A DNA stretch of 64,000 bases. It comes from Roseibium aggregatum (GTDB lineage Bacteria > Pseudomonadota > Alphaproteobacteria > Rhizobiales > Stappiaceae). Below, piece by piece: positions 1 to 64,000 of this stretch. A model generated the notes under the pieces. It saw nothing but the letters and a program-made list of their open reading frames with translations. It did not search any database and was not told where the DNA came from. The position numbers and the translations under genes are program-made. Where the stretch lies: assembly GCF_014692675.1 (NCBI RefSeq), contig NZ_JABFCZ010000031.1, positions 1 to 64,000 on the forward strand, in the 5' to 3' direction. Within the stretch, counting starts at the first letter, position 1. Every line of letters starts with the position of its first letter.

Positions 1-52
1 GGGCGACGAAGCGAAGACGTTCCTCCATAACGGACACCTCTTTCCACGGCAT
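1..52 (-). CDS. IS481-family transposase, N-terminal fragment (cut by window edge)
   Basis: Reading leftward from an ATG at 52-50, the peptide is MPWKEVSVMEERLRFVA. This matches the N-terminus typical of IS481-family transposases in Alphaproteobacteria, where it leads into the helix-turn-helix. A second in-frame ATG lies at 28-26. Only about 17 codons are visible, so whether the transposase is intact cannot be judged. Recognition rests on the characteristic EERLRFVA start and on the IS-end-like sequence immediately upstream. Confidence 0.65.
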   Translation of the reverse strand, partial: MPWKEVSVMEERLRFVA

Positions 53-125
53 CGACACCTCCCGCAAAAACGAAAAGTGTTACCTATGTGTCCGGAACGT
101 TTTGTCACCTATCTCTCAGGTCGGG
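1..125 (-). mobile_element. end of an IS481-type insertion sequence (partial)
   Basis: The window starts inside an insertion sequence whose transposase reads leftward out of the window. Just upstream of the transposase start are two similar short motifs, TGTTACCTATGTGTC (about 78-92) and TGTCACCTATCTCTC (about 103-117), which look like the subterminal repeats at the transposase-proximal end of IS481-type elements. The exact outer boundary cannot be fixed because the other end is outside the window; position 125 is an estimate. It lies about 110 bases downstream of the lysR stop codon. Confidence 0.6.
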
Positions 126-234
126 CACGCGCTATCGGCCTTTAGCCTGCTTGAGCGCGTCCACTGCTGACCAAACTATGGCTCGATCCCAACGAACTGC
201 CGCGGATGTGCATCTGAAGCGATTCGAGCGGACT

Positions 235-1167
235 TCAGGATTCGATAAGCCGTGCGCCGTCCCAGAGGTTTTCGCGAACAGCTTCGCGCACCAGATCGAC
301 GACGAGCGAGGTAATCCTCTCGCGAAGGAAAGTCGGCTTTGCATCCAGTGCCGTAACGAGATAGAGCGTGCGGAGAAGCCTCGGGTCGGTCACTTCACGA
401 GCGACGAGCTTACCGCTTTTCAGGTCGTCGCTGACCAGCACCTTGGGGGCCAGCGTACACGCCAGTCCTTCCTTCAGTGCACTTAGCGTACCCGCGATCG
501 AGGCCAGTTGAATGCGGGCCTGAGAGTCCAGCTTCACCAGTTCCGCCGGACGGTCGACCAGAGCACGTGACAGAGACCCGCTTTGCAGGAGCGCAACGGG
601 AAGTTCAGCCATATCTTCAAGCCTGATCGGATCGTTGGAGCTCCCGACAATATCCTTGTGACCGATGCAGAAGAGTTCTTCTTCGAGCAGCGGGGTTCTC
701 AACGTCTGTGAATCCGGCGGAGGATTGAAGATCAGGGCGGCCTCGACTTCCCCGGTCAGAAGCGAGTTGTAGGTCACCGCCGACAACCCCTCCCTGATCA
801 GCAACCTGACGCGCGGAAGATCCTCGATGACCTTCCGCATAAGCACTCCCCCGATGACATTGATCACCGAGAACGGCATGCCGATGGAGATGTTACCGGA
901 GACTTCGGCCAGGCCATGCTTGATGTCCGATGCGGCCGTCTCGAAGGCCGAGAGTATGAATTGCGCGTGCGCAAGCAGTTTCAAGCCGGCAGCTGTGGGT
1001 TCCATTCCCCTGGGTTTGCGCGTGAACAGTTTTGTTTCGAGTTCGGCTTCCAGGCTCGCTATGTGATGGCTAAGCGCCGATGCTGCCGTGTTGCAGTGAT
1101 CGGCGGCATGCGAAAGGTTCCGAAATTCGCAGACGGCCACGAAATATCTGAGTTGTCTGGTGTCCAT
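235..1167 (-). CDS. LysR-family transcriptional regulator
   Basis: A 310-residue protein with a LysR-type winged helix-turn-helix at residues about 2-60 (MDTRQLRYFVAVCEFRNLS, then A-ASALSHHIASLE as the recognition helix) and a periplasmic-binding-like effector domain from about residue 90. Length is normal for the family. It is transcribed divergently from the CoA-transferase/lyase/TRAP operon, with 102 bases between the start codons and a perfect palindrome in that gap. It is therefore very likely the operon's own regulator, with a pathway acid or CoA ester as possible co-inducer. An IS481-type element follows its 3-prime end. Confidence 0.9.
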   Translation of the reverse strand: MDTRQLRYFVAVCEFRNLSHAADHCNTAASALSHHIASLEAELETKLFTRKPRGMEPTAAGLKLLAHAQFILSAFETAASDIKHGLAEVSGNISIGMPFSVINVIGGVLMRKVIEDLPRVRLLIREGLSAVTYNSLLTGEVEAALIFNPPPDSQTLRTPLLEEELFCIGHKDIVGSSNDPIRLEDMAELPVALLQSGSLSRALVDRPAELVKLDSQARIQLASIAGTLSALKEGLACTLAPKVLVSDDLKSGKLVAREVTDPRLLRTLYLVTALDAKPTFLRERITSLVVDLVREAVRENLWDGARLIES

Positions 1168-1191
1168 GCCATCATTCTATATTCGAGAACG

Positions 1192-1208
1192 TATCCTTCT
1201 AAAGGATA
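1192..1208. promoter_or_regulatory. candidate LysR operator in the divergent promoter
   Basis: A perfect inverted repeat, TATCCTT-CTA-AAGGATA (7-3-7), lies between the lysR start (1167) and the CoA-transferase start (1270). It contains the T-N11-A core (T1194, A1206) expected of LysR-type recognition sites. The surrounding gap is AT-rich compared with the genes. Binding by the adjacent regulator is inferred from position and symmetry. Confidence 0.6.
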
Positions 1209-1269
1209 TTATTTTCCGACCGCTTCCTTTTCTTCATATTCCGTCGTCAAGAAATCTGAGGAGGAAGCG

Positions 1270-2418
1270 ATGACATCCGGACGTCCCCTGGAAGGCCTTC
1301 GCGTGGTCGAAATGAGCCATATGGTCATGGGGCCGTCGACAGGCATGTTCCTCGCGTTTCTCGGCGCCGAAGTGATCAAGATCGAACCGCCGGAGGGCGA
1401 CAAGACCAGAAACTTGACCGGCATGGGGGCCGGGTTCTTTCCGACCTTCAACCGCGGAAAGAAATCCGTCACCCTGAACATCAAGGACGAGAACGACCTC
1501 GCCAAGCTGCACACCCTGCTGAAGACCGCCGACGTTTTCGTCGAGAATTTCCGCGATGAAACGTTGGCGAAGATGGGGCTGGCGCCCGAACAGTTACGCG
1601 AGAAGAACCCCAGGCTCATCGTTGCGTCCTGCAAAGGCTTCCTCAAGGGCCCCTATGAGCATCGCGCCGCGATGGACGAGGTGGTGCAGATGATGACCGG
1701 CATGGCCTATATGACCGGACCTCTCGGCCGGCCGCTTCGCATTGGCTCCTCGGCGAATGACATCATGGGGGGGCTCTTTGCCGCCTTCGGTGTTCTGGCG
1801 GCCTTGATCGCCAGGGACAAAACGGGCGAAGGCGCATCGATCCGCTCCGGCCTTTTCGAAAACTGCCTGCTGCTCGTCGCCCAGCACATGGTTCAGTACG
1901 ACATCGAGGGGACGGAATCGCCGCCGATGCCGGAACGCGTGTTTTCCTGGCCTGTTTACGACCTTTTCCCGACGCGTGACGGCCGGCAGATATTTGTCGG
2001 CGCCGCGACGGACGGCCAGTGGGAGAAGCTCTGCAAGGGACTTGGACTTGAACATCTGCTCGACGATCCGCGCCTGCAATCGCGGCCAGACCAGATCGCG
2101 GCTCGCGACTGGACACTGCCCCAGATCGCAGAGAAGGTCGCCGCCCATCCGTTCGCCGAGATGGTGCGGATCATGGAAGAGAACGACCTCCTCTTTGCGC
2201 CCGTCGCCCGCCCCGCCGAAATGTATGACGACCCGCACGTCAATCGTCCAGGCGGTCTGTTCACCTCGCATTACGCCGATAAGAAGGACTTCCGCGCGCC
2301 CGCTCTGCCCGTTGAAATGAACGGCCGCCCGATCGTGTCGGAGAGCGTGGATATTCCGTCGATTGGCGAGAACAACGCCGAGATCCTCGGTGCTCTCAAG
2401 GTGGAGGCGGCGGAATAA
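1270..2418 (+). CDS. CaiB/BaiF family (type III) CoA-transferase
   Basis: A 382-residue family III CoA-transferase, which moves CoA from a donor such as succinyl-CoA to a carboxylic acid. The N-terminus (PLEGLRVVEMSHMVMGPSTG, then LGAEVIKIEPP) and Asp136 in the context HRAAMDEVVQ, where the family carries its catalytic aspartate, are all present. The ATG at 1270 is chosen because GAGGAGGAA precedes it at good spacing; the frame is open further upstream but that part overlaps the promoter and lysR. The stop is two bases before the lyase start, implying co-translation. Relatives include the human succinate-hydroxymethylglutarate CoA-transferase; the actual acid acceptor here is not shown by the sequence. 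Confidence 0.9.
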   Translation: MTSGRPLEGLRVVEMSHMVMGPSTGMFLAFLGAEVIKIEPPEGDKTRNLTGMGAGFFPTFNRGKKSVTLNIKDENDLAKLHTLLKTADVFVENFRDETLAKMGLAPEQLREKNPRLIVASCKGFLKGPYEHRAAMDEVVQMMTGMAYMTGPLGRPLRIGSSANDIMGGLFAAFGVLAALIARDKTGEGASIRSGLFENCLLLVAQHMVQYDIEGTESPPMPERVFSWPVYDLFPTRDGRQIFVGAATDGQWEKLCKGLGLEHLLDDPRLQSRPDQIAARDWTLPQIAEKVAAHPFAEMVRIMEENDLLFAPVARPAEMYDDPHVNRPGGLFTSHYADKKDFRAPALPVEMNGRPIVSESVDIPSIGENNAEILGALKVEAAE

Positions 2419-2420
2419 CC

Positions 2421-3374
2421 ATGCCCGATGTTTTCCAAGCTTACCCAAGAAACCGCATTGCGATACGGGAAGTCGGATTGCGTGACGGTCTGCAACTCAC
2501 AAAGAACTGGCCGACGACGGCCCAGAAAATTGATTGGATCGACCAGGAGTATGCGGCCGGTATGCGTTACTTCGAAGTCGGATCGTTCCTGCCGGTCGAC
2601 AAGGTGCCACGCTTTGCCGATGTCCGGGACGTCATTGCCGCCGTCGATAAACATGGCGATGCGCATGGCGTTGCTCTGGCCCTTAACCAGCGCGGCGCCA
2701 CCGACGCACTGGCAACGCCGGTCGGAGAAATCACCGTTGTGGTGTCCGCAAGCCAGGCCCACAACGAGGCCAACGTACGCCGGACCCAGGAGCAGAGCCT
2801 GGCGGAAATCGCCAACGTTGTGAAACTCCGCGACGCATCGGGCAAGGACACGATCATCAACGCTGGCATCGCCATGGCGTTCGGCTGCTCCCTGTCCGGC
2901 GCTGTCCCCGAGGACAATGTCATGCGGATGGTCGACCGCTGCTTCGAAGCCGGTGCCGACATGGTCGGTCTTGCCGATACGGTCGGCTTCGCCGGTCCGC
3001 GGCAGGTCGCTTCATTATGCCGACGTATGGAGCAACGGATCGGCGATCTGCCTTACGTCATGCACTTTCACGATACGCGCGGTATGGGCATTGCGAATGC
3101 GGCGGCTGCGATCGATGCCGGTTGCCGGGTGTTCGATGCGTCTCTTGCGGGTCTCGGCGGCTGCCCTTTCGCTCCGGGCGCGACCGGAAACGTGGTGATG
3201 GAGGACCTGATCTATCTGGCTGAAACCATGGGCTTCGACACAGGTATCGATCTGGAAAAAATCATCGAAACGCGCGCAATTCCGGCGAAGGCTATGCCGG
3301 AGGAAACGCTCTATGGCGCGCTTGCGAAAGCAAGACCGCCGAAATCGTTGGACTGGCGTGCAAGCGCTGCCTGA
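2421..3374 (+). CDS. HMG-CoA lyase-family enzyme (divergent paralogue)
   Basis: A 317-residue TIM-barrel lyase of the HMGL-like family. Catalytic features are kept: R21-D22 in IREVGLRDGLQ, E52 in FEVGSF, the metal-binding HFH at 215-217 with D218, Cys248 in GLGGCPFAPGATGN, and N257. HMG-CoA lyase cleaves 3-hydroxy-3-methylglutaryl-CoA to acetyl-CoA and acetoacetate. The region around residues 108-121 (VSASQAHNEANVRR) differs from the SASE-FSKKNIN stretch of the liu-cluster lyase at 13259-14119, so the substrate may differ. It sits directly after the CoA-transferase and before the TRAP genes, suggesting it cleaves the CoA ester of the imported acid. Confidence 0.85.
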   Translation: MPDVFQAYPRNRIAIREVGLRDGLQLTKNWPTTAQKIDWIDQEYAAGMRYFEVGSFLPVDKVPRFADVRDVIAAVDKHGDAHGVALALNQRGATDALATPVGEITVVVSASQAHNEANVRRTQEQSLAEIANVVKLRDASGKDTIINAGIAMAFGCSLSGAVPEDNVMRMVDRCFEAGADMVGLADTVGFAGPRQVASLCRRMEQRIGDLPYVMHFHDTRGMGIANAAAAIDAGCRVFDASLAGLGGCPFAPGATGNVVMEDLIYLAETMGFDTGIDLEKIIETRAIPAKAMPEETLYGALAKARPPKSLDWRASAA

Positions 3375-3455
3375 CAGCTCGTGGCTGCGAGGAGGCAGCC
3401 GACCGGTGGCCTGAGCCACTCAATCAAATCAGACCTGATAGGGAGGACCCCAAAA

Positions 3456-4457
3456 ATGAAATCCTTGCTCGTATCGACTGCCCTTGCGGCGGTCATGGCT
3501 ATTGGCGGAACGGCTGCCGCATCGGCTGAAACCGTGATGCGTTGCAGCCACCAGCTGCCGCCGGCCCACACCGTGGCAAAGGTGATCGACCGCTGGGCGG
3601 CAGAAGTCGAAAAGCTGTCGAACGGAGAAATCGATGTCCAGATCTTCGGCGCCGACAGCCTTGTCGGTGCGAAGGAAAACATCGTCGCCACGGCGAAAGG
3701 CAGCATCGAATGCGCTTTCTCCGTCCAGTTCCAGTGGGGCAAGACCCTGCCGATCATGACGGTGACCACGGCGCCATATGCCTTCTCGGATCTGAAGATC
3801 TGGAAGAACTGGGACGGTTCGGAAGCGGCAAATTTCCTGGAAGAAAAGCTGCGCTCGAAAGGGGTGGAGAATGTCGTCTGGCTGTTCCAGACAAACAGCT
3901 CGGTCTTTACCTCGAAAGGAAAATTCCTGTCGAAGCCGTCTGATTTCGAGGGTATGAAAATTCGCGGCCTGACGCCGGCCTTCGATGCGGGCCTGGCGGC
4001 TCTCGGCGCTTCGCCGACAGCACTGCCCGGATCAGAGGTCTACCAGGCCTTGGCGACCGGTATCCTCGATGGCGCCATGACCGGCACCGACGCCGCCGTT
4101 TCGCGAAAGTACTATGAGGTCCAGGATCATTTCGTTGTCTCCCCGGTCATCTCCGTATTCCTCCACGGATATGTGAACCCGCAATTTTATGCAGGCCTGT
4201 CCGATACGGCCAAGAAGGCTCTGGACGAAGCGGGACACGAGGCAGCAGGCTGGGCTGTCGAGGCGGCCGAAAGCGCGCTTGCTGCGGCACCTGGCGAACT
4301 GGAGGCCAAGGGCGCCAGCGTTCATATTGCGTCCGATGAAGAAAACGCGGCCATGGAAGCCGTCATGCGCCCTGCCTTCGACGCGGCCTTCAAGGCAGAT
4401 GACCCGGACAGCCAGAAGCTGCTTGAGTTGATCGACAAACTGCGTTCAGGCTCGTGA
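3456..4457 (+). CDS. dctP: TRAP transporter solute-binding protein (DctP family)
   Basis: A 333-residue periplasmic binding protein. The start at 3456 follows GGGAGGACC and gives a classic signal peptide (MKSLLVSTALAAVMAIGG...AASA, cleavage after about residue 24). The mature part has the DctP fold signature, including KIRGLTPAFDAGLAALGASP, whose Arg normally pairs with the ligand carboxylate, and GSEVYQALATGILDGAMTG. It delivers an organic acid to the DctQM permease encoded next. The preceding 81-base gap may hold an extra processing site, since binding proteins are needed in excess. The ligand is presumably the substrate of the upstream CoA-transferase and lyase. Confidence 0.92.
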   Translation: MKSLLVSTALAAVMAIGGTAAASAETVMRCSHQLPPAHTVAKVIDRWAAEVEKLSNGEIDVQIFGADSLVGAKENIVATAKGSIECAFSVQFQWGKTLPIMTVTTAPYAFSDLKIWKNWDGSEAANFLEEKLRSKGVENVVWLFQTNSSVFTSKGKFLSKPSDFEGMKIRGLTPAFDAGLAALGASPTALPGSEVYQALATGILDGAMTGTDAAVSRKYYEVQDHFVVSPVISVFLHGYVNPQFYAGLSDTAKKALDEAGHEAAGWAVEAAESALAAAPGELEAKGASVHIASDEENAAMEAVMRPAFDAAFKADDPDSQKLLELIDKLRSGS

Positions 4458-4461
4458 GGCC

Positions 4462-4992
4462 ATGTCACCGGGAACAAATGCACACGGGGCGGCAAAGGCC
4501 GCCCCGATTCCGGAACGGATAGCCACACCGATCGTCTGGCTCGGTGGCGCCATCAGCGCGTTGCTCATCCTCGCGGTTCTGTGCCTGACGACCTATTCCG
4601 TCTTCATGCGATATGTCCTGGACCGGCCGCCGGTCTGGATCGACGACCTGATAGGTTATGTCCTCGTCGCGCTCGTCATGCTCGGCGTGACGGAAGCCTA
4701 CAGAGGCGGAAACCACATTTCGATCGATCTTCTGACCGGGCGGTTGTCGCGACCCATGCGAAAGGTGCAGGCAGTCTGGAGCGACCTCTGCGTGATCGCG
4801 TTCTCCGCCGCCCTCATTGTCAGCACCTGGGACGCAATCGATTTCGCGATCAGCTTCGATTCCTACACCTCCGGGTCTATCGAGATCGCGTCCTGGATCC
4901 CGCAGGTCCCCTTGCTCATCGGAGGGATTCTTCTGGCGCTGTTCGCTGTCGCGCGGCTCCTGGGGCGCATGTTTCGGGGAACGCGGAAATGA
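4462..4992 (+). CDS. dctQ: TRAP transporter small permease (DctQ)
   Basis: A 176-residue inner-membrane protein with four predicted transmembrane segments (the first around residues 28-50, LGGAISALLILAVLCLTTYSVFMRYVL) and the DctQ-type pattern FMRYV...PPVWIDDLIGYVLVALVMLG. It starts five bases after the dctP stop and ends in an ATGA overlap (4989-4992) with dctM. DctQ pairs with the large DctM subunit to form the sodium-dependent secondary transporter. Confidence 0.9.
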   Translation: MSPGTNAHGAAKAAPIPERIATPIVWLGGAISALLILAVLCLTTYSVFMRYVLDRPPVWIDDLIGYVLVALVMLGVTEAYRGGNHISIDLLTGRLSRPMRKVQAVWSDLCVIAFSAALIVSTWDAIDFAISFDSYTSGSIEIASWIPQVPLLIGGILLALFAVARLLGRMFRGTRK

Positions 4993-6272
4993 CGGCCTTG
5001 CTGATCTTCGCAGGCCTGATCCTGCTTCTGCTGACGGGCATTCCGATCTTTGCGGCCCTCGGTCTGACGGCAACGGCGATCCTTCTGATATTCGAAGGCA
5101 ACATCGGTTCGGTCGCGGACACGGTTTACGCGCATCTGGACAAACCGATCCTGACGACCATTCCGCTGTTCGTCTTCATGGCGAACGTGATGATACGCGC
5201 CAAGGTGATCGACGATCTCTATGACATGGCCCACACCCTGATCGGGCACGTGCGCGGAGGTCTCGGCGTTGCGACCGTCATGGCATGTACGATTTTCGCC
5301 GCCATTTCCGGTTCTTCCGTCGCAACGGCGCTTTCGGTCGGATCGAGCGCAATCCCGCAGATGCAGCGCTTCGGATATCCGAAACGGGAAGCGCTGGGCG
5401 TGGTCGCGGCCGGCGGCACCCTGGGCATTCTGATCCCGCCGTCAGGCCCGATGATCCTCTATGCCATCGTGTCGGAGGCCTCTATCGGGGCGCTGTTCCT
5501 GGCCGGGATCATACCGGGGATTCTCCTGGCGCTCATCTTCGCGGCCTACTCGGTCATCAGCGCGACCCGGCGCGGCGGCGAGCGGCCTCCGTTCGCCGGG
5601 CGCGACAAAATACTTGCGGCCATCCGGAAGTCGATCTGGGCCGTTCTGGCGCCACCGGTGGTCATGGGCGGCATCTATATCGGTATCTTCACCGCCGCCG
5701 AGGCCGCTGCGGCCGGTTCGGTCTACGCGCTGCTCGTCGCCGTGCTCGTCTGCCGGAATTTCGGCTTCCGCGATCTCTGGCATTGCGCCTATGAATCCAT
5801 GAAGACCTCGATGATGGTGTTCATGATCATCGCAGGCGCCGCGATGTTCGGACATGCCATCACGATCATCCGGCTTCCGGTCGGCGTGACCGAGATGGTC
5901 TCCCATATGGGTCTCGGACCCTTCGGCTTTATGCTGGCAGTCATGGCCATGATCTTCATCATGGGCATGTTCTTCGAATCCATCGCGATCATCCTGATCA
6001 CGACGCCAATTCTGCTGCCGACAATGCACGCGCTGAATATCGACCTCGTCTGGTATGGCGTCCTGTTGATGATCAATCTGGAACTGGCAATGATCACCCC
6101 GCCGGTCGGAATTAACCTGTTCGTCATCAAGGGCATCACCAATGCGCCCTTGAGCGATGTGGTTCGTGGCGCGTTTCCCTACGTCCTGCTGATGATCCTC
6201 GGGCTGCTCATTCTGGTCCTCTTCCCGCAGCTCGCAACCTGGCTTCCCTACTCGGCGGGCTTCGGTCGCTGA
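4989..6272 (+). CDS. dctM: TRAP transporter large permease (DctM)
   Basis: A 427-residue polytopic membrane protein, the usual DctM length, with about a dozen hydrophobic segments. Typical motifs include GITGSS-type ISGSSVATALSVGSSAIPQM, GTLGILIPPSGPMILYAI, and ITPPVGINLFVIKG near the C-terminus. The ATG at 4989 overlaps the dctQ stop (ATGA) and gives the canonical start MTALLIFAGLILLLLTGIPIFAAL; longer readings of the frame run through dctQ. It is the last recognisable gene of the LysR-linked operon. No terminator hairpin is obvious right after the stop. Confidence 0.93.
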   Translation: MTALLIFAGLILLLLTGIPIFAALGLTATAILLIFEGNIGSVADTVYAHLDKPILTTIPLFVFMANVMIRAKVIDDLYDMAHTLIGHVRGGLGVATVMACTIFAAISGSSVATALSVGSSAIPQMQRFGYPKREALGVVAAGGTLGILIPPSGPMILYAIVSEASIGALFLAGIIPGILLALIFAAYSVISATRRGGERPPFAGRDKILAAIRKSIWAVLAPPVVMGGIYIGIFTAAEAAAAGSVYALLVAVLVCRNFGFRDLWHCAYESMKTSMMVFMIIAGAAMFGHAITIIRLPVGVTEMVSHMGLGPFGFMLAVMAMIFIMGMFFESIAIILITTPILLPTMHALNIDLVWYGVLLMINLELAMITPPVGINLFVIKGITNAPLSDVVRGAFPYVLLMILGLLILVLFPQLATWLPYSAGFGR

Positions 6273-6940
6273 ATCGAGGGCCCTGGGCACAAGATCGTTC
6301 AGGGCTTCGAGCGTTGTTTTCCAGGCGGCTTCCGTCATCCAGACGGGCTGGAGACGATCCAACCCGACAGTTCGAACCGGAGCCATGCGCTACACCCTCA
6401 CGCCGCACGATTGTCGATTGTCTGCCCGGTTTTCCAATTCAGGTCGACATATCCCGGGCCATGACCTGGGAAGTCGGTCAGCCGAATTTTCTCATCTGGA
6501 TTTGGCAATTTCGCTCCGGTCCGGCTCTCCTCCTTGAAGGTGACCCATTTCGGTAAACGGGTAACGAATCCGGCATCTCCACAACTGGTTCTCTTCAATT
6601 TTCCGGTTCCGGTTTACCAATTGAAAGGCAAGAAAACGGATTGGGGTTGTCGCAGTGCACCACAACCTTTAGATGTCTCCCTGCTCGGAAATTTTTACGA
6701 GTGCATGCAGATAAAGTTACTGAAACGTAAAGCTTGTTGATCGCGTGAAATTCACGCGGATCAATCACATCCTGCAATTGGGCTTTTGATCCAAGCCGGC
6801 TGGAACAAGTGTTTTTCGCTTGAACCGCCTGACGAAATCGCCCTCAGGACGACAGGCCGGTAAAGATTTCTTTCCATTTATGTGAGTATAGTGGAGAGAA
6901 ATTCCGGGGTGCAATGAAATCTAGATTAGCATGGTGTTAA
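6273..6940. other. gene-poor 668-base gap with possible decayed coding remnants
   Basis: No intact gene is supported here, and base composition falls to AT-rich towards 6700-6940. On the minus strand two short open stretches read like protein: about 6386-6270 (contains LDRLQPVWMTEAAWKTTLEA) and about 6598-6398 (contains LPKWVTFKEESRTGAKLP). They are in different frames, have no good ribosome site, and the first runs into dctM antisense. They may be remnants of one or two genes lost next to this operon. I do not recognise the family. Confidence 0.4.
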
Positions 6941-7195
6941 ATGGATTATTCTCCCGAAAATAAATATGAGCAGGCAGAAAGCAACGTTGACGAAGCATTC
7001 GCTTGTTTCGTGCGCGAGGTGGATAGTCTCGGTATCTTCTATTCTGTGCTGTCGCATGTCGTAAACATCACAGGATTGCCGAGCTTGGATAACCTGACAC
7101 GAGACGATAAGATGATGATCTTGTCCGAGTGTCGGAAAGACCTGATGCTCGCGCGTAGCCAGTTGAACTCCACGGATGACACAGAGATTCATTGA
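6941..7195 (+). CDS. small hypothetical protein
   Basis: An 84-residue acidic, soluble protein (MDYSPENKYEQAESNVDEAF...). I recognise no domain. The composition is plausible for a folded alpha-helical protein, but the ribosome site is weak and codon use is more AT-rich than in neighbouring core genes, which suggests recent acquisition. Its last 20 bases overlap the start of the next gene (7176), so the two are probably translationally coupled and functionally linked. Confidence 0.5.
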   Translation: MDYSPENKYEQAESNVDEAFACFVREVDSLGIFYSVLSHVVNITGLPSLDNLTRDDKMMILSECRKDLMLARSQLNSTDDTEIH

Positions 7196-7760
7196 GTTCC
7201 TGAACCCCAGCTACATCCCCCACGGCGCAGGTGGAGAACGGGCACGGGATCTATTCAGGCACTGGTCCAGAACCAAAGGCACTCCCGACGCGGAACTGAT
7301 CAAGTTCGCGAGGGATGTCGTCTGGTTTGACGGTGCCGATCACGGCACCATCACGCCGCCCATCCTGAGCTGTGGCGTCAATACGCTCACCGCCCTGGTC
7401 ACGGGCAAGGATGCCGAGGACCTCGTGGCGATCGACGAGTGTATCGGCGAAGACTACCGGCGTTTTGCCCATCTGGCCTATCGCGATGCCGCGGTGAACC
7501 GGCTGCCGAATTATTCCATTGTCGCGTCGAATTATACGAACGAGCAAGGCGATACCTTCGACCTGCTCTACGAGCGGCTGATCCTGCCCTACCGCAATCC
7601 CAAGGGCGTGCGCCACCTGTTGCTGACTACCAACCTCGTTGAATCTCGTCTGACAGGTCGTAAACAAGATCGGAAAGCGCCGCGGCAGAATTTCCTGCCA
7701 GCCACAGTTCACTCACGGAAATATTTTTATCCCGTGCCGCAGGCGGCCTGGACCATTTGA
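7176..7760 (+). CDS. hypothetical protein, possibly PAS-like, with run-on C-terminus
   Basis: A 194-residue protein. The stretch around residues 89-155 (CIGEDYRRFAHLAYRDA, then a YSIVASNY...DTFDLLYERLILPY block and LLLTTNLVESRL) resembles small alphaproteobacterial PAS-like sensor proteins, but I hold this only tentatively. The expected domain ends near 7650. The last 30 or so residues are antisense to the C-terminus of the GNAT gene and look like read-on after loss of the original stop. The gene overlaps the convergent GNAT gene by 134 bases. Confidence 0.5.
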   Translation: MTQRFIEFLNPSYIPHGAGGERARDLFRHWSRTKGTPDAELIKFARDVVWFDGADHGTITPPILSCGVNTLTALVTGKDAEDLVAIDECIGEDYRRFAHLAYRDAAVNRLPNYSIVASNYTNEQGDTFDLLYERLILPYRNPKGVRHLLLTTNLVESRLTGRKQDRKAPRQNFLPATVHSRKYFYPVPQAAWTI

Positions 7761-8343
7761 TGGCGTCCGGCACGATGGTCTGGAAGCCGCAGGCCTGGGC
7801 AAAGCCGGCCGACGCATGCTGGGGCCGCATCCACACATAAAGGCCGGTCACCGGTGAAAACCGCTGGAAGGCCTTCACCTGGATCAGCTTGGCAAGCGTG
7901 GCGGCGACACCGCGGTGGCGATACCGTTCGGCGACCCACATTTCCCCCAGATAGATGATCCGGCCCCTTGTCTCCTGGCAGAAGGACGGCTGCCGTTCTT
8001 TCAGTTCGACCGGTTTTCCATCCTCGGCCGTGTAGGTTCTCGGCAGATAAATTTTCCAGAAATCGGCGAGCGACGTGGGGCCGAGATCGTCCAGGCGAGC
8101 GGCTACCGTGCCCGCAGGGATCCCCCATTCGTCGGTCAGCATGATCCAGAAACCCTGCGGCGGCATGATGGTCTGATACTGAACCGAAAAATGCTCGGTC
8201 AGACTTCTGTCGATGCCTCGCAGAGATCCGGAAAACACCGCAAAGTCATCGCCTGATCTTAGAAATAAGCCCTGCGACCGAAGTTCTTCCTGCAAAAACG
8301 ACACCGCGTTCGAGGCCATAAAGTCTAATACTATAGGTAGCAT
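7627..8343 (-). CDS. GNAT-family N-acetyltransferase
   Basis: A 238-residue protein with a GNAT acetyl-CoA-binding core at about residues 130-160: MWVAERYRHRGVAATLAK fits the R/Q-x-x-G-x-G/A pyrophosphate loop. It is followed by GLYVWMRPQHASAGFAQACGF, a typical beta5-alpha4 region. The N-terminal half (QGFWIMLTDEWGIPAGTVAARL) fits the earlier strands. Target unknown. The start is uncertain (ATG at 8343 or 8319; neither has a clear ribosome site). It is convergent with, and overlaps, the PAS-like gene. Confidence 0.75.
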   Translation of the reverse strand: MLPIVLDFMASNAVSFLQEELRSQGLFLRSGDDFAVFSGSLRGIDRSLTEHFSVQYQTIMPPQGFWIMLTDEWGIPAGTVAARLDDLGPTSLADFWKIYLPRTYTAEDGKPVELKERQPSFCQETRGRIIYLGEMWVAERYRHRGVAATLAKLIQVKAFQRFSPVTGLYVWMRPQHASAGFAQACGFQTIVPDAIKWSRPPAARDKNISVSELWLAGNSAAALSDLVYDLSDEIQRGW

Positions 8344-8688
8344 ACAAATCTCTATACAGCGCGAACTAGTGGAGAGACATACCTCAAATTCCTTTCAACT
8401 AAGCTTATGAAATTTGCTCGATTTCACTGAACCGCGGAGTTCCACAAATATTCCGAACTACGAATTCCGCTTAATTCTCAAGCATCTGAATATTCAGACG
8501 TGTTGGCGATTTCCGAATTCTGCCGCTTCCAGACCGCGCGGGTCTCAATTGCCGATGGCATCAGTCGCTATCGCGGAGCCGTGCGGAAAGGCTTCCCGGA
8601 CAGTCCGTCTTTTCCGGTCCGGGGCAGGCTGATTGACAAGGCGAATTTTTATTGCGAGAAGAACAAAGAAAGAACAACCTGGGGATGC
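8344..8688. promoter_or_regulatory. AT-rich divergent intergenic region
   Basis: About 345 bases between the divergent GNAT and secreted-protein genes. The first half is AT-rich and should contain both promoters, but I see no convincing operator or hairpin. An open frame continues upstream from the secreted-protein start to 8500, but it lacks a ribosome site and its residues precede the signal peptide, so it is treated as noncoding. Confidence 0.4.
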
Positions 8689-9756
8689 ATGAACATGGTG
8701 TCGACGCTTGTCAGAAGCCTTCTTCTCCCGCTCGTCATGGGGCTGCTCCTCTGCATGCCTGCACGCGCGGAAGCGGATTTATCTGCCCGGCAATGGGGGA
8801 TCTGGGAGGCTGCCTTTAAGATCGGCGGCTACCTTTCGAAGGAAATGCATGCGGAATTCTGGTCGACCATGCCGGGGGCGGGCTTCAAAAACGATCAGGA
8901 TCGAGATGCCTATATCAAGCGTCTGGAAAGGGCGACGCTTGGTTACCTGACGTTCGAACAGGAAGTCTGGAACAGCAGGAAGGCCTCCCAGGAGGCCGGA
9001 CAGTTTGTGCAAACACCGGCATACGAAACGGCAAAGGCGGAAGCGCTTGCGGCGCTCGACGAGATAAGCACGCAAAATGACTGGAAAGCCGACATCAAAA
9101 GCGAAGACGAAACGATCAAGCCCGGGGCGGAATTGTCCCTTGCCCTGGATCCGGCCAATCCTTTCCATATAACGGCCTCGATGATGGATCAGACCTTGGC
9201 CGACATCGAAAAATCACAGGCCAGAATCAGAAAGCTCGCCAACCCGGTCTGGGCCGGAAAGCCTGTTGACCAGGTCTTCCCGGACCTCCACGTGAAAATC
9301 CTCTGGGATGGCGAATTCACCAAAGGTGCTCCTTATCAAACGGATCTCGACGGCAAGAAGGTCGATGCGGTCGCGATATTTTACCGTATGTCCATCGATA
9401 AAATTATCGTCCTTCGATTTCTCAAACTGAGTACGGGACCGGTGGAGCCGAGCGAGGATGCGTCCCGAACCGTGAGCCTGTCCATGGAAACCTATGGAAT
9501 CGTCTTGCCGACGTTTCATGCGGTGGAGTCAGAATGGAGGGGCCGGATGACGGCGAGCGGCCAGGGGGCGACCAAGGTTAAGTCCATGGCTACGGGAGAG
9601 GAAACGGGTGAGATGTTGACGGTCTCCTCCAGGGCGGTGGTGCTCGAAGAAGAAAACGCCATACTCCTCATCTCTGTGGCAACGCAGGAAACCAAGGATC
9701 CGACGGCGGGGCAGATCCGCGAGCGCCTTGAGGAAAAATTGCAGATCCTGAGGTAA
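8689..9756 (+). CDS. secreted hypothetical protein
   Basis: A 355-residue protein with a signal peptide (MNMVSTLVRSLLLPLVMGLL, ending CMPARAEA; cleavage near residue 26). The ATG at 8689 follows CTGGGG and places the signal peptide at the true N-terminus; ATG 8695 is an alternative. The mature part is mixed and rich in Lys/Glu, with no motif I recognise and no further membrane segment. It converges on the curli operon. A link to the envelope or biofilm is possible by position only. Confidence 0.7.
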   Translation: MNMVSTLVRSLLLPLVMGLLLCMPARAEADLSARQWGIWEAAFKIGGYLSKEMHAEFWSTMPGAGFKNDQDRDAYIKRLERATLGYLTFEQEVWNSRKASQEAGQFVQTPAYETAKAEALAALDEISTQNDWKADIKSEDETIKPGAELSLALDPANPFHITASMMDQTLADIEKSQARIRKLANPVWAGKPVDQVFPDLHVKILWDGEFTKGAPYQTDLDGKKVDAVAIFYRMSIDKIIVLRFLKLSTGPVEPSEDASRTVSLSMETYGIVLPTFHAVESEWRGRMTASGQGATKVKSMATGEETGEMLTVSSRAVVLEEENAILLISVATQETKDPTAGQIRERLEEKLQILR

Positions 9757-9759
9757 ACG

Positions 9760-9793
9760 AAAAACCCGGCGGCACATGTCAAAGGCCGCCGGG
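9760..9793 (-). terminator. rho-independent terminator of the curli operon
   Basis: An inverted repeat CCCGGCGGC (9765-9773) / GCCGCCGGG (9785-9793), flanked on its left by AAAAA. Read on the minus strand, this is a GC-rich hairpin followed by a run of T, placed 23 bases after the last curlin stop. Confidence 0.75.
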
Positions 9794-9815
9794 TCGGGTT
9801 CTGCCGCACATCGTC

Positions 9816-10220
9816 TTACCAGCCGAACTGGAAGGTAGCGCCGGTCTGGCCGTTGCCGTTCTGGGCAATGTGGGCGTCGGTGCCCTCGCCGAACTGGAAC
9901 AGGCCGTAGGAATTGTTGTTGCCGTTCTGCTGGATGGTGCCGTTATGGCCGTTGCCTTCCTGATGCACGACGGCGTTGTTGCCGAAGCCGTTCTGCAGGA
10001 CCCCGGCCACATTACCGAAGCCGTTCTGCTTGATGCCGCCGCCCTGCTTGATGCCGTTGAAGACGGAATACATGGCCAGGCCGGCGCGCACGGCAGTTGC
10101 CTGGTCGGCATCGGTCGGAGCGACGTTGATCGAAATCGAGCCGCCGGCAAAGGCCGAGCCGATGGAAACGAAGGTGGCGATGGTGGCTGCCGTGAGGGTT
10201 TTTGCGATTGCGGTTTTCAT
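9816..10220 (-). CDS. curlin-repeat amyloid subunit (CsgA/CsgB-like)
   Basis: A 134-residue secreted protein: signal peptide MKTAIAKTLTAATIATFVSI...SAFA, then a body of imperfect curlin repeats with the Q-x-G-x(1-2)-N pattern (IKQNGFGNVAGVLQNGFGN, HQEGNGHNGTIQQNGNNN, IAQNGNGQTGATFQFGW). Such repeats stack into a beta-solenoid amyloid fibre on the cell surface. AGAGGAAAG precedes the start. It is the third gene of the operon. Which of the two curlins is the major subunit and which the nucleator cannot be decided from sequence alone. Confidence 0.88.
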   Translation of the reverse strand: MKTAIAKTLTAATIATFVSIGSAFAGGSISINVAPTDADQATAVRAGLAMYSVFNGIKQGGGIKQNGFGNVAGVLQNGFGNNAVVHQEGNGHNGTIQQNGNNNSYGLFQFGEGTDAHIAQNGNGQTGATFQFGW

Positions 10221-10270
10221 GGGTCTTTCCTCTTCAGGTTCTGTAATGGTCGAATACTGGACGGGGTTGA

Positions 10271-10660
10271 TCAGATGCGGCCGCCGAAGGTCTCCGAACA
10301 GCTATGGGTATCGCTGCCGATGGCGATCTTGAGGTCCGCTTCATAGACGGCGCCGGAGTTGCCGAGCATCACCTTGCCAAGCGTGGCGGAGCCATCGGCT
10401 GAGGTGGTGAACCGGCCGCCCTGGCTGATGCTGGTGTTGCCGCTGGCGCCGGAACCCTGAACGGTAAGCCGGTAGGTGCCGGACACTTCGGGGCCGGCGT
10501 CCACATGACCGGCAAGGGCGATCATGCCGCCGCTGACGGTTGCGGTGATTTCGCAGCGGGTCGTTTCGCTGCCTGCCTGGCTGTCGTCCGCAGTCCACAA
10601 GGTGACGCCTGCAAGGGCGACGAGGAGGCCGGCAAGGGCGGGTCTGGAATATTTCAACAT
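10271..10660 (-). CDS. csgH: curli assembly inhibitor/chaperone CsgH
   Basis: A 129-residue periplasmic protein: signal peptide (MLKYSRPALAGLLVALAGVTL), then a small beta-sandwich with two cysteines (C36-E-I and HSC near the C-terminus) and the pattern G-x-Y-x-L-x-V...G-x-S-x-x-x-Q-G-G-x-F. This is the CsgC/CsgH fold. CsgH is the alphaproteobacterial functional counterpart of E. coli CsgC, which keeps curli subunits from polymerising in the periplasm. Its position between two curlin genes on the same strand supports the call. Confidence 0.85.
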   Translation of the reverse strand: MLKYSRPALAGLLVALAGVTLWTADDSQAGSETTRCEITATVSGGMIALAGHVDAGPEVSGTYRLTVQGSGASGNTSISQGGRFTTSADGSATLGKVMLGNSGAVYEADLKIAIGSDTHSCSETFGGRI

Positions 10661-10738
10661 GGCTCTTTCCTTTCCGGCGACGGCCGGGCCGTGCCCGGTC
10701 CGTCGAGGGTGGTGTCGGGAGAACGTGCCGGTGTGCGG

Positions 10739-11173
10739 TTACGGGCAGGTCTGTACGAAGGCCGCGACATTGCCGCCTCCGGACTGGGAGACGTTGGCGT
10801 TGCAGCCGTTGCCGACCTGGACGCCGGCGGCCACGTTGCCGTTGCCGTCCTGGGTCAGGACCGCGGTGTGGTTGGCGCCGAACTGACCGACGCCGCCGGA
10901 ATTGCCGTGGCCGTTCTGCCAGATGTCGGCGTCATTGTTGATGCCGTCCTGACCGATGGCGGCGGTGTTGTGATTGCCGAACTGGTGCGTGACCGAATTG
11001 TTGTGCAGGCCGTTCTGGAAGACTCCGATGACGTTGTCGAAGCCGGTCTGTTCGCCGCCGGCGGAATTGCCGAACCCGAACTGATCGATGGTGATGCCGC
11101 CTGCCATGGCGGGGACTGCGAAGACGGTGAGGGCGACGGCGGTTGCGGTCGAGATGATGAATTTCCGGGTCAT
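10739..11173 (-). CDS. curlin-repeat amyloid subunit (CsgA/CsgB-like)
   Basis: A 144-residue curlin, first gene of the operon. Signal peptide MTRKFIISTATAVALTVFAV...AMA is followed by about five repeats (IDQFGFGNSAGGEQTGFDN, VFQNGLHNNSVTHQFGNHN, IGQDGINNDADIWQNGHGN, and so on). A cysteine pair near the end (GNGC and QTCP) is absent from the other curlin. GAGGAAAG precedes the ATG. It is separated from csgH by 78 bases. No csgD, csgE, csgF or csgG is in the window, so secretion must depend on genes elsewhere. Confidence 0.88.
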   Translation of the reverse strand: MTRKFIISTATAVALTVFAVPAMAGGITIDQFGFGNSAGGEQTGFDNVIGVFQNGLHNNSVTHQFGNHNTAAIGQDGINNDADIWQNGHGNSGGVGQFGANHTAVLTQDGNGNVAAGVQVGNGCNANVSQSGGGNVAAFVQTCP

Positions 11174-11462
11174 GGTTCACTTTCCTCTGCTCTGGTTTGT
11201 TGCGGCGAGGCCGCTTGCTGATGACAGAAACAGGATTAGCAACCGCATCCGGAACCCGGACTGAACCGGTCGTTCATATTGCATTCATGACAGGAGACGG
11301 CTTTCCGGCTTGTCCTGCACGAAAGGGAATCCCCAGAGGAAAGCGGGAGATTTCTTGACCTGCGAATGAAGCGGATTCACTTTTATCGCCGTCATATCGG
11401 GGATCGAATCAAAGTGCGCGTCACGATCCATGATCCTCAAGCCCGGTCAATCGGAGGCCATA

Positions 11463-12278
11463 GTGGGCAGGTCAGCGAAACTTGAGCTTCTGAGACGTCT
11501 GCTGCCGCTTATACTCGGCGTGCTCGGCATCGTCGGTACGCTCAGTTTCCTGAGCCCCCTGAGCGGTCTGCTTTGCCTGATCGCGGGCGTCGGCATCTAT
11601 ACCGCCATGCCGCGGCCGAAGGTGCCGAAGGGGGCGGTGAAGCCGGTGCCCAAACCGCCGGTCTGGGTGACCGATGCGATCGGCTTCACGGTGGGTATTT
11701 CCCTGTTTTCCCTGTCGTTCCTGGGCGCGATCTACGGCTCGGGTACCGGTCTGGTGCTGTTTGCGGTCCTGCTCGTCCCGGCCAGTCTGTCCTTCCCGAT
11801 ATTCATGATCGCGGTCCGGCAGGAAACCTCGTGGATGCGTTTTTTCGGCAACGGCTTCGAATTCGCCCAGCTCGGCCTTCGGGCAAGGGTCCCTTACGTG
11901 GACCTGAAAGGGGTTCGTGTGCGGGTGTGGAGCGCGCGGGGTGGCATCGGCTGGCTGCTTTCGGCGATAGGCTCCTCCAACCGCGGCAAGGTGGCGCTGT
12001 TGTCGGGGGAGAGACAGACCAAGACCCTGGTCTTCACCCGCAAGGACGGGTCGGAATTCGCGGTGTCCTCGGAGGTGATCCCCGATCTGCAACGGATCCT
12101 GATCGGCATGGACCGCGCCGGGGTCGACCTGCCGGAGGACCTCAGCGAGCGGCAGCGCAAAAAGATCCGCAAGACCCGCGAGAAGCTCTACGGCCGGGCG
12201 CCGGAGCCGAAGAGCGAACAGCTCGACGTCGCCCGGATCGCAGCCACGGTCCGCAAATACCGGCAGAGCAAGACCTGA
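11463..12278 (+). CDS. hypothetical membrane protein
   Basis: A 271-residue protein with two hydrophobic hairpins in its first half (LLPLILGVLGIVGTLSFLSP and SGLLCLIAGVGIYTAM; then IGFTVGISLFSLSFLGAIYG and LVLFAVLLVPASLSFPIFMI) and a basic soluble C-terminal half containing a predicted beta region and a Lys/Arg-rich helix (ERQRKKIRKTREKLYGR). The GTG at 11463 is preferred over the ATG at 11430 because GGAGG lies five bases before it. Function unknown. It is divergent from the curli operon, and its 3-prime end faces the repeat at 12302. Confidence 0.6.
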   Translation: MGRSAKLELLRRLLPLILGVLGIVGTLSFLSPLSGLLCLIAGVGIYTAMPRPKVPKGAVKPVPKPPVWVTDAIGFTVGISLFSLSFLGAIYGSGTGLVLFAVLLVPASLSFPIFMIAVRQETSWMRFFGNGFEFAQLGLRARVPYVDLKGVRVRVWSARGGIGWLLSAIGSSNRGKVALLSGERQTKTLVFTRKDGSEFAVSSEVIPDLQRILIGMDRAGVDLPEDLSERQRKKIRKTREKLYGRAPEPKSEQLDVARIAATVRKYRQSKT

Positions 12279-12301
12279 GCGGGACTATAAATTCTATCGG
12301 T

Positions 12302-12432
12302 CGTCATCCCGGAAAAACCGTCAGGTTTTATCCGGGACCGGAGCGCCTCCGCACTAACGGTTCGGTCCGATTTTCCACTTTACCGCCTCGGCTCGCCGGT
12401 CCCGGCTCGCGCTTCGCTTGGCCGGGATGACG
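12302..12432. repeat. dispersed palindromic repeat, copy 1
   Basis: A 131-base element bounded by CGTCATCCCGG (12302-12312) and its exact inverse CCGGGATGACG (12422-12432), with inner inverted segments ATCCGGGACCGG and CCGGTCCCGG. It shares ends and layout with the elements at 23159 and 25780. It lies between the 3-prime ends of convergent genes. Likely a REP/MITE-like family of this genome. Confidence 0.8.
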
Positions 12433-12476
12433 ATGTGAGGGAAGAGGGCTTTGCCGGCGAACGCGCCTGGGATGAC

Positions 12477-13262
12477 CTAGGCGACCCAGTTCGGCTTGCG
12501 CTTGTCGAAGAAGGCGGAGATGCCCTCCTGCGCCTCGGGTGTTTCCCAGGTATCGGCCAGGCGGCGGATGGTGTCGTCGATGACGGCGTCGGACATGTCC
12601 GGTCCGAGTGACCGCGCCAGCGCCTTGCTGGCGGCAACCGCCGCGGGGGCGGCGCCAAGGTAGGGTTTTATTTCCGCTTCCACGGCCGCATCCAGGTCTT
12701 CGGCTGGCACGACCTTTGCGACGAGATCGAGATCGCGTGCCTCATGCGCCCCGAAGATCCGGGCGGACATGAACACGCGGCGCGCCTTGCCCTCGCCCAT
12801 GCGGGCCAGAACATAGGGGCTGATCGTCGCCGGGATCAGGCCGAGGCGGACTTCCGTCAGGCCGAATTTGGCACCCTCGACCGCGACCACCGTATCGCAG
12901 ACGCTCATCATGCCGATGCCGCCGCCGAAGGCCTGGCCCTGCACCCGGCCGATGACCGGCTTGGGCAGTTCGTTGAGGGCCTTCAGCATCATCGCCAGCT
13001 TGCGTGCCTCGGCCATGCGGGTCTCGCGGGTGGCGGTAAACTGTTCGCGCATCCAGCCAAGATCCCCGCCGGCGCAGAAGCTTGCGCCGGCGCCGGTCAG
13101 AACGACCACGCGCACGGCCTCGTCGGCGGCAAGCTGCCGCGCGGCCTCCGCCAGCTCGTCGATCATCTGCGCGGACAGGGAATTGTGCTTGTCGGCACGG
13201 TTCAGAAGAAGCGTCGCGACGCCACGGTCGTCGGTGGTGATCGCAATGGTTTCGAAACTCAT
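12477..13262 (-). CDS. liuC: enoyl-CoA hydratase, probable methylglutaconyl-CoA hydratase
   Basis: A 261-residue crotonase-family protein with the oxyanion-hole segments ASFCAGGDLGWM and GQAFGGGIGMMSVCD. In leucine catabolism this step hydrates 3-methylglutaconyl-CoA to HMG-CoA. The specific assignment rests on context: it overlaps the HMG-CoA lyase gene by four bases (ATGA) and closes an operon with both methylcrotonyl-CoA carboxylase subunits. It is the last gene before the palindromic repeat. Confidence 0.88.
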   Translation of the reverse strand: MSFETIAITTDDRGVATLLLNRADKHNSLSAQMIDELAEAARQLAADEAVRVVVLTGAGASFCAGGDLGWMREQFTATRETRMAEARKLAMMLKALNELPKPVIGRVQGQAFGGGIGMMSVCDTVVAVEGAKFGLTEVRLGLIPATISPYVLARMGEGKARRVFMSARIFGAHEARDLDLVAKVVPAEDLDAAVEAEIKPYLGAAPAAVAASKALARSLGPDMSDAVIDDTIRRLADTWETPEAQEGISAFFDKRKPNWVA

Positions 13263-14119
13263 TCGCTGTCGCTCCTCAGGCTTCGGGCGAAGGCCGAAAC
13301 CTCGGCGAGCCTTGCCATGTCGAGGCCGGTCTCGAAGCCCTGTTGTATCATCAGGTCCGCGACCGCTTCCGTTGCGACATTGCCCTTGGCGCCGGGCGCA
13401 TAGGGGCAGCCGCCGAGACCGCCGATGGCGGAATCGAAGGTGCGCAGGCCTTTTTCGAGACTGACCTCGATGTTCTCCAGCGCCCGGCCCTTGGTGTCGT
13501 GATAGTGGCCGGCAAGGCGGTCGGCCGGAACCTCGGCCAGAACCGCGTCGAGCATGCGCGCGATCGTTTCCGGTGTGCCGGCGCCGATGGTGTCGCCGAG
13601 GGAAATCTCGTAGCAGTCGAGTTCGTGAAGCAGCTTTGCCACCCGGGCGACGGCTTCCGGCGGGGTCGGACCGTCATAAGGACAGTCGGTGACGCAGGAG
13701 ATGTAGCCGCGCACCGGCATGCCGTCTTCGTGGGCCTTTTCGATGAGCGGCTTGAAGCGCTCGATGCTTTCGGCGACGGAACAGTTGATGTTCTTCTTCG
13801 AAAAGCCTTCGGAAGCCGCACCGAAGATGGCGACCTCGTCGACATAGGCGTTGCGGGCCGCCGTATAGCCTTTCACGTTCGGGGTCAGGGCCGTGTAGAA
13901 GACGCCCGGATGGCGGTGGATGCCGGCCATGACGTCCGCCGCATCGGCCATCTGCGGCACCCATTTGGGGCTGACGAAGCTGGTGACCTCGATCTTGCGG
14001 AACCCGCAGTCCGACAACATGTCGACCAGCCGGATCTTGTCTTCGGTCGGAACGAAATTCTTTTCGTTCTGCAACCCGTCGCGCGGGCCCATTTCAAAGA
14101 TGGTGACAAAGTCGGACAT
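13259..14119 (-). CDS. liuE: hydroxymethylglutaryl-CoA lyase
   Basis: A 286-residue HMG-CoA lyase. The sequence has the canonical motifs MGPRDGLQNEK (Arg-Asp pair), KIEVTSFVSPKWVPQMAD, SASE-type GAASEGFSKKNINCS, GHYHDTKG (metal-binding His pair), and the signature GLGGCPYAPGAKGN with its catalytic Cys. It splits HMG-CoA to acetyl-CoA plus acetoacetate, the final step of leucine degradation. It begins three bases after the acyl-CoA synthetase stop and overlaps the hydratase by four bases, so it is operon-encoded. It is a much more typical lyase than the paralogue at 2421-3374. Confidence 0.95.
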   Translation of the reverse strand: MSDFVTIFEMGPRDGLQNEKNFVPTEDKIRLVDMLSDCGFRKIEVTSFVSPKWVPQMADAADVMAGIHRHPGVFYTALTPNVKGYTAARNAYVDEVAIFGAASEGFSKKNINCSVAESIERFKPLIEKAHEDGMPVRGYISCVTDCPYDGPTPPEAVARVAKLLHELDCYEISLGDTIGAGTPETIARMLDAVLAEVPADRLAGHYHDTKGRALENIEVSLEKGLRTFDSAIGGLGGCPYAPGAKGNVATEAVADLMIQQGFETGLDMARLAEVSAFARSLRSDSE

Positions 14120-14122
14120 GTC

Positions 14123-15757
14123 TCAGGCTTTCGTTTCTCGTGTGGCGCGGTCACGCAATTCGCGGCGGATCACCTTGCCGGTGGTGGTCATGGGCAGGGC
14201 ATCGACGAAGCTGATTTCGCGCGGATATTCGTGCGCCGCAAGGCGGGTTTTGACGAAATCGGCAATTTCCTTCGCCAATTCGTCGCTGCCGGTCACGCCG
14301 TCCTTCAGGACGATGAAGGCCTTGACGATTTCGGTCCGCTGCGGGTCCGGCTTGCCGACGACACCGGCAAGGGCGACGGCCGGGTGTTTCAGCAGGCAGT
14401 CCTCGATTTCGCCCGGTCCGATGCGGTAGCCGGACGAGGTGATGACGTCGTCGTCGCGGCCGACGAAGCGGATCCAGCCCTCACGATCGCGCATGCCGGT
14501 GTCGCCGGTGAGCAACCAGTCGCCGGCAAATTTCTTCTGCGTCGCGTCCGGGTTGTTCCAGTAGCCGAGGAACATCACCGGGTCGGGACGCCGGACCGCG
14601 ATGTTCCCCAGTTCGTCATCGCCGAGAATGGTGCCTTTGTCATCGACCACGTTGACGTCGTGGCCGGGTACGGCGCGGCCCATGATGCCGGGGCGGGCCT
14701 CCATGATCGCGGACGAGCTGGAGACGATCATGTTGCATTCGGTCTGGCCGTAGAACTCGTTGATGGTCAGGCCGAAGGTCTTGCGGCCCCAGTCGATCAG
14801 TTCCGCGCCCAGGGTTTCGCCGCCCGAGGCGACGGAACGCAGGTTCAGCGTCCAGCGCGTCTCTGGGCTTTCCACCTGGCGCATCATTTTGAGCGCGGTG
14901 GGCGGCAGGAAGGTGTTGCGGATCTTCTCGCGCTCCAGCAGGTCGAAGGCGGCCTCGGGCGTGAATTTCCTGAAGCGGCAGGCAACAACCGGAACGCCCA
15001 GATAAAGCGCCGGCATCAGCACGTCGAGCAAGCCGCCGATCCAGGCCCAGTCGGCCGGGGTCCAGATGCGGTCGCCCGGCTGGCCCAGGAAATCGTGGCT
15101 CATCTCCACCCCGGGCAGGTGGCCAAGCAGGACCCGGTGGCCGTGCAGCGCGCCCTTGGGCTGACCGGTGGTGCCGGAGGTGTAGATGATGATCGCCGGG
15201 TCGTCGGCTTTTGTCTGTCTCGGCGTGAAGGTCTCCGGCTGATCCGCCATGGCGGGGGCCAGATGTTCGGCGCCATGGAGAGCGCCGTCGATGCAGAAGA
15301 CCGTCTGCAGCTCCGGCAACTCACCTCGGATCTTTTCCAGCTTCGCCGCGCCACCGGTATCAGTGACGACGACCTTGGCGCCTGAATTGCCGAGGCGGTA
15401 GGCGAGCGCCTCGTCGCCGAAGAGGGTGAACAGCGGGATGGTGATCGCGCCGAGTTTGAGGGCTGCGATATGGGCGAAGGCCGTTTCCGGCGTCTGCGGC
15501 AGCAGCACGCCCACCCTGTCGCCCGGCGCGACGCCCCGTGACGCGAACAAATTGGCGAGCCGGTTGGAGCGCCGTTTCAGGTCGGCATAGGTGTAGCTCG
15601 TGCTCGCGCCGCCTTCCTCGGCGAAGACGAGGGCTTCGCGGTCCGGCTCCCTGTCGGCCCAGGCGTCGCAAACCGCCGTGCCGATATTGAACGCGTCCGG
15701 AATGTCCCAGGAGAAGCGGCTGGCGAGCTCATCGTAGGTCGAGGCCTCAGGCAGCAT
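14123..15757 (-). CDS. AMP-forming acyl-CoA synthetase
   Basis: A 544-residue ANL-superfamily enzyme with the AMP-binding P-loop IIYTSGTTGQPKGALHGH, the NEFYGQTECN motif, the TGDTGMRDREGWIRFVGRDDD hinge, and a C-terminal TTGKVIRREL catalytic lysine. It activates a carboxylic acid to its CoA ester. In this operon it could activate isovalerate, 3-methylcrotonate or acetoacetate; the sequence does not decide. Its ATG at 15757 follows GAGGAGGAAAG and overlaps the end of mccA by 11 bases. Confidence 0.9.
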   Translation of the reverse strand: MLPEASTYDELASRFSWDIPDAFNIGTAVCDAWADREPDREALVFAEEGGASTSYTYADLKRRSNRLANLFASRGVAPGDRVGVLLPQTPETAFAHIAALKLGAITIPLFTLFGDEALAYRLGNSGAKVVVTDTGGAAKLEKIRGELPELQTVFCIDGALHGAEHLAPAMADQPETFTPRQTKADDPAIIIYTSGTTGQPKGALHGHRVLLGHLPGVEMSHDFLGQPGDRIWTPADWAWIGGLLDVLMPALYLGVPVVACRFRKFTPEAAFDLLEREKIRNTFLPPTALKMMRQVESPETRWTLNLRSVASGGETLGAELIDWGRKTFGLTINEFYGQTECNMIVSSSSAIMEARPGIMGRAVPGHDVNVVDDKGTILGDDELGNIAVRRPDPVMFLGYWNNPDATQKKFAGDWLLTGDTGMRDREGWIRFVGRDDDVITSSGYRIGPGEIEDCLLKHPAVALAGVVGKPDPQRTEIVKAFIVLKDGVTGSDELAKEIADFVKTRLAAHEYPREISFVDALPMTTTGKVIRRELRDRATRETKA

Positions 15758-17741
15758 CGCTTTCCTCCTCCTGAAGCACCAGAAGCACGGTGCCGTCCTG
15801 GACTTGTTCTCCTGCGGTCACCAGCACCTCGCCGATCACGCCGTCGCGCGGGGCCTTCAGCGTGTGTTCCATCTTCATGGCTTCGAGGACCACGAGCGGT
15901 TGGTCCCTTGTGACCGTGTCGCCGGGTTTGCCCTGCAGCAGCTTGACCAGTCCCGGCATGGGCGCAATGAGCTGGTCGCCGGCCCCGGCGGCCTCGTCCT
16001 CGCCCGCGAGCCGGTCAGGCAGGCCGAAACTGTGTGCGTCGCCGCCGAAGAAGACGGTGACATCGCCCTGCCCCATGGCAATCGAGGCGGACCGGCGGGC
16101 GCCGTTGCAATTGAAGACGATGGTGCCGTTATCGATCTCGCGCAGGTCGTAGGTTTGCGGTTCTTCGCCCAGATGGACGGTGAACCGGCCCGTTCCAAGC
16201 GCGTGCACCTCGACGTCGCGGCGCTCGCCGTCGATTTCCAGAAGCGCGTATTGGCGCGATGCGCTCCACATGCGCCAGCCGGCGAGGCTGTCCCAGGGAT
16301 CTGCGCCCTTGCGCGGCTCGGTCAGGCCGAGGGCTGCGAGCGCGGCCAGCGCAATGGCTTCGTCCGACGGGGGCGCTTCGGCGATCAGGCTCTGCAGATC
16401 GCGGTCGATCAGGCCGGTGTCGACATCGCCCTTCGAAAAGCCTTCATGACGGCACAGGCTTGCCAGGAAGGCGGCGTTGGTCACGCAACCGGCGACTTCC
16501 GTTTCCTCCAGGGCCGCAAGCAGCTTGGCGAGAGCCGTATCGCGGGTGGCCCCACGAACGATCACCTTGGCGATCATCGGATCGTAGAAAGGCGTGATCT
16601 CGTCGCCGGACCGCACGCCGCTGTCGATGCGAACGGAACCTTCCGGAAACCGCAGATGGGAGAGCGTGCCGATTGCGGGCAGGAAGCCCTTGGGGGCGTC
16701 TTCCGCGTAGAGGCGGGCCTCGAAGGCCCAGCCGGAGAAGCTGATCTCCTCCTGGGTCTTGGGCAGGGGATTGCCGGCGGCGACCTGAAGCTGCCACTCG
16801 ACCAGGTCCTCGCCGGTGATCATTTCGGTCACCGGGTGCTCCACCTGAAGCCGGGTGTTCATTTCCATGAAATAGAACCGGTCGGCGCTGAGCCCCTCGG
16901 AGACATCGGCGATGAACTCGATGGTGCCGGCGCCGGAATAGTCGATGGCCTTGGCCGCGGTAACGGCGGCCTCGCCCATGGCCTTGCGCATATCCTCCGG
17001 CATGTCCGGGGCAGGCGCTTCCTCAATGACTTTTTGGTGGCGGCGCTGCAGCGAACAGTCGCGCTCGAACAGGTGCACCGCATTGCCGTGGTTGTCGCCG
17101 AAGACCTGGATCTCGATGTGCCGCGGCTTGGTCAGATATTTCTCGATCAGCACCCGGCCGTCGCCGAAGCTGGCCTCGCCTTCCCGCTGCGCGCCTTCAA
17201 GGGCGCTTGAAAAATCCTTCGGGTCGTCGACCCGGCGCATGCCCTTGCCGCCGCCGCCGGCGCGCGCCTTGATCAAGACCGGGTAGCCGATCTTGTCGGC
17301 CTCACCTTTCAGGAACGCCGGGTCCTGGTTGTCGCCGTGATAGCCGGGGACGACCGGCACGCCGGCCTTTTCCATCAGCGCCTTGGCGGCGTCCTTCAGG
17401 CCCATGGCGCGGATCGCGTCGGCGCTCGGTCCGATGAAGGCGATCCCCGCCTTTGCCAGTTCGTCGACGAAGACCGGGTTTTCCGACAGGAAGCCATAGC
17501 CCGGATGGACTGCTTCCGCACCGCTCCTGCGGCAGGCGTCGATGATGGCGTCGATCTTCAGATAGCTTTCGCCGACGGGTGCGGGGCCGAGCCGGAAGGC
17601 CTCGTCGGCCATGGCGACGTGTTTCGCATTGGCGTCCGCATCGGAATAGACGGCGACCGTGCGGATGCCGAGCCTCCTGGCGGTTTCCATGACCCGGCAG
17701 GCGATCTCGCCGCGGTTGGCAATGAGGATTTTCCTGAACAT
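15747..17741 (-). CDS. mccA: methylcrotonyl-CoA carboxylase, biotin-carrying alpha subunit
   Basis: A 664-residue biotin-dependent carboxylase subunit. In order: biotin carboxylase ([20 protein letters not shown]-grasp loop ARAGGGGKGMR; EMNTRLQVEHPVTE), a linker, and a C-terminal biotinyl domain with VVLEAMKMEHTL carrying the biotinylated Lys. With mccB it carboxylates 3-methylcrotonyl-CoA in leucine breakdown. The ATG at 17741 overlaps the macrodomain stop (TGATG); a GTG one codon upstream is possible. A sequence matching its first 24 bases at 22 of 24 positions recurs at 18330-18353. Confidence 0.95.
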   Translation of the reverse strand: MFRKILIANRGEIACRVMETARRLGIRTVAVYSDADANAKHVAMADEAFRLGPAPVGESYLKIDAIIDACRRSGAEAVHPGYGFLSENPVFVDELAKAGIAFIGPSADAIRAMGLKDAAKALMEKAGVPVVPGYHGDNQDPAFLKGEADKIGYPVLIKARAGGGGKGMRRVDDPKDFSSALEGAQREGEASFGDGRVLIEKYLTKPRHIEIQVFGDNHGNAVHLFERDCSLQRRHQKVIEEAPAPDMPEDMRKAMGEAAVTAAKAIDYSGAGTIEFIADVSEGLSADRFYFMEMNTRLQVEHPVTEMITGEDLVEWQLQVAAGNPLPKTQEEISFSGWAFEARLYAEDAPKGFLPAIGTLSHLRFPEGSVRIDSGVRSGDEITPFYDPMIAKVIVRGATRDTALAKLLAALEETEVAGCVTNAAFLASLCRHEGFSKGDVDTGLIDRDLQSLIAEAPPSDEAIALAALAALGLTEPRKGADPWDSLAGWRMWSASRQYALLEIDGERRDVEVHALGTGRFTVHLGEEPQTYDLREIDNGTIVFNCNGARRSASIAMGQGDVTVFFGGDAHSFGLPDRLAGEDEAAGAGDQLIAPMPGLVKLLQGKPGDTVTRDQPLVVLEAMKMEHTLKAPRDGVIGEVLVTAGEQVQDGTVLLVLQEEESDAA

Positions 17742-18256
17742 CACGATTGAGCTCTCCTCAAAGCGGATTCGAGGTGGGTTTTGCTTGAAGCGTCGAAGGC
17801 GACGAGGACCACCTTTTCGATCTCAGGCAGATCGGTGAGTGTCTCGCGGATGGTGCTGACGGCGATCTCCGCCGCCTGATCGGCCGGGTAACCGTAGATG
17901 CCGGTCGAGATCGCCGGGAAGGCGAAGGTCTTGCAACCTTTCTCGGCGCCGAGCCTGAGCGAGGTCGCATAACAGGAGGCAAGCAGGGCCGGCTCGCCGT
18001 CGTTGCCGCCGCGCCAGACCGGTCCGACCGTGTGGATGACGTATTGGGCGGGCAGGTTATAGCCACCGGTGATCTTTGCATCTCCGGTCTTGCATCCGCC
18101 AAGCAGCCTGCATTCATGAACCAGCTCCGGTCCGGCCGCGCGATGGATCGCGCCGTCGACGCCGCCGCCGCCGAGCAGCGACGAATTGGCGGCGTTGACG
18201 ATGGCGTCGACCTCCAGCTTCGTGATGTCGCCCTGAATGACTTCGATCTTGTCCAT
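17741..18256 (-). CDS. macrodomain protein, ADP-ribose deacylase type
   Basis: A 171-residue single macrodomain. Motifs: [20 protein letters not shown] followed by a glycine-rich [15 protein letters not shown], then [21 protein letters not shown] and the distal-ribose loop [11 protein letters not shown]. These match the YmdB/MacroD class, which hydrolyses O-acetyl-ADP-ribose or removes ADP-ribose from proteins. It is coupled to mccA (TGATG overlap) and lies in the leucine-catabolic operon, where a macrodomain is unexpected. Removal of acyl groups from O-acyl-ADP-ribose made by sirtuins is one conceivable link. Confidence 0.92.
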
Positions 18257-18260
18257 GGGC

Positions 18261-18353
18261 TTACATCCTGAACAGGCCGAAGCGATGGTCGGCGCAACTC
18301 AAAGGTCGGCCGACATTTCTTCGGACGCGGGCAAAGAGGAGTTTCCTGAACAT
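18261..18353 (-). pseudogene. chimeric scar: mccA-start-like fragment fused to mccB-end copy
   Basis: A 30-codon open frame lying between the 103-residue gene and the macrodomain gene. Its first 24 bases (18353-18330) match the first 24 of mccA at 22 positions, giving MFRKLLFA versus MFRKILIA. Its last 24 bases, through the stop, encode RFGLFRM, the exact C-terminus of mccB. The middle ([15 protein letters not shown]) matches neither. This looks like the residue of a tandem duplication of the mccB-mccA unit followed by internal deletion. It may still be translated, as it starts two bases after the upstream stop. Confidence 0.7.
18262..18284. repeat. direct repeat, copy A (mccB 3-prime end copy)
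   Basis: Twenty-three bases identical to 18683-18705, which are the last codons of mccB (RFGLFRM and the first two bases of the stop). The pair brackets the 103-residue gene and the mccA-like fragment, a spacing of 421 bases. Recombination between the two copies would delete exactly that interval and leave mccB intact. Confidence 0.85.
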
Positions 18354-18355
18354 GT

Positions 18356-18667
18356 TCACTTGCCTCCTTCGCCGGGGTCAATCGAACGCGCAATCTGCGT
18401 GAGATACCTGCTCAAATCGCTCCTGTTCAGAGCTGTTAAAACAAGGGTTGTTTGCCTCGGCTTTTCAAATTTCTCGCTGGTCAGGCAGTCATTATCTTTG
18501 CGAATGGTGTCAACTTTCACGACATCAATGATCTCGGAGCCAATCCGGATTTGATCGCCTTCGGCGAGTTCTCCTTCCGACGGTTGAAATTCCAGGGATG
18601 TGCCCTTTAGCGGGACGGTACTTGTCTCGCTGATTTCGAAAACATCATTCAGGGTGCCGCGGAACAT
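18356..18667 (-). CDS. hypothetical protein resembling elongation-factor domain II
   Basis: A 103-residue protein, with ATG at 18667 preceded by AGGAGG at good spacing. Residues 1-45 (FRGTLNDVFEISE, then VPLKGTSLEFQ and GELAEGDQIRIGS) follow the pattern of the beta-barrel domain II of EF-Tu-type GTPases, but no GTPase domain is present. The rest (RQTTLVLTALNRSDLSRYLT) is compatible with a final strand and helix. It sits between mccB and the macrodomain gene. Base composition is lower in GC than the flanking mcc genes, suggesting it was inserted. Function unknown. Confidence 0.65.
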   Translation of the reverse strand: MFRGTLNDVFEISETSTVPLKGTSLEFQPSEGELAEGDQIRIGSEIIDVVKVDTIRKDNDCLTSEKFEKPRQTTLVLTALNRSDLSRYLTQIARSIDPGEGGK

Positions 18668-18681
18668 CTCGGATAACCCTC

Positions 18682-20289
18682 CTACATCCTGAACAGGCCG
18701 AAGCGCGTGTCTTCGATCGGGGCGTTGAGGGCGGCCGACAGCGACAGGCCGAGGATGTCGCGGGTCTTGCGCGGATCGACGATGCCGTCGTCCCAGAGGC
18801 GGGCCGACGCATAGAGCGGATGGCCCTGTTCCTCGAACTGGTCGATGATGGGCTGCTTGAAGGCAGCCTCGTCTTCCGCTGACCAGGAGCCGCCCTTGCG
18901 CTCGATGCCGTCCCGGCGGACGGTGGCGAGCACGCCGGCGGCCTGTTCGCCGCCCATCACCGAAATGCGCGAGTTGGGCCAGGTCCACAGGAAGCGCGGG
19001 CTGTAGGCGCGGCCGCACATGCCGTAGTTGCCGGCGCCGAAGGAGCCGCCGACCAGCATGGTGATCTTCGGCACCTTGGTGGTGGCGACCGCGGTCACCA
19101 GCTTGGCGCCGTCCTTGGCAATGCCGCCGGATTCGTATTTGCGGCCGACCATGAAGCCGGTGATGTTCTGCAGGAAGACGAGCGGCACCTTGCGCTGGGA
19201 GCACAGCTCGACGAAGTGGGCGCCCTTGACCGCGCTCTCGGAGAAGAGCACGCCGTTGTTGGCGATGATACCGACGGGCAGCCCGTGAATATGGGCGAAG
19301 CCGCAGACCAGCGTAGTGCCGTAGCGCGCCTTGAATTCGTCGAAGCGGGAGCCGTCGACGGTGCGCGCAATGACCTCGCGGATATCGTAGGGGGTCTTCA
19401 GGTCGCCGGGCACGACGCCGAGGATTTCGTCCGGGTCGTAGAGCGGATCTTCCGGCGTCTGCCGTTCCACGCTCGCCGGCTTGATCCGGTTGAGACTGGC
19501 GATCGCACGGCGGGCAAGGGCGAGCGCATGGGCGTCGTCGCGGGCGAGATGGTCGGCCACGCCCGACAACCGCGTGTGAACATCACCGCCGCCGAGATCT
19601 TCCGCTGTCACTTCCTCACCGGTTGCCGCCTTCACCAGCGGCGGGCCGGCCAGGAAGATCGTGCCCTGGTTCTTGACGATGATGGTCTCGTCCGACATGG
19701 CCGGCACATAGGCGCCGCCGGCGGTGCACGAGCCCATGACCACGGCGATCTGGGAAATGCCCTTCGCCGACATGTTGGCCTGGTTGTAGAAGATCCGGCC
19801 GAAGTGATCCCTATCCGGGAACACCTCGTCCTGGTTCGGCAGGTTGGCGCCGCCGGAATCCACCAGGTAGACGCAGGGCAGGTTGTTCTGCTCGGCGATC
19901 TCCTGGGCGCGCAGGTGCTTCTTCACCGACATGGGATAGTAGGTGCCGCCTTTCACCGTGGCGTCGTTGGCGAGGATCATCACCTCGCGGCCTTCCACCC
20001 GGCCGATGCCGGCAATCATGCCGGCCGAAGGGGCTGCGCCGTCATACATGTCATGGGCGGCGAGCATGCCGACTTCCAGGAAGGGAGAACCCGGATCGAG
20101 CAGGCGGGAGACGCGCTCCCGCGGCAGGATCTTGCCGCGGGAGACGTGGCGCTGGCGCGCGTTTTCACCGCCGCCGTCGAGGGCGGCCTGCGCTGCGGAG
20201 CGCACCAGGTCGAGGGCGTCCTCATGGGCCTTGCGGTTGGCGGCGAATTCCGCGCTGCGCGGGGACAGGCTGGATTTAAGGATGCTCAT
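18682..20289 (-). CDS. mccB: methylcrotonyl-CoA carboxylase, carboxyltransferase beta subunit
   Basis: A 535-residue carboxyltransferase subunit, the usual MccB length. Features: N-terminal [50 protein letters not shown] (acyl-CoA oxyanion loop), and [27 protein letters not shown]. It transfers CO2 from carboxybiotin on MccA to 3-methylcrotonyl-CoA. The start follows the tetR stop by one base. Its final 23 coding bases are duplicated at 18262-18284. Confidence 0.95.
18683..18705. repeat. direct repeat, copy B (genuine mccB 3-prime end)
   Basis: The original of the 23-base duplication at 18262-18284, within the end of mccB. Because this copy continues in frame with the whole mccB gene, it is the ancestral one. 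Confidence 0.85.
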
Positions 20290-20290
20290 G

Positions 20291-20920
20291 TCATCCGTCT
20301 CCCGTGGGTTTCGACGTTTCGGGTGCCACGCACTTGCGCACCATCGTCAGATAAAGGGTTTCGATGTCTTGTCTGGAAAGGCCTCGGCCGGGCCGGTACC
20401 AGGTCGGTATGCCGGTCAGCATGGCGATGATGGCGCGGGTGGCGACCTTCGGGTCGGCGACGGCATAGCGTCCGGCCCGGACGCCGTCTTCCAGAAGGTC
20501 GGACAGGATTTTTTCGTATTGCTGGCGGGCGGCCTCGACTTCCGCGAAATTCTCCGGCTCCAGGTTGCGCAGTTCCATATAGGCGACGAACACCTCGTCG
20601 GCGCGTTCCAGGTGATAGCGGATGTGGAAGCGCACGAAGGCGTCCAGCGGGTCCTCGCCGGGAGACCTGGTGACCTCGTCCTTGTTCCAGGCAGCCAGCA
20701 GGTCGGCCATATGGGCCAGCATCAGATCGCGTAATATGTCCTGCTTGGTCGGGAAGTGATTGTAGAGGGCGCCCGGCTGAACGCCGACGTCGGTCGCGAT
20801 CTGGCGGACGGAGACGGCCGCATAGCCATGGCGTGCAAACAGCTTCAGCGCCGCGTCGCGCACACGGCGCGCGGTCTCGTCGCCCTTTCTGCGGGCCGGC
20901 TGTTCCGCCTCGACTTGCAT
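20291..20920 (-). CDS. TetR-family regulator of the leucine-catabolic operon
   Basis: A 209-residue TetR-family repressor. The helix-turn-helix is at about residues 14-58 ([25 protein letters not shown], then [19 protein letters not shown]) and a ligand-binding helical domain follows. The ATG at 20920 is preferred: longer in-frame starts would put the palindromic operator at 20951-20970 inside the coding sequence. It is the first gene of the operon, one base before mccB, so it probably represses its own transcript and responds to an acyl-CoA intermediate. Confidence 0.88.
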
Positions 20921-20950
20921 GTCTTCAATTGTTCTCCCGATTACAAAAAT

Positions 20951-20970
20951 AAATGAACGATCATTCATTT
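20951..20970. promoter_or_regulatory. candidate TetR operator
   Basis: A near-perfect 20-base palindrome, AAATGAAC-GATC-ATTCATTT, broken only at one symmetric pair. It lies 31 bases upstream of the TetR start and in the gap shared with the divergent PPK2 gene. Symmetry, size and position are typical of an autoregulatory TetR site. Confidence 0.7.
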
Positions 20971-21097
20971 TCAACTTAAATCTGGTGACCTTGAATGTAG
21001 CACTCTCGCCCGGTGCCGGATCTGTCAAAAAAGCTACACACAGACGCGGTTGACACTAGGATTGTGATGATACCGGTCAGGAGCGAAGGGAATTGCG

Positions 21098-22006
21098 ATG
21101 GGAGACGACAGTGCCAAGAGCTGGGTCGAGGCGGAATGGCAGGACAGCCTGGACGAAGAGCTGGAAATGGAGATCGACGATCTGCTGATCGCCAAGGATC
21201 TCGCCTACATTTCGGAGCTGAAGCACAAGTCCGCGATCGACCGGAACACCTATTTTCACGAACTTCTAAGGCTGCAGGCCGAACTGGTGAAAATGCAGGA
21301 CTGGGTCCAGCATACGGGCGAAAAGCTGGTCGTCATCTTCGAAGGCCGCGATGCGGCCGGCAAGGGCGGGGTGATCAAGCGGATCACGCAGCGGCTCAAT
21401 CCCCGGGTCTGCCGGGTCGTGGCGCTGCCCGCGCCGACGGAACGGGAAAAGACCCAGTGGTATTTCCAGCGTTATGTTCCCCATCTTCCCGCCGCCGGCG
21501 AAATCGTTCTGTTCGACCGGTCCTGGTACAACCGGTCCGGCGTGGAACGGGTCATGGGCTTTGCGAGCGAGCCTCAGGTCGAGGAATTCTTCAACGACGT
21601 ATCGGAGTTCGAGCGCATGCTGGTGCGCTCCGGCATCCGTCTGATCAAGTACTGGTTCTCGATCACCGACCAGGAGCAGCAGCTGCGCTTCCTGATGCGT
21701 ATCCACGATCCGCTGAAACAGTGGAAGCTGAGCCCCATGGACCTGGAATCCCGCGTGCGCTGGGAGGATTACACCAAGGCGAAGGAAGAAACCTTCGAGC
21801 GGACCAATATTCCCGAAGCCCCCTGGTTCATCGTGGAGGGCAACGACAAGAAGCAGGCGCGGCTGAACTGCATCAGCCATCTGCTGTCCATGCTGCCTTA
21901 CGAGGAAATTCCCCACGACCCGATCACGCTTCCCGACCGGGTGTTCAATCCGGACTATGAGCGCAAGGTGCTGCCCGAGCGGCTTTACGTGCCGGACAAG
22001 TACTGA
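21098..22006 (+). CDS. ppk2: polyphosphate kinase 2
   Basis: A 302-residue PPK2-family enzyme with Walker A (FEGRDAAGKGGVIKRI), the lid-region ALPAPTEREKTQWYFQRYVPHLP, and Walker B (FDRSWYNRSGVERVMGF). It transfers phosphate between polyphosphate and nucleotides, mainly making ATP or GTP from polyP. A single P-loop domain of about 300 residues fits the short class. AAGGG precedes the start. It is divergent from tetR; a TTGACA lies at 21050-21055, but no good -10 is at matching spacing. Confidence 0.93.
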   Translation: MGDDSAKSWVEAEWQDSLDEELEMEIDDLLIAKDLAYISELKHKSAIDRNTYFHELLRLQAELVKMQDWVQHTGEKLVVIFEGRDAAGKGGVIKRITQRLNPRVCRVVALPAPTEREKTQWYFQRYVPHLPAAGEIVLFDRSWYNRSGVERVMGFASEPQVEEFFNDVSEFERMLVRSGIRLIKYWFSITDQEQQLRFLMRIHDPLKQWKLSPMDLESRVRWEDYTKAKEETFERTNIPEAPWFIVEGNDKKQARLNCISHLLSMLPYEEIPHDPITLPDRVFNPDYERKVLPERLYVPDKY

Positions 22007-22104
22007 TTTGCCCTCTTGGGCCTTGCCACCCCGGCGGGGACTTGCCATGACTGTCGCAACGATCTGAGGGGCGTTCCTCAAAACCGGTTGCAAGGAGGCG
22101 GAAA

Positions 22105-23118
22105 ATGGCGGGACAAACGAAAACCATCCGGTGGGGGATCCTGTCGACGGCCAGGATCGGCGTGGAGAAATTCATCCCGGCCATCGGGCGCTCGCAAACC
22201 GGAACCACTGTCGCGATTGCCTCGCGGGGTCTGGAGCGGGCAAAGGCAGCGGCTGCGGATCTCGGCATTCCGAAAGCCTACGGCAGCTACGAGGAACTGC
22301 TCGCCGACCCGGACATCGACGCGATCTACAATCCCCTGCCGAACCACCTGCATGTGCCGTTGACGATCCAGGCAGTCGAAGCCGGAAAGCATGTCCTGTG
22401 CGAGAAGCCGGTTGCGCTCAACGCGGAAGAAGCACGCCAGCTTCTGACCCTGCCGAAGGACCGGCTGGTGGCCGAGGGCTTCATGGTGCGGGCCCATCCG
22501 CAGTGGATCCGGGCACGGGAGATCGTCCGTTCCGGCGAACTGGGCGAGCTTCGCGCGATCCAGTCGTTTTTCAGCTACTACAACGCCGATCCGGGCAATA
22601 TCCGCAACATGGCCGATATCGGCGGCGGCGCCCTTCTGGATATCGGCTGCTACCCGATGGTGGCGGCGCGCTATTTCTTCGAGGCCGAGCCCAGTCGGGC
22701 CCTGTCCATGATCGATCGGGATCCGGTCATGAAGACCGACCGTCTTTCCAGCGGCATCCTGGATTTCGGCGAGGGGCGCCGGCTCGATTTCACCGTGTCG
22801 ACCCAGATGGTTCCCTATCAGCGGGTGAACCTGTACGGCACGAAGAAGCGCCTGGAAATCGTGATCCCGTTCAATGCCCCTCAGCAGCAGGAGACGGTCA
22901 TTCGTCTCGATGACGGCTCCATCCTCGGTGACGGGGCGGTGATCTCCGAGACGATCGCGCCGAGCGATCAGTATGCCGAACTCGTCGATACCTTCGGCCG
23001 CTCGATCCTGGGAGACATCAAGCTCCCCTACGGCCCCGAAGACGCCGTCCAGAACATGGCCATCCTCGACGCGCTGTTCGCCTCGGAAAAAACCGACGGC
23101 TGGGCGGCGATCGGATAG
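22105..23118 (+). CDS. Gfo/Idh/MocA-family NAD(P)-dependent oxidoreductase
   Basis: A 337-residue oxidoreductase with an N-terminal Rossmann fold (RWGILSTARIGVEKFIPAI) and the family motif HVLCEKPVALNAEEAR, whose Glu-Lys-Pro contains the catalytic lysine. The second domain includes the usual GALLDIGCYPMVAARYFF segment. The substrate is probably a sugar, inositol or related polyol but is not defined. AAGGAGG precedes the ATG. It stands alone between ppk2 and a palindromic repeat. Confidence 0.9.
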   Translation: MAGQTKTIRWGILSTARIGVEKFIPAIGRSQTGTTVAIASRGLERAKAAAADLGIPKAYGSYEELLADPDIDAIYNPLPNHLHVPLTIQAVEAGKHVLCEKPVALNAEEARQLLTLPKDRLVAEGFMVRAHPQWIRAREIVRSGELGELRAIQSFFSYYNADPGNIRNMADIGGGALLDIGCYPMVAARYFFEAEPSRALSMIDRDPVMKTDRLSSGILDFGEGRRLDFTVSTQMVPYQRVNLYGTKKRLEIVIPFNAPQQQETVIRLDDGSILGDGAVISETIAPSDQYAELVDTFGRSILGDIKLPYGPEDAVQNMAILDALFASEKTDGWAAIG

Positions 23119-23158
23119 CTGCAAGCGGTGTCAGGCACGGCCGTGCTCCACACACAAC

Positions 23159-23282
23159 CGTCACCCCGGCCTTGAGCCGGGGCCTACTCGCAGATCCACT
23201 TGCCGCAGCGCCGATCAGAAGAACGGAGGCTCTGGAAACGAGTAGGTCCCGGCTCTCCGCTGACGCTCCGGCCGGGATGACG
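23159..23282. repeat. dispersed palindromic repeat, copy 2
   Basis: A 124-base element starting CGTCACCCCGG and ending CCGGGATGACG, with an inner inverted pair GGCCTACTCG / CGAGTAGGTCC. It is related to the elements at 12302 and 25780. It lies between the convergent oxidoreductase and infC genes, beside the infC terminator. Confidence 0.8.
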
Positions 23283-23310
23283 ATGGAGAGGCACGGTGTT
23301 GTCGATAAAC

Positions 23311-23337
23311 AAAAAACCCCGCCGAATGGCGGGGTTT
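23311..23337 (-). terminator. rho-independent terminator of infC
   Basis: Stem AAACCCCGCC / GGCGGGGTTT around a GAAT loop (23314-23337). On the minus strand it is followed by TTTTTT. It lies about 40 bases beyond the infC stop. Confidence 0.85.
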
Positions 23338-23377
23338 GTGTTTCAAGCGGACAAAACGTCCGCGGCGGGTTATCCGC

Positions 23378-23917
23378 TTATTTGATCGGTGCGAGCACCA
23401 TCACCATCTGCCGGCCTTCCAGCTTGGGATGGGATTCGACCTTGGCGATTTCCGCCGTTTCGTCGCGCACCTTGTTCAGAAGCTTCATGCCGAGATCCTG
23501 GTGGGCCATTTCACGGCCCCGGAACCGGAGTGTCACCTTGACCTTGTCGCCGTCGTTGAAGAACCGCAGCATGTTTTTCATCTTCACCTCGTAGTCGTGG
23601 GTGTCGATGTTCGGACGCATCTTGATCTCCTTGATCTCGACGGTCTTCTGCTTCTTGCGGGTTTCGGCAGCTTTTTTCTGCGCCTGATATTTGTAGCGGC
23701 CATAGTCCAGGATCTTGCAGACTGGCGGCTGCGCGTTCGGCTGAATTTCTACCAGGTCGAGACCGGCTTCCATGGCGATATCCATGGCCTCTTCGGTCGG
23801 AATAATGCCCCGGTTGGAGCCTTCATGATCGATCAGCTGAACTTCGCGAACGCGAATTTCTTGGTTGGTGCGCGGGCCTTCCTTGGTCGGGGGCGGGGCG
23901 CGGAACGGACGGCGAAT
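23378..23917 (-). CDS. infC: translation initiation factor IF-3
   Basis: A 179-residue IF-3, binding the 30S subunit and proofreading start codons. N-domain: [62 protein letters not shown]-domain: [21 protein letters not shown] and [13 protein letters not shown]. No ATG, GTG or TTG gives the expected N-terminus. An ATT at 23917-23915 lies nine bases after GAGGAG and begins exactly where IF-3 should (fM-RRPF). AUU start codons allow IF-3 to repress its own synthesis, as in E. coli. A longer ATG-started reading has no ribosome site. Confidence 0.92.
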
Positions 23918-23932
23918 GGTCGCTAACTCCTC
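23915..23932 (-). promoter_or_regulatory. infC ribosome binding site with AUU start codon
   Basis: On the minus strand GAGGAG (23932-23927), nine spacer bases, then ATT (23917-23915). The strong Shine-Dalgarno next to a non-standard start is the arrangement known for IF-3 autoregulation. Confidence 0.75.
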
Positions 23933-24268
23933 TAACGTTGCAGTTTCAAGCTCGAATACACTGCCTTCCGGGATGGTGCACCGATACCCCCGCACGCAAG
24001 CGCCGAGGTTGAACAGTCATCGGGTGCCGGACAAGGCAGTCCCAGAAAATCCGGCGAAACGGGGAAAATGTCAACCGGAATCAGTGATTCAGCGTAGGTC
24101 GGGGTCGATTGTTTCCTTGTTTCGGCACACTTCATGGTCGATGTGACGACACAATGCGCGGTGCCGGATTTTTACCGGTGAAGGCGTTTGAATTTCACAG
24201 TCTTGCTCTTTAGATGTGGCATCCGGACGGCGGTCGTGTCGGCGCACCGGAAAAGAGGAAAGCCAATC

Positions 24269-24727
24269 ATGGTTCACAGCGGCAAACTGGTCTGGCAGAT
24301 CCTCCGGATTGTCTGTGGTTTCATTGCAGGCGTTCTGGCGGCAGGTCTCTTCCTTTCCTGGGGCCTGTTCCAGGCCGCCGGACCGGATCAGGACCCGGTC
24401 GCCTTTGCGGCGATGCTGGGGACCGGGCTCGTGACCGCGAGCGTTCTGGGTAGCCTGGCATTCGTCCCTGCTGCCGTGGCCATTGTCCTGGCAGAGGGGC
24501 TCGCCTGGCGGGGGATCATCTATCATCTTGCGGCAGCCGGCCTGATCGCGCTCGGGCTGTGGACGCTCGGCGATGAGACGATGGCAACGGGCCCGCGGCC
24601 GGGAACATCGGTTGCGCTTGCCGCCGGATTTCTGGGCGGTCTGGTCTACTGGCTGATTGCCGGGCGAAGCTCCGGCCAGTGGCGTTCGGAAAAGCCGGAA
24701 CGTCCGGAGATGAAGACGGACAGCTAG
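24269..24727 (+). CDS. hypothetical membrane protein, four TM segments
   Basis: A 152-residue hydrophobic protein. Segments: LVWQILRIVCGFIAGVLAAG, MLGTGLVTASVLGSLAFVPA, IIYHLAAAGLIALGLWTLG, and SVALAAGFLGGLVYWLIAG, then a short charged tail. The ATG at 24269 is preceded by GAGGAAAG; the longer open frame upstream lacks one. The stop overlaps that of the convergent DUF1232 gene (CTAG, 24724-24727). Function unknown. Confidence 0.7.
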   Translation: MVHSGKLVWQILRIVCGFIAGVLAAGLFLSWGLFQAAGPDQDPVAFAAMLGTGLVTASVLGSLAFVPAAVAIVLAEGLAWRGIIYHLAAAGLIALGLWTLGDETMATGPRPGTSVALAAGFLGGLVYWLIAGRSSGQWRSEKPERPEMKTDS

Positions 24728-25098
24728 ATTTCGTCGTCTTCCAGGGCCTTGCGCGCGGCATCTCGGTGTTCGTCGCGGATATGGCTCCGGATCAGGGCGA
24801 TCGACGCCATGAGAACGGCTGCGTCGTCGCCGAAGCCGATGCCGAGCAGAAAATCCGGAATCCCGTCCAGCGGCAGCACGAAATAGGCCAGCGCGGCAAT
24901 GGCCGTCGTTCGCACCTTTCCCGGTGTCGCCGGGTCGAGCGCGCAATAATAGGTGGCAAGGACTTCATCCATGAAGGGGATTTGCCTTGCGGCCTTGCGC
25001 ATGGTTTGAGCCAGTTTTTCTCGGACAGTCCGGCGCTGCTCTTCTTCCGGCCCGAGGATTTCGGGATCGAAGTTGAGATCGTCAAACGGCGACGTCAT
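24724..25098 (-). CDS. YkvA family protein (DUF1232)
   Basis: A 124-residue small protein with the YkvA/DUF1232 core AIAALAYFVLPLDGIPDFLLGIGFGDDAAVL, a hydrophobic hairpin containing the conserved P-x-D-x-I/L-P-D. Family function is not established; members are thought to be membrane-associated. The ATG at 25098 is chosen over a TTG four codons upstream. It is convergent with the membrane protein gene, sharing the last four bases. Confidence 0.85.
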   Translation of the reverse strand: MTSPFDDLNFDPEILGPEEEQRRTVREKLAQTMRKAARQIPFMDEVLATYYCALDPATPGKVRTTAIAALAYFVLPLDGIPDFLLGIGFGDDAAVLMASIALIRSHIRDEHRDAARKALEDDEI

Positions 25099-25261
25099 GA
25101 AGCTGTCCAATCGTTGGGGATCATGACCCTAAAATAGGATTGGTGCGGCATATCTTCAACCGTTTCCTCCCATCCGCAATCATGCGAGGATGCCGGCTCC
25201 CGTTGGGTAAGATGCCGTGGGTCAGGGGCTGTTTCTTGTAAGAGGGTTTCAGGAGGGGATT

Positions 25262-25699
25262 ATGATCAAATTTGGAAATTTGTTTGCGGCCGCCGCGCTC
25301 GTCGCGTTTCTGGCGCCGGTTGCGGTACAGGCAGGTGAAACGCCCGCACCGGAGGGAGCCAAGGTCTATTTCATCAATCTGAAGGACGGCGACACGGTCA
25401 CCAATCAGGTGACGATCCAGTTCGGCCTGTCCGGCATGGGCGTCGCCCCGGCCGGTGTCGAGGACAAGAAGAACACCGGCCATCATCATCTCCTCATAGA
25501 CGCCACCCTGGAGGGCGAGGCGCTCAACGAGCCGATCCCGTCCGACGACCAGCACCGCCACTTCGGCGGCGGCCAGACGGAAACAAGCGTCGACCTGCCG
25601 TCCGGCACGCACACCCTGCAGCTTGTCCTGGGCGACTGGAGCCACATTCCCCACAATCCGCCGGTGATGTCGGAGCGGATCACGATCACGGTGAAATAG
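25262..25699 (+). CDS. secreted DUF4399 protein
   Basis: A 145-residue protein with a signal peptide (MIKFGNLFAAAALVAFLAPVA, cleavage after VQA) and a DUF4399 domain: AKVYFINLKDGDTVTNQV, NTGHHHLLID, HFGGGQTET and GTHTLQLVLGDWSHIPH. The clustered histidines suggest a metal site, but the family has no assigned role. AGGAGGGG precedes the ATG at 25262. It is a single-gene unit ending in a strong terminator. Confidence 0.88.
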   Translation: MIKFGNLFAAAALVAFLAPVAVQAGETPAPEGAKVYFINLKDGDTVTNQVTIQFGLSGMGVAPAGVEDKKNTGHHHLLIDATLEGEALNEPIPSDDQHRHFGGGQTETSVDLPSGTHTLQLVLGDWSHIPHNPPVMSERITITVK

Positions 25700-25724
25700 C
25701 GGTTGGGGACCGTTGGAAAACATC

Positions 25725-25756
25725 AAAGGCGCGGCAAACGAATGCCGCGCCTTTTT
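25725..25756 (+). terminator. rho-independent terminator after the DUF4399 gene
   Basis: Stem AAAGGCGCGGCA / TGCCGCGCCTTT around AACGAA, followed by further T residues. It lies 26 bases past the stop codon. Confidence 0.85.
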
Positions 25757-25779
25757 GTTTGGCTAAAAGATTTAATTTT

Positions 25780-25910
25780 GTCATCCCGGACGAAGCGTAG
25801 GCGGAGATCCGGGATCGGCGAGCCAAGGTCTTTGTCAGACCCGTACTGCACCATTCGTCAGGCTATTGGCTCTCCGGCCCCGGTTCGCGCTGTCGCTTGA
25901 CCGGGGTGAC
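25780..25910. repeat. dispersed palindromic repeat, copy 3
   Basis: A 131-base element starting GTCATCCCGGA and ending CCGGGGTGAC, with inner segments ATCCGGGATCGGCGAGCC and GGCCCCGGTTCGCGC. It is the same family as the elements at 12302 and 23159. It lies between convergent genes, 17 bases before the mcd stop. Confidence 0.8.
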
Positions 25911-25926
25911 TATGGAAAGAAATGAT

Positions 25927-27615
25927 CTAGTTCACCGCACGGGTATCGAGGATGCGCCGGGCGATGACCTGGGCCTGGATTTCGGCGGCCCCCTCGAAGA
26001 TGTTGAGAATGCGCGCGTCGCACAGGACGCGGGAGATGGCATACTCCAGTGCGAAGCCGTTGCCGCCGTGGATCTGCAGGGCGTTGTCGGCAGCCGCCCA
26101 GGCGACGCGGGCGCCGAGAAGCTTGGCCATGCCCGCCTCCAGATCGCAACGGCGTCCGGAATCCTTCTCCCAGGCGGAGAAATAGGTGAGCTGACGGGCG
26201 ATCATCAGTTCCACGGTGATCATGGCCAGCTTGTCGGAGACCCGCGGGAAATCGATCAGCGGCTTGCCGAACTGGATGCGTTCTTCCGCGTAGCGCAGGC
26301 CGAGATCGAGCGCGCATTGCGCGACGCCGAGGGCGCGGGCGGCGGTCTGGATGCGCGCACCTTCGAAGGTCTGCATCAGCTGCTTGAAGCCCTGGCCCTC
26401 CTCGCCGCCGAGCAGGTTTTCCGCCTTGACCTCGAAGCCGTCGAAGGCGATCTCGTATTCCTTCATGCCGCGATAGCCGAGCACCTCGATCTCGCCGCCG
26501 CTCATACCCTTGGCCGGGAACGGATCCTCGTCGGTTCCGCGCGGCTTTTCGGCCAGGAACATGGACAGGCCCTTGTAGCCCGGCTCGTCCGGATTGGTGC
26601 GCGCCAGAAGGGTCATGACATCGGCGCGGACCGGGTGCGTGATCCAGGTCTTGTTGCCGGAGACCTTCCAGACGTCGCCGTCCTTGACGGCCCGGGTCTT
26701 CAGGGAGGCGAGGTCGGAACCGGTATTGGGTTCGGTAAAGACGGCGGTGGGCAGGATTTCGCCCGACGCAATCTTCGGCAGCCACTTCTGTTTCTGTTCT
26801 TCCGTGCCGCCGCACAGGATCAGCTCGGCGGCGATTTCGGAGCGGGTTCCGAGCGAACCGACGCCGATATAGGCGCGCGACAGTTCCTCGGAGACGACAC
26901 ACATGGATTCCTTGCCGAGGCCCAGTCCGCCGTATTCCTCCGGAATGGTCAGGCCGAACACGCCGAGTTCCGACATCTGCTCGATGACCTCAAGCGGGAT
27001 GTAGTCGTTCTTCAGATGCCATTCGTGGGCATGCGGCGTGACGTTGTCCTCTGCAAACCGGCGCATTTCGTTGCGGATCTGCTCGTAGGTCTCGTCGAGT
27101 CCGGTCTCGCCGAAGGTCGACTTGCCGGCCTGGTGGCGGATCAGTTCCGCAATCCGGTGACGGATTTCCGGCGAGCTGCCGGCCGCGATCAGCCGGTCGA
27201 TCTCAACTGTGCGGATATCGGCGATATCTTCCATCGTCAGGCCGAGGTCCGTCAGGCGGACGATCTCGCCCTGGTTCATCGGAATGCCGCCGAAGATCTG
27301 CGCCAGATACTCGGAGAAACCGAGCCGGACGATCAGGTCTTCCAATTCGCCGTATTGCGACTGTTCGGACAAGCGTCTTGCATAGGCGTCGAGCTGGCGC
27401 AGGGACTCCACGTAAGTTGCGAGCCAGGCAAGCCCGTGGGTCGCGCGCTGCTCGCGTTCCATGGCCGACGACGAGATCCGGCCGTCGTCGGAGACCTTTG
27501 CCCGGACCTGGCGCGCGGCCCTGTCGAGCAGCCGGTCGAGGCTGGAGACAGCGGCGGCTGTCATTCCGGAAAAATTGGCTTCTGGCTCGGGCGTCGGCAC
27601 GGTTGCAGTCGACAT
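25927..27615 (-). CDS. mcd: (2S)-methylsuccinyl-CoA dehydrogenase
   Basis: A 562-residue acyl-CoA dehydrogenase with an extra N-terminal region of about 150 residues (AMEREQRATHGLAWLATYVESL, LGFSEYLAQIFGGIPMNQGE) that is characteristic of methylsuccinyl-CoA dehydrogenase and absent from ordinary 380-residue family members. The catalytic part has GLTIPEEYGGLGLGKESMCV, PTAVFTEPNTGSDLASL, and the C-terminal QIHGGNGFALEYAISRVLCDARI. The flavoenzyme oxidises methylsuccinyl-CoA to mesaconyl-CoA in the ethylmalonyl-CoA pathway, which assimilates acetyl-CoA when isocitrate lyase is missing. No other pathway gene is in the window. Confidence 0.88.
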   Translation of the reverse strand: MSTATVPTPEPEANFSGMTAAAVSSLDRLLDRAARQVRAKVSDDGRISSSAMEREQRATHGLAWLATYVESLRQLDAYARRLSEQSQYGELEDLIVRLGFSEYLAQIFGGIPMNQGEIVRLTDLGLTMEDIADIRTVEIDRLIAAGSSPEIRHRIAELIRHQAGKSTFGETGLDETYEQIRNEMRRFAEDNVTPHAHEWHLKNDYIPLEVIEQMSELGVFGLTIPEEYGGLGLGKESMCVVSEELSRAYIGVGSLGTRSEIAAELILCGGTEEQKQKWLPKIASGEILPTAVFTEPNTGSDLASLKTRAVKDGDVWKVSGNKTWITHPVRADVMTLLARTNPDEPGYKGLSMFLAEKPRGTDEDPFPAKGMSGGEIEVLGYRGMKEYEIAFDGFEVKAENLLGGEEGQGFKQLMQTFEGARIQTAARALGVAQCALDLGLRYAEERIQFGKPLIDFPRVSDKLAMITVELMIARQLTYFSAWEKDSGRRCDLEAGMAKLLGARVAWAAADNALQIHGGNGFALEYAISRVLCDARILNIFEGAAEIQAQVIARRILDTRAVN

Positions 27616-27785
27616 TTACGCCACTCCGTTTTCATTCGTTGCTTATTGTGTCTCAAATTCGCAGCTATGTTGCGTTGCAGCAGGCCATTTGTCGAGCCGA
27701 TATTTCTCCGCCTTTCGGTGCATAGGCTTTCGGTGAGAAGGGTCCCTTTGTTGACCTTTGTCCCCGGTAAGGGCACATCAGAATT

Positions 27786-28655
27786 ATGAATTGGAAAAGT
27801 CAGGCCAGCGCAACTTATCAGGTCCTCAAAGACGTCATCGGCCATTTCAATCGCGACGACGGGTTCGCCATGGCAAGCCATGTGGCCCTGTCGGCCCTGC
27901 TGGCGGTGTTTCCGCTCCTGATTTTCATTGCAGCGCTTGCCGGCTTCTTCGGCCTGGAGAATGCGGCGACACGGGCCTCCGATCTGGTTTTCGAAGCCTG
28001 GCCGCAGCGGGCGGCCGAACCGATCGTGCGCGAAATCCACCGGGTGCTGACCGTGCCGCGCGGCGATCTGCTGACCTTCGGTGCCGTCGCCGCGCTCTGG
28101 TTCGCCTCCAACGGCATCGAGGCCATGCGCGCCGCGCTCAACCGGGCCTATCGGCAGCGCGAGACACGCAATTTCATTCTTCTGCGGCTTCAGTCTCTCG
28201 TGCTCGTGATCCTCGGGGCGGTCGTCCTGATCGTCTATACGTTCCTGGTGGTGCTGGCGCCACTGGTGCTGTCGGGGCTTGAGGCCTGGGTACCGGCGGT
28301 GAAGCCGTTCATCGTCTCGATCGATATCGCCCGATATTCGGTTGCCGGCTCCCTGCTGATCATCGGCCTGATCTGCATTCACTGGCTGTTGCCCGTCGGA
28401 AAACGGAGGTTCGTCGATCTCCTGCCCGGGATTTTCGCCACGCTGGTGATGTGGATGGTTTCGGGTGCCGCCTTCGGGGCCTATCTGGCGACCTTCGCCA
28501 ACTACGTCTCCACCTACGGCGGCCTGGCCGGGATCATGACCGCCCTGGTGTTTCTCTATATTTGTTCCATGGTGTTCATCCTGGGCGGGGAGCTCAATGC
28601 CGCGATCATCCGCCAGCGGGCCATCGCGCGGGGGCACCTGCCGGATGGCGCCTGA
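27786..28655 (+). CDS. YihY/BrkB-family inner membrane protein
   Basis: A 289-residue protein of the YihY/virulence factor BrkB family (once misnamed RNase BN). It starts DDGFAMASHVALSALLAVFPLLIFIAAL and has about six membrane segments, including the late GGLAGIMTALVFLYICSMVFILGGELNAAI motif. Function is not settled. It is divergent from mcd across a 170-base gap and ends 21 bases before the convergent EamA gene. Confidence 0.9.
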   Translation: MNWKSQASATYQVLKDVIGHFNRDDGFAMASHVALSALLAVFPLLIFIAALAGFFGLENAATRASDLVFEAWPQRAAEPIVREIHRVLTVPRGDLLTFGAVAALWFASNGIEAMRAALNRAYRQRETRNFILLRLQSLVLVILGAVVLIVYTFLVVLAPLVLSGLEAWVPAVKPFIVSIDIARYSVAGSLLIIGLICIHWLLPVGKRRFVDLLPGIFATLVMWMVSGAAFGAYLATFANYVSTYGGLAGIMTALVFLYICSMVFILGGELNAAIIRQRAIARGHLPDGA

Positions 28656-28676
28656 CACTCAGGACGTTCACGTCGC

Positions 28677-29573
28677 TCAGGATGCCGGGGTGGATCTTGC
28701 GCCGGCGGATTTGCGCCGGATCAGGAGGACGGCAAAGACGATCAGGGCCATACCCGAAATCTGGACCAGGGCCAGTGTTTCGCCGAACAGGAAATAGCCC
28801 TCGATCGTGGTCGCGACCGGCACGAGGTAGAACAGCGAGGCGACTTCCGAGACTGCGCCCTGGCGGATCAGGAACATCAAGAGAAGAATGGCGCCGATCG
28901 AAAGCACCAGGGTCAGCCATCCGAGCGCGAACAGGAATTCGCCCGACCAGATCACGGTCCAGCTTTCGGTAAACGACAACGGCACGGTGACGAGAAGGGC
29001 GCCGACATATTGCCAGAAGGTCGCCGCCATCAGGTCCGTGGTCGGCACGAAGCGCTTCTGGTAGACCGTGCCGAGGCTGATCGCCACAACGGCGGCGAAG
29101 GCGGCGGAAATGGTCTGCAGGTCAATGCCGGATCCGGCTTCACCCAGTTTCGGCCCGAGCACCAGGAGGAGACCGAGACCGCCCATGACGATCCCGCCCC
29201 AGTGTTTTGGCAGGATCCTCTCGTGGAGCAGGGGCGCCGCGGCAAGCGCGGTCAGCACCGGCTGCAGCCCGACGACAATCGCGCTCGCGCCGGCGGGCAT
29301 ACCGTTGTGGATCGCCCAGAAAACGCCGCCGAGATAGACCCCGTGCACGAGCATGCCGGTGACGATGCAGTGGCCGATCGCCCGGGCCCTGTCCGGCCAG
29401 CGCGCGCCCATGAGGGCCGCAATGCCTCCGATCAGGGGCAGGACGGCCGCAAAGCGGATGCTGAGAAACACCATCGGATCCGCGTAAGGCGAGCCCATTT
29501 TGGAGCCGATGAAGCCGGTCGACCACAAGAGCACGAAGACGCCGGGAGCGACGAGGATGAGGATCCGTTTCAA
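28677..29573 (-). CDS. EamA/DMT-superfamily transporter
   Basis: A 298-residue membrane protein with two EamA repeats and about ten transmembrane segments (LLWSTGFIGSKMGSPYADPM in repeat 1; FWQYVGALLVTVPLSF and VATTIEGYFLFGETLALVQI in repeat 2). This family exports amino acids, metabolites or drugs; the substrate is unknown. The frame seems to start with TTG at 29573, with no clear ribosome site, but this is the only start just ahead of the first membrane segment. Confidence 0.85.
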   Translation of the reverse strand: MKRILILVAPGVFVLLWSTGFIGSKMGSPYADPMVFLSIRFAAVLPLIGGIAALMGARWPDRARAIGHCIVTGMLVHGVYLGGVFWAIHNGMPAGASAIVVGLQPVLTALAAAPLLHERILPKHWGGIVMGGLGLLLVLGPKLGEAGSGIDLQTISAAFAAVVAISLGTVYQKRFVPTTDLMAATFWQYVGALLVTVPLSFTESWTVIWSGEFLFALGWLTLVLSIGAILLLMFLIRQGAVSEVASLFYLVPVATTIEGYFLFGETLALVQISGMALIVFAVLLIRRKSAGARSTPAS

Positions 29574-29809
29574 GAGAAATCCGGTCGATTGGAGAAACTG
29601 AGCGGGAGTGACTTGATAGACGGTCGGGCGTGGAAGCGCAATCGATTGCTCGCCGGCCTATAGGCAAAGACTTGAGGGGTCCGGTGAATTCCGGAGTTTC
29701 AATCAACGCATTTTCTGCAATTGTGACGCGGCGTTGTGTCTGTCTGGCGAAGGCGGGAAAGCCGTGCTAGGTCGTAAACGCATAAAGATTGAACAAGAGG
29801 CGGAACGGG

Positions 29810-30997
29810 ATGCAGGAAACGATCGTCATAGTTGGTGCGGGGCAGGCCGGGGCACAGGTGGCGCAGTCGTTGCGCCAGGGCGGCTATCAAGGGCCGATCC
29901 GGCTGATTGGCGATGAACCTTACGCCCCCTACCAGCGTCCCCCGCTTTCCAAGAAATTCCTGTTGGGAGAGATCGGCCCGGAAGGCCTGTGGCTGCGTCC
30001 GCCTGCATTCTACACGACACAGAATATCGACCTGATCCCGGATACCAGGGTCTTGTCGATCGACCGCGCCGCCAAGCGTATCGAGCTTCAAAATGGCGAT
30101 ACGCTCGGTTACGACAAACTGATCCTGACCACGGGGACCAAAGCCCGGTCCGTCCCGCTGGCAGGCGCCGAACTGGACGGGGTGATGTCCCTGCGCACCA
30201 TCGCGGATGTGGATGCGATCCGCTCAAAGCTCGAAGGCAAACGCAATCTTGTCATCGTCGGCGCCGGCTATATCGGCCTGGAGGTCGCCGCGGTCGCGAA
30301 GTCGCTCGGCAAGGCGGTAACCGTGGTCGAGGCGCTGGACCGGCCGATGAAACGCGTGGTTTCGCCGGTCGTGTCCGAATATTTCACAAAATTGCATCGC
30401 GCAAAGGGCGTCGATCTGCGCCTGAATACGGGCGTTGAGGCCTTCGTCGGCGAGGGCAACGTTTCCGGGGTCCGGATTGCGGGTGGGGATGTCCTGCCGG
30501 CCGATCTGGTTCTGGTGGCCGTCGGTGCGGAGCCGAACGAAGGCCTGGCCGCGGAAGCCGGTCTTGAGGTCGACAACGGGATCATCGTCGATGGCTGCGG
30601 GCAGACCAGTGACGAAGCGATCTATGCGGCCGGCGACTGCACCCGGTTTTTTTCCAACCGCTATGGCCGGTCGGTGCGCATGGAAAGCGTGCAGAATGCC
30701 ATCGACCAGGCGAAGGCTGTGGCGCAGGCGCTGCTGGGCGAGGAGGATGTCGACTATGATCCGCTGCCGTGGTTCTGGTCCGATCAGTATGACATCAAGC
30801 TGCAGATCGCGGGTCTGTCGGACGGCTATGACGACACCAAGGTCGTCGGCTCTCAGGACGCCAACAAGTTCTACGTGGCTTATCTGAAAGACGGACAGCT
30901 GATCGCAGTCGACAGCATCAACTCGCCGCGGTCGCACATGATGGCGCGCCGGACGATCGGCGAAATGTGGCGCGACGACCTGCTGCCGGATGCCTGA
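29810..30997 (+). CDS. FAD-dependent ferredoxin/rubredoxin reductase-like oxidoreductase
   Basis: A 395-residue flavoprotein with two nucleotide-binding motifs: FAD GxGxxG at the start (IVGAGQAGAQVAQSL) and NAD in the middle (LVIVGAGYIGLEVAAVAK), followed by IYAAGDCTRF, the FAD-contact motif, and a C-terminal reductase domain with PLPWFWSDQYDIKLQIAGL. This layout is that of putidaredoxin/rhodocoxin-type reductases that pass electrons from NADH to small iron-sulfur partners. No ferredoxin or P450 gene is adjacent. The ATG at 29810 gives the canonical start; the one at 29789 adds seven residues. Confidence 0.9.
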   Translation: MQETIVIVGAGQAGAQVAQSLRQGGYQGPIRLIGDEPYAPYQRPPLSKKFLLGEIGPEGLWLRPPAFYTTQNIDLIPDTRVLSIDRAAKRIELQNGDTLGYDKLILTTGTKARSVPLAGAELDGVMSLRTIADVDAIRSKLEGKRNLVIVGAGYIGLEVAAVAKSLGKAVTVVEALDRPMKRVVSPVVSEYFTKLHRAKGVDLRLNTGVEAFVGEGNVSGVRIAGGDVLPADLVLVAVGAEPNEGLAAEAGLEVDNGIIVDGCGQTSDEAIYAAGDCTRFFSNRYGRSVRMESVQNAIDQAKAVAQALLGEEDVDYDPLPWFWSDQYDIKLQIAGLSDGYDDTKVVGSQDANKFYVAYLKDGQLIAVDSINSPRSHMMARRTIGEMWRDDLLPDA

Positions 30998-31020
30998 GAA
31001 CAGATGACCGTTCCGGCATG

Positions 31021-31056
31021 AAAAACGCCCGCGCACTGCGCGGGCGTTCTCTTTTT
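31021..31056. terminator. bidirectional rho-independent terminator
   Basis: Perfect stem ACGCCCGCGC / GCGCGGGCGT with an ACT loop (31025-31047), AAAAA on the left and a T-rich stretch on the right. It separates the convergent flavoprotein and permease genes and should stop both transcripts. Confidence 0.85.
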
Positions 31057-31064
31057 ACGACCGG

Positions 31065-32465
31065 TTATTCTCCGGCATGGCCGGCATGGCCACCGGCGAT
31101 TTCATCCGTCTGCTCGTCCGTCAGGTCTTCCGGCAGGACCAGATTGAGAACGATCGCCAGGAAGGCCGCCGGCAGCAGGCCGGAGGTCAAAAGCACCTTG
31201 GCGGTGTCCGGCAGATGCTGCAGGGCGCCGGGCTCCAGCTGCAGGCCGAGGCCGATGGACAGCGATACCGCGAAGATCACCATGTTGCGCCGGGTCCAGT
31301 TGACGTCGGACAGCATGGAGACACCGGCTGCGACCACCATGCCGAACATGACGATCACGCCGCCGCCGAGCACCTGGATCGGCACGGTGGAGATCGCCGC
31401 GCCGACTTTGGGAATGAAACCTGCCAGGATCAGGAACAGCGCGCCGATGGTCACAACATGCCGGCTCATGACGCCGGTGATGGCGATCAGGCCGACGTTC
31501 TGGCTGAAGGACGTGTTGGGCAGGGCGCCGAAGACGCCGGCAACCGCCGTGCCGAGACCGTCCGCATAGGTCGCGCCCGTGATTTCCCGGTTGGTCGCCT
31601 TGCGCCCCGCGCCGCCCTTGGTGATGCCGGAAACATCGCCGACCGTTTCAATTGCGGAAATGATCGCCATCAGACAGAAGCCGATGACCGCGGCCACGGA
31701 GAACTCGAAGCCGAAGTGGAACGGGTCGGGAAGGGCAAAGGGCGCCGCACGGCCCACATTGGCGAAGTTCACCATGCCCATGGCGAAGGCGACGATATAG
31801 CCGACGATCAGGCCTATCAGGATTGCCGATACGGACAGCATGCCCTTGGCGAAGAACTTGAAGCCGAGGGTGACGACAATCACCACCAGCGCCACGGACC
31901 AGCTCTGCAGACTGCCGTATTCCGGCTTCCCGATCGCGGGAACGCCGCCGGCGGCATACTGGATGCCGACCTTGACCAGCGCCAGCCCGATCATGGTGAC
32001 GACCAGACCGGTGACCAGCGGCGGCAGGGCGAAGCGGATCTTGCCGACGATGGGCGCCAGGCAGGTGTGGAACAGGCCGCCGATCATGACGCCGCCCATC
32101 AGTACCGCCATGGCTTCCACACCCTTGCCTGCGACCAGGGGAATCATGATCGGAATGAAGGCGAAGCTGGTGCCCTGGACAACGGGCAGGCGCGCGCCGA
32201 CCGGGCCGAAGCCGATCGTCTGGAACAGGGTCGCGATCCCGGCAAACAGCATGGACATCTGGATCATGTAGATCAGGTCCGGGAAGTTGGGAGAATTGGA
32301 CCCGAATCCGAAACCGGCGGCGCCGGCAACGATGATGGCCGGCGTCACGTTGCTGACGAACATGGCGAGCACATGCTGGATCCCCAGCGGAATCGCCTTC
32401 GCCAAAGGCGGCGTATAGTTGGGATCCTTGAGTTGTTCGGTCGTCCCCAAAGAAGTGGATGTCAT
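31065..32465 (-). CDS. NCS2-family uracil/xanthine permease
   Basis: A 466-residue polytopic protein of the nucleobase-cation symporter-2 family, with about 14 segments. Signature stretches are SFSQNVGLIAITGVMSRHVVT, IPKVGAAISTVPIQVLGGGVIVMFG, and a QxxG-type VQGTSFAFIPIMIPL. It probably imports xanthine, urate or uracil; the sequence alone does not choose. No purine- or pyrimidine-degradation genes are next to it. Confidence 0.9.
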   Translation of the reverse strand: MTSTSLGTTEQLKDPNYTPPLAKAIPLGIQHVLAMFVSNVTPAIIVAGAAGFGFGSNSPNFPDLIYMIQMSMLFAGIATLFQTIGFGPVGARLPVVQGTSFAFIPIMIPLVAGKGVEAMAVLMGGVMIGGLFHTCLAPIVGKIRFALPPLVTGLVVTMIGLALVKVGIQYAAGGVPAIGKPEYGSLQSWSVALVVIVVTLGFKFFAKGMLSVSAILIGLIVGYIVAFAMGMVNFANVGRAAPFALPDPFHFGFEFSVAAVIGFCLMAIISAIETVGDVSGITKGGAGRKATNREITGATYADGLGTAVAGVFGALPNTSFSQNVGLIAITGVMSRHVVTIGALFLILAGFIPKVGAAISTVPIQVLGGGVIVMFGMVVAAGVSMLSDVNWTRRNMVIFAVSLSIGLGLQLEPGALQHLPDTAKVLLTSGLLPAAFLAIVLNLVLPEDLTDEQTDEIAGGHAGHAGE

Positions 32466-32693
32466 TCTGGCTCCTTCGTCCGGGTCGCACGAAGTGCCCC
32501 CTCTAGCCCCCCGGATCTTTACCGTTTGTTAACCGGCTTATTAGGGGCGCTTTTTTGGGCAAGGACAATCTGGAGGCGGCGGCCGGAACAAAGATTTTGT
32601 CAAACGGTCAGAAAATCCCTCATTTATCCGCAGGAAAGTTCGCCACCGATCATCTTCGATCTTTCCGGTGGGCCGCCGATTTCTGCGCGCGAA

Positions 32694-33491
32694 TCAGACG
32701 CACGCGGTGTTCTGCAGGATCAGCCGGGTGACTTCCTGCGGAATTTCCAGATGGGGCATATGGCCGACCCGCTCGAAGATATGGGTGGCGACGATCCCGG
32801 GGAGCTTGTGCGCCTGCCGGGTTGGAAGCACCCGGTCCTGGGTGCCCCAGACCACCTTGATCGGCATGGGCAGGGCGGCGAGTTCGGCGCGGGGCAGGGT
32901 CTTCTGGGTGGTGCCGTCGATGATCTCGTCGGCGATGGCCTGAAGGGTGGCCGCCGCGCCCGGCCGGGCGCGGGATTCCGCGCTGGTGCGGGCAAGCAGG
33001 CGCGGCAGTTTGAATTCCCAGCCGAAAAACTGCTCCATCAGCATTTCCATTTCGTCCGGGTTCGTTGCGGCCGCATAGCGGCGCAGGAGCTTGTGATTGA
33101 TTTCCGGGCCGAAGCCGCCGGGCGCCAGCAGGGTCAGGCTTGCGATCCGCTCCGGCGCGCGCAAGGCAACCAGGGCCGCGATGGCGCCGCCCATGGAATG
33201 GCCGACCAGATGGACCTTCTCCAGCTCCAGCGCATCCAGCGACTGGCTGATCGCCTTGGCGGCGACGCCGGCGTTGCCGATCCGCGGCCAGTCCAGGGCG
33301 TCGCCGTGGCCGGGCAGATCGAAGGCGATCGAGCGGCGGGCCGGTGCAAGCGCGGTCTGGATGTTCAGCCAGGTCGCCTTGTCGCTGCCGAAGCCATGGA
33401 GAAGAACCACCGGTGTGTTTTCAGCAGCTTCCGAGCCTTTCTGGTCATGGTGGGGAAGGTGGGCAGGAACGGTCGGGCGAAGGTCGGTCAT
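32694..33491 (-). CDS. alpha/beta hydrolase
   Basis: A 265-residue alpha/beta-hydrolase: oxyanion LLHGFGSDKATW, nucleophile elbow GHSMGGAIAALVA, an acid in VVWGTQDRVLP and a histidine in RVGHMPHLEIP. This is the fold of thioesterases, esterases and the AcoC-like E2-associated hydrolases. Substrate unknown. It is on the same strand as the NCS2 permease, 228 bases away, and as the cyclase gene upstream. Confidence 0.85.
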   Translation of the reverse strand: MTDLRPTVPAHLPHHDQKGSEAAENTPVVLLHGFGSDKATWLNIQTALAPARRSIAFDLPGHGDALDWPRIGNAGVAAKAISQSLDALELEKVHLVGHSMGGAIAALVALRAPERIASLTLLAPGGFGPEINHKLLRRYAAATNPDEMEMLMEQFFGWEFKLPRLLARTSAESRARPGAAATLQAIADEIIDGTTQKTLPRAELAALPMPIKVVWGTQDRVLPTRQAHKLPGIVATHIFERVGHMPHLEIPQEVTRLILQNTACV

Positions 33492-33569
33492 GGAAGGTCC
33501 TGAACTGGAATTGCGGTTGGATCGGGCAGGCGTTGCCAGGGGATGCGTCCGGCCCGGAAGATGAGGTGT

Positions 33570-34769
33570 TTAACTGGCGGGTTTCAGAGAGAAAAGGGGG
33601 CGTTTGGAGGCAAAGCCGGTCAGCTCGAACGAGCCGGCCGGCTCCTGCCGGTCCGGCACGAGGTCGGCAATGTCCCTGGTCATCAGGGTCTCGACGCCGA
33701 CCGCCTTGGTCAGGGCCTCGATCCGGGCGGCGGCATGAACGGTCTGGCCTATCACGGAGAAGGTCAGCCTCGTGGAAACGCCGATGTTGCCGAACATCAC
33801 GTCGCCGACGGAGAGGGCCATGCCGACCTTTAACGGATGCTTTTCTTCGCCTTTGCGATTGAGTTCTTTCAGCCGGCTCCGGACTTCGTCGGCAGCCGCT
33901 ATGGCCCGGCGGGCGGCCTCCTCCAGGCCCATGTCGCTGATCGGAAAGACGCCCAGCACCGCATCGCCGATGAAATCGAGAACTTCGCCGCCTTCCTTCA
34001 GGACCGCGCCGGCGGTGACATCGAAGTAGGTATTGAGGAATTTCAGATACCGGTCCGGCCCGAGATCCTCGGCAATCGATGTGGAATTGCGCATGTCGCA
34101 ATAAAAGATCACAGCCTTGATCGTTTCGCCATCGCCGTGGCGGATCTGGCCGCTGAGCACCTTGGATCCTGCCCAGGCGCCCAGATAGGTTTCGGCAATC
34201 GTCTTGGTGATCTGGGCTTCCAGATTGGCCCGGGCTGCAAGCGCCAGGCGCTTCTGGATGTAATGGATGGCATGGAGCGCGTCGTCGGGAAAACCGCCCG
34301 GTGTCCGCGTCGCCCAGCTGACGATAATGCCGGTCTTGCCTTCCATGTCCGCGATGGCGGGCATGTCGAAATGAATCTTGAGGACAAGATAATCGGTGTA
34401 GCCGGCCTCGGCCAGTTCCTGGCAGAGCGGATAGTTATGTTCCGCATTCGCCTGATCGAGGCGCCGCCTGAGCATCGGTTCTGCGCTGTCCAGAAGCGCG
34501 CGCATCGGGCTCGCCAACCAGGCCTCGCCGTCGGTTTCGCTGTGCTCGATCCGTTCGTGGCGCACCGCCTCGCCGGCCTGCCAGAAGGCGATCTCAGACC
34601 GGATGAGCGGATGAAGGGTCGCCCAGGCAAGCATGGCCCGGTCCACCGGCACCTGACAGTCGCGCAAACGCCGGCACATTTCGCCGAACATGTCGGGGAC
34701 CAACGCGGACCCGAGCGCCTGCTCGATCAGCCAGTCTTCCACCGCGTCTATGTCTTGCATGTTCACCAT
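33570..34769 (-). CDS. class III adenylate/guanylate cyclase
   Basis: A 399-residue soluble protein. The C-terminal half is a class III cyclase domain: AVIFYCDMRNSTSIAEDLGPDRYLKFLNTYF (first metal-binding Asp), EGGEVLDFIGDAVLGVFPI (second Asp), and GMALSVGDVMFGNIGVSTRLTFSVIGQTVHAAARIEAL. The N-terminal 180 residues form an unnamed sensory region common to rhizobial cyclases. Product is probably cAMP. The start is uncertain: ATG 34769 is used, a GTG three codons upstream is possible, and neither has a good ribosome site. Confidence 0.88.
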   Translation of the reverse strand: MVNMQDIDAVEDWLIEQALGSALVPDMFGEMCRRLRDCQVPVDRAMLAWATLHPLIRSEIAFWQAGEAVRHERIEHSETDGEAWLASPMRALLDSAEPMLRRRLDQANAEHNYPLCQELAEAGYTDYLVLKIHFDMPAIADMEGKTGIIVSWATRTPGGFPDDALHAIHYIQKRLALAARANLEAQITKTIAETYLGAWAGSKVLSGQIRHGDGETIKAVIFYCDMRNSTSIAEDLGPDRYLKFLNTYFDVTAGAVLKEGGEVLDFIGDAVLGVFPISDMGLEEAARRAIAAADEVRSRLKELNRKGEEKHPLKVGMALSVGDVMFGNIGVSTRLTFSVIGQTVHAAARIEALTKAVGVETLMTRDIADLVPDRQEPAGSFELTGFASKRPLFSLKPAS

Positions 34770-34830
34770 GGGCGCCACGTTAAATTGGTTTTTTGCTGTT
34801 CGCTATGACGGGTTCGGCTGAAGACGGAAT

Positions 34831-36333
34831 TTATTCAGATCCGGCGTCTGCGACCTTGCCCGGCGGCACGATGATCCAGTTGAGGGTGACCGGCCGCATC
34901 ACGCCCGAAGCCTGGGCCGGGAAGCTTTTGGAGCCTTGCCGGGTGGCCGAGGGATAGAGGCGTTTGAACATGGCCGGCACCTCCGCGTCATCGCCGGTCC
35001 AGACCAGCAATACGCCCTTTTTCTGGACGTCCTTCATATCGATCCACGGGCTTAAGGCCGGATCATGATCGAGGAACATGGACGGGCGGCTCGGGGCGAA
35101 CAGGGTCAGGTGGGCGGCCGGCCACATGTCGCCTGCCACATAGGCGAGGGGCGTCCCCGTTTCCTTCTGCCATTCGTCGGACAGGAACAGAGCGGTCTGG
35201 CGGCCCGGATAGTGGATCCGCGACAGCTTTTTCTTCCACTGGGGCTCCAGCAGGGCCTGGCCGGTGATGATACTCAAGAAAATCGCCTGAACGAGGGCCG
35301 CCGTCACGAAGGCGCGTTTCGGGGAACTCCAACCCGCGGGAACCCGGAACGTGCCGACTGCGAGGATGCCCGAGAGGACGAACATGGGCGTGCCCCACAT
35401 CTGCTTGAACTCGTTTCCGGTCACGGCCGATGCCAGCAGCACGACGCCGAGCGGCAGGAAGGCAAACCAGAGCAGGAAGAGGGTGTCGGACCGGTTTTCC
35501 AGATCCGGAGCCGGTATTCCCGGCCTGATCTTTTTCAGGCTGGCCAGGCTGAAACCGGCAATCACGACCAGGAACAGGCCGGCGTGATTGGCGATCTGCG
35601 CGACCAGGAAGTTGACCGGGTTGTAGAGATGATCGGTCCAGCCGGTCGCCCCTATGCTGCGGCTTGCGGCATATTTGAAGGTGATGAAGTCGGTCTTGAC
35701 CAGCCAGGCCAGATGCGGGGCGAAGGCGAGCAGGCAGACGGCGGCGGCGAGCCAGGGACCGGGCGTCATCACGTGGCGGCGGGCGGAGGGAAACACCAGC
35801 GCATAAAGGCCGATGGCGCCGATCAAGAGGGCGACGAAATATTTTGTGTAGAGGCCGAAGGCCGCCAGAAGGCCCAGGATCACCCAGTCGGTAAGCCGGC
35901 CCTTCTCCAGCGCCTTGTGAAAGAACAGGATCATGCCCGCCCAGACCGGGATCTGCAGGATGTTCGGGTTGAACTCCGACGCGGGCAGGGTGAAGTAGAA
36001 GGTGACGCTGGTCAGGACAATGGCCCAGAAGGCCTGCCTCGATGTCAGACCAATCCGCCGGGCCAGGTGCCAGATGGCGAGATAGCCGAGGCCGATGGAG
36101 ATCTGGCTGAGCCAGTAGGCGCCCCAGGTCTTGCCTCCGGTCAGGCGGAAGCTCAGTTCCAGAAGCCAGGCCTGCATCGGCGGATGCTTGGTGTAGCCGA
36201 GCGCCATCTCCCGGCCCCAGGCAAAGCCCTCCACCACGTCGAGCGGCGGATTGGGGAAGAACAGGGAGGGGATCAGCGCCCAGAGCAGGCAGAGCGTCAG
36301 ACCGTAGACGAAAGCGGAGCGTTCGGCGGACAT
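34831..36333 (-). CDS. ArnT/PMT-like membrane glycosyltransferase
   Basis: A 500-residue integral membrane protein with about 11 segments. The first periplasmic loop carries DVVEGFAWGREMALGYTKHPPMQAWLLE, the DxE-like motif of GT-C enzymes (GT39/GT83) that use polyprenyl-phosphate sugars. It is the third gene of a cassette with GT2 and GtrA proteins, so it probably transfers the lipid-linked sugar those proteins make to a surface glycan or lipid. The start lies ten bases after the GtrA stop. Confidence 0.88.
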   Translation of the reverse strand: MSAERSAFVYGLTLCLLWALIPSLFFPNPPLDVVEGFAWGREMALGYTKHPPMQAWLLELSFRLTGGKTWGAYWLSQISIGLGYLAIWHLARRIGLTSRQAFWAIVLTSVTFYFTLPASEFNPNILQIPVWAGMILFFHKALEKGRLTDWVILGLLAAFGLYTKYFVALLIGAIGLYALVFPSARRHVMTPGPWLAAAVCLLAFAPHLAWLVKTDFITFKYAASRSIGATGWTDHLYNPVNFLVAQIANHAGLFLVVIAGFSLASLKKIRPGIPAPDLENRSDTLFLLWFAFLPLGVVLLASAVTGNEFKQMWGTPMFVLSGILAVGTFRVPAGWSSPKRAFVTAALVQAIFLSIITGQALLEPQWKKKLSRIHYPGRQTALFLSDEWQKETGTPLAYVAGDMWPAAHLTLFAPSRPSMFLDHDPALSPWIDMKDVQKKGVLLVWTGDDAEVPAMFKRLYPSATRQGSKSFPAQASGVMRPVTLNWIIVPPGKVADAGSE

Positions 36334-36343
36334 TCGTGCTGCC

Positions 36344-36772
36344 TCACAAGCTGCGCTGGGGGGCGGAGAAGGCCCAGAAGCGGGCGCCGAGGAAGGTGAG
36401 TGCGGGTACGATCGCGATCGCGAACAGGATCCCGAGTGTGTCCGGCCAGGGAGTGAACGCGAGCCAACTGGCGAGCACGCCGGAATTCAGAGCGAAACCG
36501 CTGATGGCCAGCAGAAAGAACCGACCCATGCGCCGGAATGTTTGCCCGGGCGTATGGGTTGCCGCAAAGCTCCAGAAATGGTGGCCGCTGAAGGACACCG
36601 CAAAGGCAACCAGAAAGCCGACGATGTTGGCAGGGAAGGCGTTTAGAAGGTTTAAGTTCAAGAGGGTCACGGCGACGCCGGCGTGGGTCAGCGTGGCGAC
36701 GGCGCCGACCACGGCGAACCGGCCCGCCATGCCGGCTTCGGCGACGACCTTGCTCCGGGCGGTCTCGTTCAC
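36344..36772 (-). CDS. GtrA-family membrane protein
   Basis: A 142-residue protein with four transmembrane segments (RFAVVGAVATLTHAGVAVTLL, NIVGFLVAFAVSFSGHHFWSF, FFLLAISGFALNSGVLASWL, and IAIVPALTFLGARFWAF), the GtrA pattern. GtrA-type proteins are thought to flip polyprenyl-phosphate sugars. Translation probably begins at GTG 36772, which overlaps the GT2 stop (GTGA); the longer open frame through the GT2 gene is not real. Confidence 0.88.
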   Translation of the reverse strand: MNETARSKVVAEAGMAGRFAVVGAVATLTHAGVAVTLLNLNLLNAFPANIVGFLVAFAVSFSGHHFWSFAATHTPGQTFRRMGRFFLLAISGFALNSGVLASWLAFTPWPDTLGILFAIAIVPALTFLGARFWAFSAPQRSL

Positions 36773-37794
36773 TTGGAGGGCGCCTTCTTCTTCTTGGGAG
36801 TTTTGCCCTCGATCACGTCCTGAACCAGATAGACCGGGCGCTGCTTGGCTTCGTTGAACAGACGGGCGACATATTCGCCGATCATGCCGATGGACAGGAG
36901 CTGGACGCCGGAAAAGAACAGGAGGCCGACCATCAGCGAGGCATAGCCAGGCACATCGATGCCTTCGACCAGCACGCGGATGACCAGGTAAAGCGCATAG
37001 GCAAAGGACAGGGTTGCCACCAGCGCGCCGCCATAGAGCCAGACCCTGAGCGGCATGGTTGTGAAGCCGGTCAGGCCGTCGATGGCGAAGTTCCAGAGTT
37101 TCCAGTAGTTCCACTTGCCTTCGCCGGCGCGCCGCGGCGGACGTTCGTAGGGAAGGGCCATCGAAGGATAACCCACCCAGGCGAACAGGCCCTTCATGAA
37201 GCGATTGCGCTCGGGAAGCTTCAGAAGCGCATCGACGACAACCCGGTCGATGAGGCGGAAATCGCCGGCATTGGCGGGCATGTCGATATTGGCGAGGCGG
37301 TTGAACAGCCGGTAGAACAGATCCGCCGAGCCGCGCTTCATCAGCGTGTCGGAGGACCGGTCGATCCTGAGGCCATAGACGACGTCGTAGCCGGCGCGCC
37401 AGCCGTCGAGCATCCGCGGGATCAGATCCGGAGGATCCTGCAAGTCGACATCGATGATGACGATTACGTCACCGGTTGCGTGTTCGAGGCCGGCGGAAAG
37501 GGCGGCCTCCTTGCCGAAATTGCGCGACAGGCCGACAAGCCGGCCGGACAAGCCGGCATTCAGTTTTTCGGATAGCAGATTGGCGGTGTTGTCCCGGCTG
37601 CCGTCGTCGATGAAGACATATTCGTAAGGCAGGCCGAGCGGATCGAGCACCGCCCTTGTGTCGGTCAGGAAGTGATCGATGACGTCTTCTTCGTTGAAAA
37701 CGGGCACGACGATGCTGATGAGCGGGGTGTCCGGGCGGGCCTCGACCCGTCGGCGCAGATAGGGGGTACTGTCTTTTTCAATCATCTCGTTCAT
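36769..37794 (-). CDS. GT2 glycosyltransferase, polyprenyl-phosphate sugar synthase type
   Basis: A 341-residue protein: cytoplasmic GT2 domain (ISIVVPVFNEEDVIDHFL, VFIDDGSRDNTA, VIVIIDVDLQDPPDLI with the DxD-like site) followed by two transmembrane segments near residues 240-310 and a Lys-rich tail. This is the GtrB/DPM-like architecture, which transfers a sugar from a nucleotide donor to undecaprenyl phosphate. It is the first gene of the cassette GT2-GtrA-ArnT-like. Confidence 0.92.
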   Translation of the reverse strand: MNEMIEKDSTPYLRRRVEARPDTPLISIVVPVFNEEDVIDHFLTDTRAVLDPLGLPYEYVFIDDGSRDNTANLLSEKLNAGLSGRLVGLSRNFGKEAALSAGLEHATGDVIVIIDVDLQDPPDLIPRMLDGWRAGYDVVYGLRIDRSSDTLMKRGSADLFYRLFNRLANIDMPANAGDFRLIDRVVVDALLKLPERNRFMKGLFAWVGYPSMALPYERPPRRAGEGKWNYWKLWNFAIDGLTGFTTMPLRVWLYGGALVATLSFAYALYLVIRVLVEGIDVPGYASLMVGLLFFSGVQLLSIGMIGEYVARLFNEAKQRPVYLVQDVIEGKTPKKKKAPSK

Positions 37795-37964
37795 GCATCA
37801 AACCGGTCGTCGCCCGCCACTCCGAGTATGGGCTTGCGGCCCATGCGCCCTGCCTACTCCGGTTTTCGGCAAATGTCACACGGGAAGACCGGACACCGTT
37901 AAACGGCGCCGGTTTCGATGCAGGCAGGGTGTCGGTTTAGACCTCTATGCCCCTTCCAGATGGC

Positions 37965-39749
37965 CTATTGCGCGGCGTCCAGCGGGGCTTCGTCCTTCGA
38001 GCGGGAGCCCTGGAGGATTTGTTTTTGCTTCTTGGCCTTGGCAACGGCGGCGCGGGAGGCGTCGTTCAGTTCGAACATCTCCAGGCTTTCCTCCTCGCCC
38101 TCGACGACCGGCTTGATGGCGAGATCGGTGTAATTCCGGTTGCTCTTGTCCTTCTGGATCCGCATGCGCATGCGGTTGAGCTTCCAGGCATAGGCGCCGA
38201 ATTTCACATATTTGATCAGGCTGTCGACGGCAAAGACCGGATAGAACAGGACCGACGGGATCCGCTTGAAGCCCGGACGGCGCTGTTCCGGGTCCTTCAG
38301 GCGGAGATAGCCGCACTGCTGCGGATGGACGCCCTCGAAATGCATGGCACCATAGATCTGCAGGCACATGCGCCAGACGCGGACCGGCTTGATGCCATAG
38401 GCCATGTTCCGGCGCATCAGGGTCTCGATATGCTCGTCCGTGTAATACCAGTCCCAGATATCTTCGTAGGTCTGCTGCCAGACCTCCTTGCTCATTTTCG
38501 GGTGCTCGATGGTGGCGTGTTCCAGGTCGTAGCGGTTGAGATCGGGATCGAGCCAGGTGCCTTTTTCGTAAAGCACCTTGTGGTCCTCGGAGCCGGGCAG
38601 CGGGGTGAGCATGGTGAATTCGAGAACGTCGACCGGCAGTTCCCGCTTGATCAGTTCGATGTCGCGCCGGATGCTGTCGGGCGTGTCGTTCGGCAGTCCC
38701 ATGATGAAGCCGGCATAGGTCATGATGCCGTGCTCCTTCCACATCTGGAACATCTTGCGGTATTCGGTGATCCGGTTCTGGCCCTTCTTCATGTGGGCCA
38801 GGTTTTCCGGGTTGATGCTCTCCAGGCCGATGAAGACATTGGTGCAGCCGGCCTTTGCCGCCTTTTCGATGAAATTCGGCAGGCGGTGGGCGAGCGTGTC
38901 GACCTGGATCAGGAAGCGGATATTGATGCGTTCCTTTTCGCGCAACTCGATTATGCGGTCGAAGATCGGTTCCCAGTTCTTGTTGCGGGCGAAATTGTCG
39001 TCGGTGATGAAGAACGAATGGATGCCCTGGGCGTGGTTGGCGCGGATCAGGGTTTCGATGTCATCCGCATCCCGCCAGCGCGACTTCCGGCCCTGCACGT
39101 TGATGATGGTGCAGAAGGAACACTGGAACGGGCAGCCCCGTCCGGCGTCGAAGGAAGACGTCTTGCCGTCGTACTTGCGGACGATGCTCTCCGGCAGGAT
39201 CGGCGCCACCTGATGCTGCAGGGCCGGCAGGTCGTTCATCTTGTTGTAGACCGGCTTAAGGCTGCCCTCGTAGGCCTCCGTGAGGAAGTCGTCGAAACAT
39301 TCCTCCACCTCGCCGGCAAAGAGCGTCACGCCCAGGTCGAGGGCGTCCTGAAGGTCTTTGGGAAGATCCTTCAGCATGGAAATGCAGCCGGACACGTGGA
39401 AACCGCCGATGGCGACGGTTATGCCTTGGGCTCGCAGTTTCCGGGCGATATCCATGGCGCGGGGGTACTGGTTGGACTGAACGCCGACGAGGCAGACGAT
39501 CCCCTTGTTGTCATTGGCCTTGATGGTGCGGACGATCCGGTCGAGCGGAAGGCGCATGGTCATTTCGTCATAGGCGTTGACGACAATGTCGACATCCTCG
39601 CCCAGGACCTTGCGGTCGGCGCTGTCCTGCGCAATCGCGTAGAGGCAGGCCATCGAGTTGGAAGGGATCCATGCCTTCCACCACTGCAGAACATAGCCGT
39701 CATTGTCGTAGTGGGACGGCTTGATGATCTCGATATGGAATTTAGGCAT
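37965..39749 (-). CDS. B12-binding-domain radical SAM protein
   Basis: A 594-residue enzyme. The N-terminal 150 residues resemble a cobalamin-binding Rossmann domain (IVCLVGVQSNQYPRAMDIAR, VAIGGFHVSG). The radical SAM core follows with GRGCPFQCSFCTII, the CxxxCxxC iron-sulfur site, then FFITDDNFARN, VFIGLESINPENL and GFIMGLPNDT. The C-terminal 150 residues are basic and include IPSVLFYPVFAVDSLIKYVKFG, perhaps membrane-associating. Such enzymes methylate or rearrange unreactive carbons; the substrate is unknown. It lies upstream of the glycosyltransferase cassette but separated from it by 170 bases. Confidence 0.88.
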   Translation of the reverse strand: MPKFHIEIIKPSHYDNDGYVLQWWKAWIPSNSMACLYAIAQDSADRKVLGEDVDIVVNAYDEMTMRLPLDRIVRTIKANDNKGIVCLVGVQSNQYPRAMDIARKLRAQGITVAIGGFHVSGCISMLKDLPKDLQDALDLGVTLFAGEVEECFDDFLTEAYEGSLKPVYNKMNDLPALQHQVAPILPESIVRKYDGKTSSFDAGRGCPFQCSFCTIINVQGRKSRWRDADDIETLIRANHAQGIHSFFITDDNFARNKNWEPIFDRIIELREKERINIRFLIQVDTLAHRLPNFIEKAAKAGCTNVFIGLESINPENLAHMKKGQNRITEYRKMFQMWKEHGIMTYAGFIMGLPNDTPDSIRRDIELIKRELPVDVLEFTMLTPLPGSEDHKVLYEKGTWLDPDLNRYDLEHATIEHPKMSKEVWQQTYEDIWDWYYTDEHIETLMRRNMAYGIKPVRVWRMCLQIYGAMHFEGVHPQQCGYLRLKDPEQRRPGFKRIPSVLFYPVFAVDSLIKYVKFGAYAWKLNRMRMRIQKDKSNRNYTDLAIKPVVEGEEESLEMFELNDASRAAVAKAKKQKQILQGSRSKDEAPLDAAQ

Positions 39750-39940
39750 ATCCGATGGCCCTTTGCCCGCAGCGCCGGATCGTCAGTTCATCCCGTCAAC
39801 GGCCTTGTCTCGCGGATTTCCTGCCGTCTTGAGCTTGCCTGTCCGGCTTTACATTTCCTTAACTCAGCGTAATGCGCGCAGGTAGTTTCATCAAGCGGCA
39901 TATTTGAGCGGTGTGGACCGAATTACGGGCAGGTTTCGAC

Positions 39941-39975
39941 AAAAAAACCGCCATCCGAATGGATTCGGACGGCGG
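39941..39975 (-). terminator. rho-independent terminator of secA
   Basis: Stem CCGCCATCCGAAT / ATTCGGACGGCGG (39948-39975, one mismatch) with AAAAAAA on the left, which is a T run for the minus strand. It lies 30 bases beyond the secA stop. Confidence 0.88.
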
Positions 39976-40005
39976 CTTGATGATCCTTGATCTGTCGGGT
40001 GCCGG

Positions 40006-42786
<2,781 letters not shown>

Positions 42787-43069
42787 GTGGCGGTCCTTCC
42801 CCTGTCGGGCGGCGACCAATAGACAGTGTCAGGCGCCAGCCCATGAAATCGTCTCAATTGCTGTCCACTTTCTCCTGATTGTGCCAGCGCACAAGCAGAA
42901 AACTCGCGGCGAAGGTCGTGTCCGAAGCCGATGGCAAGGACGCACGACAGATAAGAGGGGCCCTGATGCTTGTCAACGCCGCTGGTTTCAGCAAAGTTGC
43001 ATCCACCTGCCGGGTAGGGCGCCAGGTAGGGTGTTAGTAAATTCAGTTCCGAATTGTAAAGGACACCAA

Positions 43070-43918
43070 ATGTTCCATTTTTCCATGCGCCGGTCCGCTC
43101 GGTCGCTTCTCGTGCCGGTGATCGCACTGACGCTGGGTAGTACGGCCGTTCGTGCGGCAGAGCCGGGCGATGTCGTCGCAAAGGTCGGCGATGCGGAGAT
43201 CACAGAGGCCGATCTCGCCTTCGCCGCTCAGGACATCGGTAACGATCTTCAGAAGTTTCCGCCGACGCAGTGGCGTTCCATCCTGCTCGATGTCCTCGTC
43301 GACATGGAACTGTTCGCCCAGGCGGCCAAGAAAGACGGCCTCGACCAGAGCGACGACGTCAAGCGGCAGATGAATTTCCTGACCCTCAAGGTGCTGCGCA
43401 ACGCCTATCTGAAGGACAAGATCGACAGCGAAATCTCCGCCGACGATCTGAAAGCGGCCTACGAGAAGAAATACGCCGACTTCAAGGGCGAGGAAATCAG
43501 CGCGCGCCATATCCTCGTCAAGGACAAGGCGGAAGCCGAAGCGATCATCAAGCAGCTGGAAGACGGCGCCGATTTCGCCGAACTGGCCAAGGAAAAGTCG
43601 ACGGGCCCGTCCGGACCCAACGGCGGCGATCTCGGATATTTCGCCAAGGGGCAGATGGTGCCGGATTTCGAAAAGGCCGCTTTCGCCCTGGAAAAGGGCA
43701 GCTTCACCAAGGAGCCTGTTCAGACCCAGTTCGGCTGGCACGTGATCAAGGTCGAGGACAAGCGCCCTCAGGAAAAGCCGAAATTTGAGGACGTTGCCGC
43801 AAAACTGCGCCAGGAGCTGATCCGTGCGCGCTACGACAAGGTCATGGAGGAACTGAAGGCGGAAACGCCGGTCGAGATCCTCGATCCGACGCTCGCCAAG
43901 CAGCAGGAAGCAAAATAA
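43070..43918 (+). CDS. periplasmic parvulin-type peptidyl-prolyl isomerase
   Basis: A 282-residue exported foldase. A signal peptide (RRSARSLLVPVIALTLGSTAV, cleavage after VRA) precedes an N-terminal SurA-like helical region and a parvulin domain at about 135-225 (ISARHILVKDKAEAEAIIKQL, GPSGPNGGDLGYFAKGQMVP, PVQTQFGWHVIKVED). It should assist folding of exported proteins, fitting its place opposite secA. The ATG at 43070 follows AAAGGA; ATG 43085 is an alternative. A strong terminator follows. Confidence 0.92.
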   Translation: MFHFSMRRSARSLLVPVIALTLGSTAVRAAEPGDVVAKVGDAEITEADLAFAAQDIGNDLQKFPPTQWRSILLDVLVDMELFAQAAKKDGLDQSDDVKRQMNFLTLKVLRNAYLKDKIDSEISADDLKAAYEKKYADFKGEEISARHILVKDKAEAEAIIKQLEDGADFAELAKEKSTGPSGPNGGDLGYFAKGQMVPDFEKAAFALEKGSFTKEPVQTQFGWHVIKVEDKRPQEKPKFEDVAAKLRQELIRARYDKVMEELKAETPVEILDPTLAKQQEAK

Positions 43919-43967
43919 GCGCATTTGCGACCAAACACGCTGTTTGCGTTTAAACCCACTGGACGAG

Positions 43968-44014
43968 ACCGCTCCGGCACAGGCATAAGAGCCTGAACCG
44001 GAGCGGTTTTCTTT
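43968..44014 (+). terminator. rho-independent terminator after the parvulin gene
   Basis: Stem ACCGCTCCGG (43968-43977) / CCGGAGCGGT (43998-44007) with a smaller inner AGGC/GCCT stem, then a T-rich tail. Confidence 0.8.
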
Positions 44015-44047
44015 TTCTTGATCCCACGTGCTGCAGGAGTTTGGCCG

Positions 44048-45289
44048 ATGGCCGCGTCAGTTTCTCCCCTTGCCCCCAAATCCTATCCGGACATGCCGGA
44101 AATCGACGGTGTCCGGTTTGCGACGGCCGAAGCGGGCATCAAGTACAAGGGCCGGACCGACGTCCTGCTGGCCAGGATCGACGAGGGAACGACCGTCGCC
44201 GGCGTCTTTACCAAATCGCGCTGTTCGTCGGCTCCGGTGGACTGGTGCAAGTCCATCCTGAAGGCGGGACGCGCCCGGGGCCTCATGGTCAATTCCGGAA
44301 ATGCCAATGCCTTTACCGGCAAGAAGGGCAAGGCGGCGGTGGAACTGTCCGCCCGGATCGCCGCAAGGGCGCTGGACTGCAAGCCTGAGGAAATCTTCCT
44401 GGCGTCGACGGGCGTCATCGGCGAGCCGCTTGCGGCCGAGAAATTCGAGGCGGTGATCGACGGCCTTGCGGCGATGGAAAAGCCGGCCGCATGGATCGAT
44501 GCCGCGAGGGCGATCATGACCACCGACACCTATCCGAAGGTGGCCACCGCCTCGGTGGATCTCGACGGCGAAACGGTGACCATCAACGGCATGGCCAAGG
44601 GGGCCGGGATGATCGCCCCGGACATGGCGACCATGCTGTCGTTCATCTTCACCGATGCGGCGATTTCCGCCGATGTGCTCCAGGCCATGCTCTCCGGCGA
44701 GGTCGACGGCAGCTTCAATTCCCTCACCGTCGACAGCGACACGTCGACCTCCGACACGGTGCTTTTGTTTGCGACCGGCGCGGCCGCAAAGCGGGGCATC
44801 GAGCCGATTTCGTCCCTCAGCGATCCGCGCGTGGCCACGGTGCGGGCCGCGCTCGCCGACGTGATGGTCAACCTGTCGCAGCAGATCGTGCGGGACGGGG
44901 AAGGCGCGCGGAAGTTCGTCGAGATCCAGGTGGAAGGCGCCGAGAGTGATACCTCGGCCAAGGTGATTGCGATGTCGATCGCCAATTCGCCTCTGGTGAA
45001 GACTGCGATTGCCGGTGAGGACGCGAACTGGGGCCGTGTGGTCATGGCGGTCGGAAAGGCCGGCGAACCTGCGGACCGGGACCGGCTTGCCATCTGGTTC
45101 GGCGACGTGCGCGTCGCCGTGGAGGGAGAACGCGATCCGGACTATTCCGAAGCCGCCGCAAGTGCGGTTATGAAGGAAGAGGAAATCGTCATTCGCGTCA
45201 ATCTGGGTCTCGGCAACGGCTGCGCCCGGGTGTGGACCTGCGACCTCACCAAGGAATATGTCGCCATCAACGGCGATTACCGAAGCTGA
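44048..45289 (+). CDS. argJ: bifunctional ornithine acetyltransferase/N-acetylglutamate synthase
   Basis: A 413-residue ArgJ. It recycles the acetyl group from N-acetylornithine to glutamate in the cyclic arginine pathway. The self-cleavage site [16 protein letters not shown] places the nucleophile at Thr195 after Ala194, and the oxyanion loop STGVIGEPL is present. The protein should mature into alpha and beta chains. The ATG at 44048 is preceded by AGGAG; a 44018 start lacks a ribosome site. Confidence 0.96.
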
Positions 45290-45393
45290 CGGCGGGAGGA
45301 CGGCAAAACCCGCCCGCGACTGCGATTAAGAAGTGTTGCGAAACAGGGTAAACCGTCCGTAAGCCGTCTGTCAGACAGTGGAACATTCATTTC

Positions 45394-45801
45394 ATGAGCC
45401 GTATTGTCCTGGTCGCCGCCTGTGCCCTTGTCGATCTTGATGGGCGTATCCTGCTTGCCCAGCGGCCCGAAGGAAAATCAATGGCCGGATTGTGGGAGTT
45501 TCCGGGCGGAAAGGTCGAAACGGGCGAGCGTCCGGAACAGACACTTATCAGAGAACTTTACGAAGAACTCGGCATAACCGTTAACGAAGCGTGCCTCGCA
45601 CCCCTGACCTTTGCGAGCCACGCTTATGAAGATTTTCATCTGTTGATGCCACTTTACGTGTGCCGTCGCTGGGACGGAACACCGAGGGCCATGGAAGGCC
45701 AGACCCTTAAATGGGTTCGCCCCGTCAAACTCCGTGAATATCCCATGCCTCCCGCCGACGAGCCGCTGATACCGCATCTCATGGATCTGGTGTCGATGTA
45801 A
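45394..45801 (+). CDS. mutT: NUDIX hydrolase MutT (8-oxo-dGTP diphosphatase)
   Basis: A 135-residue protein with the NUDIX box GGKVETGERPEQTLIRELYEELGI, matching G-x5-E-x7-REUxEExGU at residues about 37-60, and the MutT-like flank MAGLWEFP. It removes oxidised dGTP to prevent A-to-C errors. It follows argJ, as in many Rhizobiales genomes. Confidence 0.93.
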   Translation: MSRIVLVAACALVDLDGRILLAQRPEGKSMAGLWEFPGGKVETGERPEQTLIRELYEELGITVNEACLAPLTFASHAYEDFHLLMPLYVCRRWDGTPRAMEGQTLKWVRPVKLREYPMPPADEPLIPHLMDLVSM

Positions 45802-45842
45802 GGGGCACGTTGCCCCGATCCGAGTGGTGAAAGGGCACACTG

Positions 45843-46079
45843 ATGCAGCGACCTGGGCAGCTTGCAGGAGAGGCAACCGGTTTCTTCAGACCTGGAATGG
45901 CTGCTGCCGTGCAACGTTTCGCTCGCGACGAGACCGGCGCCACAACGGTCGAATACGGTATGATCGTCGGCATGATCAGCGTCGCCATCATCGCCACCCT
46001 GACGTCGATCGGCGTCACGATCCGGGATGACATCTTCGGCGTGATTTCCACCAGCATGAGCGGCGGCGAGGCCGAGTAA
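45843..46079 (+). CDS. Flp/Fap-type IVb pilin
   Basis: A 78-residue protein, or 60 residues if translation begins at ATG 45897. It has the Flp pilin signature: FARDETG followed by ATTVEYGMIVGMISVAIIATL, where prepilin peptidase would cut after the Gly and the Glu of VEYG lies at mature position 5. AAAGGG precedes 45843; the 45897 start would give a more typical Flp length. No tad/cpa assembly genes are in the window, so it is an isolated pilin gene. Confidence 0.85.
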   Translation: MQRPGQLAGEATGFFRPGMAAAVQRFARDETGATTVEYGMIVGMISVAIIATLTSIGVTIRDDIFGVISTSMSGGEAE

Positions 46080-46091
46080 GGCCTCATACGG

Positions 46092-46982
46092 CTATTTATC
46101 CAAATCGCCTTCCTGTGCCTTCAGCGCATCGGCAAGGCTCGTCTTCGCGGATCCGGGCTTCAGGGGTTTCTGCTGGCTCTCGTGCGGGGCCCAGCCGGAG
46201 AGCGACACGAGAGCGAAGGTCGCCCTGATCCGTCCGTCCGCATCCGCGTGGCTGCTGGCGTAGAGCTCCGCCGCCCTCAAGAAAACCTGTTTCGGCAAGG
46301 GCTGTCTGCTGCGTTCCTGCAAGACGGAGGCGGCGCCCATCGCCCTCAGGTCGTTCATCAGGTCGAACAGCGTATCGTAGCGGACGGTGATCCGGTCGAG
46401 ATCGGTGACGGGCAGGGCGAAGCCCGCCCGCTGAAGCAGGCTGCCGAGTTCCCGCACATCCGTAAACGGCCCGACACGGGGAGCCGCGCCGCCGGAAAGT
46501 TCCAGTTCCGCCCGCATCAGCACGTCGCGCAGCTCGAACAGCGTCTCGGACCCCGGCAGCGTTGCCAGAAACAGGCCGTCCGGCTCCAGCGCCCGGCGGA
46601 TCTGGATCAGGGTCCCGGGAAGGTCGTTGACGAACTGCAGGGAAAGCGCGGAGACGATCAGTCCGACCGAAGCATCCTTCAACGGCGGGAGCGCATCGTC
46701 GAAGACGAAATCGGGCGGATCCAGCGCCGGATCAGGATCGAAAAGGTCTCCCCGATAAACGGATTCGACCTTGCCGCTGCGTCTGAGCATGTCGGCGACA
46801 TGCCCGGTATGGCCGCCCAGATCGATGCCCGTTTTGAAGTTGCGGCTGATCATCGACAGCCGGTCGCCAAGGTCGTCGCTAACGGTCTTCAGGAGGAAAT
46901 CGGCACCGCCCACTTTTTTCCGAAGCGCGTTGAGGCGGCGCTGCCTGAGAAGCCGGCGGTCGAAGATGTCGGGAGCGGTCAT
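46092..46982 (-). CDS. SAM-dependent methyltransferase-fold protein (BioC/NDUFAF5-like)
   Basis: A 296-residue class I methyltransferase fold. It starts PDIFDRRLLRQRRLNALRK, typical of alphaproteobacterial relatives of the complex I assembly factor NDUFAF5, and has the motif I region TGIDLGGHTGHVADML and the later DALPPLKDASVGLIVSALSLQFVNDLPGTL. The mitochondrial relative hydroxylates an arginine of complex I rather than methylating. The bacterial role is unproven. It is divergent from comF and convergent with the pilin gene. Confidence 0.85.
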   Translation of the reverse strand: MTAPDIFDRRLLRQRRLNALRKKVGGADFLLKTVSDDLGDRLSMISRNFKTGIDLGGHTGHVADMLRRSGKVESVYRGDLFDPDPALDPPDFVFDDALPPLKDASVGLIVSALSLQFVNDLPGTLIQIRRALEPDGLFLATLPGSETLFELRDVLMRAELELSGGAAPRVGPFTDVRELGSLLQRAGFALPVTDLDRITVRYDTLFDLMNDLRAMGAASVLQERSRQPLPKQVFLRAAELYASSHADADGRIRATFALVSLSGWAPHESQQKPLKPGSAKTSLADALKAQEGDLDK

Positions 46983-47101
46983 CGGATTTCACGGGTCCTT
47001 GCGGCCGGGCTACCCGGCGCTGATTTTTCAGGTGACATAGGCAATGCGACCGCCGTCGTCAAAACATGATAGGCTGAATGCAATTTTTAGGGGGCTGGTC
47101 C

Positions 47102-47890
47102 ATGGCGCAAGTCACGGTGGCCGGAAAGAGGCTATTCGGATTGACCGGGCGGTGGGGCCGCCGGGCCGCCGGTGGTTTGCTCGATCTGTTATTGCCGCCG
47201 CGGTGCCTCGCCTGCACGGCGGTGATCGATCAACCCGGCGGGCTTTGCGCCGAGTGCTGGCGTGACATGCCGTTTCTGGAGGCGCCCTGGTGCGCGCGCT
47301 ACGGCACGCCGTTTGCCTACGACATCGGCAAGGACGGCCTGTCTCCGCGCGCCATCGCGGATCCGCCGGTGTTCGAAAGGGCGCGGGCCGTTGCCCATTA
47401 TTCCGGTCCGGCGCGGGATATGGTGATGGCCCTGAAATTTTCCGGGCGGCGGGACCTGGCCGGTCCGATGGGGTGCTGGATGGCCCGCGCGGGCCGGGAA
47501 TTTCTGGATAAAGACAGCGTGATCGTACCGGTGCCGCTGCACCGCATCCGCCTGTGGCAGCGCCGCTTCAACCAGTCCGCCGATCTTGCGCGGGCGGTCG
47601 CCGGGGTGTCCGGCGGAACCTATGTGCCTGAATTGCTGCGCCGCAAACGCCGGACCCGTCAGCAGGTGGGGCTCGATGCCGCCGCCAGGCGCCAGAATGT
47701 GCGCGGTGCATTCGGAGTTCGTGAGGATCTGGAGGAATTTGTTTACGGAAAACAAGTGGTTCTCGTCGATGATGTACTGACGACCGGCGCGACGGTCTCC
47801 GCCTGTACCAAGGTGCTGAAATCGGCGGGGGCTGCCGGTATCGATGTCCTGACGTTTGCAAATGCGGATCCGGCGGGTGTTCTGTCTTGA
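47102..47890 (+). CDS. comF: ComF-family phosphoribosyltransferase-like protein
   Basis: A 262-residue protein: N-terminal zinc-ribbon-like PPRCLACTAVIDQPGGLCAECWRDM, a central FSGRRDLAGPMG and VPVPLHRIRLWQRRFNQSADLA, and a C-terminal PRPP-binding motif VVLVDDVLTTGATVSACTKVL. In transforming bacteria ComF acts in DNA uptake. The ATG at 47102 has AGGGGG eight bases upstream and is preferred to the ATG at 47078. Confidence 0.92.
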   Translation: MAQVTVAGKRLFGLTGRWGRRAAGGLLDLLLPPRCLACTAVIDQPGGLCAECWRDMPFLEAPWCARYGTPFAYDIGKDGLSPRAIADPPVFERARAVAHYSGPARDMVMALKFSGRRDLAGPMGCWMARAGREFLDKDSVIVPVPLHRIRLWQRRFNQSADLARAVAGVSGGTYVPELLRRKRRTRQQVGLDAAARRQNVRGAFGVREDLEEFVYGKQVVLVDDVLTTGATVSACTKVLKSAGAAGIDVLTFANADPAGVLS

Positions 47891-47981
47891 CCGTAAGATG
47901 TCGCAATTGTACTCGGCTTGAAAATATCCACATAACGGGGCAACTTTACGGGCGAATGGCCCGAAAACCCAAGGAAACACA

Positions 47982-48239
47982 ATGGCCGAAGTCGTCATCT
48001 ACACGCGCCAGCTTTGCGGATTCTGTACGGCGGCAAAACGTTTGCTGGAGAAAAAGGGCGTGGCTTACCAGGAATTCGACGCCACGTTCGACCCCGCTCT
48101 CCGGCAGGAAATGGTGCAGCGCGCAAACGGCCGCGCGACGTTTCCGCAGATCTTCATCGGATCGACCCATGTCGGCGGCTGCGACGAGTTGCACGATCTG
48201 GAGCGCGCGGGCAAGCTCGATCCGCTTCTGGCCGCCTGA
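47982..48239 (+). CDS. grxC: glutaredoxin 3
   Basis: An 85-residue thioredoxin-fold protein. The active site is C12-G-F-C15, a variant of the usual CPYC/CGYC dithiol; the glutathione-binding TFPQIFIGSTHVGGCDEL is intact. It reduces protein disulfides and glutathione mixed disulfides. AAGGA precedes the ATG. It forms a run with comF, the nitrilase and the DUF1178 gene, a common order in Rhizobiales. Confidence 0.94.
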   Translation: MAEVVIYTRQLCGFCTAAKRLLEKKGVAYQEFDATFDPALRQEMVQRANGRATFPQIFIGSTHVGGCDELHDLERAGKLDPLLAA

Positions 48240-48280
48240 AGACGGGGCGGCCGGGTGAAACCGAAACACGGGAGCCGGCA

Positions 48281-49132
48281 ATGAACGAATTCACTGCAGC
48301 ATGCGTGCAATTGCGCAGCGGGAAAAACGTTGCCGACAACATCGAGCTGTGCTCGGACCTGATCCGTCAGGCGGCTGCGGCCGGCGCCCGTTTCATCCAG
48401 ACACCGGAAATGACCAATGTGCTGGTGCGCAGCCGGGACGAGCTGCTGGAGCGCATCACTTTCGAGGACGATGACCCGACCCTGCTGCATCTTGGCAAGC
48501 TGGCGAAGGACCTCGGCGTCTGGATCCAAATCGGGTCGCTTGCGGTCCGTTTCGGTGACAAGGTTGCGAACCGGGGATTTCTCCTGTCGCCGGAGGGGGG
48601 CGTGGCTGCCCGCTACAGCAAGATCCACATGTTCGACGTCGACCTGCCCAACGGCGAGAGCTGGCGCGAGTCCGCGACCTATGAGCCGGGCACCAAAACA
48701 GTGATAACCGACCTGCCCTGGGCCCGTCTGGGGCTGGCGATCTGTTATGACGTACGGTTTCCCGCGATCTTCCGCGAGCAGGCCCGCCAGGGCGTGGAGG
48801 TCCTGACGGCTCCGGCCGCCTTTACCCGCCAGACCGGCGAGGCCCATTGGCACGTGCTGCAACGCGCCCGCGCCATCGAGAACGGGGCATATGTGATTTC
48901 GGCCGCCCAGGGCGGGCGCCATGAAGACGGACGGGAGACCTACGGTCACAGCCTGATTGTCGATCCCTGGGGTGTCGTGGTCGGCGAACTCGATCACGAC
49001 GAGCCGGGCTTCGTGACGGCCGTCATCAAGCCGGAGGAAACCCGCAAGGCGCGCCAGCGTATCCCGGCGATCGCCAATGAGCGGACGTTCTCGGTCGAAA
49101 TCGTCCGGCAGGTTCAGGAGGCGATGAATTGA
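48281..49132 (+). CDS. carbon-nitrogen hydrolase (nitrilase superfamily, Nit1-like)
   Basis: A 283-residue amidase-type enzyme with the Glu-Lys-Cys triad visible in QTPEMTNV, SKIHMFDVDLPNG and GLAICYDVRFPAIFREQA. Proteins of this length and motif set belong to the Nit1/omega-amidase-like group, which in other organisms repairs deaminated glutathione. That role would suit its place after grxC but is inferred. GGAG precedes the ATG. The stop overlaps the next start (TTGA). Confidence 0.9.
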   Translation: MNEFTAACVQLRSGKNVADNIELCSDLIRQAAAAGARFIQTPEMTNVLVRSRDELLERITFEDDDPTLLHLGKLAKDLGVWIQIGSLAVRFGDKVANRGFLLSPEGGVAARYSKIHMFDVDLPNGESWRESATYEPGTKTVITDLPWARLGLAICYDVRFPAIFREQARQGVEVLTAPAAFTRQTGEAHWHVLQRARAIENGAYVISAAQGGRHEDGRETYGHSLIVDPWGVVVGELDHDEPGFVTAVIKPEETRKARQRIPAIANERTFSVEIVRQVQEAMN

Positions 49133-49662
49133 TCCGTTACGCGCTGACCTGCGACTTTACGCATGATTTCGAAGGATGGTTCCGGAATTCGGATGATTTT
49201 TCGACCCAGAGTGCCAAAGGGCTGATTTCCTGCCCGGTCTGCGGGTCGACCGACATACGGAAAAAACTGATGGCGCCGGCGGTTTCCACGTCACGGGCGA
49301 AACAGGCCTCGGCCGAAAGCCAGCAGACCGGGCACACGCAAGCCGTTCCCGGCGCAGACGTCCCGGCGCCGGCTGCTGCGGTCGAAAGCGCCGACGCGCA
49401 GGTCATTCAGCAGGCCGCGCTCATGCCTCAGGACGTGCGCCAGAAAGAGATGATCGAGGCGCTCAGGACCTTGCGCAAACGCATGGTCGAGGCGTCCGAT
49501 TATGTCGGCAAGGATTTTCCCGAAGAAGCCCGCCGCATGCATTACGGCGAAACGGAAGAGCGCAATATCTACGGGGAATCGAGCCCCGAAGAAGCCAAGG
49601 CGTTACTCGATGAAGGGATCGATATCCTTCCGCTTCCCGTCCTGCCGGACGAAAAGAACTAG
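49129..49662 (+). CDS. DUF1178 family protein
   Basis: A 177-residue protein with the family start MIRYALTCDFTHDFEGWFRN and a CxxC knuckle ISCPVCGSTDIRKKLMAPAV likely to bind zinc. The C-terminal half (LRKRMVEASDYVGKDFPEEARRMHYGE) is the other conserved block. Function is unknown. The start is TTG at 49129, overlapping the nitrilase stop, with AGGAGG eight bases upstream; no ATG fits. Confidence 0.88.
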   Translation: MIRYALTCDFTHDFEGWFRNSDDFSTQSAKGLISCPVCGSTDIRKKLMAPAVSTSRAKQASAESQQTGHTQAVPGADVPAPAAAVESADAQVIQQAALMPQDVRQKEMIEALRTLRKRMVEASDYVGKDFPEEARRMHYGETEERNIYGESSPEEAKALLDEGIDILPLPVLPDEKN

Positions 49663-49732
49663 GCGCCACTCACCCGTGTGGGAAAGGCCTTGAAAGGCCA
49701 ATCCCTTCCTGTCTTAACGATGAAGGCGGGCT

Positions 49733-50218
49733 TCAACTCTTGCTGGCCGGGGTCTTCTTGCGGGAAACCGGCTTGGTAGCTTCCTGAGCGCTTTCTTCCG
49801 CGGCATGGGCCAGTTCGGATGCGGTTTCGAGAGCAGTTTCGCCCAGTTCTTCCGCGGTTGCCATGCTTTCGTTCAGGCCGTTCTGAAGCAGTTCGAACTG
49901 CTTCTTGAAATGGCTCTGATATTCGTCGGCCATTTTCGTGTAGAAGGTCTGCAGGGTAGCAAAGGCCTGGTCGGGCATCGTGCATTCGCCCAATGCCTTG
50001 GCGCATTCGAAATCCTCATGCAGCCGGTGGCTGACGAAATTCATGTGATCGTCAAACGCCTTTTCCGCCTGGTCCCAGACCGTACGGTGGGCGTGCTGGA
50101 AGCCTTCGAAGGTCTTCTCCTCAAGCCTGTCTTCCCGCTCCGCAAAGGCCCAGTTCGAAAACGCGGGCATCATCATCCTGGTGATGTCGAACGGTGTTGT
50201 GGTGGTCTTTCCCGACAT
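49733..50218 (-). CDS. phasin family protein
   Basis: A 161-residue protein. The central region is amphipathic helix (AFATLQTFYTKMADEYQSHFKKQFELLQ) followed by an Ala/Glu-rich stretch and a Lys-rich tail (SRKKTPASKS), the usual phasin layout. Phasins coat polyhydroxyalkanoate granules. The ATG at 50218 follows AAAGGGGAA. It is divergent from phaC, which strongly supports the assignment. Confidence 0.88.
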   Translation of the reverse strand: MSGKTTTTPFDITRMMMPAFSNWAFAEREDRLEEKTFEGFQHAHRTVWDQAEKAFDDHMNFVSHRLHEDFECAKALGECTMPDQAFATLQTFYTKMADEYQSHFKKQFELLQNGLNESMATAEELGETALETASELAHAAEESAQEATKPVSRKKTPASKS

Positions 50219-50307
50219 GACGTTCCCCTTTGCTGTTGAAGCGAATGAACTCAAGGATGCCTGCGGCTGCGGCTCCAATCGAGCCTTGTCGTTAGCCGGC
50301 TTTTAAC

Positions 50308-50358
50308 ATTGCCAAGCAATTAACATTATTGCAATGCACCCTAATTGATCTACGTCAT
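50308..50358. promoter_or_regulatory. phasin/phaC divergent control region
   Basis: The AT-rich gap holds three candidate sites: the inverted repeat ATTGC-CAA-GCAAT (50308-50320), the palindrome ATTGCAAT (50328-50335), and TTGATCTACGTCAT (50345-50358), which matches the FNR/FixK core TTGA-N6-TCAA at seven of eight positions. PhaR-type regulators of alphaproteobacteria bind TGC-N3/4-GCA sequences, which the first site contains. All assignments are inferred. Confidence 0.5.
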
Positions 50359-50440
50359 AGAGTTGTGACGATTTTAAGGGAAATTTCGCGCTTCAGATGC
50401 CAATATTTCCCTGGCCGAAACCCGAGGTACGGAGGGCGCG

Positions 50441-52288
50441 ATGCCCGTAACACCCGACAAGCCGAAGTCCGTGTCCCGGAAGCGGGACAGCGACACGCCT
50501 GCAAGCGAACCTTTCCCGCTGGATATCGAACGCGATCTTGATGCCCTTGAGGACAGCTATTCGGTGACCGCATTCGCGGAACTGATGGACCGGGCGACGC
50601 GGGCAACGATCGCCCGGACCACGCTTGGAATATCGCCGGCCGCCCTGTGGAGCGCCTATATGGACTGGGCGCTTCATCTGGCCATGTCGCCCGGCAAGCA
50701 GGGTCGGCTTGCCGAAAAGGCCTGGACCAAGTGGCAACGGCTGGCCCGGTTCTGGGCGGCTTGCTGCGCGACCCGCGGCAACGGCGAACGTTGCATAGAA
50801 CCCTTGCCGCAGGACCACCGCTTCGATCATCCGGGCTGGGAGAAGTTTCCCTTCAGCCTCTATTCCCAGAGTTTCCTGCTCGGTCAGCAGTGGTGGTATA
50901 ACGCCATGACCGGTGTGCGCGGGGTGACGGCCCATCACGAGAAGGTGGTCGATTTCACGACCCGCCAGATCCTCGACTTCTATTCGCCTTCCAATTTCTT
51001 CTGGACCAACCCGGAGGTCATCGAGAAGACGGTACAGGATGCGGGGATCAATCTTTTCCGCGGGGCGCATTACTTCATCGAGGACATGGACCGGCAGAGC
51101 CGGCATCTGCCGCCGGCGGGCCTCGAGGATTTCGAGGTCGGCGGGAATCTGGCGAACACACCGGGCAAGGTTGTCTTCCGGAACCGCTTGATCGAACTGA
51201 TCCAGTATACGCCGACAACGGACAAGGTCCGGCCGGAACCGGTCGTGATCGTGCCCGCCTGGATCATGAAATATTACATCCTCGACCTGTCGGAGCAGAA
51301 CTCGCTGGTGCGGTATCTGTTGAGCGAGGGCTACACCGTCTTCATGATTTCCTGGAAAAACCCGGGCCGGGAAGACCGGGACCTGGGCATGGAGGATTAC
51401 CGCAAGCTCGGGGTCAAGGCGGCCCTGGATGCAGCACTTGCCATCACCGGCGCGGACAAGGCCCATATGGCAGGCTACTGTCTGGGCGGCACGCTGCTTT
51501 CCATCGCTGTTGCCGGCATGATGCACAACGGCGGGCATCATGTGGCAAGCATGTCCATGTTCGCGGCCCAGACCGACTTCACCGAGGCCGGCGAGCTGAC
51601 CCTGTTCATCGATGAAAGCGAAGTCTCGTTCCTGGAAGACATGATGTGGGAACAGGGCTTCCTGGACACCAACCAGATGTCAGGCGCGTTCCAGCTGCTC
51701 AGGTCCAATGATCTCATCTGGTCGAAGGGCGTGCGCGAATATCTCATGGGCGAGCGCGCGCCCATGTTCGATCTGATGGCGTGGAACGCGGACGGAACGC
51801 GCATGCCCTACAAGATGCATTCGCAGTATCTGACCGAACTGTTCCTGCACAATGACTTTGCCGAAGGACGATACGAGGTGGACGGCCAGCCGGTTTCGGT
51901 CGAGGACATCCAGGTGCCGATCTTTGCCGTCGGGACGGAGCACGACCATGTGGCGCCCTGGCATTCCGTCTACAAGATCGTTCATCTGGCGGATACGGAA
52001 GTGACGTTCGTGCTGACTGCCGGCGGGCACAATGCCGGGATCGTCAGCGAACCGGGGCACAAGCACCGCCATTACCGGATCATGACCACGCCCGAACACG
52101 ACGGCTATCTCGATGCCGACGGCTGGAAGGAACGCGCGGACATGTGCGAAGGCTCCTGGTGGGAGGCCTGGTCCGACTGGCTCAATCACCGTTCCGGCAA
52201 ACCGGGCGACCTGCCTCCCATGGGGAACGCGGAAAAAGGCTATCCGGTCGTCTGCGATGCGCCTGGCACCTATGTCCGCATGAGCTGA
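50441..52288 (+). CDS. phaC: class I poly(3-hydroxyalkanoate) synthase
   Basis: A 615-residue synthase polymerising 3-hydroxyacyl-CoA into PHA. The lipase-like box is G-Y-C347-L-G-G with the catalytic cysteine; the aspartate and histidine of the triad lie in EHDHVAPWHS and TAGGHNAGIV. Length fits the single-subunit class I type. GGAGG precedes the ATG. It is divergent from the phasin. Confidence 0.96.
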   Translation: MPVTPDKPKSVSRKRDSDTPASEPFPLDIERDLDALEDSYSVTAFAELMDRATRATIARTTLGISPAALWSAYMDWALHLAMSPGKQGRLAEKAWTKWQRLARFWAACCATRGNGERCIEPLPQDHRFDHPGWEKFPFSLYSQSFLLGQQWWYNAMTGVRGVTAHHEKVVDFTTRQILDFYSPSNFFWTNPEVIEKTVQDAGINLFRGAHYFIEDMDRQSRHLPPAGLEDFEVGGNLANTPGKVVFRNRLIELIQYTPTTDKVRPEPVVIVPAWIMKYYILDLSEQNSLVRYLLSEGYTVFMISWKNPGREDRDLGMEDYRKLGVKAALDAALAITGADKAHMAGYCLGGTLLSIAVAGMMHNGGHHVASMSMFAAQTDFTEAGELTLFIDESEVSFLEDMMWEQGFLDTNQMSGAFQLLRSNDLIWSKGVREYLMGERAPMFDLMAWNADGTRMPYKMHSQYLTELFLHNDFAEGRYEVDGQPVSVEDIQVPIFAVGTEHDHVAPWHSVYKIVHLADTEVTFVLTAGGHNAGIVSEPGHKHRHYRIMTTPEHDGYLDADGWKERADMCEGSWWEAWSDWLNHRSGKPGDLPPMGNAEKGYPVVCDAPGTYVRMS

Positions 52289-52313
52289 TTGCCTGGAGCG
52301 ACACGCTCCAGCG

Positions 52314-53003
52314 TCATTCCGAGAGCCAGCGCGTCAGTTCCGCGGTCACGGCCGCGGGCTCTTCCAGGGTCGACAGATGGCCCGAGCCTGCAATGACCGC
52401 CAGCCGGCTGTTCGGGATCAGGCCGTGAATCTCTCGGGCGAGGTCGGGCGGCGTCAGGGTATCGCCCTCGCCGACCAGGACCAGCGTCGGGCATTCGATC
52501 TCGTGAAGTGTGGGCCGTGAGTCATCGCGCCGGATCAGGGCCGTCTGCTGCCGGATGAAGGCTTCAGGCCCGGTCTCCATGGCCATTTCGACCACGATGG
52601 CCTTCAGCTCTTCGTCGTATTCGCGGCTTGCATGAACAAACCCCGGATAAAGCAGGTGGGGGACCTTCTTGAAGTCTTTTTTCCGGGTCAGATCGATCAG
52701 GAACTCGCGCCGTTCGGTCTGTTCCGGCGTATCCGCGCGCGCATTGGTGTCGAGCAGGGCCAGCCGGCTTACCCGTTCGGGGGCGATCCGCATGATTTCC
52801 ATGGCGATGTAGCCACCCATGGAAAGTCCCGCGAGGGAGAATTTCTCCGGGGCCTTTTCCAGAATGCTGGCCGCGATCTCCGGAATGGTGTCGTGCTGCC
52901 GGTGATCGGCGATCATCAACGGCCGGTCCGCGAAGGCGACGATCTGCGGCGTGTAGAGAAGTTCGGTGCACAGCAATCCCGGCACAAAAACGATCGGTTC
53001 CAT
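52314..53003 (-). CDS. alpha/beta hydrolase
   Basis: A 229-residue hydrolase with the elbow AGLSMGGYIAMEIM, the acid in LVLVGEGDTLTPPDLA, and the histidine in AGSGHLSTLEEP. It is small for the family and lacks a lid domain of note. Substrate unknown. Its proximity to phaC hints at acyl-ester chemistry but is not evidence. Confidence 0.85.
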   Translation of the reverse strand: MEPIVFVPGLLCTELLYTPQIVAFADRPLMIADHRQHDTIPEIAASILEKAPEKFSLAGLSMGGYIAMEIMRIAPERVSRLALLDTNARADTPEQTERREFLIDLTRKKDFKKVPHLLYPGFVHASREYDEELKAIVVEMAMETGPEAFIRQQTALIRRDDSRPTLHEIECPTLVLVGEGDTLTPPDLAREIHGLIPNSRLAVIAGSGHLSTLEEPAAVTAELTRWLSE

Positions 53004-53057
53004 ATTGCGTTCGCTCTTCGGCTGAAAATATCCGGATCAGGTTTCAGTCTTCGGATT

Positions 53058-53816
53058 TCAGGTTTCCGGCCGTTCGGCCAGAAGCATGTAGTTCACATCC
53101 ATGTCCCGGGACCGGTTCCAGGTGTCGGCGAGCGGGTTGTAGCTGACGCCGCACCGGTCGATGATGCGCATGCCCGCCGCATTGAGCGGCGCTTCGATTT
53201 CCTCGGGCCGCACCAGCTTTTCAAATCTGTGCGTTCCTTTCGGCAGCCAGCGCAGGACATATTCGGCGCCGATGATCGCAAGGCCGTAGGCTTTCAGCGT
53301 GCGATTGATGGTCGCAACGAACATCAGGCCGCCCGGGCGGACCATTTTCGCGGTTTCGTTGAGGAACAGCGGGGCATCCGCGACATGCTCGACCACTTCC
53401 ATGTTCAGGACGACATCGAAGGTTTCGCCCGCGGCTGCAAGCTCTTCGGCGGTCTGGGCCCGATAGTCGATCTCAAGCCCGGAACTCTGCATGTGCAGCT
53501 TCGCGACTTCGATGTTCGTGGTGGAGGGATCGGCGCCGACCACATCGGCCCCAAGGCGCGCCATGGGTTCGCTCAGGAGGCCGCCGCCGCAACCGATGTC
53601 GAGGAAGCGCAGGCCCTTGAAGGCCTCGGGAGACTTCGGATCCCGGCCGAATTTTTCGCAGACGGTTTCCTTGATATAGGCGAGGCGAACCGGACTGAAC
53701 TTGTGCAGGGGACGGAACTTGCCGGTCGGGTCCCACCAGTCGGCCGCCATGGCCGAAAAACGGGCAACCTCTGCATCGTCGACGGTGCCGGCGCTTTGGG
53801 CGGTCGCGTCACTCAT
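53058..53816 (-). CDS. ubiG: ubiquinone biosynthesis O-methyltransferase UbiG
   Basis: A 252-residue SAM-dependent enzyme. Motif [27 protein letters not shown], the N-terminal [22 protein letters not shown] and the later [15 protein letters not shown] match UbiG. It performs both O-methylations of the ubiquinone ring. It is divergent from lysC, the usual order in Rhizobiales. Confidence 0.95.
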
Positions 53817-53997
53817 GTCGGTACCTTTCCTCAGGGCGCTGCCTGAATGTCTTAATATATCGCCGAGAACTTGAAGCTCGGTGGCGTTTTGTCAAGACGC
53901 CCTGTTGCGGCGAATGACCTGTGCCTGTATGTGTGTCGCCCGATCCGCCGGGCGCGGTCAGCGCTCTCGTTCCTTTCATGAAAAGACTACGACCACA

Positions 53998-55248
53998 ATG
54001 GCGCGACTGGTAATGAAATTTGGCGGCACATCCGTCGCCGACCTGGACCGCATCCGAAATGTGGCCCGACATGTGAAACGCGAAGTCGACGCAGGCCATG
54101 AGGTGGCGGTGGTCGTCTCCGCCATGGCCGGCCAGACCAACAAGCTGGTGGATTTTTGCCGCGCGGCTTCTTCGCTCCACGATGCCCGAGAGTATGATGC
54201 CGTCGTCGCTTCGGGCGAACAAGTGACCTCGGGGCTGCTGGCAATCGTGCTTCAGGATATGGGAGTCAACGCCCGCTCCTGGCAGGGCTGGCAAATCCCG
54301 ATCAAGACCGACGCGAGCCACGGGGCGGCCCGGATCACGGATATCGACGGCAGCCTGCTGATCGAGCGGATTTCCCAGGGCCAGGTTGCGGTTTGCGCCG
54401 GTTTCCAGGGGATTTCCCCGGATAACCGGATTTCCACGCTCGGCCGGGGCGGCTCCGATACCAGCGCGGTGGCGATTGCCGCCGCGATCAAGGCGGACCG
54501 CTGTGATATCTATACCGATGTCGACGGGGTCTATACGACCGATCCGCGTATCGTGCCCAAGGCGAAGCGCCTCGACCGGATCTCCTTCGAGGAGATGCTG
54601 GAAATGGCATCGCTCGGTGCAAAGGTTCTGCAGGTCCGTTCGGTCGAGATGGCCATGGTTCATGGCGTGGGCACTTTCGTGCGCTCCAGCTTCGACGACC
54701 CGGATGCGCCGCAGATCGGTGTCGGCAATCTTCCCCCTGGAACCCTTATTTGCGACGAGGACGAACTCGTGGAACAGCAAGTTGTGACCGGCATCGCTTT
54801 TGCCAAAGACGAAGCCCAGATTTCGATTCGCGACGTGGCCGACAAGCCGGGCGTGGCCCATTCGGTCTTCGGTCCTCTGGCCGACGCACATATCAACGTC
54901 GACATGATCGTCCAGAACATCTCGCCGGACGGCAAGACGACGGACATCACCTTCACCGTGCCGGAAACCGATTACCAGCGCGCGATCAAGGTTCTGGAAG
55001 ATAACCGCCAGGTCATCGGTTTCCAGAATCTGGAAGGCGCGACGGATGTGGTCAAGGTGTCGGTGATCGGCATCGGCATGCGGTCCCATGCGGGCATCGC
55101 CGCCCAGTGTTTCCGCGCGCTTGCGGAAAAGGGCATCAACATCCGCGCCATTACCACATCGGAAATCAAGATCTCCGTTCTGATCGATTCTGCCTATACG
55201 GAACTTGCAGTCAGGACTCTCCATTCGCTATACGGATTGGACGGATAG
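53998..55248 (+). CDS. lysC: aspartate kinase
   Basis: A 416-residue enzyme starting [19 protein letters not shown], with the kinase-domain motif [21 protein letters not shown] and two C-terminal ACT domains (about 265-340 and 345-416) that confer feedback inhibition. It phosphorylates aspartate, the first step to lysine, threonine, methionine and diaminopimelate. The start at 53998 lacks a strong ribosome site, but it is the conserved N-terminus. Confidence 0.96.
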
Positions 55249-55321
55249 AACGGTCCGGCAAAGGCAAAGGGGCCGAAAAGGCTCTCCGTTTGCCGACAAT
55301 GCGAACCTGACGGGGTAGGCG

Positions 55322-57589
55322 ATGCGCAGCAACCTGGCCGGTCCGCGCCTGTTGCTCCGCAGGCTCCGCGAGGTCATGGCGGAGCCGATCACGGCGCAGG
55401 AGCGGCTCGACAAGATTGTGGTCCTGATCGCGGCGAATGTGGTCGCCGAGGTGTGCTCCGTCTATATCCTGCGGGCCGATGGAGTGCTGGAACTCTATGC
55501 CACGGAAGGCCTGAAAGCCGAGGCCGTTCACCAGGCGTCGCTTCGGGTCGGGCAGGGCCTTGTCGGCCTGATCGCGGCGGAGGCCCGTCCGCTCAATCTT
55601 CCCAACGCCCGCGCCCATCCGGGCTTTGCCTATCTCCCCGAAACGGGCGAGGAAGAATACAATTCCTTCCTCGGCGTGCCGATCCTGCGCGCCGGCCGGA
55701 CGCTGGGCGTCCTGGTCGTACAGAACAAGTCGCACCGGACCTACCTCGAAGATGAAGTAGAGGCGATGCAGACCACGGCAATGGTCATTGCCGAAATGGT
55801 CGCCGCCGGCGAACTCGAGGCGATCGCCCAGAAAGGAACCGGCCTCGACCTGTCGCGCCCGATCCATGCGATCGGTGTCGCGCTCTCCGAAGGTGTCGGT
55901 CTCGGCCATGTGGTGCTGCACGAGCCCCGCGTCGTGGTCACCAACCTGATTGCCGAAGACACGGACAAGGAGAGCCACCGGCTCGAGGCGGCCATCAACC
56001 GGCTGCGCCTGTCCATCGACGATCTCCTGTCCAGCGGCGAAATCGCGGCGATCGGCGAGCACAGGGACGTGCTCGAGGCCTACCGGATGTTTGCCAACGA
56101 CCGGGGCTGGATCCGCAAGATCGAAGAGGCGATCCGCAACGGCCTGACGGCCGAAGCCGCGGTCGAAAAGGTCCAAAGCGACATGCGTGCGCGTATGCTG
56201 CGCCAGACCGATCCCTATCTGCGCGAACGGCTGCATGATCTCGATGATCTTGCCCATCGCCTGATCCGCGAGCTGATGGGGCGCCAGCACGGCCCGCTGG
56301 CATCGGAACTGCCGCAGGATGCCATCATTGTGGCCCGCAACATGGGGGCGGCGGAACTGCTCGACTACGGCCGTGACCGGATTCGCGGTCTCGTCCTGGA
56401 AGAAGGCGGCCCGACCAGCCATGTGACCATCGTTGCCCGGGCCCTGGGTATTCCGACCGTCGGCCAGGTGGACGACATCGTCAGCCTGGCGGATGCGGGC
56501 GATGCCATCATCGTCGACGGCGAGGCCGGCGAGGTCTATCTGCGTCCGGCCACGGATGTCGAGAACGCCTATGCCGAAAAAGTCCGGTTCCGGGCGCGGC
56601 GCCAGGCGCAATACCGGCGCCTGCGCAACAAGCCGTCCGTCACCAAGGACGGTGTGGAGATCTCCCTGCAGATGAATGCCGGGCTCCTGGTAGATCTGCC
56701 GCATCTGGCGGAGGCCGGGGCCGCCGGCGTCGGGCTGTTCCGGACCGAACTGCAATTCATGGTCGCCTCGTCGTTCCCGCGCATGCGCGAGCAACAGGCG
56801 CAGTATGAGCAGGTGCTCGATGCCGCGGACGGGAAGCCGATCACGTTCCGCTCGCTCGACATCGGCGGCGACAAGGTGCTGCCCTATCTGCGCGCCATTC
56901 AGGAGGAAAACCCGGCGATGGGCTGGCGCGCCCTGCGTCTCGGCCTCGACCGGCCCGGATTGCTCAGGACGCAGATGCGGGCGCTGCTCAAGGCGGCCGC
57001 CGGCCGCGAGCTGAAACTGATGTTCCCGATGGTCGCGGAAGTGGACGAGTTCCTGAAGGCCAAGAGCCTGGTGGAGCGCGAGATCAAGCACCTGCGGCGC
57101 CATAATCACGCCGTGCCGGAGACGATCCGGCTCGGGGTCATGATCGAGGTGCCTTCCCTCCTGTTCCAGCTGGACGAACTTCTGCACCACGTCGACTTCG
57201 TTTCGGTCGGCTCCAACGACCTGTTCCAGTTCTTTTGTGCTGTCGATCGCGGCAACACACGGGTCTCCGAGCGGTTCGATCCGATCAATCTGGCCTTCCT
57301 GAGGGCGCTCAAGACCATTGTGGATGCGGCGAACAGGGCCCATATCCCTGTGACCCTGTGCGGCGAACTGGCCGGGCGTCCGCTGGAAGCCATGGCGCTT
57401 ATCGGTCTTGGCTACCGGGATCTTTCCATGTCGCCCGCCTCTCTGGGGCCGGTCAAGGCCATGCTTCGTTCGCTCGATGCCGGGCGGCTGTCGGCCCGGC
57501 TTCTGCCGCGCCTGGAACCCGGACATCCGGAAACGAATATCCGCGAATTCCTGTTGCGCTTTGCATCCGATATGGATGTGGCGCTTTAG
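55322..57589 (+). CDS. ptsP: phosphoenolpyruvate-protein phosphotransferase PtsP (EI-Ntr)
   Basis: A 755-residue protein: N-terminal GAF domain (residues about 20-165, with LYATEGLKAEAVHQASLRVGQGL), then the enzyme I modules, with the phospho-histidine in LEEGGPTSHVTIVARALGIP and the PEP-binding barrel (GVGLFRTELQFM, LFPMVAEV-type LMFPMVAEVDEF, SVGSNDLFQFFCAVDRGN). It feeds phosphate to NPr and EIIA-Ntr, tying nitrogen and carbon status to regulation, including PHA storage in several relatives. It lies between lysC and prfA. Confidence 0.95.
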   Translation: MRSNLAGPRLLLRRLREVMAEPITAQERLDKIVVLIAANVVAEVCSVYILRADGVLELYATEGLKAEAVHQASLRVGQGLVGLIAAEARPLNLPNARAHPGFAYLPETGEEEYNSFLGVPILRAGRTLGVLVVQNKSHRTYLEDEVEAMQTTAMVIAEMVAAGELEAIAQKGTGLDLSRPIHAIGVALSEGVGLGHVVLHEPRVVVTNLIAEDTDKESHRLEAAINRLRLSIDDLLSSGEIAAIGEHRDVLEAYRMFANDRGWIRKIEEAIRNGLTAEAAVEKVQSDMRARMLRQTDPYLRERLHDLDDLAHRLIRELMGRQHGPLASELPQDAIIVARNMGAAELLDYGRDRIRGLVLEEGGPTSHVTIVARALGIPTVGQVDDIVSLADAGDAIIVDGEAGEVYLRPATDVENAYAEKVRFRARRQAQYRRLRNKPSVTKDGVEISLQMNAGLLVDLPHLAEAGAAGVGLFRTELQFMVASSFPRMREQQAQYEQVLDAADGKPITFRSLDIGGDKVLPYLRAIQEENPAMGWRALRLGLDRPGLLRTQMRALLKAAAGRELKLMFPMVAEVDEFLKAKSLVEREIKHLRRHNHAVPETIRLGVMIEVPSLLFQLDELLHHVDFVSVGSNDLFQFFCAVDRGNTRVSERFDPINLAFLRALKTIVDAANRAHIPVTLCGELAGRPLEAMALIGLGYRDLSMSPASLGPVKAMLRSLDAGRLSARLLPRLEPGHPETNIREFLLRFASDMDVAL

Positions 57590-57652
57590 CTGAGACCATT
57601 TCAAGACCAACCAGGCCCTTTCGCAAAGAGGCTGTGAAGGAGACAGGCGCTT

Positions 57653-58726
57653 ATGCTGGCGCGTAACAAGCTCGATACATTGTTGGACCGGTTCGCCGAG
57701 ATCGAGCACCAGATGTCCGCCAACCCGGACCCGCAGACCTATGTGAAGCTGTCCCGGGAATATGCCGGGCTGGAACCGCTGATTTTCAAGATCCGGACCT
57801 ATCTGAAGGCCCAGGACGATCTGGCGGATACGGAAGCCATGCTGTCGGATCCGGATACGGACGCGGAGATGCGTGAGCTTGCCGAAGCCGAGCGTGACGA
57901 GCTTGAGCAAAATCTGGAGACCCTGACGCAGGACGTCCGGATCGGTCTGCTGCCGAAGGATGCGGCGGATTCCAACGACGCCATTCTGGAAGTCAGGGCG
58001 GGGACCGGCGGAGACGAGGCGGCGCTTTTTGCCGGCGACCTGTTCCGTATGTACCAGCGCTATGCGGAGCTGCACGGCTGGAAGGTGGAGGTCCTGTCGG
58101 CCAGCGAAGGCGAGGTCGGCGGCTACAAGGAAATCATCGCGGCCGTATCGGGTGAAAACGTCTTTGCGCGGCTGAAATTCGAATCCGGCGTTCACCGGGT
58201 GCAACGGGTGCCGGCCACCGAATCGGGCGGCCGGATCCATACCTCGGCTGCGACCGTCGCCGTGCTGCCTCAGGCCGAGGACGTGGATGTGGATATCCAG
58301 GACAGCGACCTGCGGATCGACACCTTCCGGGCTTCCGGCGCCGGCGGGCAGCATGTGAACACCACGGATTCGGCGGTTCGCATCACCCATATTCCGACCG
58401 GGATCGTTGTCGCCGTCCAGGACGAGCGGTCCCAGCACAAGAACAAGGCCCGGGCCATGCAGCTTCTAAGGGCGCGGATCTACGACGAGGAGCGCGAACG
58501 CGCGGCAAGCGAACGCACCGAGGCCCGCAGGCTCCAGGTCGGCTCGGGCGACCGGTCGGAACGGATCCGAACCTACAATTTTCCGCAAGGGCGCGTGACC
58601 GATCACCGGATCGGGCTGACGCTCTACAAGCTGGACCAGATCATATCTGGCGAAGCGCTGGACGAGGTGATCGATGCCCTGATCATGGATCACCAGGCCT
58701 CGCTGCTGGCTGCCGAAGAAGTTTGA
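57653..58726 (+). CDS. prfA: peptide chain release factor RF-1
   Basis: A 357-residue class I release factor for UAA and UAG. It has [22 protein letters not shown], in which the PAT stop-reading motif is visible, and [20 protein letters not shown] with the GGQ catalytic loop. GGAG precedes the ATG. prmC follows after two bases; its product methylates the GGQ glutamine, so enzyme and substrate are co-expressed. Confidence 0.97.
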
Positions 58727-58728
58727 CC

Positions 58729-59586
58729 ATGAAAATCGGCGCGCTCGTTCGCGAAATCAGGGACCGGTTTCGCGATAAAGGCCTGGAGACCGCCGATCTC
58801 GATGCGCGGCTTCTGGTTGCCGATGCTCTGGATATGGATGTATCGGCCGTCATTCTGCATGCCGATGACGAGGCTTCCGAAGACGCCTGCGGCAAGGCAC
58901 GGGTGCATTGCGAAAAACGGCTTTCCGGCATGCCGGTCGGGCGCATTCTCGGGCGCCGGGAATTCTGGGGCCTCGAGCTTGGTCTCAACGCGGAAACGCT
59001 GGAGCCGCGGCCGGATACGGAAACGCTTGTCGAGGCGGTGCTCGCCCGGACGCCGCGGGACGCGGCATTTGCATTTGCCGACATCGGCACCGGTACCGGA
59101 GCGATCGCGATCGCGCTTTTGTCCGAACGCGCGAATGCTTTCGGACTGGCTGTGGATATTTCCGGAACGGCGCTCACATGTGCGGCGGAGAATGCGGCAA
59201 GGCTGGGTGTCGGTCGCCGCCTGCTTTGTGTTCAAGGCGATTACTGTGCCGCACTCGGATCCGGTTTCGACTGGATCGTCAGCAACCCGCCCTACATTCG
59301 GACCGCGGTCATCGAAGGGCTTGGTGCGGAGGTTCGCGAGCATGATCCCAGACGCGCGCTCGACGGGGGGGGCGACGGCCTGGATGCCTATCGTTCCATC
59401 GTCGAACAGTCGGCAAGCTGCCTTAACGTCAACGGCCGAATCGCCCTCGAAATCGGCTTCGACCAGGCCGAATCTGTTGCGTCGCTGCTCGGCGAGTACG
59501 GGTTTTTTGATATTGAAATCATTCACGATCTTGCCGGAAACGACCGTGTCCTTGTTGCAAAGCGAAACAAAATCCGGCCGTTTTAA
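58729..59586 (+). CDS. prmC: release factor glutamine methyltransferase
   Basis: A 285-residue N5-glutamine methyltransferase with an N-terminal helical RF-recognition domain, the SAM motif FADIGTGTGAIAIALLSERA, and the catalytic NPPY in WIVSNPPYIRTAVIEGL. It modifies the GGQ motif of RF-1 and RF-2. The ATG at 58729 is used; a TTG two codons earlier overlaps the prfA stop and is also possible. Confidence 0.95.
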   Translation: MKIGALVREIRDRFRDKGLETADLDARLLVADALDMDVSAVILHADDEASEDACGKARVHCEKRLSGMPVGRILGRREFWGLELGLNAETLEPRPDTETLVEAVLARTPRDAAFAFADIGTGTGAIAIALLSERANAFGLAVDISGTALTCAAENAARLGVGRRLLCVQGDYCAALGSGFDWIVSNPPYIRTAVIEGLGAEVREHDPRRALDGGGDGLDAYRSIVEQSASCLNVNGRIALEIGFDQAESVASLLGEYGFFDIEIIHDLAGNDRVLVAKRNKIRPF

Positions 59587-59939
59587 GCCTATGATGAAAA
59601 AGCGCTTGGAAATCCGGACAGAAACGGTTAGGTTCACCTCGCCGAGACCGGAATATGTGATCAGCGAACTGCGGAGCACGCCCATCCGGCAACGTGGGGA
59701 CAGACGCTTGAGCGTTTTGGAATTCGTTGCATACAGGATGACCCGGACCCTTCGGACTGTCGCAGAAACTAGCGAGCGCATCGGTTGCTGACCGATAGGG
59801 CAGAACTTGTGTGGTCGTTTCAGATGACAGGCGCTAACCTTCACGGTTGGTTTCGGCATCTTTTTCGTATCGGTATTACAGAATTCCGATGATGGGCCGG
59901 CGTTAAGCAGGCCGCCGTTCTTTAAGAGAAAACGGCAGG
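59587..59939. other. 353-base intergenic gap
   Basis: No supported gene lies between prmC and the DUF4167 gene. Open frames cross it on both strands but are low-complexity extensions of antisense or shifted readings of prmC without ribosome sites. A weak hairpin ATCGGT / ACCGAT lies at 59780-59796. The DUF4167 promoter should be here; I do not see a convincing one. Confidence 0.5.
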
Positions 59940-60638
59940 ATGAGACCAGGAAATCAAAACAACAAGCGCATGCGTGGGCGCGGCCGCAAAGGGCCGAATC
60001 CGTTAAGCCGGAGCTATGAATCGAATGGCCCGGACGTAAAGATCCGCGGAACTGCACTGCATATCGCAGAAAAGTACCAGCAGCTCGCCCGGGATGCGCA
60101 AGCATCCGGCGACCGGGTCATGTCTGAAAACTATCTCCAGCACGCAGAGCATTATCTGCGGATTGTTGCTGCCGCCCAGGCGCATTTGCAGCCTGCCGCG
60201 CAGAGCAGCCGTGCGGACGGAGATGATGCCGGCCAGGAGACCGCATCCGGTTCCGCCATGAACGGCACAACCGACCGGCGCGACCACGCGGCGGGTGCTT
60301 CCGGCGATATGATGGGCGAGGACAGTCCGCAGCCCTATATCGAGAACATGCCGCTCATCGATCCCTCGGGTCGGGTCAACGGTCATGCTTCCGAAGCCGG
60401 TGAGGAAAGCGACGAGGAAGCGAAGCCCCGACGGCGCGCGCGGGGGACCCGCGGACGCGGTGCCAAGCCGGAAGCGGCTGAAGCCACCGGCGACGCGGAC
60501 GCTGCTTCCGCCCGGTCGGGAGAGACCGGTGACGACGATGAGGCTCCCAAGCCGAGAGCCCGCCGGGCACCGCGTGCGCGCCGGGCGAAGCCGGCCGAAG
60601 AAGGTGCTGATGCTGAGGCCGTTGCGGCCGGCGAGTAA
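59940..60638 (+). CDS. DUF4167 domain protein
   Basis: A 232-residue protein. The N-terminal 80 residues carry the DUF4167 domain: a basic MRPGNQNNKRMRGRGRKGPN start with RNA-binding flavour, then SNGPDVKIRGTALHIAEKYQQL and AENYLQHAEHYLRI-like SENYLQHAEHYLRIVAAAQ. The rest is disordered, alternating acidic and Arg/Ala-rich stretches (KPRRRARGTRGRGAK). The family is largely confined to Alphaproteobacteria and sits between prmC and clpB; its function is unknown. Confidence 0.9.
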   Translation: MRPGNQNNKRMRGRGRKGPNPLSRSYESNGPDVKIRGTALHIAEKYQQLARDAQASGDRVMSENYLQHAEHYLRIVAAAQAHLQPAAQSSRADGDDAGQETASGSAMNGTTDRRDHAAGASGDMMGEDSPQPYIENMPLIDPSGRVNGHASEAGEESDEEAKPRRRARGTRGRGAKPEAAEATGDADAASARSGETGDDDEAPKPRARRAPRARRAKPAEEGADAEAVAAGE

Positions 60639-60666
60639 GGTCAGCCCTGATCAAGCTGCAAGATGT

Positions 60667-60699
60667 AAAACGGCGTCCTTGAGGGCGCCGTTTTCTTTT
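60667..60699 (+). terminator. rho-independent terminator before clpB
   Basis: Stem AAAACGGCG (60667-60675) / CGCCGTTTT (60686-60694) followed by CTTTT. It ends the DUF4167 transcript and isolates clpB. Confidence 0.85.
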
Positions 60700-60709
60700 G
60701 GCATGTGTA

Positions 60710-60737
60710 CTTGAAAAATATCGTCGGCTCCCTCTTT
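60710..60737 (+). promoter_or_regulatory. candidate RpoH (heat-shock sigma-32) promoter of clpB
   Basis: CTTGAAA (60710-60716) is an exact match to the sigma-32 -35 element; after 13 bases comes CCCTCTTT (60730-60737), matching CCCCATNT at six of eight positions. It lies just past the terminator and about 130 bases upstream of the clpB start, as expected for a heat-shock chaperone gene. Confidence 0.65.
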
Positions 60738-60867
60738 TGTTGTCATTTTGCAACACTATATCGGAGGAGCGGGGCTCAACGAGACCGCGCAGAGGCCTGG
60801 ATCCAGGATCTGCATTCCGAAATCATCGGCCATGCTTCGGGTGGTTCAGATGGCAAGGAGGAAAAGC

Positions 60868-63465
<2,598 letters not shown>

Positions 63466-63484
63466 TCCCATTCCGCAAGAACAG

Positions 63485-63514
63485 AAAAAGCCGGCCAATC
63501 ATGGCCGGCTTTTT
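63485..63514. terminator. bidirectional rho-independent terminator
   Basis: Stem AAAAAGCCGGCCA / TGGCCGGCTTTTT around ATCA. It serves clpB on the plus strand and the convergent M23 peptidase gene on the minus strand. Confidence 0.9.
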
Positions 63515-63552
63515 TGTCGTTAATGCATGAGCAGTTCCGGGGAGCCGCAGCC

Positions 63553-64000
63553 TTACTGGACAGCGGATGCGACCCTGGAAGGACGCCGGGCCTGATCCAG
63601 CAGGGCGTCGATCCTGAGGCGCTCGGTTTCGAACTGGGCCAGCATGTCGCCTTCAAGCACACGGCCGCGCGGCAGGCGGATCCGCATCGGATCCACGTAA
63701 CGGTCGTTGACCTTGACCTCGTAGTGCAGGTGCGGGCCGGTCGAAAGGCCGGTCGAACCCACGTAGCCGATGATCTGTCCCTGGCGCACCTGGACGCCTT
63801 CGTGAATGCCCTTGGCGAAGCCGGACTGGTGATTGTAGGTCGTGATGTAGCCATTGGCATGACGGATCTCCGTCCGCCGGCCATATCCTGAACTCCAGCC
63901 GGCCTTGATGACCGTGCCGTTGCCGGCCGCCATGATCGGCGTTCCGCGCGGGGCGGCCCAGTCCACACCGGTGTGCATCTTGGAATAGCCGTGGATCGGG
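63553..64000 (-). CDS. M23-family metallopeptidase, C-terminal part (cut by window end)
   Basis: The last roughly 149 codons of a gene that begins beyond the window; an internal ATG at 63978 is not the start, because similarity continues upstream of it. The LytM/M23 catalytic domain is present: HTGVD (first zinc His and Asp) and GPHLHYEV (second His-x-His), with GYVGSTGLSTG between. After the domain is a 45-residue tail. Such enzymes cleave peptidoglycan cross-bridges or act as regulators of amidases; with both motifs intact this one looks catalytic. Confidence 0.9.
   Translation of the reverse strand, partial: PIHGYSKMHTGVDWAAPRGTPIMAAGNGTVIKAGWSSGYGRRTEIRHANGYITTYNHQSGFAKGIHEGVQVRQGQIIGYVGSTGLSTGPHLHYEVKVNDRYVDPMRIRLPRGRVLEGDMLAQFETERLRIDALLDQARRPSRVASAVQ

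Follow-up and report, generated by a model that had tools for sequence, protein, structure and literature searches.

The nearest described precedent for the operon studied here is, judging from its description, the succinyl-CoA:(R)-citramalate CoA-transferase and (R)-citramalyl-CoA lyase of Chloroflexus aurantiacus, which we take to be a class III CoA-transferase and an HMGL-family lyase acting in sequence. The same two families, which define the Chloroflexus pair, are adjacent in our locus; we know of no TRAP transporter or LysR regulator accompanying that pair, which is used around autotrophy, whereas the operon described here is proposed to be catabolic. The (R)-citramalyl-CoA lyase and its transferase correspond to EC 4.1.3.46 and EC 2.8.3.20 in an excerpt of PMC8307300, and the Chloroflexus lyase paper is cited in the reference list of PMC3832036.

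The itaconate/(S)-citramalate cluster (ict, ich, ccl) likewise combines a CoA-transferase with the cleavage of citramalyl-CoA to acetyl-CoA and pyruvate, and the same source gives a table value of <1 for an itaconate CoA-transferase with (R)-citramalate (PMC12290011). This cluster uses an (S)-citramalyl-CoA lyase and an itaconyl-CoA hydratase, whereas our operon encodes a PF00682 lyase and, according to Pfam, none of its six genes is a hydratase. The (S)-citramalyl-CoA lyase of the itaconate cluster is presumably CitE-like.

Two further systems resemble single components of the operon. The classical (S)-HMG-CoA lyases of leucine catabolism (human HMGCL, P. aeruginosa PA2011, and B. subtilis YngG) share with our lyase the fold family, the metal ligands, and the equivalents of Arg41, Glu72, and Cys266, but Tyr167 and Ser201 are replaced in our enzyme, which belongs to a separate clade. 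Human SUGCT, a succinate-hydroxymethylglutarate CoA-transferase, is a family III enzyme with an aligned Asp, like our transferase, but the two are distant (150 bits).

Gene content and conservation of the operon

The window, that is, the whole stretch of 64,000 nucleotides that was analysed, starts at position 1 of a contig 66.3 kb long; neither this nor the second HMG-CoA lyase listed below was part of the original prediction. The original prediction described an operon comprising a TRAP transporter, a family III CoA-transferase, and an HMGL-family lyase with a divergent LysR, and the Pfam search located all of these at the following positions, with the domains of all six genes above the cut-off.

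235-1167, minus strand: LysR-family regulator, divergent (Pfam HTH_1 72 bits, LysR_substrate 96 bits)
1192-1208, no strand: TATCCTTCTAAAGGATA, a 17-bp palindrome between the divergent genes, with a T-N11-A core; candidate LysR operator
1270-2418, plus strand: family III (CaiB/BaiF) CoA-transferase, 382 aa (CoA_transf_3, PF02515, 358 bits; predicted catalytic Asp164)
2421-3374, plus strand: HMGL-family acyl-CoA lyase, 317 aa (HMGL-like, PF00682, 162 bits; Gly149 replaces Tyr167 in human numbering)
3456-4457, plus strand: DctP, TRAP solute-binding protein (PF03480, 160 bits)
4462-4992, plus strand: DctQ, TRAP small permease (PF04290, 106 bits)
4989-6272, plus strand: DctM, TRAP large permease (PF06808, 353 bits; TIGR00786 389, cut-off 268)
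13259-14119, minus strand: canonical Tyr-bearing HMG-CoA lyase, about 10 kb downstream

The full set of DctP, DctQ, and DctM is present according to Pfam, as expected for the subunits of a TRAP transporter, and dctM and dctQ overlap by 4 bp. DctP passes the NCBIfam model TRAP_S1 (106, cut-off 50), misses TIGR00787 dctP (118, cut-off 175), and begins with a stretch that, judged by eye, is signal-like. The divergent gaps of relatives contain palindromes in several cases, with differing sequences, while several gaps contain none; the palindrome of the window is therefore weak evidence of an operator, and a LysR operator conserved across relatives was discarded as a candidate for the same reasons.

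The operon is genuine and has been conserved repeatedly among bacteria. Its distribution within the genus is patchy, with a match in 6 of the 36 other genomes, yet all six genes keep an identical order and orientation at the best match in every genome having one (6/6). The same arrangement was found at 8/8 close matches in a survey of 385 genomes of the class, and some copies are plasmid-borne. Because the arrangement recurs both in the genus and in the class, the grouping is beyond what chance would produce. Among the listings and passages inspected in searches of open-licence PubMed Central, none described this operon.

The lyase clade was sampled with 29 members, including the window; a transferase accompanies all 29, a window-type TRAP transporter 22, and a LysR 27. 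A recount of the 28 loci besides the window gave 28 with the transferase, 21 with all three TRAP genes, and 26 with LysR, which was not found near the pair in L029 and L034. Elsewhere, related transferase-lyase pairs have different transporters in their neighbourhood (L048 and L058, MFS; L050, TctC), which suggests that the module is built around the pair and that its transporter varies.

The operon of Paracoccus sp. AK26 is flanked on both sides by tyrosine-catabolism genes. In Marinobacterium (L035), a TPP enzyme and an aldehyde dehydrogenase lie downstream, and L040 also has a TPP enzyme; since no more than these 2 of the 28 clade loci showed TPP-enzyme relatives, which share 26% similarity, both enzymes were dropped as standard parts of the pathway.

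Residues and phylogeny of the lyase and the CoA-transferase

The lyase just passes the NCBIfam hydroxymethylglutaryl-CoA lyase subfamily model NF004283 (257, cut-off 246). According to the alignment, it keeps the equivalents of the metal ligands (Asp22, His215, His217, and Asn257 for Asp42, His233, His235, and Asn275) and of the catalytic residues (Arg21, Glu52, and Cys248 for Arg41, Glu72, and Cys266). In an excerpt of PMC6941031, Tyr167 is listed as critical in HMG-CoA lyases along with the metal ligands and catalytic residues. The aligned position in our lyase is Gly149, and the Ser201 site is also Gly. None of the 29 clade members has Tyr at the first site (22 Gly and 7 Ala), and the second is Gly or Ala in 21 and keeps Ser in 8. 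Tyr is present in the human enzyme, YngG, the organism's own leucine enzyme, 1ydn, and 2ftp; 6nds has Thr. The sampled paralogues also lack this Tyr, in 109/109 rows, so that its loss, being general among them, speaks against a classical HMG-CoA lyase but does not tell which substrate is used.

In the tree, the lyase clade is separate from the HMG-CoA lyases that have been characterised, and grouping its 29 rows with three of them gave an AU p of 0.0172, a value to be read with caution given the long branches. The lyase of the window is only 31% identical to the HMG-CoA lyase encoded by its own genome at 13259-14119. Public records annotate relatives, among them those of Rhizobium sullae, Paroceanicella, Pseudosulfitobacter, and Sulfitobacter, as “hydroxymethylglutaryl-CoA lyase”; this name is doubtful because Tyr167 is missing and because of the tree.

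The transferase aligns its Asp164 with the Asp of YfdE and of the SUGCT chains, and a catalytic role of an Asp in family III CoA-transferases is described in an excerpt of PMC9813914. In a quick tree of 91 rows, the window sequence falls inside a 62-row clade (SH-aLRT 100) that takes in all 12 LeuCD-linked transferases found.

These come from the 12 of 108 examined loci that have LeuC/LeuD near the transferase-lyase pair. LeuCD-type hydro-lyases act on 2-alkylmalates, and their presence at 12 loci of the wider transferase clade points to such acids as the substrate type. LeuCD was not found beside the TRAP-type pair, either at the 28 clade loci or in the window. In genome G031, a TRAP-type operon (L020) coexists with a LeuCD-type operon (L025), which may mean that the two types serve different substrates; the LeuC of L025, one of three LeuC-like genes in this genome, scores 642 against the cut-off of 531 of an isopropylmalate dehydratase large-subunit subfamily. 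Joining the TRAP-type and LeuCD-type lyase groups was not rejected (AU p 0.314), and the free lyase tree did not join them, favoring another placement at 87/83.

Two loci are mixed. At L159 of Azospirillum lipoferum, with a window-type TRAP transporter (DctP 61%, DctM 63%), the lyase falls in the group holding the LeuCD-linked lyases (SH-aLRT 94), and the transferase lies outside the TRAP-type clade, with those of Azotobacter and Pseudomonas (98). At L156 of Paracoccus denitrificans, the transferase is inside the TRAP-type clade and the lyase comes from the other main branch; this lyase, with Ala at the Tyr167 site, stands next to the HMG-CoA lyases in a quick tree (SH-aLRT 87, on a long branch). 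The L159 arrangement favors the 2-alkylmalate reading proposed below, whereas the L156 pairing, like the absence of LeuCD beside the TRAP-type pair and the coexistence of both operon types in G031, counts against it.

Candidate substrates and proposed pathway

The conserved co-occurrence of the genes and the retained catalytic residues support the uptake-activation-cleavage logic of the original prediction: the operon very probably serves to import a branched hydroxy-dicarboxylic acid, activate it with CoA, and split it to acetyl-CoA and an oxo-acid. Citramalate or a similar malate derivative is more likely to be the fuel than hydroxymethylglutarate. Based on the Gly at the Tyr167 site, the position of the clade outside the HMG-CoA lyases, the genome's own HMG-CoA lyase, and the LeuCD loci, we propose, at somewhat below even confidence, that the operon is self-contained and serves the catabolism of a tertiary hydroxy-dicarboxylate. 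This acid would be of the 2-alkylmalate type, and (R)-citramalate is the leading candidate.

The genes present, their families and order, the retained residues, the trees, and the partner genes were observed directly; the donor, substrate, products, stereochemistry, and regulation of this pathway are inferred. DctPQM would import the acid; TRAP binding proteins of solved structure are too remote to indicate a ligand (best solved relative of DctP, 97 bits). The family III transferase would then move CoA from a donor, probably succinyl-CoA, to the acid through an aspartyl-CoA intermediate at Asp164. A retro-Claisen cleavage by the metal-dependent HMGL-like lyase, with Asp22, His215, His217, and Asn257 as putative metal ligands and Arg21, Glu52, and Cys248 in catalysis, would yield acetyl-CoA together with a 2-oxo acid, which for citramalate would be pyruvate, and LysR might activate the operon in response to a metabolite of the pathway. 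The (R)-citramalyl stereochemistry would fit, since an excerpt of PMC6689899 equates the S configuration of citramalyl with the R configuration of HMG-CoA and uses the name (S)-HMG-CoA lyases for the TIM-barrel family.

More tentatively, the system could be an uncharacterised route of the (R) series, parallel to the itaconate/(S)-citramalate one and widespread in Pseudomonadota, whose transferase-lyase core recruits either an uptake system (TRAP, MFS, or TctC) or a hydratase of the LeuCD type, the version in the window serving growth on a branched malate possibly larger than citramalate. Our searches of open-licence PubMed Central showed no description of a growth pathway on such a branched malate.

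A larger branched acid processed by the same chemistry, such as 2-isopropylmalate or a 3-hydroxy-3-alkylglutarate, is unlikely. In its favor, the emptied Tyr167 site (Gly or Ala in 29/29, with 21/29 at the Ser201 site) would make room for a bigger substituent, and the TPP enzymes of L035 and L040, with the aldehyde dehydrogenase of L035, could process a longer 2-oxo acid. However, this reading of the pocket comes from an alignment, not a bound structure, and the scarcity and low similarity of the TPP relatives speak against it.

The substrate originally offered as an example, 3-hydroxy-3-methylglutarate, would be imported, converted to HMG-CoA, and cleaved to acetyl-CoA and acetoacetate. The logic of the predicted pathway is well supported, but this example is improbable. 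The lyase does score just over its NCBIfam cut-off, the best solved relatives of the transferase include SUGCT chains (150 bits), and the P. denitrificans transferase is paired with a lyase placed, weakly, beside the HMG-CoA lyases; moreover, excerpts report a lyase of another family that takes both HMG-CoA and citramalyl-CoA (PMC6689899) and free 3-hydroxy-3-methylglutarate in a bacterial metabolome (PMC4213383). Against it stand the replacement of Tyr167 and Ser201 by Gly, the separate lyase clade (AU p 0.017), and the transferase score of 209 bits, far below the cut-off of 750 of the NCBIfam succinate-glutarate CoA-transferase equivalog. In addition, a 3-hydroxyglutarate is at odds with the LeuCD partners that sister pairs have, and the annotations of six plasmid neighbourhoods, whose gene tables are incomplete, list no gene for acetoacetate activation close to the pair. 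Citramalate, also named originally among the suggested tests, fits better given the LeuCD loci of the transferase clade.

Import of some unrelated compound, such as an aromatic or sugar acid, with the lyase as a side-activity or salvage enzyme, is more doubtful still: TRAP transporter ligands are very varied and the Paracoccus sp. AK26 operon lies between tyrosine-catabolism genes, but related pairs near MFS or TctC transporters make the pair look like the core.

Knowing the true substrate would correct the annotation of a family that occurs in many Pseudomonadota as well as on plasmids, and the operon would then offer a simple six-gene test case for the uptake and breakdown of branched C5 or larger hydroxy-acids. 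As a separate observation, gamma-carbonic-anhydrase-like genes are recurrent near the pair, with nine full-length matches in nine loci and a short partial match in L035.

Operon layout and distribution

The window covers bases 1-64,000 of a contig of 66,307 bases in a genome of 5.66 Mb. The operon lies near its start, and Pfam backs all six family assignments:

within the first 6.3 kb, - strand: LysR gene, divergent from the five-gene run
1270-2418, + strand: family III CoA-transferase
2421-3374, + strand: HMGL-family lyase
3456-4457, + strand: DctP
4462-4992, + strand: DctQ
4989-6272, + strand: DctM

A gap of 2 bp separates the end of the transferase gene from the start of the lyase gene, and the last 4 bp of DctQ are shared with DctM. 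The original prediction of an architecture combining uptake, activation and cleavage is borne out by the six families and by the gene order conserved in relatives; the operon is a real, conserved uptake-activation-cleavage unit.

Scanning 60 relatives and the own genome at E <= 1e-60, we obtained matches in 10 of the 61 genomes (6 of the 36 other same-genus genomes). The best match of all six positive same-genus genomes has the six-gene arrangement of the window (52-57% identity), and TRAP genes are absent from the other four fetched regions (L022-L025, 43-49% identity), one of which is the second match of the same-genus genome G031. A survey of the class at E <= 1e-75 matched 28 of 385 genomes, own genome counted, with a gap dividing the eight best non-window matches (49-55%, E <= 2.4e-98) from the remainder (E >= 2e-83); all eight carry all six genes. 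The neighbourhood co-occurrence proposed as a check was thus found at 6/6 same-genus best matches and 8/8 top class-survey matches. Among the best 80 loci of the matches listed for the named genome collection, 14 fall in the lyase clade of the window, and TRAP genes accompany seven of them (three Paracoccus, Pseudooceanicola, Salinihabitans, Marinobacterium and Thalassobius), with none within the fetched stretch at the other seven (six Bradyrhizobium loci and one Hyphomicrobiales MAG). A recount over the 28 sampled clade loci besides the window, in which one species may recur between the named collection and other genome sets, gave the transferase at 28, all three TRAP genes at 21 and LysR at 26 (not found at L029 and L034), or 29, 22 and 27 of 29 members with the window.

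The operon is plasmid-borne in Paracoccus sp. AK26, Paroceanicella, Pseudosulfitobacter and Rhizobium sullae, and two Sulfitobacter plasmids carry the lyase and transferase, the two genes looked at there. This carriage and the patchy occurrence suggest that the operon spread horizontally. In AK26 (L157 2633-13726), hmgA, fahA and maiA lie on one flank and hppD on the other; these are homogentisate-pathway genes, and the ORFs of the Paracoccus fontiphilus locus (L027) look similar by eye. A gamma-carbonic-anhydrase-like hexapeptide protein, which we take to be CaiE/PaaY-like, is encoded near the pair at L027, L040, L042, L048, L049, L056, L152, L158 and L159.

Relation of the lyase to HMG-CoA lyases

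A passage of the review PMC6941031 names Arg41, Glu72, Tyr167 and Cys266 (human numbering) as the most critical catalytic residues of HMG-CoA lyase, and Asp42, His233, His235 and Asn275 as metal ligands. In our alignment, the window lyase retains all of them except Tyr167, which is Gly149, and Ser201 is replaced by Gly183. Across its 29-member clade, the Tyr167 site holds 22 Gly and 7 Ala, and the Ser201 site 13 Gly, 8 Ala and 8 Ser; at the former, the 80 other fetched lyases have Gly, Ser, Ala, Thr or Cys, and Tyr in none. Tyr167 is kept in the human enzyme, YngG, 1ydn, 2ftp and the leucine-pathway lyase of the window genome. PDB 6nds, named an HMG-CoA lyase, has Thr there and groups with transferase-linked paralogues, which makes its name doubtful. 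Tyr167 is missing from every sampled paralogue, and its loss therefore names no substrate.

In a tree of 113 lyases, the window belongs to a 29-row clade (100/100) apart from the characterised HMG-CoA lyases. Constraining this clade with three HMG-CoA lyases was rejected (p 0.017), as was constraining the window lyase alone with them (p 2e-8), both subject to long branches, and identity to the genome's own HMG-CoA lyase (13259-14119) is 31%. Judged from these comparisons, the window lyase does not belong among the classical HMG-CoA lyases.

LeuCD-linked relatives and mixed loci

A quick transferase tree (91 rows) places the window within a 62-row clade (SH-aLRT 100), outside which fall the transferases of 25-35% identity beside other lyases. 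At 12 loci of this clade a LeuC-LeuD pair lies near the transferase and lyase; LeuC above 45% identity occurs nowhere else among the 108 loci examined, and L051 and L056 have distant aconitase-family matches (28-32%). The genome of L025 has three LeuC-like genes; the one at this locus scores 642 bits for the isopropylmalate dehydratase large-subunit subfamily (cut-off 531) and 505 against the leuC equivalog cut-off of 560. LeuCD enzymes hydrate and dehydrate 2-alkylmalates, (R)-citramalate/citraconate being one such pair, and R is the LeuCD enantiomer of citramalate. Their chemistry and position suggest 2-alkylmalates as the most plausible substrates of the linked transferases and lyases.

No LeuC gene lies near a TRAP-type pair at the 28 sampled clade loci or in the window, and the two LeuC-like matches of the window genome are on other contigs. 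The free lyase tree does not unite TRAP-type and LeuCD-type lyases; an AU test did not reject them as one group (p 0.314), the LeuCD-type group having been defined after the tree was seen. G031 carries both a TRAP-type (L020) and a LeuCD-type (L025) operon, so their substrates may differ.

In Azospirillum lipoferum 4B, window-type TRAP genes (DctP 61%, DctM 63%) adjoin a lyase (49%) and a transferase (50%) from other clades. The lyase falls in a group containing LeuCD-linked lyases (SH-aLRT 94), and the transferase, outside the TRAP-type clade, joins those of Azotobacter and Pseudomonas (98), which are not LeuCD-linked; this locus would be a partial bridge from LeuCD-type pairs to the window operon. 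On plasmid 1 of Paracoccus denitrificans PD1222 (L156 6947-10128), LysR (40% identical to the window's) and a transferase (60%) inside the TRAP-type clade accompany a lyase that comes from the other main branch and has Ala in place of Tyr167; it adjoins HMG-CoA lyases (quick tree, SH-aLRT 87, long branch). The lyase partner has apparently been swapped here. On plasmid p3 of Sagittula sp. MA-2 (L155 8019-11117), the transferase shares 80% identity with that of the window, but after it come only an incomplete lyase (70% over 173 aa) and fragments of the TRAP large permease, so the operon looks decayed there.

Substrate and other genes of the window

Our favoured substrate, held tentatively, is a 2-alkylmalate, with (R)-citramalate first. 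The hydroxydicarboxylate-type reading of the original prediction is kept, and 3-hydroxy-3-methylglutarate (HMG) itself has become less favoured in view of Gly149, the separate lyase clade and the LeuCD-linked relatives. Three results temper the 2-alkylmalate reading and slightly raise HMG and an unrelated imported acid: the A. lipoferum bridge is partial, G031 carries both systems, and the P. denitrificans locus has its unusual lyase. The placement of that lyase near HMG-CoA lyases speaks for HMG, whereas Gly at the Tyr167 site and a clade apart from characterised HMG-CoA lyases speak against it, and we consider it unlikely. An unrelated imported acid is less probable still.

For citramalate, passages of PMC6689899 match the S configuration in citramalyl-CoA to R in HMG-CoA and term the TIM-barrel family (S)-HMG-CoA lyases. 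From these we infer that R would be the citramalyl enantiomer fitting this lyase family. In Chloroflexus, the (R)-citramalyl-CoA lyase is an HMGL-family enzyme and the transferase a class III one, a family-level likeness to the window pair that may serve as a lead. PMC8307300 lists enzymes under the names (R)-citramalyl-CoA lyase (EC 4.1.3.46) and succinyl-CoA:(R)-citramalate CoA-transferase (EC 2.8.3.20).

Elsewhere in the window, 12477-20289 (- strand) holds by eye an apparently complete leucine/isovalerate degradation cluster, with a Tyr-bearing HMG-CoA lyase (the one member given a family search), enoyl-CoA hydratase, acyl-CoA synthetase and biotin-dependent carboxylase subunits. At 9816-11173 (- strand), two small secreted-looking proteins show, also by eye, repeated glycine/glutamine/asparagine motifs like those of curlin subunits; a third small gene separates the two.
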